Assembly (NCBI GenBank): GCA_024399115.1
Contig: JAKSHZ010000009.1
Coordinates: 1 to 53,959 of the forward strand
DNA length: 53,959 bases
Source of the DNA: Bacilli bacterium
GTDB taxonomy: Bacteria > Bacillota_I > Bacilli_A > RFN20 > CAG-826
Direction of reading: 5' to 3'
A program made the position numbers and the translations under genes. The notes beneath the pieces were generated by a model. The model did no database searches. It was not told the DNA's origin and was given only the letters and a program-made list of their open reading frames with translations. This document shows positions 1-53,959 of the stretch, one piece after another; the first letter of the stretch is position 1, and each line of letters begins with the position of its first letter.

Positions 1-3000
1 CCAGAAATCTGAGATCTAAAATCTTGATTAACCATGTAATCATAGTTCGTATCAGTTAATAATTCTTGGAAATTATGTCCATTGCCATCAAAGACAAAAT
101 TAAATGCATTGTGTCCTACAGTCTTGAATTGAATATCGACGTTAACAGGAACAATTTTGACATTATAAGTTTCAATAACGAGTTCGTAACAATCTGAAAC
201 ATCGGTCACAAAACCGCCTCTATAAGATTTAATAGAAACATTGGATGTATCAACTGCTAAAGTAACAACACCATCAGCAACGTCCTTAACTGTGACTAAT
301 CTATATTTTGAAATGAGAGATGCAACATCGTATTTATCCTGACCAATCAAAATATAATCGTATGATGAGGCGCCTTCGTTATAAAGATTTGAAATAACGT
401 TTGTTGCACCACTTAAATCAGTAATAACATATCTAGTTTTACTAGTAGGTGAAGTTACACCATAACTATAAGTAACACCATCATATGGAACGCTTGTGAT
501 GCCATCAGCATCGACTCCTAATGAACTTAAATAAGGGATTGATACTTTAATTTCTCTTGGAGAAATAACCCAATCAACATCAGTAATTTCATTACTTAAT
601 CTATCGAAATATGTAATATCAAAGTTAAATGTCACGTTGTTTGAATAGCTATCCATGACAACGAAAAATAATTCTTCAGTTTCAGAACAAACTGTAGTAA
701 ATGTTTCACAATCAAAATATCCATAAACACCTGAAACAGATAAGTCTGTGGTAATTTTGCCTGTTAAATAGCTTTCATCATAAATGTTTTGGAGTGAATA
801 TTCAGTGCCCTTATAAACAACGTTAAAGTCGCTATCATCAGTGTTGAAATAAACATTTAAGCTAACTTTATTGTCAACGTATGCAGGGGCAACAAAAGGA
901 TCACCATTTTGGTCTACAATCAAATAGTTATTTAAAGATGAATAACCATCAATATCAGAGTTAATAGTCATTACTAATGGAGTAGTTTCAACTCCATAGT
1001 ACATTTTTTCATAGCCACTAACTTCTAAAGTATCTCCATCAGCAAGAGGATTATATTGAGAAATAGTTCCATTTGAGAAGAGCTCGACAGCGTCAGTCAA
1101 GTGATTTGTATATTTCCAATTAGCGAAATATGCATAATCAACATCGAATCTTAAATCACGTTTTGAAACTTCGAATGTGTATTCGCTGAATGAGAATGAG
1201 TAACATGAAGTTACATCTTCTAAACCACAAACGATTCTTGGGTTTCTAGCGACTAATTGATATCCAGTGTCTTCAACATTCTTGATGAATTCTTTCTCTG
1301 TAGTTCCTTTAAAGAAACCAAAATCAAGAGAATCTAAGCTATCAAGACCTTGTAATAATAAGTCTAAGTCACCATTAGTGCCTTGTGAACTTGTGAATAC
1401 ATAGTCTTCCATAGTTCTAACGCCGCCATCATAAGTGAATGAAATCTTGTGTCCGACTTCATCAACTGAGCCAACATGTGAATTTAAATAATGACCAGAA
1501 ATCTCAAATGGTGAAATCTCGTAATTGTATGTATAAGAAACGATATCGTAGTTATCTGTTACTTCTTCATTAGTAACAATGTTGTAAATATAGAAGTTAA
1601 ATGGAGCGTTTACTTGAGTAACGTTACCACTAGAATCAAGAGTTGCGTTCTTAACTGTTGAATAGTTGATCATTTCGAAAGCATCTTCAGAAGTAACTCC
1701 TGCAGTAACAACATAAGCCCCATTTTGTCTACTCAATTCAATGTTATGTTCTTCCCCATCATAAACAAATTCGAATTCTGATGTGTTGAACTTGATATCT
1801 AATGTTTTCTTTAAGACGTTAACTTTATAAACATATTTTGTAATTTCATAGTTATCGATAACATCAGCTGATGTAGCGTTATCAGTAATTTTAATAGAAT
1901 AATCTAAGTCTTTTTCGCCATTAGTCCAACCATAAACAAAACCACCATCAAAGCTTAATGTATGGATGCTTAAAAGGTCGAATTCACTTTCAACCGTGTA
2001 TGAACCATTTTCATATAAGTCTTGAAGAGTAAAGGAATTTCCATTGTATACATAGACAAACTTACCGGCTTCTAAAGAATCTGATTTATAGAATTTAATA
2101 TCGATGTTACGTTTATTAATTTTAAGAGTGTAATCGTTCTTATAAGTTTCAACATCGTAGTTGTTAGTAATATCAGTTGAACCATCAAATACGTGGATAT
2201 CATAGTTAATATCTTTGTATGTATCAGCATTAATCATTGGAGCATCTGCTTCAACAAACTTAATTGTATGTCCTGAACCTGGCGCAACATTTACTAAGGT
2301 CTTATTGTATGTAGCGTCATAAATACCTTGTAAAGAGTGTACTTGAGCATCGTAAAGAACTTCAAAATAAGAAGAATCTAAGTCGATATCAATTTCACGT
2401 TTATTAATGAAATAAGTGTATTGGTAATCTACGATTGAATAGTTGCCAGTAACTTCTTCGCCACTATCGTCTTCAATAACAATTTTATAATCTACTTCAT
2501 AAGTACCAGCGTTAGTTGGTTTTGTTTCTGAAACGAAGTATACAGTATGTCCTGGAAGAATCTCAGTATCAGAAGACATTACGAATCTTTGATCTTCTAC
2601 AGCATCATCTGGATTATATATTTCATCAAAGCAATGTTGTTGAGCGTCATAAGTGAAAGTGAACTCATCTTCGTTTAGCTCGATATCTACTTTTAATGGA
2701 GTAATTGTATATGTGATTGTCTTACCTGAAACATTATAATTTCCAGTTACATCTTCATCTGCACTATTACAAATAATAACGTCAAATGTGTAAGTTCCAC
2801 TATCTAAGACATCTTTTACTACTTCACACCTTTCGATAGAAATATAATCACCATCGTTTAAATCGATTAATGATTCATCATATGGCTTAGAAGCATCACT
2901 AAAGCTAGTGTAGACATCATGAGATAATCCATCATACTTAAAGTTATATTCAGATTCATTAAATGCAAAAGTTACATTTCTATACTTAACATCAAATTCA

Positions 3001-5156
3001 TAGGTGTGATCTACTCTGTTGTAGTTATCAGTTACATCACTTTCAATTCCAGTAATATCGTCATAGTGGATGACTCTAAAATCAGGTGTAATTTGATACT
3101 TAGTCTCACTAGCTTTATCACTAGTCATATCACTATCAGGATCAATCATAACATAGTCACCATCAGCAAGAATGTCATTAATACCTAATGTGCTTGAATT
3201 TGGTATGTCTAGGTCCATCCATCCGGCTTCAGCTGTTGATACACTTCTGTCGTCAGTTTCAAAATCGTATTTTTGTGCACTAAAAAGGTTGCTTAAAGAG
3301 TGGACAGTTCCGTCATATTTGAATGAGAAATAGTTGCTACCAACGGCAGTATTCTCAGCTGTTAAGAAATCGACATCGATCTTAGGAGCTTTAATTCTTA
3401 ATGTTGCTTCACCATCGTTAATAAGTCTAATATCGTAGTCATTATTAACTTCTAGTTCCCCTCTTGCTGGGTCCTTAATAGTAATAGGTTTTGTTTTATT
3501 TAATGAAATTGTGTGAGTGCCACTGTTTGCACTATCCAATTCATTATAGTTAAGTTCATATACGTCTCCATCAACGATACCAATTACAGAATATGCGCTA
3601 GAATCTTTCTTATAATCCTTAGTTCCGTCATACCACTTTTCTTGGTTCTTCAATGAGATTGTTAATGTTTGTTTACCTATTGCGAATAAATCGCTATCGA
3701 AAGAAATTTCGTAGTTTCTTAAAACTGACTCAGTCTTAGTTGAGTCACTGAAGATATTGAAAATTAATAATCCGTTTTCTTCTAAACCTGCATCGATATA
3801 ATCGCCATATGAGACACCATTTTCGTCTGTCTTATATTGAATTTCGATTACTTCTTTACTAGGATCTGCCAACGAACAATTATTAACAATTTTGTAAATT
3901 GGTTGAGTTGGATCATCAATTGGATATGTATCCTTAAGAGTTAAACGGTCATAGACCTTAACATTTGTGTATGAAATATCTAAAGGACGTTTAGAGATAT
4001 TCATCTTTCCATACACAGCAGTTACATCGTAATAATCATCAGTAACATCTACGCCTTTAGAGTTAATAATCTTATATGTAAATGAGTTATCAACGTTCTT
4101 GCATGCGTCAATTTGTCTTGAAGATTTTTCTGGCTTTTTAAGGTCGTCAAATTCAACAATTAACTCATCTCCAGGTAATAATTTACCTACGCGGTCATAA
4201 GCAAATTCTGATGCTTCAAATGGCTCACCATTATAAACTTTATCGATAGATTCGGAAGTTAATTTGATTTGGATTTTATTAACAATTAATGAATTAAAAT
4301 TCTTAGTAATACTATATTGGCTAGTAACATCTACGTCATCCTTATTGAGAATTTTAATTTCTCTTTCGTTTGAAATTTGTCCAATGTCAGTAATTGAAGG
4401 CGAAACGAAAGACTCTTCAGAGAATCTATCCTCATATGCGAGTTCACCTACTAAAGTATAATTATCATTTTTAAGAGGAGTTCCATCATAATCTCTACTT
4501 GCTCCAGGGAAATCTAAAGTAAGTTTTTTAGGAAGAAATTCAAGTTCTTTATCTTCAGTAGTAAAGTTATAACACTTAGTAACATCTTCGCCGCGTTCAT
4601 TGACAATAGCGACTTTGTCTAAGTCAACCTTTACATTAGTTTTCTTTGCAGAAATATCTTCGTATACAAAGTCATATTTATCGAGTTTATCGTATCCAAC
4701 TAAAGACACAGTATCTAATAATGGATCATCACCATAAGTAACTCTTTGAGCTGATCTAATATTAAGATCTAAATTTAAAGGTTTAATTGTATATTTAACT
4801 GGATCTGAATAATAGTAGGATCCAAAATTGTTTTCACTTCTTAAACGAGCTTCGTAATCACCAACAAAATATGGTGCTTCAGTAGTCCAACTATCATCAG
4901 AAGCATTTAATGGTCTATACTCAGTTTCTACATCACCACTTAAGAATGATGAGCCTTCTAACTTAATTGTTTCACCATAAAAGATTTCGTTTGCGCTGAT
5001 TGACACATCACCAACAAGACCTTTAGTCGAAACTAAGCCAACAGTAGTAGCAGTAGCAACACCTAAAGTTGCGATAATAGGCACACGAAATTTAAAGACT
5101 GCTGAAAGAGTCTTAGCGGCACGTTTTACGGATTTCTCGTATTTCTCGTATCTCAT
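1..5156 (-). CDS. giant MBG/Ig-like repeat surface protein, 3' end outside window
   Basis: The minus frame is open from the ATG at 5156 to the window edge, 1718 codons without a stop, so the C-terminus is missing. The first 20 or so residues are basic, then residues about 23-48 are hydrophobic (signal or membrane anchor). The rest is a chain of at least a dozen diverged modules of roughly 80-120 aa. Each tends to begin with an aromatic pattern such as FTYDG followed by HSL or LY, and to end with a DNY-x-x-x-x-Y-x-x-x-I-x-KR pattern leading into the next module. This layout matches MBG/YDG-type bacterial immunoglobulin-like repeats of adhesins and fibres (family knowledge). No sortase motif can be judged because the end is missing. 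It starts 2 nt after the stop of the transglutaminase gene and is the last gene of the operon visible here. Likely an extracellular stalk or adhesin; ligand unknown. Confidence 0.85.
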   Translation of the reverse strand, partial: MRYEKYEKSVKRAAKTLSAVFKFRVPIIATLGVATATTVGLVSTKGLVGDVSISANEIFYGETIKLEGSSFLSGDVETEYRPLNASDDSWTTEAPYFVGDYEARLRSENNFGSYYYSDPVKYTIKPLNLDLNIRSAQRVTYGDDPLLDTVSLVGYDKLDKYDFVYEDISAKKTNVKVDLDKVAIVNERGEDVTKCYNFTTEDKELEFLPKKLTLDFPGASRDYDGTPLKNDNYTLVGELAYEDRFSEESFVSPSITDIGQISNEREIKILNKDDVDVTSQYSITKNFNSLIVNKIQIKLTSESIDKVYNGEPFEASEFAYDRVGKLLPGDELIVEFDDLKKPEKSSRQIDACKNVDNSFTYKIINSKGVDVTDDYYDVTAVYGKMNISKRPLDISYTNVKVYDRLTLKDTYPIDDPTQPIYKIVNNCSLADPSKEVIEIQYKTDENGVSYGDYIDAGLEENGLLIFNIFSDSTKTESVLRNYEISFDSDLFAIGKQTLTISLKNQEKWYDGTKDYKKDSSAYSVIGIVDGDVYELNYNELDSANSGTHTISLNKTKPITIKDPARGELEVNNDYDIRLINDGEATLRIKAPKIDVDFLTAENTAVGSNYFSFKYDGTVHSLSNLFSAQKYDFETDDRSVSTAEAGWMDLDIPNSSTLGINDILADGDYVMIDPDSDMTSDKASETKYQITPDFRVIHYDDITGIESDVTDNYNRVDHTYEFDVKYRNVTFAFNESEYNFKYDGLSHDVYTSFSDASKPYDESLIDLNDGDYISIERCEVVKDVLDSGTYTFDVIICNSADEDVTGNYNVSGKTITYTITPLKVDIELNEDEFTFTYDAQQHCFDEIYNPDDAVEDQRFVMSSDTEILPGHTVYFVSETKPTNAGTYEVDYKIVIEDDSGEEVTGNYSIVDYQYTYFINKREIDIDLDSSYFEVLYDAQVHSLQGIYDATYNKTLVNVAPGSGHTIKFVEADAPMINADTYKDINYDIHVFDGSTDITNNYDVETYKNDYTLKINKRNIDIKFYKSDSLEAGKFVYVYNGNSFTLQDLYENGSYTVESEFDLLSIHTLSFDGGFVYGWTNGEKDLDYSIKITDNATSADVIDNYEITKYVYKVNVLKKTLDIKFNTSEFEFVYDGEEHNIELSRQNGAYVVTAGVTSEDAFEMINYSTVKNATLDSSGNVTQVNAPFNFYIYNIVTNEEVTDNYDIVSYTYNYEISPFEISGHYLNSHVGSVDEVGHKISFTYDGGVRTMEDYVFTSSQGTNGDLDLLLQGLDSLDSLDFGFFKGTTEKEFIKNVEDTGYQLVARNPRIVCGLEDVTSCYSFSFSEYTFEVSKRDLRFDVDYAYFANWKYTNHLTDAVELFSNGTISQYNPLADGDTLEVSGYEKMYYGVETTPLVMTINSDIDGYSSLNNYLIVDQNGDPFVAPAYVDNKVSLNVYFNTDDSDFNVVYKGTEYSLQNIYDESYLTGKITTDLSVSGVYGYFDCETFTTVCSETEELFFVVMDSYSNNVTFNFDITYFDRLSNEITDVDWVISPREIKVSIPYLSSLGVDADGITSVPYDGVTYSYGVTSPTSKTRYVITDLSGATNVISNLYNEGASSYDYILIGQDKYDVASLISKYRLVTVKDVADGVVTLAVDTSNVSIKSYRGGFVTDVSDCYELVIETYNVKIVPVNVDIQFKTVGHNAFNFVFDGNGHNFQELLTDTNYDYMVNQDFRSQIS

Positions 5157-5158
5157 AA

Positions 5159-8100
5159 TTAGACCACCATTAAGACTCCGAAGTCTTCAGTAATATCATA
5201 GAGTTCAGTAATATCGATAGGTTCACCATCGACGTAACGATAAATTTTCACTGAAACACTAGCATCAATTGAGCCTTTTTCTGCAAGAGTTGCAAAGGAA
5301 TCAACAAATAAATAATCTGGAATGCCATTAATTCCCAATAGATATGCATCTTGGAATGAATCATATTGAATATCATCTATAGTCAAATTGCTAACGGAAA
5401 CAGACATAATTCTTGCAACAAGTGGTCCTTCTATTGCTAAAGTTTCTTCGTCACTATTTTGATTTTCTGTATAGATTGTAATTGGTCTTCTTGAGACTTG
5501 AACTTTAACATTCTTAAATACACAAAGACCGTCTTCGTTTGCGAATTGACCGCCTTTTGAATTAGTAAATATATTAGTAACATCGTTACCTCTTTTATCG
5601 TTAATTGTGTAATAAACATCAGCTCTTAAGTCTGAATCTATAGCAGCTTCATAGTCGTATAAAGGCTCATCTGTTCCAGCTTTAACAACTTTTTGTGGAA
5701 CTACTCTATAAGAGCTTGAGAAGCTTTGATGACTCATTGTTCCTTTAGTTTCAACAACCTTAATATCAGTTAAATCATAAATATCAGTAACATCAACTCT
5801 ACTGCCAGAATATACTTTATTAATTTTTGGTAAAACTAAAGCAAGACTCATTGTGTTGAGCTCAGTTTGGATACCGCCACCACCAGGGCCTTTTCCGTAT
5901 GTATCATCGTCTTCTTCTTGTGGTTTAGAAACGTCTCTATCGTAATCGAAGTTACCAGGAGTACAATCCCAAATCATCCATCCAATGCCATCAACGAAAA
6001 CTTCTGTCCAAGCATGGCAAGTAGAAGGACCGACATAGCAGTCTTGTCCTGCGATACTTCTAGAAGCGAATCCAGTTACCCATCTAGCACTAATTCCCAT
6101 CCAACGACATAAGAGGGTTGCGAATGTTGCGAAGTGTTGACAGATACCTTCTTTGTAATAAACGAATGCGTCTAATGTATCAGAGAAACTATTTCCGTAA
6201 TCGAAATCTAAATTGTATGTGAAATTATCTGCTAAATACTTTCTAATAGCAGTTAACTTTTCAAACGTAGAATATCCTTCTCCACGATAGACACCTAAAC
6301 CAGTTGTTTGACAGATTAAGGCATGCTTTGTAGAGACATCTAAATATCTTCCGCTTTCTTGCAAATATTGAGAATATTTATTTCTAGCATTTCTAATTGC
6401 AGTAGCATTCGAAGAAGCACCATTCATTAATAATGAAATATTTGCATCGGTCGTATCAATCATAGTTGAGATGAAAGTTGCCTTAGTACCAGCGTTTTGT
6501 TTTAAACCTGGAGTAGCGTCGTTCTTTTGAGTATACTCGCTATATGCAGGGACTAAACCATTGGTCATGTTGCTCAAATATTCAACTTCAAATGTCCTTG
6601 TCTTGAAAATAGGATTACTCTCTGCGGCTGCATTTACATAAGAGAAAGGAGAAACAGAGTCAGTTGAAGGTACTTCATAACCACCATTAACGTTACTCCA
6701 TCCTGTTCCTGAGTAATCACCATATGATGCAGATTGGAAATAAACTGTACCAGAGTAGTCAGATTTAAATTTAATGACAGATGAAGATTTTCCATCTTTA
6801 CCAGGGAAGCCTTTGTTACCAGGACCTTTATTTGAAAGTTGAGTTTGAATATCACCACTTCCACCAGCAATATCATTATTTAATTGATTTGATAATTTAT
6901 CTCTATCACTACCAAGATCTGATCCAGCGTCTTCAGGTGCAGACTCAATATTTAATGGGTTTAAAACAACCCAACCAAGGTTATCCATATATACTTCTGG
7001 ACAACTTGAAAGTAAGTCAGCGCCAACATAGCCAACGCCTTTTCCTTCCTCAGCTTCAGTCAAGAATCCATGTGCGATTCTTGCAGGAATACCGAGTGAA
7101 CGGAACATGAAAATAGCATATGTTGTAAGATATTCAAAATTACCAACTTTTTTATTATTGATTTCTAAAATAGGATCTCCAGAGACTTTCTTAGTGCTCA
7201 TTGAAGATTTATAATTGCTTTCCATATATTCAGCAAGTTTTGCAATAACTGAATAATCAGGAGATTCTCTATTGAAAACTAAACCATTAGCGTCACATTC
7301 AGTTTTAAGAACGCTATATTCATTAGGCATTTCTAAATAATGTTCGTACGCGTATGCGCGATATTTTTGTTCTTTCTCTTTTACATCACTTGAGAAATCA
7401 GCAAGTCTAAGTGCGTTAAATAATGTTGGCTCATATGGAGAGAAGTATCCTTCTGTAACATATTCATTATTTTGAACAGAAGTTAAAGCATAGCAATCTG
7501 AGTTAGCTGGACGTGAATTATCTGATTCATATTCTGGAACTGGATATACTTTAAAGTCTTTTAAATACTTAAATGAATATGTGTACTTATAAGAATCTAA
7601 GTTATAGCCAATCATCTTCATTAAGCTATTAATTTGAGGATTCTTAAGTTTATCCGCGACGAAATTAAGTGGTTGATAGTCGCCAATACCAACTGAGTTT
7701 CCGTTATAGTAATCGTTACCGACCCATTTCTTCTTTTTAGGAGACCATTTACCCTCACTTTCGGTTCTAAAAATCATTGGACCGCTATAAGGTGCGCTTA
7801 ATTCGAACTCGAAAGCTGGAATCTTTGGAAGATCATCTAAAGAAAGATCTAAAAACTTCATTAAATCTTCAAGAGAAATGTTGAATTTTTGCATCAATTC
7901 TAGGAGTTTTTCCCAGTCAATATCTTCAGGATTAATCTTAGGAATCTTGAAGTTTGCGTAAACTGCTTTTGCAGTAAAGTTATAGTACATGTAGTTAGGT
8001 GTGATATCTGGAATACCATTTCCTGATGTATCCCAACCTAAGAAAGTATAGAAGTTTCCATCTTCATCTCCTTCTTTTTCAGGAGCTTCTGGAACATCGA

Positions 8101-8296
8101 TTTTTGTACCTCTTTTTTGAGTAGTCTCTAAAAGAAGAACTTCATCTGCGTAGAACTCACCATGGTAACTTCTAACGTTATCTGTAGCAAAATCAATAAC
8201 ACCGTTATCTGCTAAGACTAAGCTAGTAACGACTGTAAGTGTGCTTAAAAGACCTAATGAAGATCCTAAAATTCCTATGAGCTTACTCGTTTTCAT
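5159..8296 (-). CDS. exported protein with tandem transglutaminase-like domains, first one catalytically dead
   Basis: 1045 aa. I place the start at the ATG at 8296, not at an upstream in-frame codon, because GGAGG lies 8 nt before it; this overlaps the preceding gene by 14 bp. Residues about 6-30 form a signal peptide or anchor. An InlB-like repeat follows (about 45-105, core YTFLGWD and MYYNFTA). A first transglutaminase fold (about 375-445, SLGIPARIAHGF) has Phe387 where the nucleophilic Cys belongs, and the His and Asp positions are also replaced. A second fold (about 705-785) keeps the triad: Cys719 in GICQHF, His761 in CHAWTEV and Asp777 in WDCTP. The C-terminal 250 residues are Ig/MBG-like. 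A protein-crosslinking or protease-like role outside the cell is known for the family; the substrate is unknown, and the adjacent giant repeat protein is an inferred candidate. Confidence 0.88.
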   Translation of the reverse strand: MKTSKLIGILGSSLGLLSTLTVVTSLVLADNGVIDFATDNVRSYHGEFYADEVLLLETTQKRGTKIDVPEAPEKEGDEDGNFYTFLGWDTSGNGIPDITPNYMYYNFTAKAVYANFKIPKINPEDIDWEKLLELMQKFNISLEDLMKFLDLSLDDLPKIPAFEFELSAPYSGPMIFRTESEGKWSPKKKKWVGNDYYNGNSVGIGDYQPLNFVADKLKNPQINSLMKMIGYNLDSYKYTYSFKYLKDFKVYPVPEYESDNSRPANSDCYALTSVQNNEYVTEGYFSPYEPTLFNALRLADFSSDVKEKEQKYRAYAYEHYLEMPNEYSVLKTECDANGLVFNRESPDYSVIAKLAEYMESNYKSSMSTKKVSGDPILEINNKKVGNFEYLTTYAIFMFRSLGIPARIAHGFLTEAEEGKGVGYVGADLLSSCPEVYMDNLGWVVLNPLNIESAPEDAGSDLGSDRDKLSNQLNNDIAGGSGDIQTQLSNKGPGNKGFPGKDGKSSSVIKFKSDYSGTVYFQSASYGDYSGTGWSNVNGGYEVPSTDSVSPFSYVNAAAESNPIFKTRTFEVEYLSNMTNGLVPAYSEYTQKNDATPGLKQNAGTKATFISTMIDTTDANISLLMNGASSNATAIRNARNKYSQYLQESGRYLDVSTKHALICQTTGLGVYRGEGYSTFEKLTAIRKYLADNFTYNLDFDYGNSFSDTLDAFVYYKEGICQHFATFATLLCRWMGISARWVTGFASRSIAGQDCYVGPSTCHAWTEVFVDGIGWMIWDCTPGNFDYDRDVSKPQEEDDDTYGKGPGGGGIQTELNTMSLALVLPKINKVYSGSRVDVTDIYDLTDIKVVETKGTMSHQSFSSSYRVVPQKVVKAGTDEPLYDYEAAIDSDLRADVYYTINDKRGNDVTNIFTNSKGGQFANEDGLCVFKNVKVQVSRRPITIYTENQNSDEETLAIEGPLVARIMSVSVSNLTIDDIQYDSFQDAYLLGINGIPDYLFVDSFATLAEKGSIDASVSVKIYRYVDGEPIDITELYDITEDFGVLMVV

Positions 8297-8783
8297 AATG
8301 AGCCTCCATAGGATCTTCGTTAGGTGTTTCATCTTCTGTCTTATCAGTGATTACACCATGTGGGTTGAATTCAAAATACACCGGAGTTGCAGTGAATGAA
8401 TAATACATTTTATTAGGTAACACATCTGGGATATTGTCTTGATTAGTGTCCCATCCGATGAAAGTATAAGTTGTGCCATCTTCGCTTTCTGGTCTTTCTT
8501 TATAGTTATCAAGATTGACGTCAATTTCAAATTTTTCCCCTCTTTTGAAAGTCTTATCAGCGATGATTTCTTCGTTATAATCAAGGAAGACACAACGGTA
8601 ACTTCTAACTGTAAAAGTTAAAGAAGGAATGACTTCGAGCATAGCTAAAACCCCAATAGCAATAACTATTAAGGCTGCAGTGATGCCAACAATTGATCCA
8701 AAAGAACTAATGCCTTTTGAGACTTTGTTTAACTTCTTATATTGCTCATGTAAGTCGATTACTTTAACTTTCTTAGCTGCCAT
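8283..8783 (-). CDS. membrane protein with one extracellular InlB-like repeat
   Basis: 166 aa. It has a short basic N-terminus, one hydrophobic segment at about 24-50, then a single InlB/Listeria-Bacteroides-type repeat (about 58-145) with core YTFIGWD and MYYSFTA, and an acidic tail. The repeat is clearly homologous to the N-terminal module of the transglutaminase protein encoded immediately downstream, including the calcium-site-like D-x-N-x-D-N-I-P-D stretch. The start follows the stop of the upstream ATPase gene by 2 nt (TAG TT ATG) with no clear Shine-Dalgarno, so it is probably translationally coupled. Function unknown. Its matching module suggests it docks with, or assembles beside, the transglutaminase protein. 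Confidence 0.8.
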   Translation of the reverse strand: MAAKKVKVIDLHEQYKKLNKVSKGISSFGSIVGITAALIVIAIGVLAMLEVIPSLTFTVRSYRCVFLDYNEEIIADKTFKRGEKFEIDVNLDNYKERPESEDGTTYTFIGWDTNQDNIPDVLPNKMYYSFTATPVYFEFNPHGVITDKTEDETPNEDPMEAHYENE

Positions 8784-8785
8784 AA

Positions 8786-10243
8786 CTATACATTCATGAT
8801 TAATTTTTGAATTGTAGCAATACAGACAGGCATTTCATCTTGTCCGAAAATTTCATTGATTTTTGCTATCAATTCTTCGCTCTTAGTTTTTAAAACTAAT
8901 GGGTTTGTAGCTTCAAGTTTTCTTAAAACTTTCTTAGCTAAAAGGTCATCGAGTGCTTCTGTTTCAGTACCACCACATGCGATATAAATTGGTACATATT
9001 GTTCGATTTGTCTTCTGATACGGTTACCGAAAGTAACTGAGAAGTTCTTTGTTAAGAAATTATCGAACTCTTTGATTCTATTTCTTCCACGCTTTGTCAA
9101 TGCGTATTCTCTCTTTGCTTTGTTGACAAGTTCAGTGAAAACATCTTGGCTAATTGTGATTGGTTCGAAGTCATCTTCACCAACGAATGGTTCACATCTA
9201 TAGTCAAGGTTCATGATCATACTTCTATCGTAAACTTTGTCTGAAATAGCGAATGTAGAGTCATCGTTATTAGCGGTTCCGATAAATGTCACGTTATTAG
9301 GTAAGATTAAGTTACCGTTTTTAAGTTCTTTAGGGTCACGTTTAGAGACAATTGTTGTAACTTCTAGGATTCTTTCCTTAACTGTTGGAAGCTCGAGTAA
9401 TGAAAGGAATTCAGCGAAATAGTATTCAACACGAGCAATGTTCATTTCATCGAGAACGATTAAGAACATTTTGTTAGTTTTATTAGCCTCATAAAGTTTT
9501 TCAAGAAGCATTGATTCGTTGAATTTACCTGTGAATTCGTTATAGTAACCGATTAAGTCGCTTCTTTCCTTCCACATTGGTTGAACTGGAATAACTGTAG
9601 TTTGAACACCAGTAAATCTACCCCAAGCAACTGGGAGAGAAGTTTTACCAGTACCAGACATACCTTGAAGAATTAAAATCTTTGTACAACCTAATGAAGT
9701 AATAAATCTTCTAATATCTTGGATTGAATAGTAAAGTGGGTTACCTTCAATTCTTGAAGCATAGCTTCTGAAACGACGGCAGATATACTCTAAAGTAAGT
9801 CCTGGAGTAGTCACTACTCTTTGTTTCTTTGGATATAATTCATCTAATTGAGAGAGTTTTTGGAACCTCCTTAACTTAGACTTTTTCTCATCTTCGTTCT
9901 TCTTATCCATGACCTTAGTTGCAGAAACTAATTTACCATGAGAATCGACATATTCTAATGTAACTGAGATGACGTCTGGGTTATTTAAACGTGCAACACA
10001 TCTAAATAAAACGCAGAGTAAGAATAAGAACATAGCAAAAATGCCACCTAAGAACATATACGAAGTGAATGTGTTCTCTAAGTTAATCAAATCAGTACTG
10101 TCTTCTGGCATAGTTTTGAATTTATGTAAGAAGCAAAGCAAGATGATGATTAAGAATAATAAAGCTACGCCAGCAAAAAACACCATCAAGACATCTTGAA
10201 GTGGAACATATATCGTGCTGCGTCCTTTTTTCTGTTCTGCCAT
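8786..10243 (-). CDS. membrane-anchored McrB-like AAA+ ATPase (two N-terminal helices)
   Basis: 485 aa. Two membrane helices (about 18-40 and 61-83) precede a cytosolic AAA+ module. Walker A is GMSGTGKT at 194-201, Walker B is LIVLDEMN with Asp265 and Glu266, sensor 1 is GTANND with Asn325/326, and an Arg-finger candidate is Arg340 in VYDRSM. The LIGYYNE segment after Walker A and the DEMN form of Walker B are typical of the McrB/dynein-type AAA+ group. No DNA-recognition domain is present, unlike restriction McrB. It is a close paralogue of the ATPase at 12148-13518, with near-identical cores and different N-termini. It lies between the DUF2357/coiled-coil gene and the InlB-repeat gene. GTP versus ATP preference cannot be read from the sequence. 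Family call is firm; function in this context is inferred. Confidence 0.88.
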   Translation of the reverse strand: MAEQKKGRSTIYVPLQDVLMVFFAGVALLFLIIILLCFLHKFKTMPEDSTDLINLENTFTSYMFLGGIFAMFLFLLCVLFRCVARLNNPDVISVTLEYVDSHGKLVSATKVMDKKNEDEKKSKLRRFQKLSQLDELYPKKQRVVTTPGLTLEYICRRFRSYASRIEGNPLYYSIQDIRRFITSLGCTKILILQGMSGTGKTSLPVAWGRFTGVQTTVIPVQPMWKERSDLIGYYNEFTGKFNESMLLEKLYEANKTNKMFLIVLDEMNIARVEYYFAEFLSLLELPTVKERILEVTTIVSKRDPKELKNGNLILPNNVTFIGTANNDDSTFAISDKVYDRSMIMNLDYRCEPFVGEDDFEPITISQDVFTELVNKAKREYALTKRGRNRIKEFDNFLTKNFSVTFGNRIRRQIEQYVPIYIACGGTETEALDDLLAKKVLRKLEATNPLVLKTKSEELIAKINEIFGQDEMPVCIATIQKLIMNV

Positions 10244-10263
10244 TTTCCTTTTTCCTTTATTAA

Positions 10264-12144
10264 TTAGTCGTTATTTTTTTCTTTCTTTTCTTTTGGTTGA
10301 CCTTTATCGATAACGAAGTGGTTTTTCTTAATGTACTTCTTAGCTTCCTTCCAAGCTTGTTCGAAGAACTTTAAGAATGCTTCTCTATCTTCTTCTAATC
10401 TAACGAAGTCATCACGAGTGACGAATTCAGTAGGTTTAACTGAATCTCTCTTGAGTTGAGTTTTCAAAGAAATAATCTCAGCTTCATAAGCTTTATTAGT
10501 TTCAGTTAAGACTTCGTTTTGACCCTTTGTCTCATCACATTCGCCTTTTACAGTGTTATATTTCTCTGTGAGATCGTTAGTAGTTGTTGATAATTTATCT
10601 TCGTAAAAAGCAGTTTTTTCTTTCATATCAGTGTCATATTTTTCATTTAATGAACTGATTTGAGCGCCATAGTTTTCTCTCATTGAAGAGATTTGTGACT
10701 CATAGTTATCTCTAGTTTCATCGAGTTTAGCTTGGTAACTATCTCTAAGTTCAGTGATTCTACTTTCGTATGCTTCAGTAACTTCAGAAACTCTTCTTTC
10801 TGATTCCGCTCTTGCTTCATTGATTGCAGCTGTGTAACGGTCAATTGTCTCAGTAAGTTTCTTTTCGTGTTCATCGTTAAGAGCGATGATTTTGTTTTCA
10901 CATTCTTCTTCAATTTTGTCGATCTTCTCATTACATTCGACTTTCATCTTTTCAATAGCTTCTTCGTTAGCTTTGATGAGTTCGTCCATTTGCTTTTTAT
11001 GAGTGACTTTAAGATCTCTAATAACTTCATCTACTTCACTTAAACGTTTTTCGATGATTCTATAAGCTTCTTCAAATTCGATTAAGTACTCTTCAAGAGT
11101 TTTTCCATCCATATCTGCTTTCGCATGGATGCTTTTTAACTTCTTTAAAAGTTCATTCTCTCTATTGAGTTTTTCTTGTTTTAAATATTCTTGATATGCT
11201 TTTTCAAGTTCACCTTCTAAACCAGTGCCGTATGAATAAGTAATGAATGAGGTAAGCATTACTAATTCAGACATATCGTTAAGGATAGCTGGTTTAAATG
11301 GGGAGAGTGACTTTTCAATTCTTTGAACAGTGAAGCCATCTCCTTGATAGTTAGCGATAAAGTCGAAACATGTAAGTGATTCTCTGAAGTTTCTATTCAT
11401 CTTTAATACGTTAGTCTTTGTGATAGGACGTTTGACCATATCAGCTTTAGCGACTGTAAGCATTAAAGGAGTTTTCAAAAGAACGAGAATGTTCGAAAGC
11501 ATATCGTTTAATCTATCGATAATTGCTTTCGCAGAGTTTCTATTTGCGTATAATTCATCGTTAAGTCTCTCTTCGTGGAGGGAAATATCGATGTTCATTT
11601 TTCTATTTCCGAAGTCAATTTTTCTCTTATAGAATGCATTAGCTTCGTATTTGTTAGTCATTTCCTTAATTGCGTTTAAACGTTTTGAGACAAAGTCTCT
11701 TAAGTAGACTAACGTTGTGTAAATGACTCTATTTTCATAGACCGCAAAATCACTTTCCTTTTGAATCATGAGCATCTTATCTGGAATGACACTTGCTTGT
11801 GCGTTTGGATCAGGTTCATGAGTGATATAGTTAGAATGTTTTGCTAAATCTTGAATTGAAGAAACTGAAGTTTTTCTAATCTTTTCGATTGGTAAAACTT
11901 CACCGTCATTTCTAATGAATTGACGTTCTTCAGCGATGGCTTTTTGAATGAATGGGATACCTCTTTCAATAGCTTCTACCCAGTCCTCTTCAATTGTGCA
12001 TGTTGAAAAGTAGACAACGATGTCTTCTTTTGCTTTTCCACCTGAAGTGCCGTTACTCTTTTTAAAACGTACACTATCGGCGTCAAGGATGGTTGTCTTT
12101 TTATATTCTGTAAAAGCTCTGTAAAGAATATCTAATGAGTTCAT
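10264..12144 (-). CDS. McrC/DUF2357-like N-terminal domain fused to a long coiled coil, no nuclease
   Basis: 626 aa, soluble, no signal peptide. Residues about 80-310 resemble the DUF2357/McrC N-terminal region: a VIPDKM stretch, then FAVYENRVIYTTLVYLRDF, then a LLKTPLML and ITKTNVLKMNRNF segment, in the usual order (recognised by eye). Residues about 325-590 are a long charged coiled coil with imperfect 14-residue steps around YES-QI and NYG-AQI. The C-terminus (about 600-626) is Lys-rich. I see no PD-(D/E)XK nuclease motif, which McrC proteins normally carry. The gene sits between two McrB-like ATPase genes, the expected partner position for an McrC-type activator. It starts 3 nt after the upstream stop. 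It could bridge or stimulate the ATPases; the DUF2357 assignment is moderate, the coiled coil is certain. Confidence 0.75.
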   Translation of the reverse strand: MNSLDILYRAFTEYKKTTILDADSVRFKKSNGTSGGKAKEDIVVYFSTCTIEEDWVEAIERGIPFIQKAIAEERQFIRNDGEVLPIEKIRKTSVSSIQDLAKHSNYITHEPDPNAQASVIPDKMLMIQKESDFAVYENRVIYTTLVYLRDFVSKRLNAIKEMTNKYEANAFYKRKIDFGNRKMNIDISLHEERLNDELYANRNSAKAIIDRLNDMLSNILVLLKTPLMLTVAKADMVKRPITKTNVLKMNRNFRESLTCFDFIANYQGDGFTVQRIEKSLSPFKPAILNDMSELVMLTSFITYSYGTGLEGELEKAYQEYLKQEKLNRENELLKKLKSIHAKADMDGKTLEEYLIEFEEAYRIIEKRLSEVDEVIRDLKVTHKKQMDELIKANEEAIEKMKVECNEKIDKIEEECENKIIALNDEHEKKLTETIDRYTAAINEARAESERRVSEVTEAYESRITELRDSYQAKLDETRDNYESQISSMRENYGAQISSLNEKYDTDMKEKTAFYEDKLSTTTNDLTEKYNTVKGECDETKGQNEVLTETNKAYEAEIISLKTQLKRDSVKPTEFVTRDDFVRLEEDREAFLKFFEQAWKEAKKYIKKNHFVIDKGQPKEKKEKNND

Positions 12145-12147
12145 AAA

Positions 12148-13518
12148 TTATGCGTTCATTGCCATCTTTCTAATTGTTTGTTCACAAACAGGCATACAGT
12201 CTTGACCGAATACTTCGTTGAGTTTAGCAACGATTTCTTCGCATTTGTTCTTAACTGTAATTGGGTTTGTTGCTTCGAGTTTTCTTAAAACTTTCTTAGC
12301 TAAAATATCATCGAGTGCTTCGAGTTCAGTTCCACCACATGCGATGTAAATAGGAACATATGCTTCGATTTGCTTTCTGATACGGTTACCGAAAGTAATT
12401 GAGAAAGTTTTTGTGATATAAGCATCGAATTCTTTGATTCTATTTCTACCACGCTTTGTAAGAGCGAACTCTTTCTTAGCGTTTTTGATTAAGTTATTAA
12501 ATGTATCGATAGAAATAGTTACAGGTTCTGCGTTATCTTCGCCGATAAATGGTTCACATCTATAGTCTAAATTTAAGACCATTGATCTATCGTAAACTTT
12601 ATCTGAAATAGCGAATGTAGAGTCATCGTTATTAGCAGTTCCAATAAAGAAAACGTTATCAGGAAGTAATAAAGTACCACTGTGTAATTCTTTTGGGTCC
12701 TTAGGAGAAATTGATGTAGTAACTTCAAGGATTCTTTGATCTAATGTTGGTAATTCGAGTAATGAAAGGAATTCTGCGAAGTAATACTCAACACGAGCGA
12801 TGTTCATTTCATCGAGAACGATTAAGAAAATCTTGTTTGTTTTATTAGCTTCGTAGAGTTTTTCAAGAATCATAGATTCGTTAAATCTACCTGTGAATTC
12901 GTTATAGTAACCAATAAGGTCACTTCTTTCCTTCCACATTGGTTGGACTGGGATAACTGTAGTTTGAACACCAGTGAATTTACCCCAAGCAACTGGAAGA
13001 GAAGTTTTACCAGTACCAGACATACCTTGGAGAATCATGATTTTTGAAACACCAAAGGATGCGATAAATCTTCTGATATCAGTAATTGAATAGTAAAGAG
13101 GGTTACCTTCGATATGAGAAGCAAAGCTTCTAAATCTACGGCATAAATGTTCCAAAGTTAATCCTTCAGTTGAATCGATATGTTCCTTTGATGGGAACTT
13201 CTTATCTAATGCGGATAATTTTTGGAATCTGTTTCCGTCTGTTTTAACATCTCCACCTTTAGTTGTGGTTTTTGCTTTGTGTTTTCCATCGCCATCTTGG
13301 ACGATTGTTTCACTACCATGTACCTTTTCAATTCTTTCACTAGTTAAGTGTTCATTAATAATGAAAAGAATTGCAATGGAAATGATAGCCAAAGCAAAAA
13401 TACAAATATAAACGATAATCGCAATATTTGATGTGAAGATATCTAAGAAAGATTCGCCTACTGTGCCTAATGGGCTTTCAGCTTCTTCAAATGTAAGGAG
13501 TGCGAAATTAGTTTTCAA
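12148..13518 (-). CDS. membrane-anchored McrB-like AAA+ ATPase (one N-terminal helix)
   Basis: 456 aa with a TTG start at 13518. GGAGG lies 8 nt upstream and no ATG occurs nearby. It overlaps the previous gene by 11 bp. One membrane helix (about 31-54), with an acidic N-terminus likely outside, is followed by a Lys/Gly/Asp-rich linker and the AAA+ core: Walker A GMSGTGKT at 165-172, Walker B with Asp236 and Glu237, the LIGYYNE insertion, sensor 1 GTANND, and VYDRSM as Arg finger. From about residue 95 onward it is nearly collinear with the 485-aa ATPase at 8786-10243, down to the same C-terminal helical lid. The pair probably arose by duplication and may form a mixed ring, possibly with the degenerate homologue encoded just upstream. 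No DNA-binding domain is present. Confidence 0.88.
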   Translation of the reverse strand: MKTNFALLTFEEAESPLGTVGESFLDIFTSNIAIIVYICIFALAIISIAILFIINEHLTSERIEKVHGSETIVQDGDGKHKAKTTTKGGDVKTDGNRFQKLSALDKKFPSKEHIDSTEGLTLEHLCRRFRSFASHIEGNPLYYSITDIRRFIASFGVSKIMILQGMSGTGKTSLPVAWGKFTGVQTTVIPVQPMWKERSDLIGYYNEFTGRFNESMILEKLYEANKTNKIFLIVLDEMNIARVEYYFAEFLSLLELPTLDQRILEVTTSISPKDPKELHSGTLLLPDNVFFIGTANNDDSTFAISDKVYDRSMVLNLDYRCEPFIGEDNAEPVTISIDTFNNLIKNAKKEFALTKRGRNRIKEFDAYITKTFSITFGNRIRKQIEAYVPIYIACGGTELEALDDILAKKVLRKLEATNPITVKNKCEEIVAKLNEVFGQDCMPVCEQTIRKMAMNA

Positions 13519-14731
13519 TTCTGTTACCTCCTTTATCGAATAAGACTAAGTACTCTTTAATAACTTTGATTGTTAAAGGTGTATTACCTGCACCAAAGTA
13601 TTGTTCGAGAGTTCTTTCTAAGTCGTGATCATCTACGTAATCTTGTGGACGTGAAGTGATGATAGCTTCTGAAATAATATTTCTTGCTAAAGAGATATCG
13701 ATTGCTTCATTTTCTTCAACTCCAGCAGAGAGTAAGACTGTTAAATATTGTTCGTTTCTTCTAACGATTTTGTTGTGCATTGAGTAGCCGTTAATATCGC
13801 CGATGACATTTGATAATGCATCGAATTTTCTCCAGCCATCTTCACTGACAGCAACTTCGTTCATAGCGTTTCCTAAGCTTCTAGTAAGTTCAGTTATGCT
13901 GAGGCTAACGCCGAGTAATTGAGGTTGTCTTTCAACTTCAGTTTGTTCAACTGGTAATGTGGCGACATATCTAAGTAATCTTCTTGAGATATCGAAAGGA
14001 ACTTGTCCTTCTTTTAATGAGAAGATAATGAAGAAGTTATTTGGGATAGAAACACTTCTTCCTTGACCAGTTAAGTAGTTTTCACCAGTTGGGTTATCGA
14101 TGAAATAGTAAAGAGGGCGGAAGAACTCTAATACTTTCTTGCTCTCTAAATTGTTAACGTAGAAGAAAACTGGTTTTTCTGGATCATTCTTTGCAGCATT
14201 GATTGCTGGGAAAATGTTTGATAAGTGTGAAATGCTATCGTTTTCTTCACTTGCATCAAATGAAAAACGGTTTAATTCAAACATTTCAAAGAATGATTTT
14301 AGGAATTTTTCTGATGGTTCTTTTTCAAATCTAATGAAATGTGAATAGTTCATTGCAGAAAGAAGGTCTAAACCAAATCTTCCTGATAAACCTCTTGATT
14401 CCATAGCTTCATCAATAAGTGAAGCCATTTCTTTATATGTTTTATATTTGCTCTTTTCGACCATTCTGTCTTTGAGCTCATTACTGTATAAATCGTCTTC
14501 GTCGTCAAAAACTTCTTCAGCGTAATACATAGCTGTTCCGTCTTCGTTAAAAGTAATTGTCTCTTCTTCAACCTTCTTTTTAGATTGAGAACGGCGAACT
14601 ACTTCATTAGAAAACTCTGCAACTCTGATAAATCTACCACTACCAAGAATTGCGACATTTGTATCTTTGATAGTTACAACGTCTTTATCTAGTAAGCCTG
14701 TTTTTTCTTGGATATATTTATTCTCTTTCAT
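13508..14731 (-). CDS. degenerate AAA+ homologue of the McrB-like ATPases (pseudo-ATPase)
   Basis: 407 aa from the ATG at 14731, chosen because AGGA lies 8 nt upstream; a TTG two codons earlier is too close to it. No membrane helix. It aligns by eye with the C-terminal half of the two neighbouring ATPases. IPNNFFIIFS matches LPNNVTFIGT (sensor 1 strand) and VPFDISRRLLR matches FAISDKVYDR. The lid segment NKIVRRNEQY matches NRIRRQIEQY, followed by AGVEENEAID against GGTETEALDD. At the Walker B place it reads FFYVNNLES instead of LIVLDEMN, and at Walker A a charged stretch with EKEPSEKF replaces GMSGTGKT, so nucleotide hydrolysis is very unlikely. Presumably a structural subunit of the AAA+ assembly. 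Homology is well supported by several collinear blocks; role is inferred. Confidence 0.8.
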   Translation of the reverse strand: MKENKYIQEKTGLLDKDVVTIKDTNVAILGSGRFIRVAEFSNEVVRRSQSKKKVEEETITFNEDGTAMYYAEEVFDDEDDLYSNELKDRMVEKSKYKTYKEMASLIDEAMESRGLSGRFGLDLLSAMNYSHFIRFEKEPSEKFLKSFFEMFELNRFSFDASEENDSISHLSNIFPAINAAKNDPEKPVFFYVNNLESKKVLEFFRPLYYFIDNPTGENYLTGQGRSVSIPNNFFIIFSLKEGQVPFDISRRLLRYVATLPVEQTEVERQPQLLGVSLSITELTRSLGNAMNEVAVSEDGWRKFDALSNVIGDINGYSMHNKIVRRNEQYLTVLLSAGVEENEAIDISLARNIISEAIITSRPQDYVDDHDLERTLEQYFGAGNTPLTIKVIKEYLVLFDKGGNRIEN

Positions 14732-14741
14732 AAACAAAATC

Positions 14742-15494
14742 CTATAAACCTAAGCTACCATATCCAACACCATAGATGATGTCGTAGTCTTGTTGACAGA
14801 TTGAGTAGCTAGTGAACCAAACGAAAACAAAGAGTGCGACTAAAATGAGTCCGATAACAAATGGAACAACTGCGAATGGTCTTCTTTTAATTGTGTATGT
14901 TCCGTCTTTTGTATCTTCTGGAGATGATTCAACAACTGGTTGTACGTTAGAAACTTCAGCTTGAACACCTTCAACTGGCATAGCAACTTCATCAGAAACT
15001 GGAGCAACTGGTGCTACTGGAGCGACAGGTGCAGTAGGCGCTGCATATTGTTGAACGTGTGGAACATCAATTGATTGAGGAACTTCTTGAGCTGGCTTTT
15101 TAGCACCAAATGGTTCAGGAATTCTTCTTACATCAACGAATTTGTCGTTAACAAAGCCTTTGCTAGCAAAGACTGCTCTTTCAACAAAAACTTCTACTGC
15201 GTCACATTCTCTTTCAACTGGAATTGGTTCATCGATTTCAAATTCACCAGCTAAGTGATAACAATCTGGAATATAGAACTTACCTTCTTTTAAGAATTGG
15301 CCTGTAGCGTCATATTGTCTAACAGAGAAAAGAATAGAGAGTAAAGCGTCTCCTGCTTTGTTAGATAAAGTGAGATAAGCATATCTGTTATTTTCTTTAT
15401 CTGCGTAAACACAAGCGTCATTCATTACGAAGCTGTTTTTTCTTGTGTTAACGATTCTTGCGTGAATATTTTTAAAATATTTTAACTCGATCAT
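14742..15494 (-). CDS. tail-anchored protein with Ala-Pro-Val linker
   Basis: 250 aa, function not recognised. Residues about 1-125 form a soluble, beta-rich domain (alternating hydrophobic strands, no Cys pair that would suggest zinc). Residues about 130-200 are a low-complexity linker with Ala-Pro-Val repeats and Glu/Val/Pro-rich sequence. Residues about 209-230 (FVIGLILVALFVFVWF) are a single membrane helix near the C-terminus, leaving a short tail with YGVGYG. The topology suggests a cytosolic domain tethered to the membrane on a flexible arm. It sits between the 227-aa membrane protein and the degenerate AAA+ gene with gaps of 10-15 bp, so it is probably a membrane adaptor of the same machine. 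Start ATG at 15494 with a GGGAGG site. Confidence 0.75.
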   Translation of the reverse strand: MIELKYFKNIHARIVNTRKNSFVMNDACVYADKENNRYAYLTLSNKAGDALLSILFSVRQYDATGQFLKEGKFYIPDCYHLAGEFEIDEPIPVERECDAVEVFVERAVFASKGFVNDKFVDVRRIPEPFGAKKPAQEVPQSIDVPHVQQYAAPTAPVAPVAPVAPVSDEVAMPVEGVQAEVSNVQPVVESSPEDTKDGTYTIKRRPFAVVPFVIGLILVALFVFVWFTSYSICQQDYDIIYGVGYGSLGL

Positions 15495-15508
15495 ATTATC
15501 TCCCTCCC

Positions 15509-16192
15509 CTACTTAGCAACGTGATTACGTATGCCGAATAACCAAGCGAAACTCAAAGGTAAACCTAAGATTGATGCGCTAGCAATAGCATATAAATAAA
15601 TTGGATTAAAGTATTGCATACCTTCATCACTTACATAAATGAGCATGACTATAATGCCTGATGCACAAGCAATAGCTGCACATAATGTTGGGAAAATAGC
15701 AGCGAATGATAAAGCGCCACCACTTGGGTTAGCTGATTCATCGCTTCCAGATTTTTTACCGTTAGCACCATCAACTACGATTGCAGCTTGCTCAACGTTC
15801 TCACGGATTGGAATGCTAACCATTTTTCCTTTTGCGAAATCAAAATCTAAGTATGAAACTTTTCTCTTGTTTGAATATGTTACTAATGTGATAGTTGCTT
15901 TTTTGATATTATCTTGAGCAACGAAAATTAATAAATCACCCATCTTAACGATAGATTTGAATGTATTTTTAATAAGTACGTTATTTGTTAATAAACTACC
16001 ATCAGGGCCGAATGAACTAGGGTTTAAAGCTTTGATACGTCTACTTCTGCTAACTTTAATAACAATGATAGGCAATAAGATACCAACAGCGAGTAAGACA
16101 GGGTTAACCATCATAAAAATACTGTAAAGCCAGCTTGCAAATTCTTGGTTTGCAATTAATTCTTCACTAACTTCGAATGTTAAGAAATTCAT
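15509..16192 (-). CDS. three-helix membrane protein of the AAA+/transglutaminase operon
   Basis: 227 aa, not recognised. One membrane helix (about 27-47) is followed by a basic stretch (SRSRRIKAL), a beta-rich domain (about 55-140), a short Gly/Ser linker, and two further helices (about 160-187 and 197-220). Basic residues after helix 1 suggest the middle domain is cytosolic. The start ATG at 16192 lies 2 nt after the preceding stop and has AAGGAGG upstream. Co-transcribed with its neighbours. Likely a membrane subunit or scaffold; no enzymatic motif seen. Confidence 0.75.
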   Translation of the reverse strand: MNFLTFEVSEELIANQEFASWLYSIFMMVNPVLLAVGILLPIIVIKVSRSRRIKALNPSSFGPDGSLLTNNVLIKNTFKSIVKMGDLLIFVAQDNIKKATITLVTYSNKRKVSYLDFDFAKGKMVSIPIRENVEQAAIVVDGANGKKSGSDESANPSGGALSFAAIFPTLCAAIACASGIIVMLIYVSDEGMQYFNPIYLYAIASASILGLPLSFAWLFGIRNHVAK

Positions 16193-16194
16193 AA

Positions 16195-17091
16195 TTATTT
16201 ACCCTCCTTTTTCTTTAATTGAGAAATAGTAATTGCTTCTAAATCTTTTTCGTCATCCTTAAATAAAGAAACGTAAGAAGGTTCTTCGCCTGCTACTTCT
16301 TTAACAACGATTGGTTTCTTCAAAGGGATCTTAGCTTTGAAAACTTCGTATCTGCCTGTTAAAGATGAAAGGGAAACAACTCCGAACCATGCTAAAGCAA
16401 GTAAGAAAACAAGTACCCAGATACCGATTTCAATTAATGGATACCAGATTTCTTGACCCATACCTAAGACATAAATCATTCCATAAACGCCACCAGCGAC
16501 GATTGGAACTGAAAGAATGTATTCTCCAAAATAGCTCCAGAAGATTCTTCCTTTAATTCCTTTTGAATAATGTCTAGCAACGAACATGATGTCACTTGTT
16601 TCACCATCAGTGAGATTTGCGCCGACAAATCCATAAGCGAAACTATTAATGAATCCCACTAATAATGCAATTGAAGAAATTGCAATGTGAATAATCATTA
16701 AAACTAAATCCATTAATTCGTTATAAAGTTCTGAATTAACATTAACAATTTGTGCCTTGTAAATCATAAGTGGAACATAACTTAAGAATGCAACCATACA
16801 AATTGTTAAGTCCCTAACTAAATAAGCGCCAGCTAAACCAAAGTATTTCTTAGGATTATTAGATCCATGGAAAGCCTCTGCTAAGTTGAACTCTCTAGTT
16901 TCAGCTGCCATCTTTGCTACGTTTGAGTCTGCAATTGCAAAGAATGGTCTTAAGAAAAATACCAATTTTCCAACAAAGGAAACAAAAAGGTACATTAAAA
17001 AGCTGACTCTTTCTTTAAAGGACATTCTGCGATAGACAAAACGACCTTCGACCCAGCCTTTTTTGAAGTAATAACCGCTTTTTTTATTCAT
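16195..17091 (-). CDS. polytopic membrane protein, first gene of the operon
   Basis: 298 aa from the ATG at 17091. The longer open frame upstream runs through nusG in another frame and is spurious. The chosen start follows the promoter at 17114-17143 and a GGGG-containing weak ribosome site. An aromatic, basic N-terminus (KKSGYYFKKGW) precedes about five membrane helices: about 28-52, 85-107, 125-155, 180-205 and 212-238. A basic and acidic cytosolic tail of about 55 residues contains PLKKPIVVKE. I do not recognise the family. As first gene of the ten-gene unit it is the natural candidate for a membrane platform or channel of the AAA+ system. Confidence 0.75.
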   Translation of the reverse strand: MNKKSGYYFKKGWVEGRFVYRRMSFKERVSFLMYLFVSFVGKLVFFLRPFFAIADSNVAKMAAETREFNLAEAFHGSNNPKKYFGLAGAYLVRDLTICMVAFLSYVPLMIYKAQIVNVNSELYNELMDLVLMIIHIAISSIALLVGFINSFAYGFVGANLTDGETSDIMFVARHYSKGIKGRIFWSYFGEYILSVPIVAGGVYGMIYVLGMGQEIWYPLIEIGIWVLVFLLALAWFGVVSLSSLTGRYEVFKAKIPLKKPIVVKEVAGEEPSYVSLFKDDEKDLEAITISQLKKKEGK

Positions 17092-17113
17092 AAAAACTAC
17101 CCCGTGATGTTTA

Positions 17114-17143
17114 ATTATTGCATTTATATAAAATAAATGTAAA
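17114..17143 (-). promoter_or_regulatory. promoter of the ten-gene AAA+/transglutaminase operon
   Basis: On the minus strand TTTACA (17138-17143) is followed after 18 nt by AATAAT (17114-17119), with TG one base upstream of it as an extended -10. It lies just downstream of the nusG terminator and about 22 nt before the ATG at 17091, so the operon appears to have its own promoter. Confidence 0.55.
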
Positions 17144-17144
17144 G

Positions 17145-17167
17145 AAAAAAGCAGTCGAGACTGCTTT
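17145..17167 (-). terminator. intrinsic terminator after nusG
   Basis: Perfect 9-bp inverted repeat AAAGCAGTC / GACTGCTTT with a 2-nt spacer, followed on the minus strand by a run of T. It separates nusG from the downstream operon. Confidence 0.85.
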
Positions 17168-17194
17168 ATTCCACTAAATTTGGTAAATTTAGAA

Positions 17195-17806
17195 TTAGAT
17201 TCTTTCAATTTCAGAGAAATCGACTTCAATTTTAGTTGATCTACCGAAGAAGATAGCTTCAACATCAACTTGTCCAGTTTCTTTGTTGATTGAGATGATT
17301 CTGCCTTCAGTGCCTTCAAGTGGACCATGAATAACTTTGACGAAATCGCCTTCGTTATATCTGTCGTACATTGAATCATCAACCATGCCCATTCTCTTAA
17401 GGACTGGTTCAATTTGTTCTCTTGGAACTGGGAATGGCTTTGTACCTTTACCAGAAGAACCAACGAAACCAGTAACGCCTGGAGTATTTCTGACAACATA
17501 CCATGCATAGTCAGACATAATCATTTCAACGAAAACATAACCAGGATATAAGTTTTTCATTCTAGTTTTGCCAGTTGGAACGCCATCTTTCATGACTTGA
17601 ACTTCTGTTTCAGCAACGATGATACGGAAAATTAGATTTTCCAATCCCATTGTTTCAATACGTCTTTTTAAGTTTTCAGCGACTTTCTTTTCGTGTGTAG
17701 AATATGAGTTAACAACGTACCAAGCTTTTTCGCCCTTAGCACTTTTGTCCATATTTTCATCACCAAAGTCAGTTGATGAATCAGTAAATTTAATATCGTC
17801 TACCAT
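17195..17806 (-). CDS. nusG: transcription termination/antitermination factor NusG
   Basis: 203 aa. NusG binds RNA polymerase and Rho or the ribosome. An N-terminal extension of about 26 acidic residues precedes the NGN domain (AWYVVNSYSTHEKKVAENL, LYPGYVFVEM, WYVVRNTPGVTGFVG). The C-terminal KOW domain contains GDFVKVIHGPLEGTEGRI. The start ATG at 17806 has GAGG upstream, 11 nt after the secE stop. The order rpmG-secE-nusG is the standard Gram-positive one. rplK-rplA do not follow; instead a terminator and the AAA+ operon do. Confidence 0.97.
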   Translation of the reverse strand: MVDDIKFTDSSTDFGDENMDKSAKGEKAWYVVNSYSTHEKKVAENLKRRIETMGLENLIFRIIVAETEVQVMKDGVPTGKTRMKNLYPGYVFVEMIMSDYAWYVVRNTPGVTGFVGSSGKGTKPFPVPREQIEPVLKRMGMVDDSMYDRYNEGDFVKVIHGPLEGTEGRIISINKETGQVDVEAIFFGRSTKIEVDFSEIERI

Positions 17807-17817
17807 ACTAATACCTC

Positions 17818-18006
17818 TTATTTAGCGTTATTTGAGAGAATTTCGATTAATTTTTGGCCTAACAAATCTTCACCGAAAAGAACTAAACCAATTAAAAATG
17901 AAATTACAATAACGACAACAATTGACGGAACAAGAACATCAGCCTTTGGCCAACGAACTCTTTTTCCTTCTTTAATAACATCTTTTGTAAATTTTCTGAG
18001 CCCCAT
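17818..18006 (-). CDS. secE: preprotein translocase subunit SecE
   Basis: 62 aa, single-helix SecE of the Gram-positive type. The amphipathic segment FTKDVIKEGKRVRWPKADVL precedes one membrane helix at about 28-50. The KRVRWP signature is diagnostic. Strong AAGGAGG site, and 13 bp from the rpmG stop. It forms the SecYEG channel with SecY. Confidence 0.95.
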   Translation of the reverse strand: MGLRKFTKDVIKEGKRVRWPKADVLVPSIVVVIVISFLIGLVLFGEDLLGQKLIEILSNNAK

Positions 18007-18018
18007 ACAGGTTCCTCC

Positions 18019-18165
18019 TTATTTACTAATCTTGTGGACTGTTACTTTACCACAATGCTTACAAAACTTTTTAAATTCTGGAATTTTATCTCCATCCTTT
18101 TTAATAGTGGTTGTATAGTTTCTTGACAAGCATTCTTCGCAAATTAAAAGAACTTTTTCTCTCAT
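18019..18165 (-). CDS. rpmG: 50S ribosomal protein L33 (zinc-binding form)
   Basis: 48 aa. Two Cys pairs, CEEC and CKHC, mark the zinc-binding (C+) version of L33. The sequence begins MREKVLLICEEC and ends VHKISK. Of two in-frame ATGs, 18165 is chosen because GAGG sits 9 nt upstream of it, while the ATG three codons earlier directly abuts the site. First gene of the rpmG-secE-nusG unit. Confidence 0.93.
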   Translation of the reverse strand: MREKVLLICEECLSRNYTTTIKKDGDKIPEFKKFCKHCGKVTVHKISK

Positions 18166-18199
18166 CTTATCCATCCTCACTATCTAAGTTTGTGTCAAT

Positions 18200-18228
18200 A
18201 GTCTAACACCGGTTTAATGTATTGTAAA
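18200..18228 (-). promoter_or_regulatory. promoter of rpmG-secE-nusG
   Basis: TTTACA (18223-18228), 17-nt spacer, TAGACT (18200-18205) preceded by TGT, on the minus strand. A small dyad GTATT/AATAC overlaps the -35 hexamer and could be an operator. Confidence 0.45.
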
Positions 18229-18238
18229 TACAAATATT

Positions 18239-18397
18239 TTATTTTTCTAAGATAACAATTGCGATGAAACACGCGACCATTAATAAAAGTATAGAGCCGA
18301 TAATAATAGTTCCAGTTCTTAAGAATTTTGCGTTATTTTTTTCAAAATTTTCATCGATTTCTTCTTCGACTAATTCAGTTTTATTATTTTCGATCAT
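18239..18397 (-). CDS. 52-aa single-pass membrane protein
   Basis: 52 aa. An acidic N-terminus (KTELVEEEIDENFEKN) is followed by one hydrophobic helix (about 29-50, TIIIGSILLLMVACF) and a short LEK end. The ATG at 18397 has GAGG 8 nt upstream; that site overlaps the end of the FolT gene, so the two are coupled. Not recognised; the downstream position in the smpB-folC-folT unit is the only clue. Confidence 0.7.
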   Translation of the reverse strand: MIENNKTELVEEEIDENFEKNNAKFLRTGTIIIGSILLLMVACFIAIVILEK

Positions 18398-18401
18398 CTT
18401 T

Positions 18402-19160
18402 TTACCTCATGTATTTCTTTCCAATACGGAAGAATGTAGCCAAAAGTAATGTGTTGAACACTACGTTAAAAATCATTACTAAACCTTGAGTGATTTCGAT
18501 TGCTTTAAATAATGACCAGAAACCTTCAGGTGTTGCAGAGAAAGCCCATGCCTTCATTAATCCACCAAAGACAACAAGAGCTAATAAATCACTAATAAAA
18601 TAAGTAAATGAAACTTTGATTGGTGCATAGAATCCATGTTTAGAAGAATTAGCAAAATATTGGAAAACAACTAATAATCCGATGAGGATAAATAATCCAA
18701 TTGGAATTAAAATTTTCGCAATTTGTGAACATTCATAAACAAAGATTAAATAGCAAGAAAGTCCTATAAATGAAGCTAGCAAGACACCAATTTCAACGAA
18801 GAAAATTACCTTCTCTTTTGAAATCTTCTCAAGTAATTTAAAAATGAAAAATGGAATTAATCCAAGAACCATATAGATCAAACTAATTTGAGGCATGTAA
18901 GCAAAAGAAGATGCATCAAAAGCGAAATATCCAAGCACATCTGAGAACAACCCAACAGCAGCTCCCCAAAAAGGTCCGAGATAAATTGAAGAGAAAACAA
19001 TTACTGCTGGTGCACCAAATGAAAGTCTGAAAAAAGGTAATGCTGCAAGATAATTAATAGCGATAACTTTTTGCAAAATTGTAGCCATTGCAATAAATAA
19101 ACCAGCAAGACAAATCTTCTGAGTTAACGAAATGTTACTAATACCACTTAATTTTTTCAT
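18402..19160 (-). CDS. folT: ECF transporter S component, probably folate (FolT)
   Basis: 252 aa, about six membrane helices. The segment FRLSFGAPAVIVFSSIYLGP and the following GLFSDVLGYF are the conserved substrate-binding helix region of the folate/FolT-type S components. It follows folC by 6 bp, a classic pairing: FolT imports folate and FolC adds glutamates to retain it. The S component needs a shared EcfA-EcfA'-T module, not found in this window (group II arrangement). Specificity is inferred from family resemblance and neighbour. Confidence 0.85.
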   Translation of the reverse strand: MKKLSGISNISLTQKICLAGLFIAMATILQKVIAINYLAALPFFRLSFGAPAVIVFSSIYLGPFWGAAVGLFSDVLGYFAFDASSFAYMPQISLIYMVLGLIPFFIFKLLEKISKEKVIFFVEIGVLLASFIGLSCYLIFVYECSQIAKILIPIGLFILIGLLVVFQYFANSSKHGFYAPIKVSFTYFISDLLALVVFGGLMKAWAFSATPEGFWSLFKAIEITQGLVMIFNVVFNTLLLATFFRIGKKYMR

Positions 19161-19166
19161 ATTAAC

Positions 19167-20375
19167 CTACCTCATCTTCTCTAACATATATGATGCAAAG
19201 GCTAATGAGCCAGTAACTAACACATAATCGTCAGGATATTCTTCTCTAAATTTCTTAACAGCTTCCACTGGATCACCATTATATGTATATTCCCCTAAGA
19301 AAAGGAAATAATCATCCTCTGTTCTGCAACGATCATGAGGGAAATTTGTTAATACTATATCATTTGTTACCTCGCCTAAATGAGCCAACATTCTTTCTAA
19401 ATTCTTATCACGGAAAGATGTGAAAACAATGTGAAATCTCGCCATAGGATACCTCATATTGATAGTTGAAGCCAATTTTTGGCATCCTTCTGGGTTGTGA
19501 GCACCATCGATAATTACATGGTCATCTTTCTCTAATACGGATAAACGTGCATCTAAAGTTTTTGATGCGAATCCATGTTGTATATTTTCGTTGGTAATAT
19601 TGAAATTATCTTTTAAGAAGTTAATACATTCTAAAGCAATACAAGCGTTATCAACCATGTATCTAGCTAAATTGTTGATAGAAATGTCTTTATATGTCTC
19701 GTATGAAAAATTATAACCTTCTTTAGTCTCAATAAGATTAGCCGGTTCAACAATTGTATATACCTTAGTTCTGTGTGAATTAGCTGAATTCACTATTGCT
19801 TGTTTTGCCTCGTCGACAAGTTTACCAACTACTACAGGAACATCATCTTTAATGATACCTGCCTTTGAGTAAGCAATCTCAGCAACTGTCTTACCTAAGT
19901 ATGCTGTATGCTCTAAACTAACAGATGTGATAACTGAAAGTACTGGGGTAAAAATATTAGTAGCGTCTAATTCGCCACCCATACCGCATTCAATAAAACA
20001 GATGTCACATTTTGACTCTATGAAGTACATGAATCCAATAAAAGTTTCCATTTCAAATTCACTTAAATCATACTTCTTAAATTGCTTCTCATATTCTTTA
20101 TAAATTTTTCTAAAGTTCTCATCGCTGATAGCAACATTGTCGACTTTAATTAATTCGTTAATATCCTTAAAATATGGTGATGAAAAAGAACCGACTTTAT
20201 AGCCGGCATCTTTAAATGCCATCTCTAAAAAATGTACTGTACTACCTTTACCATTAGTGCCAGCAACGTGAACTGCAGGAATATTAAAATTAAATTTGAC
20301 GTGTCTTAAAAAATTATCAAAGTTATCTTTTTGATATTCGCCTTTTCTTCCCCATGAAATCAATTCGTTATTCAT
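19167..20375 (-). CDS. folC: bifunctional folylpolyglutamate/dihydrofolate synthase
   Basis: 402 aa, Mur-ligase-like. P-loop GTNGKGST at about residues 39-46. IECGMGGELDATNIF and SLEHTAYLG are the conserved FolC blocks, and DGAHNPEG opens the C-terminal domain. It adds glutamate to (dihydro)folate using ATP in the cytosol. It overlaps the smpB stop by one base (TAATG), so it is translationally coupled. With the adjacent folT it forms a folate salvage and retention pair. Confidence 0.95.
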   Translation of the reverse strand: MNNELISWGRKGEYQKDNFDNFLRHVKFNFNIPAVHVAGTNGKGSTVHFLEMAFKDAGYKVGSFSSPYFKDINELIKVDNVAISDENFRKIYKEYEKQFKKYDLSEFEMETFIGFMYFIESKCDICFIECGMGGELDATNIFTPVLSVITSVSLEHTAYLGKTVAEIAYSKAGIIKDDVPVVVGKLVDEAKQAIVNSANSHRTKVYTIVEPANLIETKEGYNFSYETYKDISINNLARYMVDNACIALECINFLKDNFNITNENIQHGFASKTLDARLSVLEKDDHVIIDGAHNPEGCQKLASTINMRYPMARFHIVFTSFRDKNLERMLAHLGEVTNDIVLTNFPHDRCRTEDDYFLFLGEYTYNGDPVEAVKKFREEYPDDYVLVTGSLAFASYMLEKMR

Positions 20376-20827
20376 TAATACTCCCTATTCTCTCTATCTA
20401 AATCGCGCTTTTTAATAGTTTCGCGCTTGTCGTATAATTTTTTACCTTTTGCTAAAGCAATTTCCACTTTTGCCCTACCTTTTTTGAAATAAACTCTAGT
20501 AGGAACAACTGTGAATCCACCGCGTTTAATCTTTTCTTCAAAATACTCAATTTCCTTTTTATGTAAGAGCAACTTTCTATTTCTTAAAGGATCTTGATTG
20601 AAAATATTTCCGTGGTCATATGGATTAATATGCATGTTGATGATTTCCATTTCTCCATTTCTTACGATTACATAGCTATCTGCTAGAGAACAGGAATTAT
20701 TTCTTAAGGATTTAATTTCAGTACCAAAAAGAACGATTCCACATTCTGTGAATTCGCTTAGGAAGTAATTGAAATGTGCCTTGCGGTTATTGGCTATGAC
20801 TTTTATACCGCCATCTTCATGTTTCAT
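20375..20827 (-). CDS. smpB: SsrA-binding protein SmpB
   Basis: 150 aa from the ATG at 20827; the longer frame upstream is AT-rich non-coding sequence containing the promoter. Conserved blocks are NRKAHFNYFLSEFTECGIVL, GTEIKSLR, SLADSYV, INMHINPYDHGN and a basic C-terminus with KGKKLYDKRETIKKRD. SmpB delivers tmRNA to stalled ribosomes. There is no Shine-Dalgarno before the start. First gene of the unit smpB-folC-folT. Confidence 0.95.
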   Translation of the reverse strand: MKHEDGGIKVIANNRKAHFNYFLSEFTECGIVLFGTEIKSLRNNSCSLADSYVIVRNGEMEIINMHINPYDHGNIFNQDPLRNRKLLLHKKEIEYFEEKIKRGGFTVVPTRVYFKKGRAKVEIALAKGKKLYDKRETIKKRDLDRENREY

Positions 20828-20851
20828 GATCAATACTATTTTTCTATGGAG

Positions 20852-20857
20852 ATTATA
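20852..20857 (-). promoter_or_regulatory. -10 element upstream of smpB
   Basis: Perfect TATAAT on the minus strand, about 25 nt before the smpB ATG. The -35 region is AT-rich with no convincing hexamer. Confidence 0.4.
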
Positions 20858-20882
20858 ATATAAATATAAATTTATATAAATA

Positions 20883-20918
20883 CAAATAAAAACTATCATT
20901 TGTTAACAAACGATAGTT
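20883..20918 (-). terminator. terminator after the carD-like gene
   Basis: Stem AACTATCATTTG / CAAACGATAGTT (12 bp, one wobble) with a TTAA loop at 20891-20918, followed on the minus strand by TTTTTATTT. Confidence 0.7.
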
Positions 20919-20935
20919 ATTAAGCTGATTTTCTG

Positions 20936-21436
20936 TTATTTTTCTAATTTCTTTTTAATAAATGTTTCAATTGTATCGCTAGCCTTATTATAAATAAGAG
21001 ACATTTCTTCCATTAGCATTGTATGAGCCATTTTAAGCATATCGATATCTAACGTTCCAAGATGCATTTCTGGACTCTCCAAATCCTTATATCCCCCTTC
21101 ATATAGCAAGTATTGCCTTGATAGTAACGCGATATCGTTTACTTCTCCGGAGTTTAAAAGCTTCTTATAATAGTCTCTTCTTTGCTTTGCGTTAGGCATA
21201 CAGACCATATCGATTGTCTTCATAAAATCCAAAACGTCTTCAGCCTCGTTTTTTGTCATCACTTTTCTAATAACAGAAGTGCATGTATCTATAGGAGCAT
21301 AAATCATCTCGCCATTGCCAGCTTGTGATTCCAAAACAAAATATTCTTTTTCGTATATTAAAGAAGTCGAAACAATTTTCGAGATTCCTTCTCTTTTATG
21401 GACCACTATTTCTCCGGTCCTAAAAATATCTTTCAT
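20936..21436 (-). CDS. CarD-family transcriptional regulator
   Basis: 166 aa from the ATG at 21436. An in-frame ATG at 21454 is less likely because a -10 hexamer GATAAT ends 6 nt before the chosen start. The N-terminal Tudor-like RNA-polymerase-interacting domain (about 4-60, FRTGEIVVHKREGISKI) is shared with CarD/CdnL and TRCF. A helical C-terminal domain (about 70-165) follows, with AKQRRDYYKKLL. CarD-type proteins stabilise open promoter complexes. Monocistronic, with its own terminator. Confidence 0.85.
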   Translation of the reverse strand: MKDIFRTGEIVVHKREGISKIVSTSLIYEKEYFVLESQAGNGEMIYAPIDTCTSVIRKVMTKNEAEDVLDFMKTIDMVCMPNAKQRRDYYKKLLNSGEVNDIALLSRQYLLYEGGYKDLESPEMHLGTLDIDMLKMAHTMLMEEMSLIYNKASDTIETFIKKKLEK

Positions 21437-21471
21437 ATTTATATTATCTCTCATTCGAAACGTTTTTATAA
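21437..21471 (-). promoter_or_regulatory. promoter of the carD-like gene, leaderless layout
   Basis: Minus strand: TTATAA (21466-21471), 17 nt, GATAAT (21443-21448), then 6 nt ATAAAT and the ATG. No Shine-Dalgarno. Transcription would start at or next to the ATG. Confidence 0.45.
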
Positions 21472-21576
21472 GATAAATTAGAAAATAAATCTCTTTTAAC
21501 TCTTAAAATTTTACGAAATTTCAATAATAAACTCGGTATATATCTGTACTTATGCTAATTTTGTAAAATATTCCGA

Positions 21577-21614
21577 TAAATAAAAACACTTCTAGATTTT
21601 CCGTCCAGAAGTGT
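21577..21614 (-). terminator. terminator of the mscS-degV-85aa unit
   Basis: Stem ACACTTCT / AGAAGTGT (21586-21593 and 21607-21614) with a 13-nt loop, followed on minus by TTTTTATTTAT. It lies 28 bp after the last stop of the unit. Confidence 0.75.
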
Positions 21615-21641
21615 AAGTTTCTTTACTCTTTTTAATTGAGA

Positions 21642-21899
21642 TTATTCCTCTTTTTCTACCTTAATTTCGCCTGATGGTTCGTCTTTTTTCTTTTTATTGT
21701 TTTGAGCAACGATCAATGAACCAGCTCCACCGACAGCTAGTAAACTAACTCCCCCATAAGTTAAGTAACTTTCTAAATTACTATCTTCTTCCTCGCTTTT
21801 TTCTTCTTGGCTTTCAGTATTATCTACATTTTGAGCGCCATAAAAAGAGACTGGAGCAAAAGATATAAGTGTAAGTAATCTAACAACAAATAAAGGCAA
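21642..21899 (-). CDS. 85-aa exported or membrane protein
   Basis: 85 aa, start TTG at 21899 supported by AGAGGTGA about 9 nt upstream, right after the degV stop. Signal-peptide-like residues 1-20 (VVRLLTLISFAPVSFYG), an acidic Glu/Ser/Asp-rich segment (about 24-42), one membrane helix (about 47-66, rich in Gly and Ala), then a Lys-rich and acidic tail. This looks like a type I single-pass protein. Not recognised. Last gene of the mscS-degV unit. Confidence 0.7.
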   Translation of the reverse strand: MPLFVVRLLTLISFAPVSFYGAQNVDNTESQEEKSEEEDSNLESYLTYGGVSLLAVGGAGSLIVAQNNKKKKDEPSGEIKVEKEE

Positions 21900-21901
21900 A
21901 A

Positions 21902-22786
21902 CTATTCACCTCTAAAAGTAACTTCTTTACCAAATCCGAAGATACCGACCATGCCTGGGCCAGTAGTAATACCGACGACAGGTCCAACACAGAATTTTTC
22001 AATTGATTTACATTTTAATCCACTAGCGATTAATTTTTCTTCAACAATTTCTGCTGCTTCAGGTTCATCACCATGAATGATAGTGATTACTTGATCTTCA
22101 GGATTTTCGACGTTTTGCATAAATAAGCTAACGATTTCATTAAGGCTATTTTCTTTACCTTTGACGCTCTTCATAGAAGTTTGATTTCCATCAGCGTCTG
22201 AGATAAGAACAGGCTTAATCTTAAACAAATTACCTAATGCAGCTGTTCTAGCGTTAATCTTGTTAGCCTTAGAAAGATAAGTCAAAGTATCAACTGTAGC
22301 GAATTGAATAATTCTTTTTCTAATAGGTAATAACTTCTCGATAATCTCTTCCATTTTGAGGCCTTCGTCTCTTAATTTACAAGCTTCCATAGTAACTAAA
22401 GATTCGCCAATAGAAGCGTTCATAGAATCGACGATTTCAATACGATAATTCTCATCTAAAGCCATTAATTCTTGCGCTACTCTTCTTGCTTTAACAATTG
22501 TAGTAGATTGCTTTTCGCAAGCTGCAATATAAAGAATATCGTAGTCTTTTACGTATTTTTTGAACTTATTTCTAATTTCGTTTTCAGTAGCTGGGAGAGT
22601 ATAAATTCTATTTCCCATTCTTAAAGAATCGTATAAATCAGAAGGCTGGACAGCTTTCCAAGGATCAGCTGTAATTTCTCTTCTATCGTAATAGATAGTG
22701 AAATCGATAGATACGACATCTAAAGATTTTCTAGTTTTTTCAATCATGTCTGAACATGAATCTGTAAAAATCTTAATTGGTTTCAT
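21902..22786 (-). CDS. DegV-family fatty-acid-binding protein
   Basis: 294 aa, normal DegV length. N-terminal IFTDSCSDM and SIDFTIYYD, then TLPATENE, a central STTIVKARRVAQEL block, IEIVDSMNASIGE, and a GPVVGITTGPGMVG block near the end. DegV/FakB proteins bind a fatty acid and, with FakA, feed phospholipid synthesis; no FakA gene is visible here. It is 12 bp downstream of the MscS fusion gene and presumably co-transcribed. Confidence 0.92.
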   Translation of the reverse strand: MKPIKIFTDSCSDMIEKTRKSLDVVSIDFTIYYDRREITADPWKAVQPSDLYDSLRMGNRIYTLPATENEIRNKFKKYVKDYDILYIAACEKQSTTIVKARRVAQELMALDENYRIEIVDSMNASIGESLVTMEACKLRDEGLKMEEIIEKLLPIRKRIIQFATVDTLTYLSKANKINARTAALGNLFKIKPVLISDADGNQTSMKSVKGKENSLNEIVSLFMQNVENPEDQVITIIHGDEPEAAEIVEEKLIASGLKCKSIEKFCVGPVVGITTGPGMVGIFGFGKEVTFRGE

Positions 22787-22798
22787 GACTGTCTCCTC

Positions 22799-25700
22799 CT
22801 AGATTCCTTCACTTGTTTCTTTATCAGCAGAAGCCTCTTTTTGTTCTTTTACGAAATCATCAGCTTCTGACTTTTCTTTAATAGAAACTTCAGCTTTTTC
22901 TTCGTTCTTACGTAAGTAAGAAAGTGTAACTTGTGGGAATGGAATATTGATATTGTGTTTATTGAACAATAAGAAGATTTCTCTATTTAAGTCACGAGAT
23001 AATTGAATACGATCTTTTTCTTCACATTGTGCCAAAATCTTGATGTTAACTGAGTTATTACCAAGTTCTTGTACGCCTTTGTAGTATGGACCATCGATGA
23101 TTTCTGGGATTCTTCTTCTAATTCTTGGGAATTCATCCTTAAGGACTTTTTCAACTCTTTCAAGAGATTCACCATATTCGATACCGACATCAACAGATGC
23201 AAATGATGCTTCTTTTGTCATGTTTAAGACACCTGAAATTGCTGAGTTATTGAAGATTTTAATGTTCTTAGAAATATCTTCAATCTTTGTTGTACGTAAG
23301 CCAATTTCAAGAACTTGTCCACGGAAGTCACCGATTGTAACGATATCACCAACACGGAAAGCACCTTCGAATACGATGAAGATACCAGCGATAATATCGC
23401 TAATTAAGCTTTGTGCACCAAGACCTATGACGATGGAGAGGATTCCAGCACTTGTCAATAATGAAGCAGTATTTAATCCGAATAAATATAAGCAATAGAA
23501 TAAGCCACCTAAGACGCCGCCATACTTAAGAACTGAGACAACTAAGTTACCAGTTGTTTCAACTCTAGCGCCTAATGTACCACAGAAGCTTCTAACACAG
23601 ATTTGAGCAATCATTGTAACAGCGATAATGATAATCATTATCATGATTGATTCAGTGATAGCGAAGACGTTAAATCCTCTTTCCCATACACCTGAGAAAA
23701 TATATGAGAAGATGCTATCTGAAGCACGGTTATTTAATGCATAAATAATGATTCCGATTAATGCAATAGATGCAACACTTAAGTACATCATTAAGATTGC
23801 AGATAATTTTTCTTCTGGAGTTTTCTTTCTCCAAACAATTCTTGTAAATCTAGAAGCAACTGATCTAGTTCTTCTCTTCTTGCCAGAAGGAGTAGTTAAG
23901 ATGAAGACGTTGTCTTCTGTTTCTCTTCCTTTATATTTAATAGCGTTACAGTAGTCTTTATCTGCTCTATCTGAAGAGACAGTGAATAATGCACTAGCTA
24001 CGATAATGAAAATGCCACTAAATAATAATGTATAAGAAGATATACCATTTCTTGTTTCATAAATTGAAGCAGTTGGAATAGCTGTTGCAACATAGTAATC
24101 ACCAACTAATTGGAAACTTTGATAGTATTCAACACCATTAACTTTTTGGAATCCGTTATAAGTGCCATTAATTGTGAATGCACTTTCTGAGATACCTAAA
24201 TTCAATGCTGTCTTACCAATCATTGCGTCATATGGAGAGTAAACAACTTTGTGTTCATCGCCTTTTTCAAATGCGATGAAGAAAGAGTCTTCGCCATATA
24301 CGTGCATATTATCAAGGATATAAGAAATTGAAGTTGTTCCGAATAAGTGAGCAACTGCACTTTCATCAACACCGATTTGAATTAATGAACGATGTTTTGT
24401 AATATCGCCTTTTGGCCAAGTACCATCAACAAATGATTTATAGTCATTCTTTGTAGCAAACTTAACTACGCCTGAATCTAAGTATGTGTAGTAGAAGAAC
24501 TCAGTGCCGATGTATTTATCAGTTGTACCTGTTGCGTCTCCAACTCTAGCGTCTTGGACATAGAAATCGACCTTATCTTCTAAGATATCGTTAAATGGAT
24601 AAGATTGATCTTCCGGATTCTTTGATAATGAGAAATACCATAAGTCTGTATTTGTAGCAATTGTACGTCCATCATCAGAGAGAACGAAAATTGAACGAAT
24701 GTTATTGTTATCGCAGAATTCTTGTAAAGGTTTTGCTTTGGAATATGCGTATCTTTGAACACCTGGATATTCTTCATAATTTAAGTAAGTAACAACACCA
24801 TTTTCATCCTTATCATAGACTCTATGAGTTGTGTGTTCGTTAGCGTCCAAGAATAAGATTTCAGGAGTTTCTTCTAATAAGTAAGAGACAAGTCTTGCTT
24901 TAGAAAGGAATTGGTCATCTACGTATGTTTGGATAGTTTCTGAGTTATTTTCATTCTTTTCAATAGTTTCAACGATTTCGTTTAATCTTTCTGTAGAAAC
25001 AGATGTTGCATCGTTTAAGCCTAATAAAGTTTGTGAGAAGAATGAGATGCCAAAGATAGCGATTAAGCCAATGATAATTACAGAGATCATTCTAGAGAAA
25101 ATATAAAGGGAGAAGTAACTTTGTGTTCCTTTTGCGTTACGAACACCAATATTCTTGCGTTTTAATTTCTTTTCTTTATTATTTTCAATATCTTCTTGGA
25201 TTAAGATTCTTGTACGTTCGTAGATCTCTTCTTCAGTTAATTTAACTGTATTACCTGAAGTATTATCATCTCTTAAATCAGCTTTATATTTATCTTCTAA
25301 GTTTAAAATATGATCACAAATATCTCTTCTTAAGATCAATCCATAGCCAGCAACAATGCATGAAACTAATACGAATGCCAAACAAGAAATAAAGATTGTA
25401 AGAACATTCTTTGTAACAATTTCATCTTTTGAAACTGCTGCGGCAATAACAGTAAATTCGCCATATGTTTCTGAAGAAAAAGTCTTAGAAACGCAATAAT
25501 ATGAAACGCCTTCAATCTTTTGATAACCAGCATAATCGTCTCTTACGATGTCTGTTGTAACACCATAATCTGAGAATTTTTCTCCAGTTAATTTATTTCC
25601 GTTTCCGTCATTGAAATATTTGAAAGTACCATCATTTGAATCAACAGAGAATAAGAATCCAGTTTTTCCAACAGTAATACCAGAAAGAACAGATTCGATG

Positions 25701-26431
25701 CTCTTTAATCCTGATAATTCGTCTTCAATAATTTCTCCACGGACATAAGTTAATACATAGTAATCAGTTGAGTTTGAAGTATCAAAATAAGTACTGTATA
25801 AGTACATTTGCATGCCACTGTAATCTAAGATAACAGGTCTTGAATGATATACCCCATTCTCATGAACTGAAGTACCACTTTGAATATCATTTCCATCTGC
25901 ATCTACTGTATGTGTAAATAAAGCAGTTGTTTGTTCTTCAGTTAATGTAGCAGACATTGATTGTCCTATATAAGATGCGTTACTTCCTAATACAACATCG
26001 CCAGCATTACTAACAATAAGAATATCGTTAATTCCTAAGCCACCTTTGATCTCTCCTAAATTAGTTGTAATGTTGCCAACTTCAGTGGCAATCTCTTCTT
26101 GAGTCATACTAGCAGCATTTCTGATAGGATTTAAAAGTTCTGCGTATGTAATGTATTGAGAAAGAGTGTTGATATTAGTTTGATTAATTTCGTTAAATTC
26201 ATTTTTAATTGAAGTACTAATTTCATCATTGTCTCTTAATGTATTTTCAACTTCAGAAAGAATTCTTCTCGAGCTTGTCGCTTGATTTCTTTCTGATGAG
26301 ACGTTTTGCATAATAGCTAAAAAGCTACATAAAATAACAGCACCCACAGCTAAAAGACCGATAGTAATAACGTTCTTTCTTGTGTTGCTTCTTTTCCCCT
26401 TGAGTAGATAATTGTCCTGTTTAGGTTTCAT
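22799..26431 (-). CDS. large MscS-family channel fused to two extracellular Cache-like sensor domains
   Basis: 1210 aa. Order: TM (about 20-44); extracellular domain about 45-340 with a Cache-like core (GKTGFLFSVD, then YFNDGNG and SDYGV); TM (about 342-367); a charged cytosolic linker; TM (about 437-465); a second extracellular domain about 466-795 with a similar core (EDSFFIAFEKG, VVYSPYDAMIGK); TM (about 798-818); a second basic linker; then three or more helices and the MscS core. In that core ILSIVIGLGAQSLISDI lines the pore (about 990-1015), followed by GAFRVGDIVTIG and the beta and C-terminal domains up to about 1155. MscS channels normally respond to membrane tension; the sensor part suggests ligand input. 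GAGG lies before the ATG; degV follows. Confidence 0.88.
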   Translation of the reverse strand: MKPKQDNYLLKGKRSNTRKNVITIGLLAVGAVILCSFLAIMQNVSSERNQATSSRRILSEVENTLRDNDEISTSIKNEFNEINQTNINTLSQYITYAELLNPIRNAASMTQEEIATEVGNITTNLGEIKGGLGINDILIVSNAGDVVLGSNASYIGQSMSATLTEEQTTALFTHTVDADGNDIQSGTSVHENGVYHSRPVILDYSGMQMYLYSTYFDTSNSTDYYVLTYVRGEIIEDELSGLKSIESVLSGITVGKTGFLFSVDSNDGTFKYFNDGNGNKLTGEKFSDYGVTTDIVRDDYAGYQKIEGVSYYCVSKTFSSETYGEFTVIAAAVSKDEIVTKNVLTIFISCLAFVLVSCIVAGYGLILRRDICDHILNLEDKYKADLRDDNTSGNTVKLTEEEIYERTRILIQEDIENNKEKKLKRKNIGVRNAKGTQSYFSLYIFSRMISVIIIGLIAIFGISFFSQTLLGLNDATSVSTERLNEIVETIEKNENNSETIQTYVDDQFLSKARLVSYLLEETPEILFLDANEHTTHRVYDKDENGVVTYLNYEEYPGVQRYAYSKAKPLQEFCDNNNIRSIFVLSDDGRTIATNTDLWYFSLSKNPEDQSYPFNDILEDKVDFYVQDARVGDATGTTDKYIGTEFFYYTYLDSGVVKFATKNDYKSFVDGTWPKGDITKHRSLIQIGVDESAVAHLFGTTSISYILDNMHVYGEDSFFIAFEKGDEHKVVYSPYDAMIGKTALNLGISESAFTINGTYNGFQKVNGVEYYQSFQLVGDYYVATAIPTASIYETRNGISSYTLLFSGIFIIVASALFTVSSDRADKDYCNAIKYKGRETEDNVFILTTPSGKKRRTRSVASRFTRIVWRKKTPEEKLSAILMMYLSVASIALIGIIIYALNNRASDSIFSYIFSGVWERGFNVFAITESIMIMIIIIAVTMIAQICVRSFCGTLGARVETTGNLVVSVLKYGGVLGGLFYCLYLFGLNTASLLTSAGILSIVIGLGAQSLISDIIAGIFIVFEGAFRVGDIVTIGDFRGQVLEIGLRTTKIEDISKNIKIFNNSAISGVLNMTKEASFASVDVGIEYGESLERVEKVLKDEFPRIRRRIPEIIDGPYYKGVQELGNNSVNIKILAQCEEKDRIQLSRDLNREIFLLFNKHNINIPFPQVTLSYLRKNEEKAEVSIKEKSEADDFVKEQKEASADKETSEGI

Positions 26432-26466
26432 ATCGTCACCTCACTGTGTTTCTGATTAACATTTGT

Positions 26467-26495
26467 AATATATCAATTTGATACAAAGTATTCAA
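26467..26495 (-). promoter_or_regulatory. promoter of mscS-degV
   Basis: Minus strand TTGAAT (26490-26495), 17-nt spacer, TATATT (26467-26472). The leader of about 30 nt carries GAGG before the ATG. Confidence 0.6.
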
Positions 26496-26588
26496 ATTAA
26501 AAAACATAAAATCTTAAAATTTTTATTACATTTTGAATTAAAGGAATTAAAATTCGCTTTTTTGATAGCAAAATTTTCAAATTTTGAC

Positions 26589-26619
26589 AAATAAAAACCT
26601 GAACTTAGAGTTGTTCAGG
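26589..26619 (-). terminator. terminator after tRNA-Arg
   Basis: Stem CCTGAAC / GTTCAGG (26598-26604, 26613-26619) with an 8-nt loop, then TTTTTATTT on minus. It also has a T run on plus, so it could work both ways. Confidence 0.8.
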
Positions 26620-26632
26620 AATTTTTTATAGT

Positions 26633-26710
26633 TGGCGCGCCTGAAACGATTTGAACGTTCGACCCTTTCCTTAGGAGGGAAATGCTCTATCCGGGCTGAG
26701 CTACAGGCGC
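26633..26710 (-). tRNA. tRNA-Arg, anticodon CCT
   Basis: A full cloverleaf can be drawn on the minus strand. Acceptor GCGCCTG / CAGGCGC, D arm GCTC / GAGC, anticodon stem TTTCC / GGAAA with loop CTCCTAA (anticodon CCT, reads AGG), variable GGGTC, T arm GAACG / CGTTT with TTCAAAT loop, discriminator G and an encoded CCA end. It begins 10 bp after the stop of the lipase-like gene and probably ends the gatCAB operon transcript. Confidence 0.95.
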
Positions 26711-26719
26711 GTTTCAAAC

Positions 26720-27619
26720 CTATTTAAGAAAGAAGTCTAAAACGTCTTGGTAGACTTCATCTCTGCATGCTTCAAAAATCAATTCATGCCTTGATTCAGG
26801 ATAGATTTTTTTGGTTACATCTTTGATTCCTAAACTGTTATATAAATCAAACATTTTTTGTGTACATTTTGTAAAATCAGTAACTACATCTGACTCTCCG
26901 GCGATGAGGAAAATCTTTTGATCTTTACTGATGTTATTAAGGCCTTTTTTAGTGTATAACTCATACATGCCTACCACTAATTCATAACAGAAGCCATTTG
27001 TTGGACCAAAACCACACAATGGATCATCGACATATTTTCTGACATTTTCTTCGTTAAAACTTAACCAGTCATAATCGGTTTTTGGATTCTTCATTGATTT
27101 GCTAAATCCGCCAAACATTAATGTATTTGCGATACCGGCTTTTTTATTTCTACGTTTACCTAATGAAAGGAGTTTTGCTGCTAATTTAGCGACTCCCATT
27201 CCTGGTTTTTTGCTACCAGTTCCACACAAGACAATCTTTTCAACCGAATCAGGATATCTTTGGATATATTTTTGTCCCATAAAGCTTCCCATTGAGTGAG
27301 AGAAGATATAGGTTTTTGCGCCATTCTTTTTAGCTTCGTTTACCATTGTGTGATAAGCATCAACCATCTTAACAAAGCCGTTCTTTGGCCAGAATGATCT
27401 ATTCGATAAATCCTCTTTTACGTTTAGACCTTGTCCATATGTATCAAGAGAGTACGCATTGACGCCATGACTATTTAAAAACTTGGCAAAGTGATCATAT
27501 CTTAGGCCATATTCTTCCATACCTTGGAAGATTACGACATTTGCAATAGGGTTTTCTACTTCCCACTTACGACCTTTAAGAGTATCAGTTTCGTTAACTT
27601 GTAATGCAAATTCTTCCAT
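26720..27619 (-). CDS. alpha/beta hydrolase, lysophospholipase/monoacylglycerol lipase type
   Basis: 299 aa, cytosolic, no signal peptide. Nucleophile elbow SHSMGS (about residues 108-113, Ser at the centre), acid candidate Asp in GESDVVTDF, and His in ESRHELIFE. An oxyanion-side VIFQGMEEYGLRYD block near residue 30-43 matches the HG-x-E-H-x-x-R-Y position of the Hydrolase_4 family. Probably cleaves monoacylglycerol or lysophospholipid; substrate not proven. Starts 2 bp after the galE stop. Confidence 0.88.
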   Translation of the reverse strand: MEEFALQVNETDTLKGRKWEVENPIANVVIFQGMEEYGLRYDHFAKFLNSHGVNAYSLDTYGQGLNVKEDLSNRSFWPKNGFVKMVDAYHTMVNEAKKNGAKTYIFSHSMGSFMGQKYIQRYPDSVEKIVLCGTGSKKPGMGVAKLAAKLLSLGKRRNKKAGIANTLMFGGFSKSMKNPKTDYDWLSFNEENVRKYVDDPLCGFGPTNGFCYELVVGMYELYTKKGLNNISKDQKIFLIAGESDVVTDFTKCTQKMFDLYNSLGIKDVTKKIYPESRHELIFEACRDEVYQDVLDFFLK

Positions 27620-27621
27620 TA

Positions 27622-28641
27622 CTATTCTTCCTCGTAACCGTTTGGGTTTTTACTTTGCCAATTCCATGAGTCTTTACATGCGTCAACAATTGTTAATTCT
27701 GTTTTAAATCCCATTTCTTCGTATGCTTTTGTACAATCGGCATAGTTTTCATCAACATCGCCTGGTCTTCTATCGCAAATTACATAAGGGATATTGATTG
27801 AGTTTGCTTCCATAAATGCATGGACTAATTCTAAAACTGAAGTACCTTTACCAGTGCCGACATTATAGATGACTAAGCCTGGATTGCTTTCAAGTTTCTT
27901 GAGAGCGTAAAGATGGCCTCTTGCTAAGTCAACTACGTGAATATAGTCTCTAACACCTGTGCCATCGACTGTTTTATAGTCATTACCAAAAACATTTAAA
28001 TGGTCTCTTTTTCCGACTGCAACTTGAGTGATATAAGGCATTAAATTATTAGGGATACCTTGTGGATCTTCGCCTATAAGTCCTGATGGATGGGCACCAA
28101 TTGGGTTAAAGTATCTTAAAATAGCGATATTCATCTCTGGATTTTCTTTTGCAAAATCAATTAATAAATATTCGATATCAAGCTTAGTTTGTCCATAAGG
28201 GTTGGTACATCCACCAACTGGATCGGTTTCCTTTAATGGGACTCTTTCTGGAGTGCCATAAACTGTAGCAGAGCTAGAGAAAACTAAATTTCTAACTCCA
28301 AATTCTTTCATAAGCTTAAGTAAAACTTTGCTTGAGCCTACGTTATTTGAGAAATATAAGTCAGGTTCTTGGACTGATTCTGCAACTGATTTTAAACCAG
28401 CGAAATGGATTACTTCTTCGATTTTTTCAGCTTCAAAAACTTTTCTAAAGTTGACTTCATCAGTGCAGTCAACTTCATAAAATCTTGGTTTCTTTCCTGA
28501 GATAGTTTCAATTCTATCTAAAACCATTTTCTTAGAGTTAACTAAGTTATCTACTACAACGACGTCATAACCTTTTTCGATTAATTGAACAACGGTATGA
28601 CTTCCGATAAAACCTGTACCACCAGTTACTAAAATCGCCAT
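27622..28641 (-). CDS. galE: UDP-glucose 4-epimerase
   Basis: 339 aa, normal length. Rossmann motif TGGTGFIGSH at the N-terminus, catalytic SSSATVYG and the YGQTK pair (Tyr-x-x-x-Lys). Also FNPIGAHPSGLIGEDP and DYIHVVDLARGH, all GalE signatures. It interconverts UDP-glucose and UDP-galactose with bound NAD, supplying glycan precursors. Placed between gatB and the lipase gene with gaps of 2 bp. Confidence 0.96.
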   Translation of the reverse strand: MAILVTGGTGFIGSHTVVQLIEKGYDVVVVDNLVNSKKMVLDRIETISGKKPRFYEVDCTDEVNFRKVFEAEKIEEVIHFAGLKSVAESVQEPDLYFSNNVGSSKVLLKLMKEFGVRNLVFSSSATVYGTPERVPLKETDPVGGCTNPYGQTKLDIEYLLIDFAKENPEMNIAILRYFNPIGAHPSGLIGEDPQGIPNNLMPYITQVAVGKRDHLNVFGNDYKTVDGTGVRDYIHVVDLARGHLYALKKLESNPGLVIYNVGTGKGTSVLELVHAFMEANSINIPYVICDRRPGDVDENYADCTKAYEEMGFKTELTIVDACKDSWNWQSKNPNGYEEE

Positions 28642-28643
28642 AT

Positions 28644-30068
28644 TTATCTCCTATTGATTTCTTCTAAGATTAATTTGCTTGTCATTGCAGGGTTAGCTTT
28701 GCCCTTAGTGATTTGCATAACTTTACCAACTAAGAAGCCGAGTGCTCTATCTTTTCCTGCTTTATAGTCAACGATAGATTGAGCGTTATCATCACATACT
28801 TTTGTAATAATTGCTTTAAGTTCGTCTTCGTTAGACATTTGAGTTGCGCCTAATGATGAAGCTACTTCTTCTGGATCTTTATCATTTTCAATCATAACCG
28901 CAAAGATGTCTCTTGCTTGTTTATTACTAACTTTGTTAGCTTCTACCATTAAGATTAATTTTCCTAAATTATTTGCAGAAACCTTGAACTCTTTGATCGA
29001 AATGAGTGATTTATTTAAAACTGCTTGAACATCAACTAAAACCCAGTTAGCTGCTAACTTAGGATTTGCGCCTGATTTAACTACACTATCGTAGTAATCT
29101 GAAATTTCTTTATTAGAAATAAGTAATCCTGAGTCATATTCAGAAAGACCAAATTCTTTATATCTAGCGAGTTTTGATTCTGCTAATTCTGGAGAAGTTT
29201 TGATAGCTTCTTCAACAAATTCATCGCTTAATTCGATAGGTGTGATGTTTGGTTCTGTAAAGTATTTATAGTCTACTGCGTCAGTCTTAACACGCATCAA
29301 GACTGTTTCTTGACTACCTTCATCGAATCTTCTTGTTTCTTGAACAACAGGAATACCACATTCAACTAACGTTGATTGTCTTGTAATTTCAAAATCAATT
29401 GCTTTCTTGATGTTTTGGAATGAGTTTAAGTTTTTAATTTCAACTTTTGTACCAAGTTTTGTAGTGCCTTTTTCTCTAATTGAGATGTTAACGTCACAAC
29501 GTAAAGAACCTTCTTCCATCTTACCATCTGAAACGTCTAAGAATGAGACGATACTTCTAATCTTCTCAGCATACTTCATAGCTTCTTCACCACTTCTCAT
29601 ATCTGGACGAGAAACGATTTCAACTAATGGGATACCTGCACGGTTATAGTCTAATAACGAACAATCCCAGCTATGGAGTTGCTTACATGTATCTTCTTCC
29701 ATGTGCAAACGTTCGATTTCAATTTTCTTAGTTTCACCACCAACTTCGATAGTTAAATAACCATTGCTACCGATAGGGCGTGCTTGTTGAGTGATTTGGA
29801 ATCCTTTAGGAAGATCGCTATAGAAGTAGTTCTTTCTATCGAACCAAATTTCTTTGTCAATTGACATATGTAAAGCGTTACTAACACGGATTGCGTTAAT
29901 AACTGCTTGTTTGTTAACTACTGGCATTGTTCCAGGGAAAGCCATATCAAGTGGCATTACATTAGTGTTTGGATCATCACCAAAAGTAACAGGAGCAGAT
30001 GAGAACATTTTAGAGATTGTCTTCATCTCAACGTGGATTTCTAAACCAATAACTGCTTCAAATTCCAT
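28644..30068 (-). CDS. gatB: aspartyl/glutamyl-tRNA amidotransferase subunit B
   Basis: 474 aa. IGLEIHVEMKT at the N-terminus, IEIERLHMEEDTCKQLH, DYNRAGIPLVEIVSRPD and the C-terminal GatB/YqeY helical domain. It binds tRNA and activates the mischarged carboxylate in the GatCAB complex. The ATG overlaps the gatA stop by one base (TAATG). As asnS is also present in the window, GatCAB may serve mainly Gln-tRNA(Gln). Confidence 0.97.
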   Translation of the reverse strand: MEFEAVIGLEIHVEMKTISKMFSSAPVTFGDDPNTNVMPLDMAFPGTMPVVNKQAVINAIRVSNALHMSIDKEIWFDRKNYFYSDLPKGFQITQQARPIGSNGYLTIEVGGETKKIEIERLHMEEDTCKQLHSWDCSLLDYNRAGIPLVEIVSRPDMRSGEEAMKYAEKIRSIVSFLDVSDGKMEEGSLRCDVNISIREKGTTKLGTKVEIKNLNSFQNIKKAIDFEITRQSTLVECGIPVVQETRRFDEGSQETVLMRVKTDAVDYKYFTEPNITPIELSDEFVEEAIKTSPELAESKLARYKEFGLSEYDSGLLISNKEISDYYDSVVKSGANPKLAANWVLVDVQAVLNKSLISIKEFKVSANNLGKLILMVEANKVSNKQARDIFAVMIENDKDPEEVASSLGATQMSNEDELKAIITKVCDDNAQSIVDYKAGKDRALGFLVGKVMQITKGKANPAMTSKLILEEINRR

Positions 30069-31531
30069 TATTTCTTTCCTCCTTTTGCTGATAAATCTTT
30101 TAATCCAGTAACCTTTTCAATTCCTGATGCGATGCTAAATAATGTACATTCATCAAAAACCTTACATGTTAAGTTAGCACCAAATGGCATGCCATTAGAG
30201 AAACCTAAAGGTAAAGTGATTGATGGGAAACCACCAAAGTTACCAATAGCCATGTGGTTATCTGCCATTAAATATTCATCTGATAATCTATCTCCGCTAC
30301 TTCCTTCAATTAATGGAGCAGTAGTTGGAGCACTTGGTAAATAAATACCATCGTTATCTTTTAAGATTTCGTTTGCAGCATTAACAATAACTCTTCTAGC
30401 TCTTTGAGCTCTTAAGAATAATTCTTCTTGGTTTTCTCTCATAAGTGAGTATGAACCAATAACGAATCTTCTCTTAATTAATTCTGAGAAGCCTTTAGTT
30501 CTAGCGTTCATCATAACTTCTTCGTATGATTCGCCACCAATTCTTGGTCCGAACTTAATGCCATCTAAGTTAGCGTTATTACTTGTTGCTTCAGCACAAG
30601 AAATGACGATATATGTAGGGTAAATTGCTTTTAATAAATCTGTATCCATTGATACAAAGTTAATAATAGCTCCTTCAGCTTCTAAAGCTTTGAGATTATT
30701 CTCAAATGCTGACTTGATATCACCTTCAGGAAGTGAATCAAAAACTTCCTTGATAACAGCGATTTTCTTACCTTTTAAATTGCAATCAACACTGTCTGTG
30801 TATTTACAAACTTTTTCGTTTGATGAAGTAGAATCTTTTACGTCTCTACCAGCTAAAGTCTCTAATAAAAGAGCGCTATCATAAACGTTTCTAGTGAAGT
30901 AACCAACATGGTCCATACTTGGAGCGAATGGGAATAATCCATAACGAGAAATTCTACCCCAAGTTGGCTTCATACCAACAGAAGCACTAAAGCCTGCTGG
31001 TTTACGAACTGAGTCGCCTGTATCACTACCAATTGAGAATGGAACAATACCTGCTGCAACACTTACTGCAGAGCCACATGAAGATCCACCAATTTGATAT
31101 TTGTGTGAATCATCCCAAGGGTTATATGTTACACCTAAGTGACCGGTTGTTCCGCTACCACCCATAGCTAATTCATCGAGTGTAGCTTTACCAATTAAAA
31201 TTGCACCTGCTTCTTTTAAACGAGATACTACTTCACTATCAAAAATAGGAGTGTATCCATTCAATATGTTACTAGATGCTGTTGTTGGAATGTCTTTAGT
31301 TGAGAAATTATCCTTACATACAAAAGGGATTCCCCAAAGTAAACTATTCTTATCTTTTGAGTCTAAATTTTTAAGTTCTTCGTATGCTTCTTTGTCACAA
31401 ATATATTCGAAAGCATTATCGTTATTATCATGAGCTTTTGTAAGTGCTTCTCTTACTAATTCTTCTGGTGTAACTTCACCAGAGACTAAAGCATCATGGA
31501 TTTCTTTAATTGATCTACGTAAATAACCCAT
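30068..31531 (-). CDS. gatA: aspartyl/glutamyl-tRNA amidotransferase subunit A
   Basis: 487 aa amidase-signature enzyme. Lys in CKDNFS, the Gly/Ser-rich QIGGSSCGSAVSVAAG and the DTGDSVRKPAGF block give the Ser-cisSer-Lys triad region. It releases ammonia from glutamine for GatB. Note SDTGDSVR where many GatA proteins have SDTGGSIR: one Gly of the signature is Asp here. Starts 1 bp after the gatC stop. Confidence 0.97.
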   Translation of the reverse strand: MGYLRRSIKEIHDALVSGEVTPEELVREALTKAHDNNDNAFEYICDKEAYEELKNLDSKDKNSLLWGIPFVCKDNFSTKDIPTTASSNILNGYTPIFDSEVVSRLKEAGAILIGKATLDELAMGGSGTTGHLGVTYNPWDDSHKYQIGGSSCGSAVSVAAGIVPFSIGSDTGDSVRKPAGFSASVGMKPTWGRISRYGLFPFAPSMDHVGYFTRNVYDSALLLETLAGRDVKDSTSSNEKVCKYTDSVDCNLKGKKIAVIKEVFDSLPEGDIKSAFENNLKALEAEGAIINFVSMDTDLLKAIYPTYIVISCAEATSNNANLDGIKFGPRIGGESYEEVMMNARTKGFSELIKRRFVIGSYSLMRENQEELFLRAQRARRVIVNAANEILKDNDGIYLPSAPTTAPLIEGSSGDRLSDEYLMADNHMAIGNFGGFPSITLPLGFSNGMPFGANLTCKVFDECTLFSIASGIEKVTGLKDLSAKGGKK

Positions 31532-31532
31532 A

Positions 31533-31829
31533 TTAGCCTACCACCTTTGGAAGACGAATTTGGCCTTCAACTACATCACCAGCATTCTTAAGAGCACTGT
31601 CTCTATCAATAGGTTTTGATGCGACATCTTCTCTTAAAAATGTAGTTTTAACAGCGTATGGAAAAGTCATTGGTTGAACTTGATCGACACCTGGAATTTC
31701 AGAGATTAAAATCATTTGTTTTGTGATGATATCAAACTCTTTTAAAAGTGTGTCGTATTGTTCTTCTTCCATTTTGAACATTAACTTTTCGCTAGCTTCT
31801 TTCAAGACATTTTTGTTTATTTCTTTCAT
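31533..31829 (-). CDS. gatC: aspartyl/glutamyl-tRNA amidotransferase subunit C
   Basis: 98 aa, typical length. Helical N-terminus (KLMFKMEEEQYDTLLKEFD) and the conserved C-terminal LREDVASKP segment that wraps the GatA-GatB interface. First gene of gatC-gatA-gatB-galE-lipase-tRNA-Arg. Confidence 0.93.
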   Translation of the reverse strand: MKEINKNVLKEASEKLMFKMEEEQYDTLLKEFDIITKQMILISEIPGVDQVQPMTFPYAVKTTFLREDVASKPIDRDSALKNAGDVVEGQIRLPKVVG

Positions 31830-31854
31830 AAGTACTACCTACTTTTCGCGTCAT

Positions 31855-31863
31855 ATTCTACCA
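31855..31863 (-). promoter_or_regulatory. extended -10 promoter of gatCAB
   Basis: TGG-TAGAAT on the minus strand (TAGAAT at 31855-31860), about 25 nt before the gatC ATG. A weak TTTTAA lies 17 nt upstream. Confidence 0.45.
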
Positions 31864-31879
31864 TATTTTCATTTTATTT

Positions 31880-31915
31880 AAAATAAAAGAAAATCTCACA
31901 CTATATATGGTGAGA
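31880..31915 (-). terminator. terminator after ligA
   Basis: Stem TCTCAC / GTGAGA (31894-31899, 31910-31915) with a 10-nt AT loop, then TTTTCTTTTATTTT on minus. It lies 31 bp after the ligA stop. Confidence 0.75.
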
Positions 31916-31946
31916 CTTTCGTATATTTTTTAAAGGGTTATGTAGG

Positions 31947-36148
<4,202 letters not shown>

Positions 36149-36163
36149 ATATTGCTTTGCAAT

Positions 36164-36192
36164 ATAATATCATAAGAAGATTTCAAACTCAA
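36164..36192 (-). promoter_or_regulatory. promoter of pcrA-ligA
   Basis: TTGAGT (36187-36192), 17-nt spacer, TATTAT (36164-36169) on minus. The start site would be about 8 nt before the ATG; the leader contains ATTGC-AAA-GCAAT, a small dyad. Confidence 0.5.
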
Positions 36193-36199
36193 TTGATTG

Positions 36200-36646
36200 T
36201 TAATTTTTTAAATATAAATCGATCATTTGGCAGACTTCGCTTTTACCAGCAACATTAATCTTTATGACTCCATCATTAATTAAAATTAAAGATGGTGTAC
36301 CTTTTATAAATACATCTTTTATCTCCTTTTTTCCTAATGTATTTGTAATGTTATGTCCAATAGGTACTTCTTTTGTGTACTCAACGAAATACAATTGATA
36401 GTTGGATTTTTCATAAAACTCTAAAATTTGCATTTTTGTTTGCTTGCAATAGAAGCAATCGTACGAAAATACATAAATAAAATATGATTCCTCCTTTTGA
36501 TTGAAAAGATCCTTCCACTCAATGAATTCGTCTGGGTAATCAGAAGTTAATGTCTCTAGTACTTCCTCACTAGAATAGTCAGTGTTTTCGGCCTCACATC
36601 CTGAGATTAAGGCCATAAGTAATAAGATTTTAAATATTTTCCTCAT
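36200..36646 (-). CDS. thioredoxin-fold lipoprotein
   Basis: 148 aa. Signal peptide with lipobox LISGC (Cys17) and an acidic linker. The thioredoxin fold has a CFYC redox pair (about residues 62-65, in SYDCFYCKQT) and a cis-Pro candidate in GTPSLILI. An extracytoplasmic thiol-disulphide role is likely; reductase or oxidase direction cannot be told. Divergent from the plus-strand trio, with a 67-bp shared upstream region. Confidence 0.88.
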   Translation of the reverse strand: MRKIFKILLLMALISGCEAENTDYSSEEVLETLTSDYPDEFIEWKDLFNQKEESYFIYVFSYDCFYCKQTKMQILEFYEKSNYQLYFVEYTKEVPIGHNITNTLGKKEIKDVFIKGTPSLILINDGVIKINVAGKSEVCQMIDLYLKN

Positions 36647-36677
36647 ACTATATTTAATGAGGCATTTTTTGAAATTT

Positions 36678-36713
36678 TTATCAAAAAAAATTAATTTCTA
36701 TTAATATATAGTT
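36678..36713 (+). promoter_or_regulatory. promoter of the plus-strand membrane trio, leaderless layout
   Basis: TTATCA (36678-36683), 18 nt, TAATAT (36702-36707), then 6 nt ATAGTT and the ATG at 36714. No Shine-Dalgarno. Confidence 0.4.
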
Positions 36714-37604
36714 ATGAAGATATTTTCAAAAAAAGAATCATTAGTACAAAATATTACGTTTTTAGCCATCATGGCAGCTATCAATATTGTGCTTCTTTTA
36801 CTTGCCACTGTATTACCCTACTTATTAATACTTTTAACACTTATTTTACCATTCGTAAGTCTATTGGTAACCCTATACTGTAAGAAGGTCTATTATCCTA
36901 TATATTTAATAGTAACAATTGGGCTATCTTTTTTAGTAAGTTTTGACGCAATTTTTAATGTATTTTTTTACATAATTCCTGGAATAATTTCTGGTTTTAT
37001 TTTTGGTTTTTGCCTCGAAAAAGAAATCCCTTCAAGCTATTCGATACTTTATAGCGCTTTTGTCTATGTTGTTGGCTCATATTTGACCATTATTCTCGTT
37101 AATGTACTGTTCGAAGAATCTGTTGAAGATTTCTACTTTTCTGTTTTAAATCTTCAAAATTTTGCTTACAGAAACTACCTAATTTCTCCCTTCATTTTTG
37201 CAATCGGAATTATTCAATCTTCTCTCTCATTTTTCGTAATACAAAATGAAATTAAAAAATTAGGATTTGAAGAGAAAAATGTCGACGATAATTTTGAAGT
37301 AATTTATCTTTTTGTCTTTATACTACTTTCACTTGTTGCAATATTAGTAAAACCAGACATATATTTAATGTTTATTGGCTTCGCAATTTATGAATTTATC
37401 CATGTTTTGATGTCTTTATTCAGAAAAAACACAAAATTATTCATTATGTCCTCATGCATAGCGAGTTTAACCGCAATTTTTGCCTTTGCAATCCTATTTT
37501 CATTAGTACCACACGAATTCATTATGGTTTCGATTCTTATTCCGTTATTTATTGTCGGAATTATTGTTTTAATCAATAATTGTTTCACTAAAGAAAATAA
37601 ATAA
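36714..37604 (+). CDS. polytopic membrane protein, family not recognised
   Basis: 296 aa, very hydrophobic, about eight membrane helices spread from residue 13 to 290. A short basic N-terminus (KIFSKKESLVQN) is cytosolic. The helix pattern, with an early NITFLAIMAAINIVLLLLA segment, recalls S components and YybS/DUF2232-type proteins, but I cannot assign it. First of three plus-strand genes, the only ones on this strand in the window. No catalytic motif seen. Confidence 0.8.
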   Translation: MKIFSKKESLVQNITFLAIMAAINIVLLLLATVLPYLLILLTLILPFVSLLVTLYCKKVYYPIYLIVTIGLSFLVSFDAIFNVFFYIIPGIISGFIFGFCLEKEIPSSYSILYSAFVYVVGSYLTIILVNVLFEESVEDFYFSVLNLQNFAYRNYLISPFIFAIGIIQSSLSFFVIQNEIKKLGFEEKNVDDNFEVIYLFVFILLSLVAILVKPDIYLMFIGFAIYEFIHVLMSLFRKNTKLFIMSSCIASLTAIFAFAILFSLVPHEFIMVSILIPLFIVGIIVLINNCFTKENK

Positions 37605-37617
37605 ATATAATTAGAGT

Positions 37618-38085
37618 ATGGGAAACTTCTTTAAGAGCATTGGCAAAGGCATATTTAATATTTTGATAATTCCAGTCTTTATTGTTGGATTGGCTATTTC
37701 TGCTGTAATAGGAATTTTTGTTTTCCTTTTTGAATTAATCAAAAAAATTGGTATGTTTTTTGCCGGAAAAACATTATCTAGTGACTTGCCTGAAGACATC
37801 GAAGCTAAAAGAATGATCGAAGAAGCTAAAACTAAAGTAGAAGATCCTATCCCTCAACCAGTAGAAGTTGTTCAAGCTGAATTAGCAACTCCTCCATCAG
37901 TTGATTATAACGAATTACCACCATCGTATAGCGAGATGAAAAGCATTTCTAGCAATGAAGACGTTGATTTTTTAATTGACGACACTCCATTAGAGATAGA
38001 TGCTCCAGTTATCCCTCAAGTTGAAGAAAAAGAACCTGAAATTGAGGAAACTGATACATATGAACCAAGGAAAGGCGAGTTTTAA
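37618..38085 (+). CDS. membrane protein with long acidic Pro-rich tail
   Basis: 155 aa. A hydrophobic N-terminal region (about 10-50, one long or two short helices), then a soluble tail rich in Pro, Glu and Asp, containing LPPSYSEM. No recognised domain. It lies 13 bp after the preceding gene and 2 bp before the next, so it belongs to the same unit. The tail looks like an interaction arm. Confidence 0.72.
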   Translation: MGNFFKSIGKGIFNILIIPVFIVGLAISAVIGIFVFLFELIKKIGMFFAGKTLSSDLPEDIEAKRMIEEAKTKVEDPIPQPVEVVQAELATPPSVDYNELPPSYSEMKSISSNEDVDFLIDDTPLEIDAPVIPQVEEKEPEIEETDTYEPRKGEF

Positions 38086-38087
38086 TT

Positions 38088-38753
38088 ATGACTAACTTAT
38101 TATTTGCCTTTGCTCAAATTAATGCAGAAAACACAAAACGTATTTTCTATATCATCTTTTTGATATTGATTATTGCTTTAGTAGTTTTAAGCGTAATTGG
38201 CTATGGAATCATACGTCTTACAAACCATCAAGGAAAAATGCTTGATAGAGCAATTCACGATCCAATTAAAAAATGCAGAATCATTAAAGATCAAAAGCAT
38301 TTTATGAGATATGCTATTAAGAAGAATAAACTCTTATTCTTCCATCAAGCTATGATTCCTGTATTAATCATGCTTGGAGGAACAGTAATTTTACTTCTTT
38401 ATTGTGCCATTGGAGATAAATGGGGATATAATCCATGGTCTATGAATAATGGCTTCGGTTCATTACTAATCACATGGGATTTCTCCACTATCATTACAAT
38501 TAATCCAGGAGATGCTAAAGGAATATTAATAAACTGGCCTAAAATCTCGCATGTCCCACACTTCGATATCCACAATTGGTGCGGATACATAGTTGGTATT
38601 TGCTACTTAGTAGGTGGTTTGTGGTATCTCTACACAGTTAACGGATTAATTGGTAGAACACTTAGAATTTTACATTTAAGAAAGACTATCTTTGAAAAAT
38701 CCCTTGAAGGATTTAATTTAGAAGACGAACCACTTGATAGTCAACCAAAATAA
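38088..38753 (+). CDS. membrane protein, family not recognised
   Basis: 221 aa with about three to four helices: about 17-42, 82-106 and 165-190. A Trp-rich extracellular stretch lies between the last two (WGYNPWSMNNGF, HFDIHNWCGY). N-terminal LFAFAQINAENT could be outside. Start 2 nt after the previous stop, with AAGGCGAG upstream. A strong terminator follows directly. Confidence 0.75.
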   Translation: MTNLLFAFAQINAENTKRIFYIIFLILIIALVVLSVIGYGIIRLTNHQGKMLDRAIHDPIKKCRIIKDQKHFMRYAIKKNKLLFFHQAMIPVLIMLGGTVILLLYCAIGDKWGYNPWSMNNGFGSLLITWDFSTIITINPGDAKGILINWPKISHVPHFDIHNWCGYIVGICYLVGGLWYLYTVNGLIGRTLRILHLRKTIFEKSLEGFNLEDEPLDSQPK

Positions 38754-38758
38754 ATTAA

Positions 38759-38788
38759 ATGAGTTAGGTCTAACCTAACTCATTTTTA
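38759..38788 (+). terminator. terminator of the plus-strand trio
   Basis: Perfect 10-bp stem ATGAGTTAGG / CCTAACTCAT with loop TCTAA, then TTTTT. Confidence 0.9.
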
Positions 38789-38908
38789 TAAGACAATTAC
38801 TAATTGGTAAACAATATAAGCAACTAATAATATATCTAATCCTACTAACACCCAGAAGATTCTGTTTTTTTGTGTTGTTTTTATTAATTGTTTATCTGTA
38901 TTTTCCAT
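38786..38908 (-). CDS. 40-aa single-pass membrane protein downstream of asnS
   Basis: 40 aa. MENTDKQLIKTTQKNR followed by one hydrophobic helix (about 18-39) ending at the stop. The ATG is 2 nt after the asnS stop (TAA TT ATG) with no Shine-Dalgarno, a coupling layout used elsewhere in this window. Its stop codon lies in the T run of the converging plus-strand terminator. Not recognised; supported only by the intact frame, typical topology and coupling. Confidence 0.55.
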   Translation of the reverse strand: MENTDKQLIKTTQKNRIFWVLVGLDILLVAYIVYQLVIVL

Positions 38909-38910
38909 AA

Positions 38911-40302
38911 TTAATATTTAATTGATCCGCTTGTTCTTGGATATGGTTGTGTATCACGGATGTTACCAACACCAGTTACATACATAATTAATCTATCGAA
39001 ACCGATACCGAATCCTGAGTGGCGGCATCCACCAAATCTTCTTGTATCTAAATACCAAGATAATTCTTCAGCGTTTCCAAGAGCTTCCATCTTTTGTTTT
39101 AAGATTTCATAACGTTCTTCTCTTTGAGAACCACCGACAAGTTCACCAACTCCTGGAACTAATAAGTCACATGCAGCAACTGTCTTGTTATCATCATTAA
39201 CTCTCATATAGAAAGCTTTGATTTCTTTTGGATAGTTAATAAGGAATAATGGGCCCTTAACTACTTCTTCAGTTAAGTACTTTTCGTGTTCAGATTGTAA
39301 GTCCATACCCCATTCAATATTGTTATTTTCGAACTTGTGTCCGTTTTTAACAGCTTCTTGGAGGATCTTAATACCATCTGTATAATCCATTCTCTTAAAT
39401 TCGCTATTTAAGACATGTGTTAAACGATCCATTAAAGTGTTATCAATCATTGTGTTGAAGAATTTCATTTCTTCAGGGCATGAAGCGATAACATAGTTAA
39501 TACAGAACTTAACGCAATCTTCAATGATTTGCATATTGCCATTTAAGTCACAGAAAGCCATTTCTGGTTCAATCATCCAGAATTCACTAGCGTGCCTAAC
39601 AGTATTTGAGTGTTCAGCTCTAAAAGCAGGACCAAAAGTATAAACATTTCTGAATGCTAAAGCGAATGGTTCAACATGTAATTGACCAGTAACAGTTAAG
39701 TTAACTTTACGGCCATAGAATTCAAATGGGTCCTTTGTATCATGAGTTGTAACATCAAAAACGTTACCAGCACCTTCACCATCATTAGTTGTAATTAATG
39801 GTGTATGTACATAAACGAATCCTCTTTGGTTAAAAAATTCATGAATTGCCATAGAAAGAACACTTCTAACTCTATAAACAGCTTGGAAAGTGTTAGCTCT
39901 AGGTCTAACATGAGCGATTTCTCTTAAGAATTCAAAACTGTGTCTCTTCTTTTGAAGTGGGTAATCTTCAGCAACTTCGCCTTCGATTTCACATTCGTCA
40001 ACGACAATTTCAAATGGTTGTTTTGCGCCTGGAGTAAGTTTAACCTTACCAACGACTCTGATAGCACATCCTGTGCCTGCTTTAACGATAATATCATGGC
40101 TCTTGCAATTATTATCGTATACCAATTGGATATTCTTGAAATAAGTACCATCATTGAATTCTACGAATCCAATAGAACCATTATCTCTATTTGTTTTTAC
40201 CCAACCCTCTAATTCAACGACATCTAATGCTGCAATTTCTTCTGCATCGCCACTTGTAATTACGTCGATTAATTCGAAATCTGTAAATTTTTGTATAGCC
40301 AT
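38911..40302 (-). CDS. asnS: asparaginyl-tRNA synthetase
   Basis: 463 aa class II synthetase. N-terminal OB fold (VELEGWVKTNRDNGSIGFVEFND), motif 2 with FRAEHSNTVRHASEFWMIEPE, and the C-terminal motif 3 GFGIGFDRLIMYVTGV. The SGSIKY end and LNVTGQLH-like block distinguish AsnRS from AspRS. It charges tRNA(Asn) directly. Site AAGGAG precedes the ATG. Confidence 0.97.
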   Translation of the reverse strand: MAIQKFTDFELIDVITSGDAEEIAALDVVELEGWVKTNRDNGSIGFVEFNDGTYFKNIQLVYDNNCKSHDIIVKAGTGCAIRVVGKVKLTPGAKQPFEIVVDECEIEGEVAEDYPLQKKRHSFEFLREIAHVRPRANTFQAVYRVRSVLSMAIHEFFNQRGFVYVHTPLITTNDGEGAGNVFDVTTHDTKDPFEFYGRKVNLTVTGQLHVEPFALAFRNVYTFGPAFRAEHSNTVRHASEFWMIEPEMAFCDLNGNMQIIEDCVKFCINYVIASCPEEMKFFNTMIDNTLMDRLTHVLNSEFKRMDYTDGIKILQEAVKNGHKFENNNIEWGMDLQSEHEKYLTEEVVKGPLFLINYPKEIKAFYMRVNDDNKTVAACDLLVPGVGELVGGSQREERYEILKQKMEALGNAEELSWYLDTRRFGGCRHSGFGIGFDRLIMYVTGVGNIRDTQPYPRTSGSIKY

Positions 40303-40324
40303 AATTCTATCTCCTTTGCTTTGT

Positions 40325-40330
40325 ATTATA
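40325..40330 (-). promoter_or_regulatory. -10 element of asnS
   Basis: TATAAT on minus, about 23 nt before the asnS ATG and just downstream of the tsaD stop. No clear -35. Confidence 0.4.
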
Positions 40331-40353
40331 CTCTTTTAGAAAGATAAATCATT

Positions 40354-41367
40354 CTAAAATTCATTCCATTTATCAATTGCCCAGTTTGGATCAACACCGA
40401 TATCAAGTGGGGCAAACACTTTTCTCTCGTATAAATGCTCTGCAACCTTTGCAATCATTGCGGCATTATCTGTGCAACACCACATTGGTGGAATATTAAT
40501 GTGTACTCCTAATGCAGTCATCTTATCTTGCATCTCACTTCTTAAATATGAGTTAGCGGAAACGCCCCCGCCAATAATTACTGACTTAACGTTATATTCT
40601 TTGACTGCCTTGCATGCTCTTTCTACTACCAATCCAACAGCGACATCTTGAAAAGATTTACACATATCTGGAACATTGACAGTTTCGCCCTTTTGTTCCA
40701 TATGATGGACCATATTAATAACGTTAGTTTTTAATCCGCTGTAGGATAAATCAAATGTTTCTTCACCTCTAAGAGGGATTGTAAGGTTATAAGTATGTTT
40801 GCCTTCCTTAGAAAGTTTATCAATTGGAATACCACCTGGATAAGGCAAACCTAAAACACGTGCTACCTTGTCATAACATTCACCAATAGCGTCATCACGT
40901 GTTTTACCTATGATTTCGAAGTCTAAATGATCCTTCATCAGGACAAGTTCGCTATTTCCACCAGAAACTACGATAGCTAATAAAGGAAATTGTAGTTCCT
41001 CGATATATTCATTTGCGTATATATGGCCACATAAGTGATGAACTGGTATTAATGGCTTGTTATAGATGAATGCTAAAGTCTTTGCACATTGTAAACCAAC
41101 ATGAAGTGCTCCAATTAAACCAGGGCCTCTAGTAACTGCAAAGGCATCAATCTCTTCTAAAGTGACATTAGCTTTCTCTAATGATTCTTTTAAAACAACG
41201 CCAATGTTCTCAGCATGTAATCTTGATGCAATTTCAGGCATAACTCCACCATACTTTTGGTGAACTTCAATTTGAGTTGAAACAACATTGCTTAAAAGCT
41301 TGCCATCACGAATGATAGCAACAGCAGTTTCATCACAACTTGATTCAATCGCTAGAATTAAAGCCAT
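40354..41367 (-). CDS. tsaD: tRNA t6A37 threonylcarbamoyltransferase subunit TsaD
   Basis: 337 aa. AIESSCDETAVAI at the N-terminus, metal-binding HHLCGH, VSGGNSEL, and the ASKH-fold ATP site GGGVSAN. It transfers threonylcarbamoyl to A37 of ANN-decoding tRNAs together with TsaB and TsaE, both encoded just upstream. Confidence 0.97.
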   Translation of the reverse strand: MALILAIESSCDETAVAIIRDGKLLSNVVSTQIEVHQKYGGVMPEIASRLHAENIGVVLKESLEKANVTLEEIDAFAVTRGPGLIGALHVGLQCAKTLAFIYNKPLIPVHHLCGHIYANEYIEELQFPLLAIVVSGGNSELVLMKDHLDFEIIGKTRDDAIGECYDKVARVLGLPYPGGIPIDKLSKEGKHTYNLTIPLRGEETFDLSYSGLKTNVINMVHHMEQKGETVNVPDMCKSFQDVAVGLVVERACKAVKEYNVKSVIIGGGVSANSYLRSEMQDKMTALGVHINIPPMWCCTDNAAMIAKVAEHLYERKVFAPLDIGVDPNWAIDKWNEF

Positions 41368-41368
41368 A

Positions 41369-41842
41369 TTATTTCACCTCCAAAACATAATATAATGCGT
41401 CTTCACCATCACTATAGTAGTGAGGTTTTTCGACAACAAATTTGAACTCTTGCTTTTCGTAGAAATGAATAGCGTGAGTATTGCTCTTTCTTACTTCTAA
41501 TGTAAGTGTTTGTACCTTCTTTGAATAACAATCGTTATAGATTTCATCCATGAGTGCTCTACCTAGCTGTCTGCCATGTAAGTATGGATGTATAGCGATT
41601 TTATTGATAGTAGCGGAGTCAAATGTGTGCCAATAATCAGAGAATCCAACCACTTGAGGAACATCATCTTCTTTAAGAGATAAACAGATAACCCAAAAGT
41701 TACTAACAGGGTTCTCATTCATTTCATATAGAACGTTTTCTTTAGTCCAACATTCGCTATGAAAACACAATCTATCAACTTCTAATATTGCAGGAATATC
41801 TTTTTCTTCCGCTTTTCTGATATCTATATATAAATTCGTCAT
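41369..41842 (-). CDS. rimI: GNAT acetyltransferase, ribosomal protein S18 N-acetyltransferase type
   Basis: 157 aa GNAT fold. IRKAEEKDIPAILEVDRLCF at the start, the acetyl-CoA P-loop region HPYLHGRQLGRALM, and LEVRKSNTHAIHFYEKQEFK. The tsaB-rimI-tsaD order is widespread and supports RimI; target specificity is not proven by sequence. Gap of 1 bp to each neighbour. Confidence 0.9.
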   Translation of the reverse strand: MTNLYIDIRKAEEKDIPAILEVDRLCFHSECWTKENVLYEMNENPVSNFWVICLSLKEDDVPQVVGFSDYWHTFDSATINKIAIHPYLHGRQLGRALMDEIYNDCYSKKVQTLTLEVRKSNTHAIHFYEKQEFKFVVEKPHYYSDGEDALYYVLEVK

Positions 41843-41843
41843 A

Positions 41844-42437
41844 CTAACCTTTCATATAGACAGGTTTTAAAGAAAGAGGATTATCAATCTTTTCAAACGA
41901 ATCTCTTAATCTATGCATATTTTCAATTACGTCGTTTGTTAATGTTTCAACTTCGATACCTAGTTGCTTACTTGTGCCACAAACAACATAATCTGGATGA
42001 GAAGCAATATATTCTTTTACTTCTTCATTTGTCTTAATTTGATCACATTCTATTACTTTTTCATTTTCATATACTGCAAAGTAGCTTCTAGCACTTCTTG
42101 CGTCCATTAAGCAAATAGATTTCTTATCTTTCGCTTGAAGAATTTGCAACGAACTAATTGGATAAACTTCTGCATTTAAAGCTACAGCAACTGTTTTAGC
42201 AATAGTCATAGCAATACGTACACCTGTATAGCTGCCAGGACCAATTGCTACATATACTTTTTTAATTTCTTTTTTATCTACGCCAGCATCATTACAGAGT
42301 TTTTCTAGCTCTGGAATCATATGTTCGCTTTGTGATTGCCAACACTTGTAGGTTAGGAAAAACAATTTTGAGTCTCTATCCTTGCAAACACCTACAGCTA
42401 AGAAATCTGCGGATGAATCTAAATAAATTTCAGCCAT
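41844..42437 (-). CDS. tsaB: t6A complex subunit TsaB
   Basis: 197 aa. Residues IYLDSSADFLAVGV at the N-terminus, and VAIGPGSYTGVRIAMTIAKT, the TsaB signature. An inactive TsaD-like paralogue that scaffolds TsaD and TsaE. It overlaps the tsaE stop by one base. Confidence 0.95.
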   Translation of the reverse strand: MAEIYLDSSADFLAVGVCKDRDSKLFFLTYKCWQSQSEHMIPELEKLCNDAGVDKKEIKKVYVAIGPGSYTGVRIAMTIAKTVAVALNAEVYPISSLQILQAKDKKSICLMDARSARSYFAVYENEKVIECDQIKTNEEVKEYIASHPDYVVCGTSKQLGIEVETLTNDVIENMHRLRDSFEKIDNPLSLKPVYMKG

Positions 42438-42883
42438 TATTTTATTACACTCGAAAGATCTGTATCTTTACTATCAATAGTTAATTTTCTCTTGTCATCA
42501 CCATCATGTTGGATAGTTACAAGAATTGCATTAGAAGGGATTAAATCTTGGATATATTGAGGCCATTCAATAACGGTAATACCTGATTCATAGCCAATGT
42601 ATTCGTCTAATCCAATGTCAGGGTTAATATCTGCCAATCTGTATGCATCAATATGAATAAGAGGTCTATCAGCCTTAAAATAAACCTTCATAATATTGAA
42701 AGTTGGAGACTGAACAACATCAGTTATATTTAAGCCTTTAGCTAGTCCACGAACAAAAGTAGTTTTACCAGCGCCTAAATCGCCAGCAAAACAAAGTGTG
42801 GAACCATCAGGTAAGATTTTTGCAATCTTTTCGCCTAATTCCATAGTAAAAGAAGCACTATTAGAATAAATTTCGTAAACCAT
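42437..42883 (-). CDS. tsaE: t6A complex ATPase TsaE
   Basis: 148 aa. Walker A GDLGAGKTTFVRG, IHIDAYRL (Walker B region) and ITVIEWPQYI. TsaE drives the t6A reaction cycle. Starts 2 bp after the DUF402 gene stop. Confidence 0.95.
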   Translation of the reverse strand: MVYEIYSNSASFTMELGEKIAKILPDGSTLCFAGDLGAGKTTFVRGLAKGLNITDVVQSPTFNIMKVYFKADRPLIHIDAYRLADINPDIGLDEYIGYESGITVIEWPQYIQDLIPSNAILVTIQHDGDDKRKLTIDSKDTDLSSVIK

Positions 42884-42885
42884 TC

Positions 42886-43422
42886 TTATACCTTCTTTGA
42901 AATTTTAGACATAAATGTATCGAAGTATTCATAGATTTTTGAATCTACGAATGGATACTCTCCAGCCTTCATTTTCTTAATAATCTCATCAGTTTGATAT
43001 CTGAGGATCCTATTTAAATCATTGTTATAACCATATTGCTTTCTATGGCGTTTATATTCTCTTTCGTCGAGAACTTTAATAACTTTATCAGGGAACAATT
43101 TTGCATCTAAATCATAGTCAATATACTTAATTGTCTCGTTATCAACGATAGATGGAGAAGCGATATTACAGTAATAACAAATACCATCTTTTTTAAGCAT
43201 ACAGATGGTGTTCCACCATTCTTTCTTAGAGAAAATAGTTACTGCTGGCTCCTTAGTAAACCAACATCTACCGTTGTTTTCAACAACCTTAGCTCTCTTT
43301 GTAGCCACGATTAAATAATCGTCAGTGTTTTCAAGGACTAAGCCTCTATCCCAGAAACGATGGATAGTTCCATTATGCTTATAGCAACGTATGTCTAACC
43401 AATGTCCTTCAATATTACTCAT
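42886..43422 (-). CDS. DUF402 family protein, nucleoside di/triphosphatase type
   Basis: 178 aa. Family features seen: a KHNGTIHRFWD start, WWNTICML, YCNIASPSIVDN, and the acidic YIDYDLDAKLFPD with LDEREYKRH. Members such as Ntdp of Staphylococcus hydrolyse nucleoside tri- and diphosphates with metal ions bound by the acidic residues. Unusual company in a t6A operon. Confidence 0.88.
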   Translation of the reverse strand: MSNIEGHWLDIRCYKHNGTIHRFWDRGLVLENTDDYLIVATKRAKVVENNGRCWFTKEPAVTIFSKKEWWNTICMLKKDGICYYCNIASPSIVDNETIKYIDYDLDAKLFPDKVIKVLDEREYKRHRKQYGYNNDLNRILRYQTDEIIKKMKAGEYPFVDSKIYEYFDTFMSKISKKV

Positions 43423-43423
43423 A

Positions 43424-44368
43424 CTATTTTCCTAAGTAGCTTAATACTCCAAAGACATTCTTTAAATCTTTAACGAAAGTTTTAAATGCTTCTACATTAA
43501 ATGATTTATCAAACGGCATAGCGATTACATCATCATCATAGCTCATAAATACATATGTATGGCCTTCTGAAACAGAAATTGCACAGTTCATCATGTGTTC
43601 TTCAACACTAATTTTTTTAATCTTTCCGATAAATTCTTCGCCTAAAACCGCTCTAAAATCTACACCTTCATCTCCGTATACAACGATATTATCTGAAGAA
43701 TATAATGTGCTTCTTTCAGCTACAGCGTTTGGTTCATCGATAATTTTTTCTCTGCCGATATTAATAACAATGTTTCCACTCATTTTTAATGAGTTTTCTG
43801 CTTCAAAATATTTACCAACAAAGCAAACCTTAACAGGTTGTTTCTTATTATCTGTCTTTGTATATAATGCTGCTTCAGCAAATTTAAATGCTGTGTTTTT
43901 ATACTTAGCGTTAACAATGTTTCTTGAAGCAACTCTAACGATATTTGAATAGACACCATTACCTTCGAAGTCCTTGACTTCAATCTTATCGTTAGTTTCA
44001 TCGATATCTTTATAAACACTATCTGAGAATGTTTCTTTATTTAAAGAAGCATTCACGAAGTTAAGATACTCTAATGTGTGTTTTTCAAATTTCTTCTTAC
44101 TAGTGAAATAGAAGACAATCATGCCTGCTACGCCTAAAAGTAAAAGAGCCCATCCTATGACAGTAAAAATACCGCCACTAGAAATGAGCATCATTCCAGC
44201 AATAGAAATAATAAGGATAACAAAAGTTAAAATGTTACCAACTTTTCTACTCTTCAAAAATTCACTATATAAAGAAGATCTTCTTTCTTCAATTTCAACA
44301 CCAAATTCTTTTGGTTCAACAGTTTCAACTGTTTCGACTGATTCAATTAATTCATCTTTATTTTCCAT
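43424..44368 (-). CDS. two-helix membrane protein, DUF3137-like
   Basis: 314 aa. Acidic N-terminus (VETVETVEPKEFG), a basic region with LYSEFLKSRK, and two close membrane helices (about 46-66 and 70-90). A large C-terminal domain (about 95-314) has alternating strands and an EHMMNCAISVSEGHTYVF block. Overall it resembles DUF3137 proteins (two helices then a cytosolic domain); this match is by layout and moderate. First gene of the t6A operon. The start has a hairpin that covers its ribosome site. Confidence 0.7.
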   Translation of the reverse strand: MENKDELIESVETVETVEPKEFGVEIEERRSSLYSEFLKSRKVGNILTFVILIISIAGMMLISSGGIFTVIGWALLLLGVAGMIVFYFTSKKKFEKHTLEYLNFVNASLNKETFSDSVYKDIDETNDKIEVKDFEGNGVYSNIVRVASRNIVNAKYKNTAFKFAEAALYTKTDNKKQPVKVCFVGKYFEAENSLKMSGNIVINIGREKIIDEPNAVAERSTLYSSDNIVVYGDEGVDFRAVLGEEFIGKIKKISVEEHMMNCAISVSEGHTYVFMSYDDDVIAMPFDKSFNVEAFKTFVKDLKNVFGVLSYLGK

Positions 44369-44411
44369 ACCGAAAACCTCGGTAGTATTCTAACATAAAT
44401 AATTTATGTTA
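44369..44411 (-). promoter_or_regulatory. promoter and start-proximal hairpin of the t6A operon
   Basis: Extended -10 TGT-TAGAAT (44387-44392) on minus. A 9-bp dyad TAACATAAA / TTTATGTTA at 44391-44411 overlaps the spacer and could be an operator. The leader then forms ACCGA-GGTTT-TCGGT (44369-44383), which puts the GAGG ribosome site inside the stem and loop right before the ATG. Confidence 0.4.
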
Positions 44412-44424
44412 TATATAAAAATGA

Positions 44425-44970
44425 TTAACCTAATCTTCTAAATACTGGTAAAAGAGCAGGAAGCATAGCTAATAATAAGATACCATCGATTAAAAGTGTT
44501 CCTGGGATGTAGGATAATTGATAGACAACTGAATCAACAAATGATGCACCATAAACGATCATGCCTGAGATTGTTGAACTAACAAATCTAATTGCAAAGC
44601 AAGCGATGATACCAATAGCGAACCAAACTGAATTCATAACTGTTTCTTTTTCTGTGATAACTAAATCTTTGAATAAGCCAACAACAGCAACACCACCAAA
44701 TGCAAAGAAATAGTCAAATGGGAATGTAGCAAATCCATAGCCATCAGTTAAACATGTGATTAATCCAAAGATAACACCACCTGCGATGAAACCTTTAAAC
44801 CAACCTTTGTGGACAGCAATGATAATTAATGGAATCATTGCAATACCAACAGAACCACCTGCGATTGCTGTTGGGATCTTTACGAAAAGATCGAAAACTA
44901 CTGCCAATGCAGTGAGGATACCGATTTCAGTGATATCCTTTAAGTTAAATGTGAATAACTCTTTTTTCAT
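44425..44970 (-). CDS. thiT: ECF thiamine transporter S component ThiT
   Basis: 181 aa from the ATG at 44970; an in-frame ATG at 45003 lies inside the riboswitch hairpin and is rejected. Six membrane helices. DITEIGILTALAVVFDLF at the N-terminus, GSVGIAMIPLIIIAVHKGW, and the DGYGFATFPFDYFFAFG substrate loop are ThiT hallmarks. It imports thiamine and needs the shared ECF module, not seen here. Directly controlled by the TPP riboswitch upstream. Confidence 0.95.
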   Translation of the reverse strand: MKKELFTFNLKDITEIGILTALAVVFDLFVKIPTAIAGGSVGIAMIPLIIIAVHKGWFKGFIAGGVIFGLITCLTDGYGFATFPFDYFFAFGGVAVVGLFKDLVITEKETVMNSVWFAIGIIACFAIRFVSSTISGMIVYGASFVDSVVYQLSYIPGTLLIDGILLLAMLPALLPVFRRLG

Positions 44971-44972
44971 AT

Positions 44973-44995
44973 AAAAACCTCGCTTTCTGGCGAGG
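44973..44995 (-). terminator. riboswitch expression platform: terminator that also covers the ribosome site
   Basis: Stem CCTCGC / GCGAGG (44990-44995 and 44978-44983) with a 6-nt loop, then TTTTT, then TATATG containing the thiT start. The 3' arm contains GAGG, the ribosome site for the ATG 8 nt away. One hairpin can therefore stop transcription and block initiation. Confidence 0.75.
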
Positions 44996-45015
44996 GTAAA
45001 CACGTAATATACTAT

Positions 45016-45104
45016 TACTTCTTCCTACGCCAGCATTACCTGGATCAGGTACGGTCGATCCGAAGAAGGATCCTCTCAGCCTACTTATTGGTAAGCTCCC
45101 GGAA
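45016..45104 (-). promoter_or_regulatory. TPP (THI-box) riboswitch aptamer
   Basis: Minus strand carries GGGAGC near the 5' side, GGCTGAGAGGATCC, then ACCTGATCCAGGTAATGC and CAGGCGTAGG-like GCTGGCGTAGGAA, the conserved thi-box blocks in order. Located between its promoter and thiT. Confidence 0.95.
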
Positions 45105-45107
45105 AAT

Positions 45108-45136
45108 ATAATATACCTTTATTTTTGCTTTGTCCA
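45108..45136 (-). promoter_or_regulatory. promoter of the thiT transcript
   Basis: TGGACA (45131-45136), 17-nt spacer, TATTAT (45108-45113) on minus. It lies in the last codons of ung, just before the riboswitch. Confidence 0.55.
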
Positions 45137-45796
45137 ATTAATTTCAGTAAGGTGGTTTTTCCTTAAATATTCGTTTGTTAATTTAAAGTGATTATTCTTA
45201 AACCATCCGCCATGATTTGCAGATAATGGAGAAGGATGAGCGCACTCTAAAATAAGGTGATCTGGATTGTGTAGGTACTTCTTAAGTTTTCTTGCATAAC
45301 CACCCCAGAGTAAGAAAACCATAGGTCTAAATTGTTTGTCAAGAGTTTCTAAAACTGCATGGAAAAATTCTTCATATTCTTCAATGTTGTGACTAAGTGC
45401 GCGTTGCGCTCTTACAGATAAAATTGAATTTAATAAAAGCACTCCTTGGGTTGCTAAGTAGGTTAAGTCCCCATTCTTAAAATCCATAGGTGTTTGATAC
45501 TCGTCTTGAATTTCTTTAAAAATATTAACTAATGAAGGAGGAACTCTTACTCCTTTAGGAACAGAAAAGGATAAGCCCATTGCTTGCCCTTCTTCGTGAT
45601 ATGGATCTTGACCGATAATAACGACTTTTACCTTATCAAGAGGAGTTAATTCGAACGCTTTAAAAATGTTCTTTCTAGGAGGGTAGCATACATATCTCTC
45701 GTATTCTCCATCTAAGAACTTATGAAGCTTAATAGAGTAGTCTTTCTCTCTTTCTTCTTTAAAGAATTCGTTCCATGTTTTAGCAATCTTTTTCAT
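45119..45796 (-). CDS. ung: uracil-DNA glycosylase
   Basis: 225 aa, family 1. Catalytic GQDPYHEEGQAMGLSFSVP (Asp of GQDPYH activates water) and the HPSPLSANHGGW loop that inserts into DNA. It removes uracil from DNA for base excision repair. The start ATG has no Shine-Dalgarno; an extended -10 TGA-TATTCT ends 6 nt upstream. Confidence 0.97.
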   Translation of the reverse strand: MKKIAKTWNEFFKEEREKDYSIKLHKFLDGEYERYVCYPPRKNIFKAFELTPLDKVKVVIIGQDPYHEEGQAMGLSFSVPKGVRVPPSLVNIFKEIQDEYQTPMDFKNGDLTYLATQGVLLLNSILSVRAQRALSHNIEEYEEFFHAVLETLDKQFRPMVFLLWGGYARKLKKYLHNPDHLILECAHPSPLSANHGGWFKNNHFKLTNEYLRKNHLTEINWTKQK

Positions 45797-45811
45797 AAGA
45801 AAAGAATATCA
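45797..45811 (-). promoter_or_regulatory. extended -10 of ung, leaderless layout
   Basis: TGA then TATTCT (45803-45808) on minus, then TTTCTT and the ATG. -35 region AT-only. Confidence 0.4.
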
Positions 45812-45824
45812 TTATTTTTTATTT

Positions 45825-45853
45825 TATAAAAGAAAAGGAACTCAAAGAGTTCC
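45825..45853 (-). terminator. terminator after the 45-aa gene
   Basis: Stem GGAACTC / GAGTTCC (45837-45843, 45847-45853) with a 3-nt loop and TTTTCTTTT on minus, 6 bp after the stop. Confidence 0.85.
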
Positions 45854-45858
45854 ATTAA

Positions 45859-45996
45859 TTAATCTTCTGTATCAAATTCAAAGTCAAGACTATCTATACC
45901 TTCTAAATAGTTTAATTCGTCTTGATAAGCTTCAAGGATTTGGAGCTCTTCTTCAGGAGTTAATACATTATTTGTTTTTGGACCAAAATCATTCAT
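45859..45996 (-). CDS. 45-aa acidic soluble protein
   Basis: 45 aa, strongly acidic (LTPEEELQILEAYQDELNY). No membrane helix. It has its own promoter and terminator, which supports a real gene. GGAG lies 10 nt before the ATG. Between them a 4-codon ORF (ATG CTA GAT GAA TGA) overlaps the start. Not recognised. Confidence 0.6.
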   Translation of the reverse strand: MNDFGPKTNNVLTPEEELQILEAYQDELNYLEGIDSLDFEFDTED

Positions 45997-46030
45997 CTAG
46001 CATTATCTCCTTTCTGTCTTTGTTGCCCCT

Positions 46031-46058
46031 ACTCTACCATAGATAATCGATAAATCAA
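46031..46058 (-). promoter_or_regulatory. promoter of the 45-aa gene
   Basis: TTGATT (46053-46058), 16 nt, TGG-TAGAGT extended -10 (TAGAGT at 46031-46036) on minus. Confidence 0.5.
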
Positions 46059-46121
46059 GATTTACTAACGTTTATTTAGACAGTGTATAGTAAAAACGAA
46101 AATCGTTCGATTACAAAAAAT

Positions 46122-46142
46122 TAATATAACTTTGTTATATTA
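46122..46142. repeat. 9-bp inverted repeat, possible operator
   Basis: TAATATAAC-TTT-GTTATATTA, perfect arms, lacking a T run. It lies between the upstream gene's terminator and the promoter of the 45-aa gene. Confidence 0.5.
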
Positions 46143-46160
46143 TAGAAATCCGAATTTCTT

Positions 46161-46189
46161 CAAAAAAGAGCACTTAAATTGTGCTCTTT
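46161..46189 (-). terminator. terminator after the 298-aa membrane gene
   Basis: Stem AAAGAGCAC / GTGCTCTTT (46165-46173, 46181-46189), loop 7 nt, then TTTTTTG on minus. Confidence 0.85.
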
Positions 46190-46220
46190 CACTATATGTA
46201 TTAATCTATACCGAAATGAA

Positions 46221-47117
46221 CTATTCTTCAGAGGAAGATTCTTCTGGTTTTTCTTCTACTTCTTCAGAAATTTGAGTAGATGGACTAACTCTTTCAATTT
46301 CAGGTTCTGAAGTTGGCTTAGGTTCCTCATTAACATCAACTTGAGGAGAGACCACTACTTCAACAGGAACTTCTGTTAAAGGTTTCTTTTCAGGTACTGG
46401 CTTTTGTTTCTTCTCTTTCTTAGGTTTCTTTTTAAGATTCTTTTTTAACCAAGCATAAAACTTAACAAAAGGAGAACAGACTTTTTCCCAGATCTTACTT
46501 AAATTAATATCGCTTAACTTCTTATCTTTAACGATTAAGCTTAATCCTACTGAAATAGAAGAAACTAAACTCCAGAATCCAGACCAGAAAACATGATTAG
46601 ATTTAACTAAATCAATATGACCACTATTTCCAATTACAAATGGAGCTGTATAGTCATTAATTCTATTTACTAACCATACTCTTTCGAAAAGCTTAGACAT
46701 AAATAAGAGAACAGTGATAACTATTTCTAAACCGAAGAGAGAAATCACTGTTATCTTTCTAGCTTTTTCATTTTTAACTGCAATAGAAACAACGAATGCA
46801 GCAGTTGACGAAATTATGCTAAATAAGACTGCAATTAATAAAACAGGAACAGGTGGGCAATAATAATTTTCATTAATGAATACTTGTTTAATTTCATCAT
46901 GTCTTCCAAAAATATCTGCCCCAACTGAGTAATAAGCATATGAAAAATTCTTACCACCCCAAATTGGATTAGCAAAAGAGAATTCGATCTTTTCAGAATA
47001 AGAAATGTAATCAACTTGAATGTTATGCTTAAAACTACCGATTAATACAAAAACGGACGCGAGCATAGCGAGAATAAGAAAAATATTCCTAAGAGAAACT
47101 GATTTTTTGTTTTCCAT
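46221..47117 (-). CDS. four-helix membrane protein with basic then acidic tail
   Basis: 298 aa, not recognised. Helices at about 12-28, 90-112, 121-142 and 178-197. An extracellular loop of about 60 residues (YISYSEKIEFSFANP) follows helix 1. The cytosolic C-terminus starts with a Lys cluster (KKNLKKKPKKEKKQK) and ends in a Pro/Glu/Ser-rich acidic stretch. The tail composition resembles that of the protein at 37618-38085. No Shine-Dalgarno; GATAAT ends 6 nt before the ATG. Single gene flanked by terminators. Confidence 0.75.
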   Translation of the reverse strand: MENKKSVSLRNIFLILAMLASVFVLIGSFKHNIQVDYISYSEKIEFSFANPIWGGKNFSYAYYSVGADIFGRHDEIKQVFINENYYCPPVPVLLIAVLFSIISSTAAFVVSIAVKNEKARKITVISLFGLEIVITVLLFMSKLFERVWLVNRINDYTAPFVIGNSGHIDLVKSNHVFWSGFWSLVSSISVGLSLIVKDKKLSDINLSKIWEKVCSPFVKFYAWLKKNLKKKPKKEKKQKPVPEKKPLTEVPVEVVVSPQVDVNEEPKPTSEPEIERVSPSTQISEEVEEKPEESSSEE

Positions 47118-47153
47118 ATTAATATTATCTTTCTTTATATAGAAATATGCAAA
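47118..47153 (-). promoter_or_regulatory. promoter of the 298-aa membrane gene, leaderless layout
   Basis: TTTGCA (47148-47153), 18 nt, GATAAT (47124-47129), ATTAAT, ATG on minus. Confidence 0.45.
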
Positions 47154-47177
47154 AGAAAACCGAATATTACGGTTTTC
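47151..47177 (-). terminator. terminator after gpsA
   Basis: Stem GAAAACCG / CGGTTTTC (47155-47162, 47170-47177), loop 7 nt, short T run TTTTCTTTT on minus. Confidence 0.75.
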
Positions 47178-47247
47178 TCTTGATTTTGAATAAATATTCG
47201 TCCGATTTGAGAATTAGTCTTAAAACGGCTATTTTCATTAATAAGAT

Positions 47248-48237
47248 TTACTCAACTTTAGGAGATCTACTGAATAAAGCAGTTACAGCGGCTTTTGAAT
47301 CAACACCACCATAAATTACAGAGTAAACACCTTCAACAATAGGCATCTCTACCTTATATTTTTCAGCAAGTTCTTTAGCAGCCATTAATGCGTTTGCACC
47401 TTCAATGACCATGCCAATTTCTTTTTCCGCTTCTTTAAGTGACTTGCCTTGTCCTAAAAGAACACCTGCGTTATGGTTACGAGAGAAATTGCTTGTTGCA
47501 GTAACAACGATATCTCCAATTCCTGTTAAACCATAGAAAGTGTCTTTTTTACATCCTATAGCTTCTCCAAGACGTACCATTTCAGTTAAGCCTCTTGTGA
47601 TAATTGCGGCTTTTAAATTATCACCATAACCCATGCCTTCAGCCATACCACAAGCTAAAGCCATAATGTTTTTAAGAGCGCCAGCGATTTCTGCACCCTT
47701 AATATCTGTATTTGAATACACTCTTAATACATCATTATAGATTTCATCTCTGACTTGATTTGCAATTTCAATGTCTTCACAAGCAGCGACAATTAATGTA
47801 GGAAGCCCTTTAGCGACTTCTTCTGCGTGAGTAGGACCTGATAAGCAAACTACTTTAAAGTCTTCACCTACTACATCTTTAATAATTTCAGACATAGTTA
47901 ACATAGTATCTTTTTCGATACCTTTAGAGACTGTAATGATGATTTGGGAATTATTTACTAATCCTTTAATCTTTTCCATTGTTGATCTAACAAAGACTGA
48001 AGGAGTAGCGACAATAATATAATCCTTACCTTTAACAGTTGCTTCAATATCAGTTGTGAACTCAATTGAAGAATTAATTACACTTCCAGGAAGATGTAAA
48101 TGTGTTCTAGTGTTTGTAATAAATTCAATTTCTTCTTTGACAGGCGACCAAACACTAACGTGATGGCCCATGTTCTCAAGCATATTAGCGAGACCGGTTC
48201 CCCACGTACCTGCACCTAAAATACCAAATGTTTTCAT
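47248..48237 (-). CDS. gpsA: NAD(P)H-dependent glycerol-3-phosphate dehydrogenase
   Basis: 329 aa from the ATG at 48237. The upstream in-frame codons overlap the promoter. Rossmann GAGTWGTGLA, ITVSKGIEKDT, SGPTHAEEVAKGLPT, ALKNIMALACGMAEGMGYGDN (catalytic Lys) and GLTGIGDIVVT. It makes sn-glycerol-3-phosphate for phospholipids. No Shine-Dalgarno; see the promoter entry. Confidence 0.97.
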   Translation of the reverse strand: MKTFGILGAGTWGTGLANMLENMGHHVSVWSPVKEEIEFITNTRTHLHLPGSVINSSIEFTTDIEATVKGKDYIIVATPSVFVRSTMEKIKGLVNNSQIIITVSKGIEKDTMLTMSEIIKDVVGEDFKVVCLSGPTHAEEVAKGLPTLIVAACEDIEIANQVRDEIYNDVLRVYSNTDIKGAEIAGALKNIMALACGMAEGMGYGDNLKAAIITRGLTEMVRLGEAIGCKKDTFYGLTGIGDIVVTATSNFSRNHNAGVLLGQGKSLKEAEKEIGMVIEGANALMAAKELAEKYKVEMPIVEGVYSVIYGGVDSKAAVTALFSRSPKVE

Positions 48238-48273
48238 AGTCATTATCTTATAGATAAAAGAAGATGAGGTCAA
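48238..48273 (-). promoter_or_regulatory. promoter of gpsA, leaderless layout
   Basis: TTGACC (48268-48273), 17 nt, TAAGAT (48245-48250), 7 nt, then the ATG at 48237 on minus. Confidence 0.5.
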
Positions 48274-48281
48274 CCCTATAA

Positions 48282-48313
48282 TAAAAAGCCCACTATCTAT
48301 TAGATAATGAGCT
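48282..48313 (-). terminator. terminator after the 605-aa lipoprotein gene
   Basis: 12-bp stem AGCTCATTATCT / AGATAGTGGGCT with two wobbles (48302-48313, 48287-48298), 3-nt loop, TTTTTATTAT on minus. Confidence 0.85.
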
Positions 48314-48334
48314 TATTTCAAAAAACTACCTAAA

Positions 48335-50152
48335 TTAAGCTGCTACTGCAACAATTGTAATAGTGCCATCACTATTTACTTTAGTAAGTTTATATTTACC
48401 ACTACCAGCTGGGTTTTCTTCAATTTTGTTGAATGTACAAGTTGTGCCTGAACCTGTTTTAGTGTTTGTAGCATCAAGTTTGTATCCTTCTTCAAAAACA
48501 ATTTTGCAATAAAGTTGTCCCATATCAACCTCTTTAGTTGGTTCACCACTACTCTTATGAATACTAGTTCCGACTAAACCTGTAACTTTATTAGCTTCAG
48601 TACATTCAGCGTCATTATAGAGTTCGATGCTAACAACATGTTCGCCTTTAACAAAAGTAACTTGATAGCCTTCTTTTACAGTATTGACTGGTTCTGTTAT
48701 AACTTTTACAACAATATTGTCTTCAATCTTAGTAATCTTGTAAGAATCTTCTCTTCCTGAATCAGCAGATGTTTCGATTGGGAATTTGAAATTCTTATAT
48801 GCTTTAGTAGCAGGTGAAACTTGTTCGATACCTTTTACTTTATAGCCTTCTGCAACAGTGATAGCCATATTACATTGACCATCGCCTTCTTGAGATTTTC
48901 TACCTTGTTCAGTTCTTGAATAGTGGACATCAGCTGTATCTTCAATTGTAAATCTTTCATCTTCATAGAACTTAATTGAAGTAACATGTTCGTCACCACT
49001 AACTTGAACTGTATATCCTTCACTTGCAGCTGGAACAACATCTTCAACTGCAGATGCAGAAGTTACAGCGAAATTATAGAATGTTGGTTCCCAACCACCA
49101 GCTTCAACAATTTTGATTGTGTTAATACCAGCTTTTAAATCAACTGTACATGGGAAGTTGTACCATCCTCTTCCGTTAACAGCATCGCCAGCGATATTTT
49201 TAGAAGCGTCCATTTCAACAGCTTTACCATTAACTAAAACAATGAATCTGAATTCAGAAATTTTGTAGCCAGCATCGCTATCATCAGCGATAAGGCCTGG
49301 AGTCCAGTCACTACCTGCAGCAGCGCCTAAGAATAAGCCTGCTGTACCATCTAAGTAGTTAGCTGGTGTGAATTCAGCGCTTAATTGAGCTCCAACCATT
49401 GATGCTTTAACATTAATTTTGTATTCAAGGAAAGCGCCTGGAACATTTGCATCAAAAACAGCTTCGTGTGCACTACTTGATGCTGGTAATGTCATTGCGT
49501 TACCAATTGGACGTCCGCCGAATTTAACGCCTTCACCAGAAACAGTATAGTTTGCTTCTTCGTTATATAAAACTTCCTTAGTATCTAATGTAACGTCTTT
49601 TGCATCCCAAACAATTTTCTTAGCATTATCATCAGCACAGCTGAAGACATCATAGCCAATTAAATCATGATCAGCTGCAACTGTAGCTGCTGCTGTATCA
49701 CCAAAATTGTGATCACCTCTTGCGATTACTTGAACATCTTCTGCTCCGCAATCTTTACAAGTAGCTTTTTTAGAGCCTTCAACAAAGTGAGTTGCTGAAG
49801 TGACGACTGTATATTCGCCTAAATCGTGAGTTGTTTTTTGTGGGACATCTCTAGAAGATTTTTCACCACAGTTTTTACATTTTGTAATTACTTTACCTGC
49901 TTGTTGGCAAGTTGCTTTGACTGCACCAGTTTGATCTGTATCATCTTGGAATTTATGAGTTAAGGCTTTAATTTCTTCAGTTTCTTTCTCACCACAAACT
50001 GTACAAGTTCTTTCTTTACTTCCTGCGACACCGCATGATGCTTCTTTTGTAACGACAAAATCACCAAATGTATGTTCTTCACATGGTTTAGTTCCACCGC
50101 AAGAAGCTAACAAAAATAAAGAAAATAAAAACGGAATTGTTTTATTTTTCAT
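48335..50152 (-). CDS. lipoprotein with Cys-x-x-Cys repeats and a carbohydrate-binding-like domain
   Basis: 605 aa. Signal peptide with lipobox LLASC. About residues 25-150 hold three to four short repeats of the type H-F-G-x-x-x-V-T-x-x-A-T-C followed by T-C-x-x-C-G-x-x-E, as in CTVCGEKE, CKNCGEKS and CKDCGAED. These Cys-pair repeats occur in surface proteins of Bacillota. About residues 200-370 form a beta-sandwich that looks like a CBM6/35-type module (YTVSGEGVKFGG, WYNFPCTVDLKAGINTIKIVE). The C-terminal 230 residues hold two similar beta domains, each starting EGY-VQV/VTF and KGEHV-SI. No catalytic site seen. Surface binding to glycans is inferred. Confidence 0.82.
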   Translation of the reverse strand: MKNKTIPFLFSLFLLASCGGTKPCEEHTFGDFVVTKEASCGVAGSKERTCTVCGEKETEEIKALTHKFQDDTDQTGAVKATCQQAGKVITKCKNCGEKSSRDVPQKTTHDLGEYTVVTSATHFVEGSKKATCKDCGAEDVQVIARGDHNFGDTAAATVAADHDLIGYDVFSCADDNAKKIVWDAKDVTLDTKEVLYNEEANYTVSGEGVKFGGRPIGNAMTLPASSSAHEAVFDANVPGAFLEYKINVKASMVGAQLSAEFTPANYLDGTAGLFLGAAAGSDWTPGLIADDSDAGYKISEFRFIVLVNGKAVEMDASKNIAGDAVNGRGWYNFPCTVDLKAGINTIKIVEAGGWEPTFYNFAVTSASAVEDVVPAASEGYTVQVSGDEHVTSIKFYEDERFTIEDTADVHYSRTEQGRKSQEGDGQCNMAITVAEGYKVKGIEQVSPATKAYKNFKFPIETSADSGREDSYKITKIEDNIVVKVITEPVNTVKEGYQVTFVKGEHVVSIELYNDAECTEANKVTGLVGTSIHKSSGEPTKEVDMGQLYCKIVFEEGYKLDATNTKTGSGTTCTFNKIEENPAGSGKYKLTKVNSDGTITIVAVAA

Positions 50153-50297
50153 ATAAATACCTCTTTGTTATGATTTTATCATATAGATTTGAAATTTGTA
50201 TAGTTTTTACAAAAAATTAATAAATAGATAAATATTAGCTAAAAATATTTTCCTATTACCGAATAATAGTATGATAAAAAGTTATTGAAGCTTCATG

Positions 50298-50325
50298 TTC
50301 TGGTGGTTAGGAAGAAGAAGTTAAG
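50298..50325 (+). other. possible 5S rRNA remnant
   Basis: TTCTGGTGGTTA followed 5-8 nt later by GAAGTTAAG, in the order found at the two ends of the 5S rRNA core, but with the 40-50 nt between them missing. A terminator follows on the same strand. Could be coincidence. Confidence 0.2.
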
Positions 50326-50346
50326 TAATAGTATCTATATATACTG

Positions 50347-50376
50347 AAAAGAAGCCGTTCAATCGGCTTCTTTTTT
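50347..50376. terminator. strong bidirectional terminator
   Basis: 11-bp stem AAAAGAAGCCG / CGGCTTCTTTT with TTCAAT loop and TTTTTT on plus; TTTTCAG on minus. It ends the 5'-nucleotidase gene (minus) and could end any plus-strand transcript from 50250-50346. Confidence 0.85.
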
Positions 50377-50386
50377 ATGTTCATTA

Positions 50387-52837
50387 TTAATAAGTTGGTT
50401 TGACGAACCCTGCATTACTACTATTGTAGTTAGATGCAATGACTGTTCCAGACTGTTTCTTAAAATAGTCAGCTGCAATATCTCTGTATAAATAAGCATT
50501 GCCGTCTTTTTTAAGTGTTCCTAGGATTTGCATATTACTGCCAGAATGACTGAAATAGTCATAGTATCTATTTGAGTTTGTATGCCATAAGAGATAATCG
50601 ATAACTGCAATTGTATAAGTTTTTGATGAACTCATAGAAGTTAAACTAGGATCATGGTAGCAGTAGTTGCCATCATAACAAACTTCCGCAACATTCTTAC
50701 TACCAGTCACCTTAACAATATAGATAACATTATCGAATGGGAAAGCTTCATAGAATTGAGAATAAGTAATGTTACCTGAGGCTCTAATATCGTATCTAGC
50801 GTTATTTGAGCACGCGATATCAACGTCATATCCTTCTGCTTTCGCCTCTTCATATACCGCTTTACACAGCAAGTTAGGGAGTTGATTGGTCTTTGAGAAA
50901 GTACCACTTCCACTTCCTAAAACTTGGCCTCCAATTGAAGAATATTCCTTTTCATATGAAGCCATAATATTAGTGATATTACTATCAACAGTTTTAACTT
51001 GCGCTGTAATTCCGGCGTAATTTAATCCGCCAACATCAGTTTGCTTAAGTTCGCCATCTAATAATGTGAAAGTTGCTCTGAAGATTCTTTCGCCATAAGC
51101 TTGAGCTTGGGTGTATCGAACACCGTTTTCTGTATAGTCCTCATATTGATGAGAGTGACCACAAACAACATAATCAACGTATTTTCTACCAGAAATTGGT
51201 GAAACATCCGTCAATCCAAGGCCTTTAGTATCTGCAGCGGAACCGTGTACACTTGCGATAACAAAATCACAATTTAATTCCGTTTTTAACTTATTAGAAA
51301 CGGTTTTAACATTTTCAATCTCGTTTTTGAAACAAATGTCCTCGACTAAAGGCGAACAAATAGAAGTAATTTGATCCGCGCCAATAACACCGACAACACC
51401 AATTTTTACTCCATTTTCAAGAGTTTTTATATAATAACTCTCACCAAGTCTATCTTGTTGTAAAACTCCTTCAGTATGAGAACTAAAATCATAATCATAA
51501 ATGTTGCTTGCTAAATTAGTCATTCTCCAGCCATCATCAGCAACTCTTGCTTTATTGTTTTCGATTTTATCTTCTCCCCAGTCAAAGTCATGGTTACCTA
51601 AAGTATGAACATCTACATGTGCATAGTTAAATACATCAGTAATCATAGCGCCGTTATTGTGGTTAGATTCAATGCTTCCTTGGAAAGTATCGCCACTATC
51701 GATTATGATTGTGTTTTCTTCGTCGCTAACTTGTTTTAAGAAAGTGCCAAATTTAGCTAATCCAACGTGACCATCAGAACTATATTCTTTAACTGCGCCA
51801 TGGAAATCATTAAATGACCAAACAGTAAATGTACCTGTAGCTTTTGTAATTACAGGTATAACTTCACGTTCCTCATAATTGCATGAATTACAGAATCTTA
51901 CTTTAGATCCTTCGGTAGTTGCAGTTGGTTCTTTTGTTGTAATCCATCTACCTAATGTATGTGGAGATTTGTTTCTAAATAAAGAAGTATGTTCGCAAGT
52001 TGCTTCATACCAGTGATAATTTTCATCATAAGAATAGACATCGCTATATGTGTGCTGATGAACTTGAGTTGAAGATCCTGGCTCATGAATATCTAAAATA
52101 ACAGGGCTAGTAGCTACGCCAGTTGGAGATTGTTTTGCGTTTAAATATGCAACTTCATACGCATAGTTAGAATTAATCTTATAGTATTTGTATAAATAGC
52201 CATAAACAACAATTTCTTTGCCTTCAAGATCTGTTTCAGAATATGTTCCTAAAGATTCATCAATTACACAGCTATAAACTTTTGCGCTAGCGTCTTCTTC
52301 TAAATTTTCATATCCATCAAATGTAAAAGAAAAAGAATTATATGTCTCGTTTTTAGAGCAGTCTTTCACTATTCCTTTAACATAATATTGGTTATCGGAT
52401 GGGGTATTAATTTCTAATGATTTACATTCAGCAATAAAATCTTCGACATTAAGCGGATGTTCAAGACTAAAACCGTCACCTTCTAAAACAGAAATAGCTT
52501 CGTGAAGATCATAACCACAAGTTGAACAAACCTTATGTTTAAAACCAACATTTACCATTGTTGGCTTTCTATCAATAATCCAATCTCCAAATTTATGTTC
52601 GCTCTTAAAGCTTACTTCACCAGTATGTTCACAGGTTGCCTCATGCCAATGATAAAAATCATCACTGGACCATTTTGATGAAAAAGTATGTTGATGAGTA
52701 TTGCTATTATTTTGAGAATCTTGCCCATTAGAATTATCTGGATTTGGTACTTTATTACCACCAGTAGAAGGTAAAGCATTGCAAGATGCCAATGTTAGCA
52801 TCATTAATGTTGAAATAAATAAATATCTTTTTTTCAT
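50387..52837 (-). CDS. lipoprotein 5'-nucleotidase/metallophosphatase with N-terminal Cys/His-rich repeats
   Basis: 816 aa. Lipobox TLASC. Two copies of an H-T-F/Y-S-x-x-x-S-x-x-x-x-Y-H-W-x-E-A-T-C-E-H-T motif (about 50-75 and 262-290), each followed by a C-S-T-C or C-N-S-C pair. Between them is an OB-like domain (YYVKGIVKD). The metallophosphoesterase domain starts near residue 330: NDFHGAV, IDSGDTFQGS, LGNHDFDWG, and SVHGS with CGHSHQYE give all metal-binding motifs. The C-terminal 5'-nucleotidase domain (about 620-800) follows. Extracellular dephosphorylation of nucleotides is likely. The ATG lies 6 nt after a TATATT. Confidence 0.93.
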   Translation of the reverse strand: MKKRYLFISTLMMLTLASCNALPSTGGNKVPNPDNSNGQDSQNNSNTHQHTFSSKWSSDDFYHWHEATCEHTGEVSFKSEHKFGDWIIDRKPTMVNVGFKHKVCSTCGYDLHEAISVLEGDGFSLEHPLNVEDFIAECKSLEINTPSDNQYYVKGIVKDCSKNETYNSFSFTFDGYENLEEDASAKVYSCVIDESLGTYSETDLEGKEIVVYGYLYKYYKINSNYAYEVAYLNAKQSPTGVATSPVILDIHEPGSSTQVHQHTYSDVYSYDENYHWYEATCEHTSLFRNKSPHTLGRWITTKEPTATTEGSKVRFCNSCNYEEREVIPVITKATGTFTVWSFNDFHGAVKEYSSDGHVGLAKFGTFLKQVSDEENTIIIDSGDTFQGSIESNHNNGAMITDVFNYAHVDVHTLGNHDFDWGEDKIENNKARVADDGWRMTNLASNIYDYDFSSHTEGVLQQDRLGESYYIKTLENGVKIGVVGVIGADQITSICSPLVEDICFKNEIENVKTVSNKLKTELNCDFVIASVHGSAADTKGLGLTDVSPISGRKYVDYVVCGHSHQYEDYTENGVRYTQAQAYGERIFRATFTLLDGELKQTDVGGLNYAGITAQVKTVDSNITNIMASYEKEYSSIGGQVLGSGSGTFSKTNQLPNLLCKAVYEEAKAEGYDVDIACSNNARYDIRASGNITYSQFYEAFPFDNVIYIVKVTGSKNVAEVCYDGNYCYHDPSLTSMSSSKTYTIAVIDYLLWHTNSNRYYDYFSHSGSNMQILGTLKKDGNAYLYRDIAADYFKKQSGTVIASNYNSSNAGFVKPTY

Positions 52838-52871
52838 ATCGAAAATATACCACTTAATTAGATTTTTTCAA
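52838..52871 (-). promoter_or_regulatory. promoter of the 5'-nucleotidase gene, leaderless layout
   Basis: TTGAAA (52866-52871), 16 nt, TATATT (52844-52849), TTCGAT, ATG on minus. The -35 lies within the 3' end of the phosphatase gene. Confidence 0.55.
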
Positions 52872-53892
52872 CCATAATATCTATGATATTATTCAAAGTC
52901 GTTGCACTAACACCAACAGATGTTAAATAATTGAAGATTTTTTCAGATAAAGAATTACCTGAAGAAAGTTCTATTGTTTCAATGTATCCATCAATTGTTT
53001 TAATAGTTCTAACACCATGAATTAGTCCGAAATTTGAGAATGCATAGTCTCTATATAAGTCATCTTTGCTAACACCTAATAACCCATTAATTAAGAATGC
53101 GATAAGGCCTGTTCTATCCGTACCAATTGAACAATGGAACGCTATCGGATAATTCTTTTGATCTCCAAAGATATCAAAGATGCCTTTTAATTTAGTCTTA
53201 TTTAAAGTCAAAATATTTCCTGAAGAAGCAAGAGGATAAGATATATAGGTAACTTCAGAACCTAAAACAGATGAAGTTAATCCACCGTTTTCATTATCAC
53301 TGGTCTTACGGAGATCGATTTCGGTTTTAACTCCTAAAGTTGATTTCATTGTGTTGATACCAGCCTCCGAAATCAATAAATCAGTTGTTTCATCTTCATT
53401 ATATTTTGCAGTTCTATAGATGAGTCCTTGCTTGACTCTATTTTTCTTACCGATTTTCCAACCGCCTAAATCTCTACAGTTAGTAACTCCATCAACATAT
53501 AAGTTTCTAGGAGCAACATTCTCTGTTTTAAATTCGGTTGTTTTAATTACTTCGCCATTAACAGAGATTGTAGTTTTATAATTTGTGCCAATCTTTAAAT
53601 TATATAAATCGTATGAATTATCGCCATTAGAATAAGTATAAGAATCGATTTCCTTATAACCTTCAAAAGTTTTAACGATAGCACCGCTAGCTATGTCACT
53701 AAGATCAACTTTGTATGGAGCAGGTTTACTGTTATCAGTTTGTCCATCAACATACTTAGTAAAACTACTAACACCATCTTTTAAATAGTTTACTTGAAGT
53801 TCAGTATGTAATGAATAACCGGAGTTATCATCCCCACACGCGCATAATGTTAATAAGGATATAGTAAATAGACTTAAATATTTATATTTCAT
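52858..53892 (-). CDS. lipoprotein tyrosine-phosphatase-like protein
   Basis: 344 aa. Signal peptide with lipobox TLCAC. A fibronectin-like N-terminal part (about 30-125) precedes a phosphatase domain with NCRDLGGW, GLIYRTAKY and the P-loop HCSIGTDRTG (Cys-x5-Arg). This is the Y_phosphatase3 type, known to act on phosphotyrosine or phosphoinositides in other bacteria. Being anchored outside, it may act on host-derived substrates or scavenged phosphate esters. A -10-like TATATT ends 6 nt before the ATG. It lies 20 bp upstream of the 5'-nucleotidase gene. Confidence 0.9.
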   Translation of the reverse strand: MKYKYLSLFTISLLTLCACGDDNSGYSLHTELQVNYLKDGVSSFTKYVDGQTDNSKPAPYKVDLSDIASGAIVKTFEGYKEIDSYTYSNGDNSYDLYNLKIGTNYKTTISVNGEVIKTTEFKTENVAPRNLYVDGVTNCRDLGGWKIGKKNRVKQGLIYRTAKYNEDETTDLLISEAGINTMKSTLGVKTEIDLRKTSDNENGGLTSSVLGSEVTYISYPLASSGNILTLNKTKLKGIFDIFGDQKNYPIAFHCSIGTDRTGLIAFLINGLLGVSKDDLYRDYAFSNFGLIHGVRTIKTIDGYIETIELSSGNSLSEKIFNYLTSVGVSATTLNNIIDIMVEKI

Positions 53893-53959
53893 ATAAAAAA
53901 TATAACGGTACTCTTCTTTTCGTTGGGGTCACTATTTTTAGCCGCCCCATTGAAAAAAA

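What the first reader, a model, noticed from the sequence alone, without database searches (positions are those of the whole stretch)
1..17091. Ten-gene membrane operon joining McrB/McrC-like proteins to exported transglutaminase and giant repeat proteins
Seen: one tight minus-strand unit with its own promoter, containing two membrane-anchored McrB-like AAA+ ATPases, a third dead AAA+ homologue, a DUF2357-like coiled-coil protein, three membrane proteins, an InlB-repeat protein, a transglutaminase protein and a giant MBG-repeat protein. Known: MoxR AAA+ operons often carry transglutaminase and membrane partners; McrB with McrC/DUF2357 is known from DNA restriction. I know of no described system with this combination. 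Inference: the AAA+ ring sits on the inner face of the membrane and controls assembly, export or crosslinking of a surface fibre. A defence role is the alternative.
Basis: partly seen in the sequence, partly recalled or inferred. Interest (0 to 1): 0.88.

Follow-up and report, generated by a model that had tools for sequence, protein, structure and literature searches.

The report
Restriction-enzyme motor turned surface machine
Many little-studied bacteria, at least some of them from animal guts, carry a fixed gene set that pairs two GTPases related to the McrB restriction enzyme, each with a predicted membrane anchor, and a McrC-like partner in which no nuclease was found, with predicted surface proteins; in 31 of 46 loci compared the two GTPases have near-identical engines, and the set would likely be a GTP-driven machine that handles the surface proteins.

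Summary
The window carries a tight ten-gene minus-strand unit (3-17091). It encodes two McrB-type GTPases (NxD motif) with predicted membrane anchors, a Walker-less third AAA+ protein, a DUF2357/McrC-type protein with a predicted long coiled coil and no nuclease found, membrane proteins, a protein with one degenerate and one intact-looking transglutaminase domain, and a giant repeat protein cut by the contig edge. The linkage is conserved: in 49 of 49 loci with two Walker-bearing GTPase genes the McrC-type gene lies between them, and in all 47 with flanking sequence the surface genes lie in or beside the unit. New here: the two GTPase cores are near-identical within a locus (31 of 46 at 97% aa or more; 9 of 46 at 100% over about 1.1 kb of DNA, one in a single-contig genome), while their anchors differ (one TM against two). 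That is concerted evolution and suggests a mixed ring. The window's own pair is 77% identical. Closest published kin are the 'CoCoNuT' McrBC branch and the named, barely described 'CoCoPALM' systems; the same genome also carries a CoCoPALM-like cassette. Most likely a GTP-driven, membrane-bound McrBC derivative that handles co-encoded surface proteins. Function is inferred; defence is less likely, not excluded.

The parts
16195..17091 (-). gene 10: about 298-aa multi-TM protein, first gene of the unit
   Evidence: ORF from MNKKSGYYF; homologues in the same place in L039 and L041
15509..16192 (-). gene 9: 227-aa protein, one TM, about 110-aa domain, two TMs
   Evidence: predicted TMs at 27, 169, 203; all 32 rows directly upstream of gene-8 homologues (31 distinct; L059 repeats L039) have three predicted TMs
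14742..15494 (-). gene 8: 250-aa protein, soluble domain plus C-terminal TM
   Evidence: profile hits over 25 bits in 32 rows at the same place
13508..14737 (-). gene 7: Walker-less (pseudo) AAA+ protein
   Evidence: no Walker A; E 7e-7 to AAA1; AAA+ fold in predicted model
12148..13518 (-). gene 6: AAA1, McrB-type GTPase with one predicted N-terminal TM
   Evidence: AAA_5; Walker A/B, NxD motif; McrB the only PDB hits
12148..13251 (-). AAA1 core, one of the twin tracts (367 aa)
   Evidence: 77.1% aa, 76.5% nt identical to AAA2 core
10264..12144 (-). gene 5: DUF2357/McrC-type protein, no nuclease found, predicted long coiled coil
8786..10243 (-). gene 4: AAA2, McrB-type GTPase with two predicted N-terminal TMs
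   Evidence: AAA_5; Walker A/B, NxD motif
8786..9889 (-). AAA2 core, second twin tract (367 aa)
8283..8783 (-). gene 3: 166-aa single-TM protein between AAA2 and the transglutaminase gene
   Evidence: ORF and predicted TM; no family hit
5159..8332 (-). gene 2: 1057-aa protein, N-terminal TM/signal, tandem transglutaminase domains, first degenerate, second with C-H-D
   Evidence: Transglut_core E 1.5e-36; domain and triad check; the only two Transglut_core matches in the held assembly
3..5156 (-). gene 1: giant repeat protein (1718 aa, cut by contig edge) with the basic N-terminal tail and TM seen in relatives
   Evidence: start MRYEKYEK...FKFRVPII, like the second surface protein of relatives; repeat motif
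17114..17143 (-). promoter-like site
   Evidence: TTTACA-18-AATAAT with TG; not above chance frequency
17148..17167 (-). terminator-like stem-loop after nusG

Best explanation
The operon encodes a descendant of the McrB/McrC restriction machine, with two NxD-motif GTPases that have predicted membrane anchors and a McrC-type protein with a predicted long coiled coil and no nuclease found; it would likely act as a GTP-driven ring under the membrane that handles the predicted surface proteins encoded beside it. Shown by sequence: gene order, McrB and DUF2357 homology, the Walker-less third AAA+ protein, different N-terminal parts on near-identical GTPase cores in 31 of 46 loci, and the conserved linkage to transglutaminase/repeat proteins, one of which starts with a conserved basic tail before its TM. 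Inferred: the two GTPases co-assemble into one mixed ring; gene 5 puts its stalk into the ring pore, as McrC does in McrB; the pseudo-AAA+ protein (fused to GH3_C and Fn3-like domains in the three long versions scanned, L075, L091 and L143) is a regulatory or docking subunit; and the ring pulls, folds, assembles or releases the surface pair by their cytoplasmic tails. The transglutaminase domain, where intact, would crosslink or process surface peptides.
Confidence: 0.5

Rival explanations
1. It is an anti-phage (conflict) system: the ring senses infection at the membrane and the surface or membrane proteins are effectors.
For: Nearest relatives outside the family include plasmid GTPases in CoCoNuT-like operons (five opened, 32.5-39.9% identity; partner annotated DUF2357 in three). 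PADLOC PDC-M26A match of both GTPases and weak ZorA matches of the gene 5 coil. Flanks: 8 PADLOC model-gene matches (mad3, AbiLi, AriA, mad8) among 109 genes.
Against: No nuclease or HEPN family hit in the ten genes. Linkage with large surface proteins in 47 of 47 two-GTPase loci with flanking sequence. The flank hits are few: 8 of 109 scanned (109 of 133 eligible from 41 loci, at most four per locus; some may be cassette genes or spurious ORFs). No plasmid or phage record covers 80% of AAA1, all under 60% identity; no relative of the L075 gene 5 in viral contigs, a search that reaches close relatives only.
Confidence: 0.2
2. It is a cell-envelope or division factor, as the McrB relative PcdA is in Staphylococcus: the ring positions wall or septum remodelling, and the transglutaminase/GH3 proteins act on the wall.
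For: PcdA precedent (PMC10602043, abstract and section 6). GH3_C/Fn3-like on long pseudo-AAA+ proteins. A weak, below-cut-off Colicin_V (CvpA) hit on the first membrane gene of L075 (E 1.8e-4).
Against: PcdA lacks a McrC-type partner (section 6). Patchy spread, 12 of 392 genomes of the phylum with the gene 5 homologue at E 1e-40 or better, speaks against a core division role. No division family among the hits of the ten genes.
Confidence: 0.2
3. The two halves are simply co-transcribed and work apart.
For: Short gaps alone do not prove joint function; no co-purification data exist.
Against: Linkage kept in 47 of 47 two-GTPase loci with flanking sequence, even where the surface pair has moved upstream.
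Confidence: 0.06

Closest known systems
CoCoPALM systems (named in PMC11090510; section 7 and found passages read)
   Same: NxD McrB-type GTPase with TM, McrC homologue with coiled coil, link to surface structures
   Different: Described there with an FtsB-like fusion and signal-peptidase/pilus genes; here twin GTPases, a pseudo-AAA+ protein, transglutaminase/repeat proteins, and no signal-peptidase hit in the ten visible genes. A cassette with CoCoPALM-like features lies on contig C157 of the same genome. The paper's authors may already count the present cassette in their clade; I could not check their supplements.
CoCoNuT CnuB/CnuC (same paper)
   Same: NxD GTPase, DUF2357 partner, coiled coils, nuclease often missing on the partner
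   Different: No HEPN or other nuclease and no helicase found in the ten genes; predicted membrane anchors and surface proteins instead
McrBC type IV restriction
   Same: AAA+ GTPase plus DUF2357 stalk protein
   Different: No nuclease domain found on gene 5; short TM-bearing N-terminal parts on the GTPases
PcdA (S. aureus; abstract and section 6 read)
   Same: McrB-family protein working outside restriction
   Different: EVE-domain fusion, degraded Walker motifs, no McrC-type partner
MoxR-vWA-transglutaminase operons (recalled)
   Same: AAA+ gene beside transglutaminase and membrane genes
   Different: No vWA or DUF58 hit in the ten genes; GTPase is McrB-type

Membership tests
McrB family (NxD branch) | Walker A/B plus NxD signature, usually followed by D or E | tested here: met
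   GMSGTGKT, LIVLDEMN, GTANNDD in both GTPases; five plasmid relatives show GTANQDE, GTANHDE or GTANTDE
McrC/CnuC (DUF2357) | DUF2357 helix bundle with stalk | tested here: met
McrBC restriction system | PD-(D/E)xK nuclease on the McrC homologue | tested here: not met
   no nuclease family in gene 5; model ends in a long helix and one shorter helix; a very divergent nuclease is not excluded
CoCoNuT | GTPase fused to long coiled coil | tested here: inconclusive
   N-terminal parts are short and hold TMs; no coil predictor was run
CoCoNuT | HEPN or other nuclease encoded with it | tested here: not met
   no such hit in the ten visible genes; genes beyond the contig end unseen
CoCoPALM | signal-peptidase family protein in the operon | tested here: inconclusive
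   no such hit in the ten visible genes, but the operon may run on past the contig end; SipW-like hit in the C157 cassette instead (E 4.8e-9, below curated cut-off)
CoCoPALM | coiled coil on the McrC homologue | tested here: met
   predicted 213-residue helix
CoCoPALM | FtsB-like TM/coiled-coil fused to GTPase | tested here: inconclusive
   TM anchors predicted; FtsB homology not tested
MoxR-vWA | vWA or DUF58 partner | tested here: not met
   Pfam scan of the ten visible genes
PDC-M26 defence candidate | full-length match and partner genes | tested here: inconclusive
   strong but partial match, best stretch 311-430 of 724; no further PDC-M26 model among the hits

The most novel reading that the evidence does not exclude
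A restriction motor rebuilt as a transmembrane surface machine: two GTPase subunits with interchangeable, gene-converted cores but different membrane anchors form one mixed ring, a McrC-type stalk with a roughly 30-nm coiled coil (estimated from 213 residues) turns or levers in its pore, and this GTP-driven engine assembles or moves giant surface proteins by their cytoplasmic tails.
Probability: 0.3. Interest if true: 0.92.

Novelty: new variant of a known kind. Interest (0 to 1): 0.78.

Why it matters
McrBC-type machines are known as nucleic-acid cutters. A widespread version without a detectable nuclease, anchored in the membrane and tied to surface proteins, would show how a defence motor is reused for envelope work in little-studied bacteria. 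The homogenised GTPase twins give a testable sign of a mixed AAA+ ring, and they warn that short-read assemblies may break or collapse this locus.

Tried and rejected
Pfam on gene 1: no family, so the MBG label stays a recalled name. Self-BLAST of gene 1 gave no off-diagonal match at E 1e-3; only a short motif repeats. Rest of gene 1: no second match in the held assembly. Pfam on a 30-aa piece at 17000-17091: nothing. Foldseek on the gene 5 model: nothing at E 0.001. Whole-length identity of the N-terminal parts does not separate AAA1 from AAA2 (29.4, 27.2 and 25.4% between loci for A1-A1, A2-A2 and A1-A2; 30.2% within), so the anchor argument rests on TM counts. Single-GTPase loci as a real variant: not claimed, because identical direct repeats invite assembly collapse, and one 3,008-base contig (L085) reads gene 5 - GTPase - gene 5. 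Assembly artefact as the source of identical twins: held unlikely because of the single-contig genome (L138) and a named strain with twins at 98.3% nt (L091). Pure protein-level selection: held unlikely because fourfold sites match at 94% or more in 28 of the 31 homogenised loci (L069, L094, L103 are lower). Papers: eight of ten searches used. Searches on McrB with transglutaminase, MoxR with transglutaminase, McrB with DUF2357 and coiled coil, CoCoPALM, McrB with gene conversion, McrBC with SipW or pilus, and MBG with transglutaminase-like and AAA showed no description of this operon in the titles and abstract starts listed; listings were capped at 10-20 rows and the library is open-access only. 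PMC7159879 was seen as passages only, as was PMC6344862.

Full report
What is there. The window is a whole contig of a 2.13-Mb, 188-contig genome. Its first 17 kb hold ten minus-strand genes behind nusG. A terminator-like stem (17167-17148) and a promoter-like site (17143-17114) lie between nusG and the first gene; the promoter-like sites are not above chance frequency. The unit reads: multi-TM protein, three-TM protein, one-TM protein, Walker-less AAA+ protein, GTPase AAA1 (one TM), DUF2357/coiled-coil protein, GTPase AAA2 (two TMs), small single-TM protein, transglutaminase protein, giant repeat protein cut by the contig start. TMs are from a simple hydropathy scan.

Conservation. A scan with AAA1 found 292 related stretches in one-genome-per-species contigs; the best 80 gave 66 loci, by title mostly uncultured Clostridia with some Bacilli, 14 of the 66 titles naming gut or faeces. 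With loci from the window's family and phylum, without four duplicate records (L059, L061, L140, L141) and without the C157-type loci (L047-L058, L144), 77 loci carry the window-type GTPase. Of these, 49 have two Walker-bearing copies, and all 49 have the gene 5 homologue between them. Surface genes are linked in 47 of 47 with sequence available (44 directly downstream, the window after one gene, two upstream). The pseudo-AAA+ gene (profile hit over 15 bits) is directly upstream in 37 of 48; the other 11 have an unassigned gene there. In the phylum, 12 of 392 genomes, the window's own included, have the gene 5 homologue at E 1e-40 or better.

Surface pair. The second surface protein usually starts with a basic tail of about 25 residues and then a TM; a loose pattern for it fits 46 of 55 second-or-later proteins and 2 of 60 first proteins, and the window's giant protein has it. 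None of 72 complete proteins has LPxT[GAS] in its last 60 residues. Of 21 loci with two or more complete surface proteins, 17 have a transglutaminase domain and 13 a recognisable C-H-D; L088, L106, L115 and L142 have none. In the window the second domain of gene 2 has the triad and the first does not.

Twin GTPase cores. In 28 of 42 loci with two complete copies, the last 366 or so residues of AAA1 and AAA2 are 97-100% identical, mostly with near-identical DNA, while the anchors differ. Three of four further loci agree, giving 31 of 46; one is a single-contig 1.55-Mb genome with 1101 of 1101 identical bases. In 15 homogenised loci checked, identity drops to background at the start of the core, and at the stop codon in 14; in L086 it runs on for about 60 bases. 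Within-locus identity exceeds that to any other locus's AAA1 in 39 of 46, the window included (76.5 against 74.5%). In the tree the two copies of a locus are sisters in 33 of 44; the window pair has support 0.72. Fifteen of 46 loci, the window among them, are not homogenised now. Duplicates with different anchors that stay this alike at silent sites point to repeated gene conversion. I infer that the two proteins share one ring and so need matching interfaces; E. coli mcrB is annotated with a long and a short product from one gene, a comparable pair.

Second cassette. On contig C157 the same genome has another NxD GTPase and DUF2357-type gene, with five single-TM proteins of which three show an AWF/AWY motif near the N-terminus, a SipW-like protein (E 4.8e-9, below the curated cut-off), two EAL-domain proteins and a nucleosidase-like protein. 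This fits CoCoPALM as named in print. So one genome holds two versions of the same membrane McrBC core, each beside its own exported module. To me this is the best evidence that the core serves surface structures.

Defence. The GTPases match a PADLOC candidate model and the gene 5 coil weakly matches ZorA. But no nuclease was found in the ten genes, the flanks give 8 PADLOC matches among 109 genes beside many ordinary families, and no close copy was found on phages, plasmids or viral contigs.

Verdict. A conserved variant, not described in the papers I could search, of the membrane-linked McrBC branch without a detectable nuclease. Parts, linkage and twin homogenisation are shown; ring mixing, stalk action and surface-protein handling are inferred.

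Noticed in passing
contig C157 of the same genome, L056 1060-15303: A CoCoPALM-like cassette: NxD GTPase, DUF2357-type/coiled-coil gene, SipW-like protein, exported proteins with AWF/AWY motifs, EAL and GGDEF-EAL proteins, nucleosidase-like protein.
   Followed up: partly
L085 (3,008 bases): Contig reads gene 5 end, GTPase, gene 5 start: probably a loop of the assembly graph caused by the identical GTPase repeats.
   Followed up: no
L067, L068, L072, L079, L102: One GTPase and no gene 5; gene 5 not found elsewhere in four of the five genomes and only weakly in the fifth.
   Followed up: partly
L064, L068, L069 and similar: The one-TM gene 8 homologue is part of a much longer protein (about 1,000-2,000 aa) in some loci.
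   Followed up: no
L144 (single-contig genome): Another C157-type cassette with AWF-type exported proteins.
   Followed up: no
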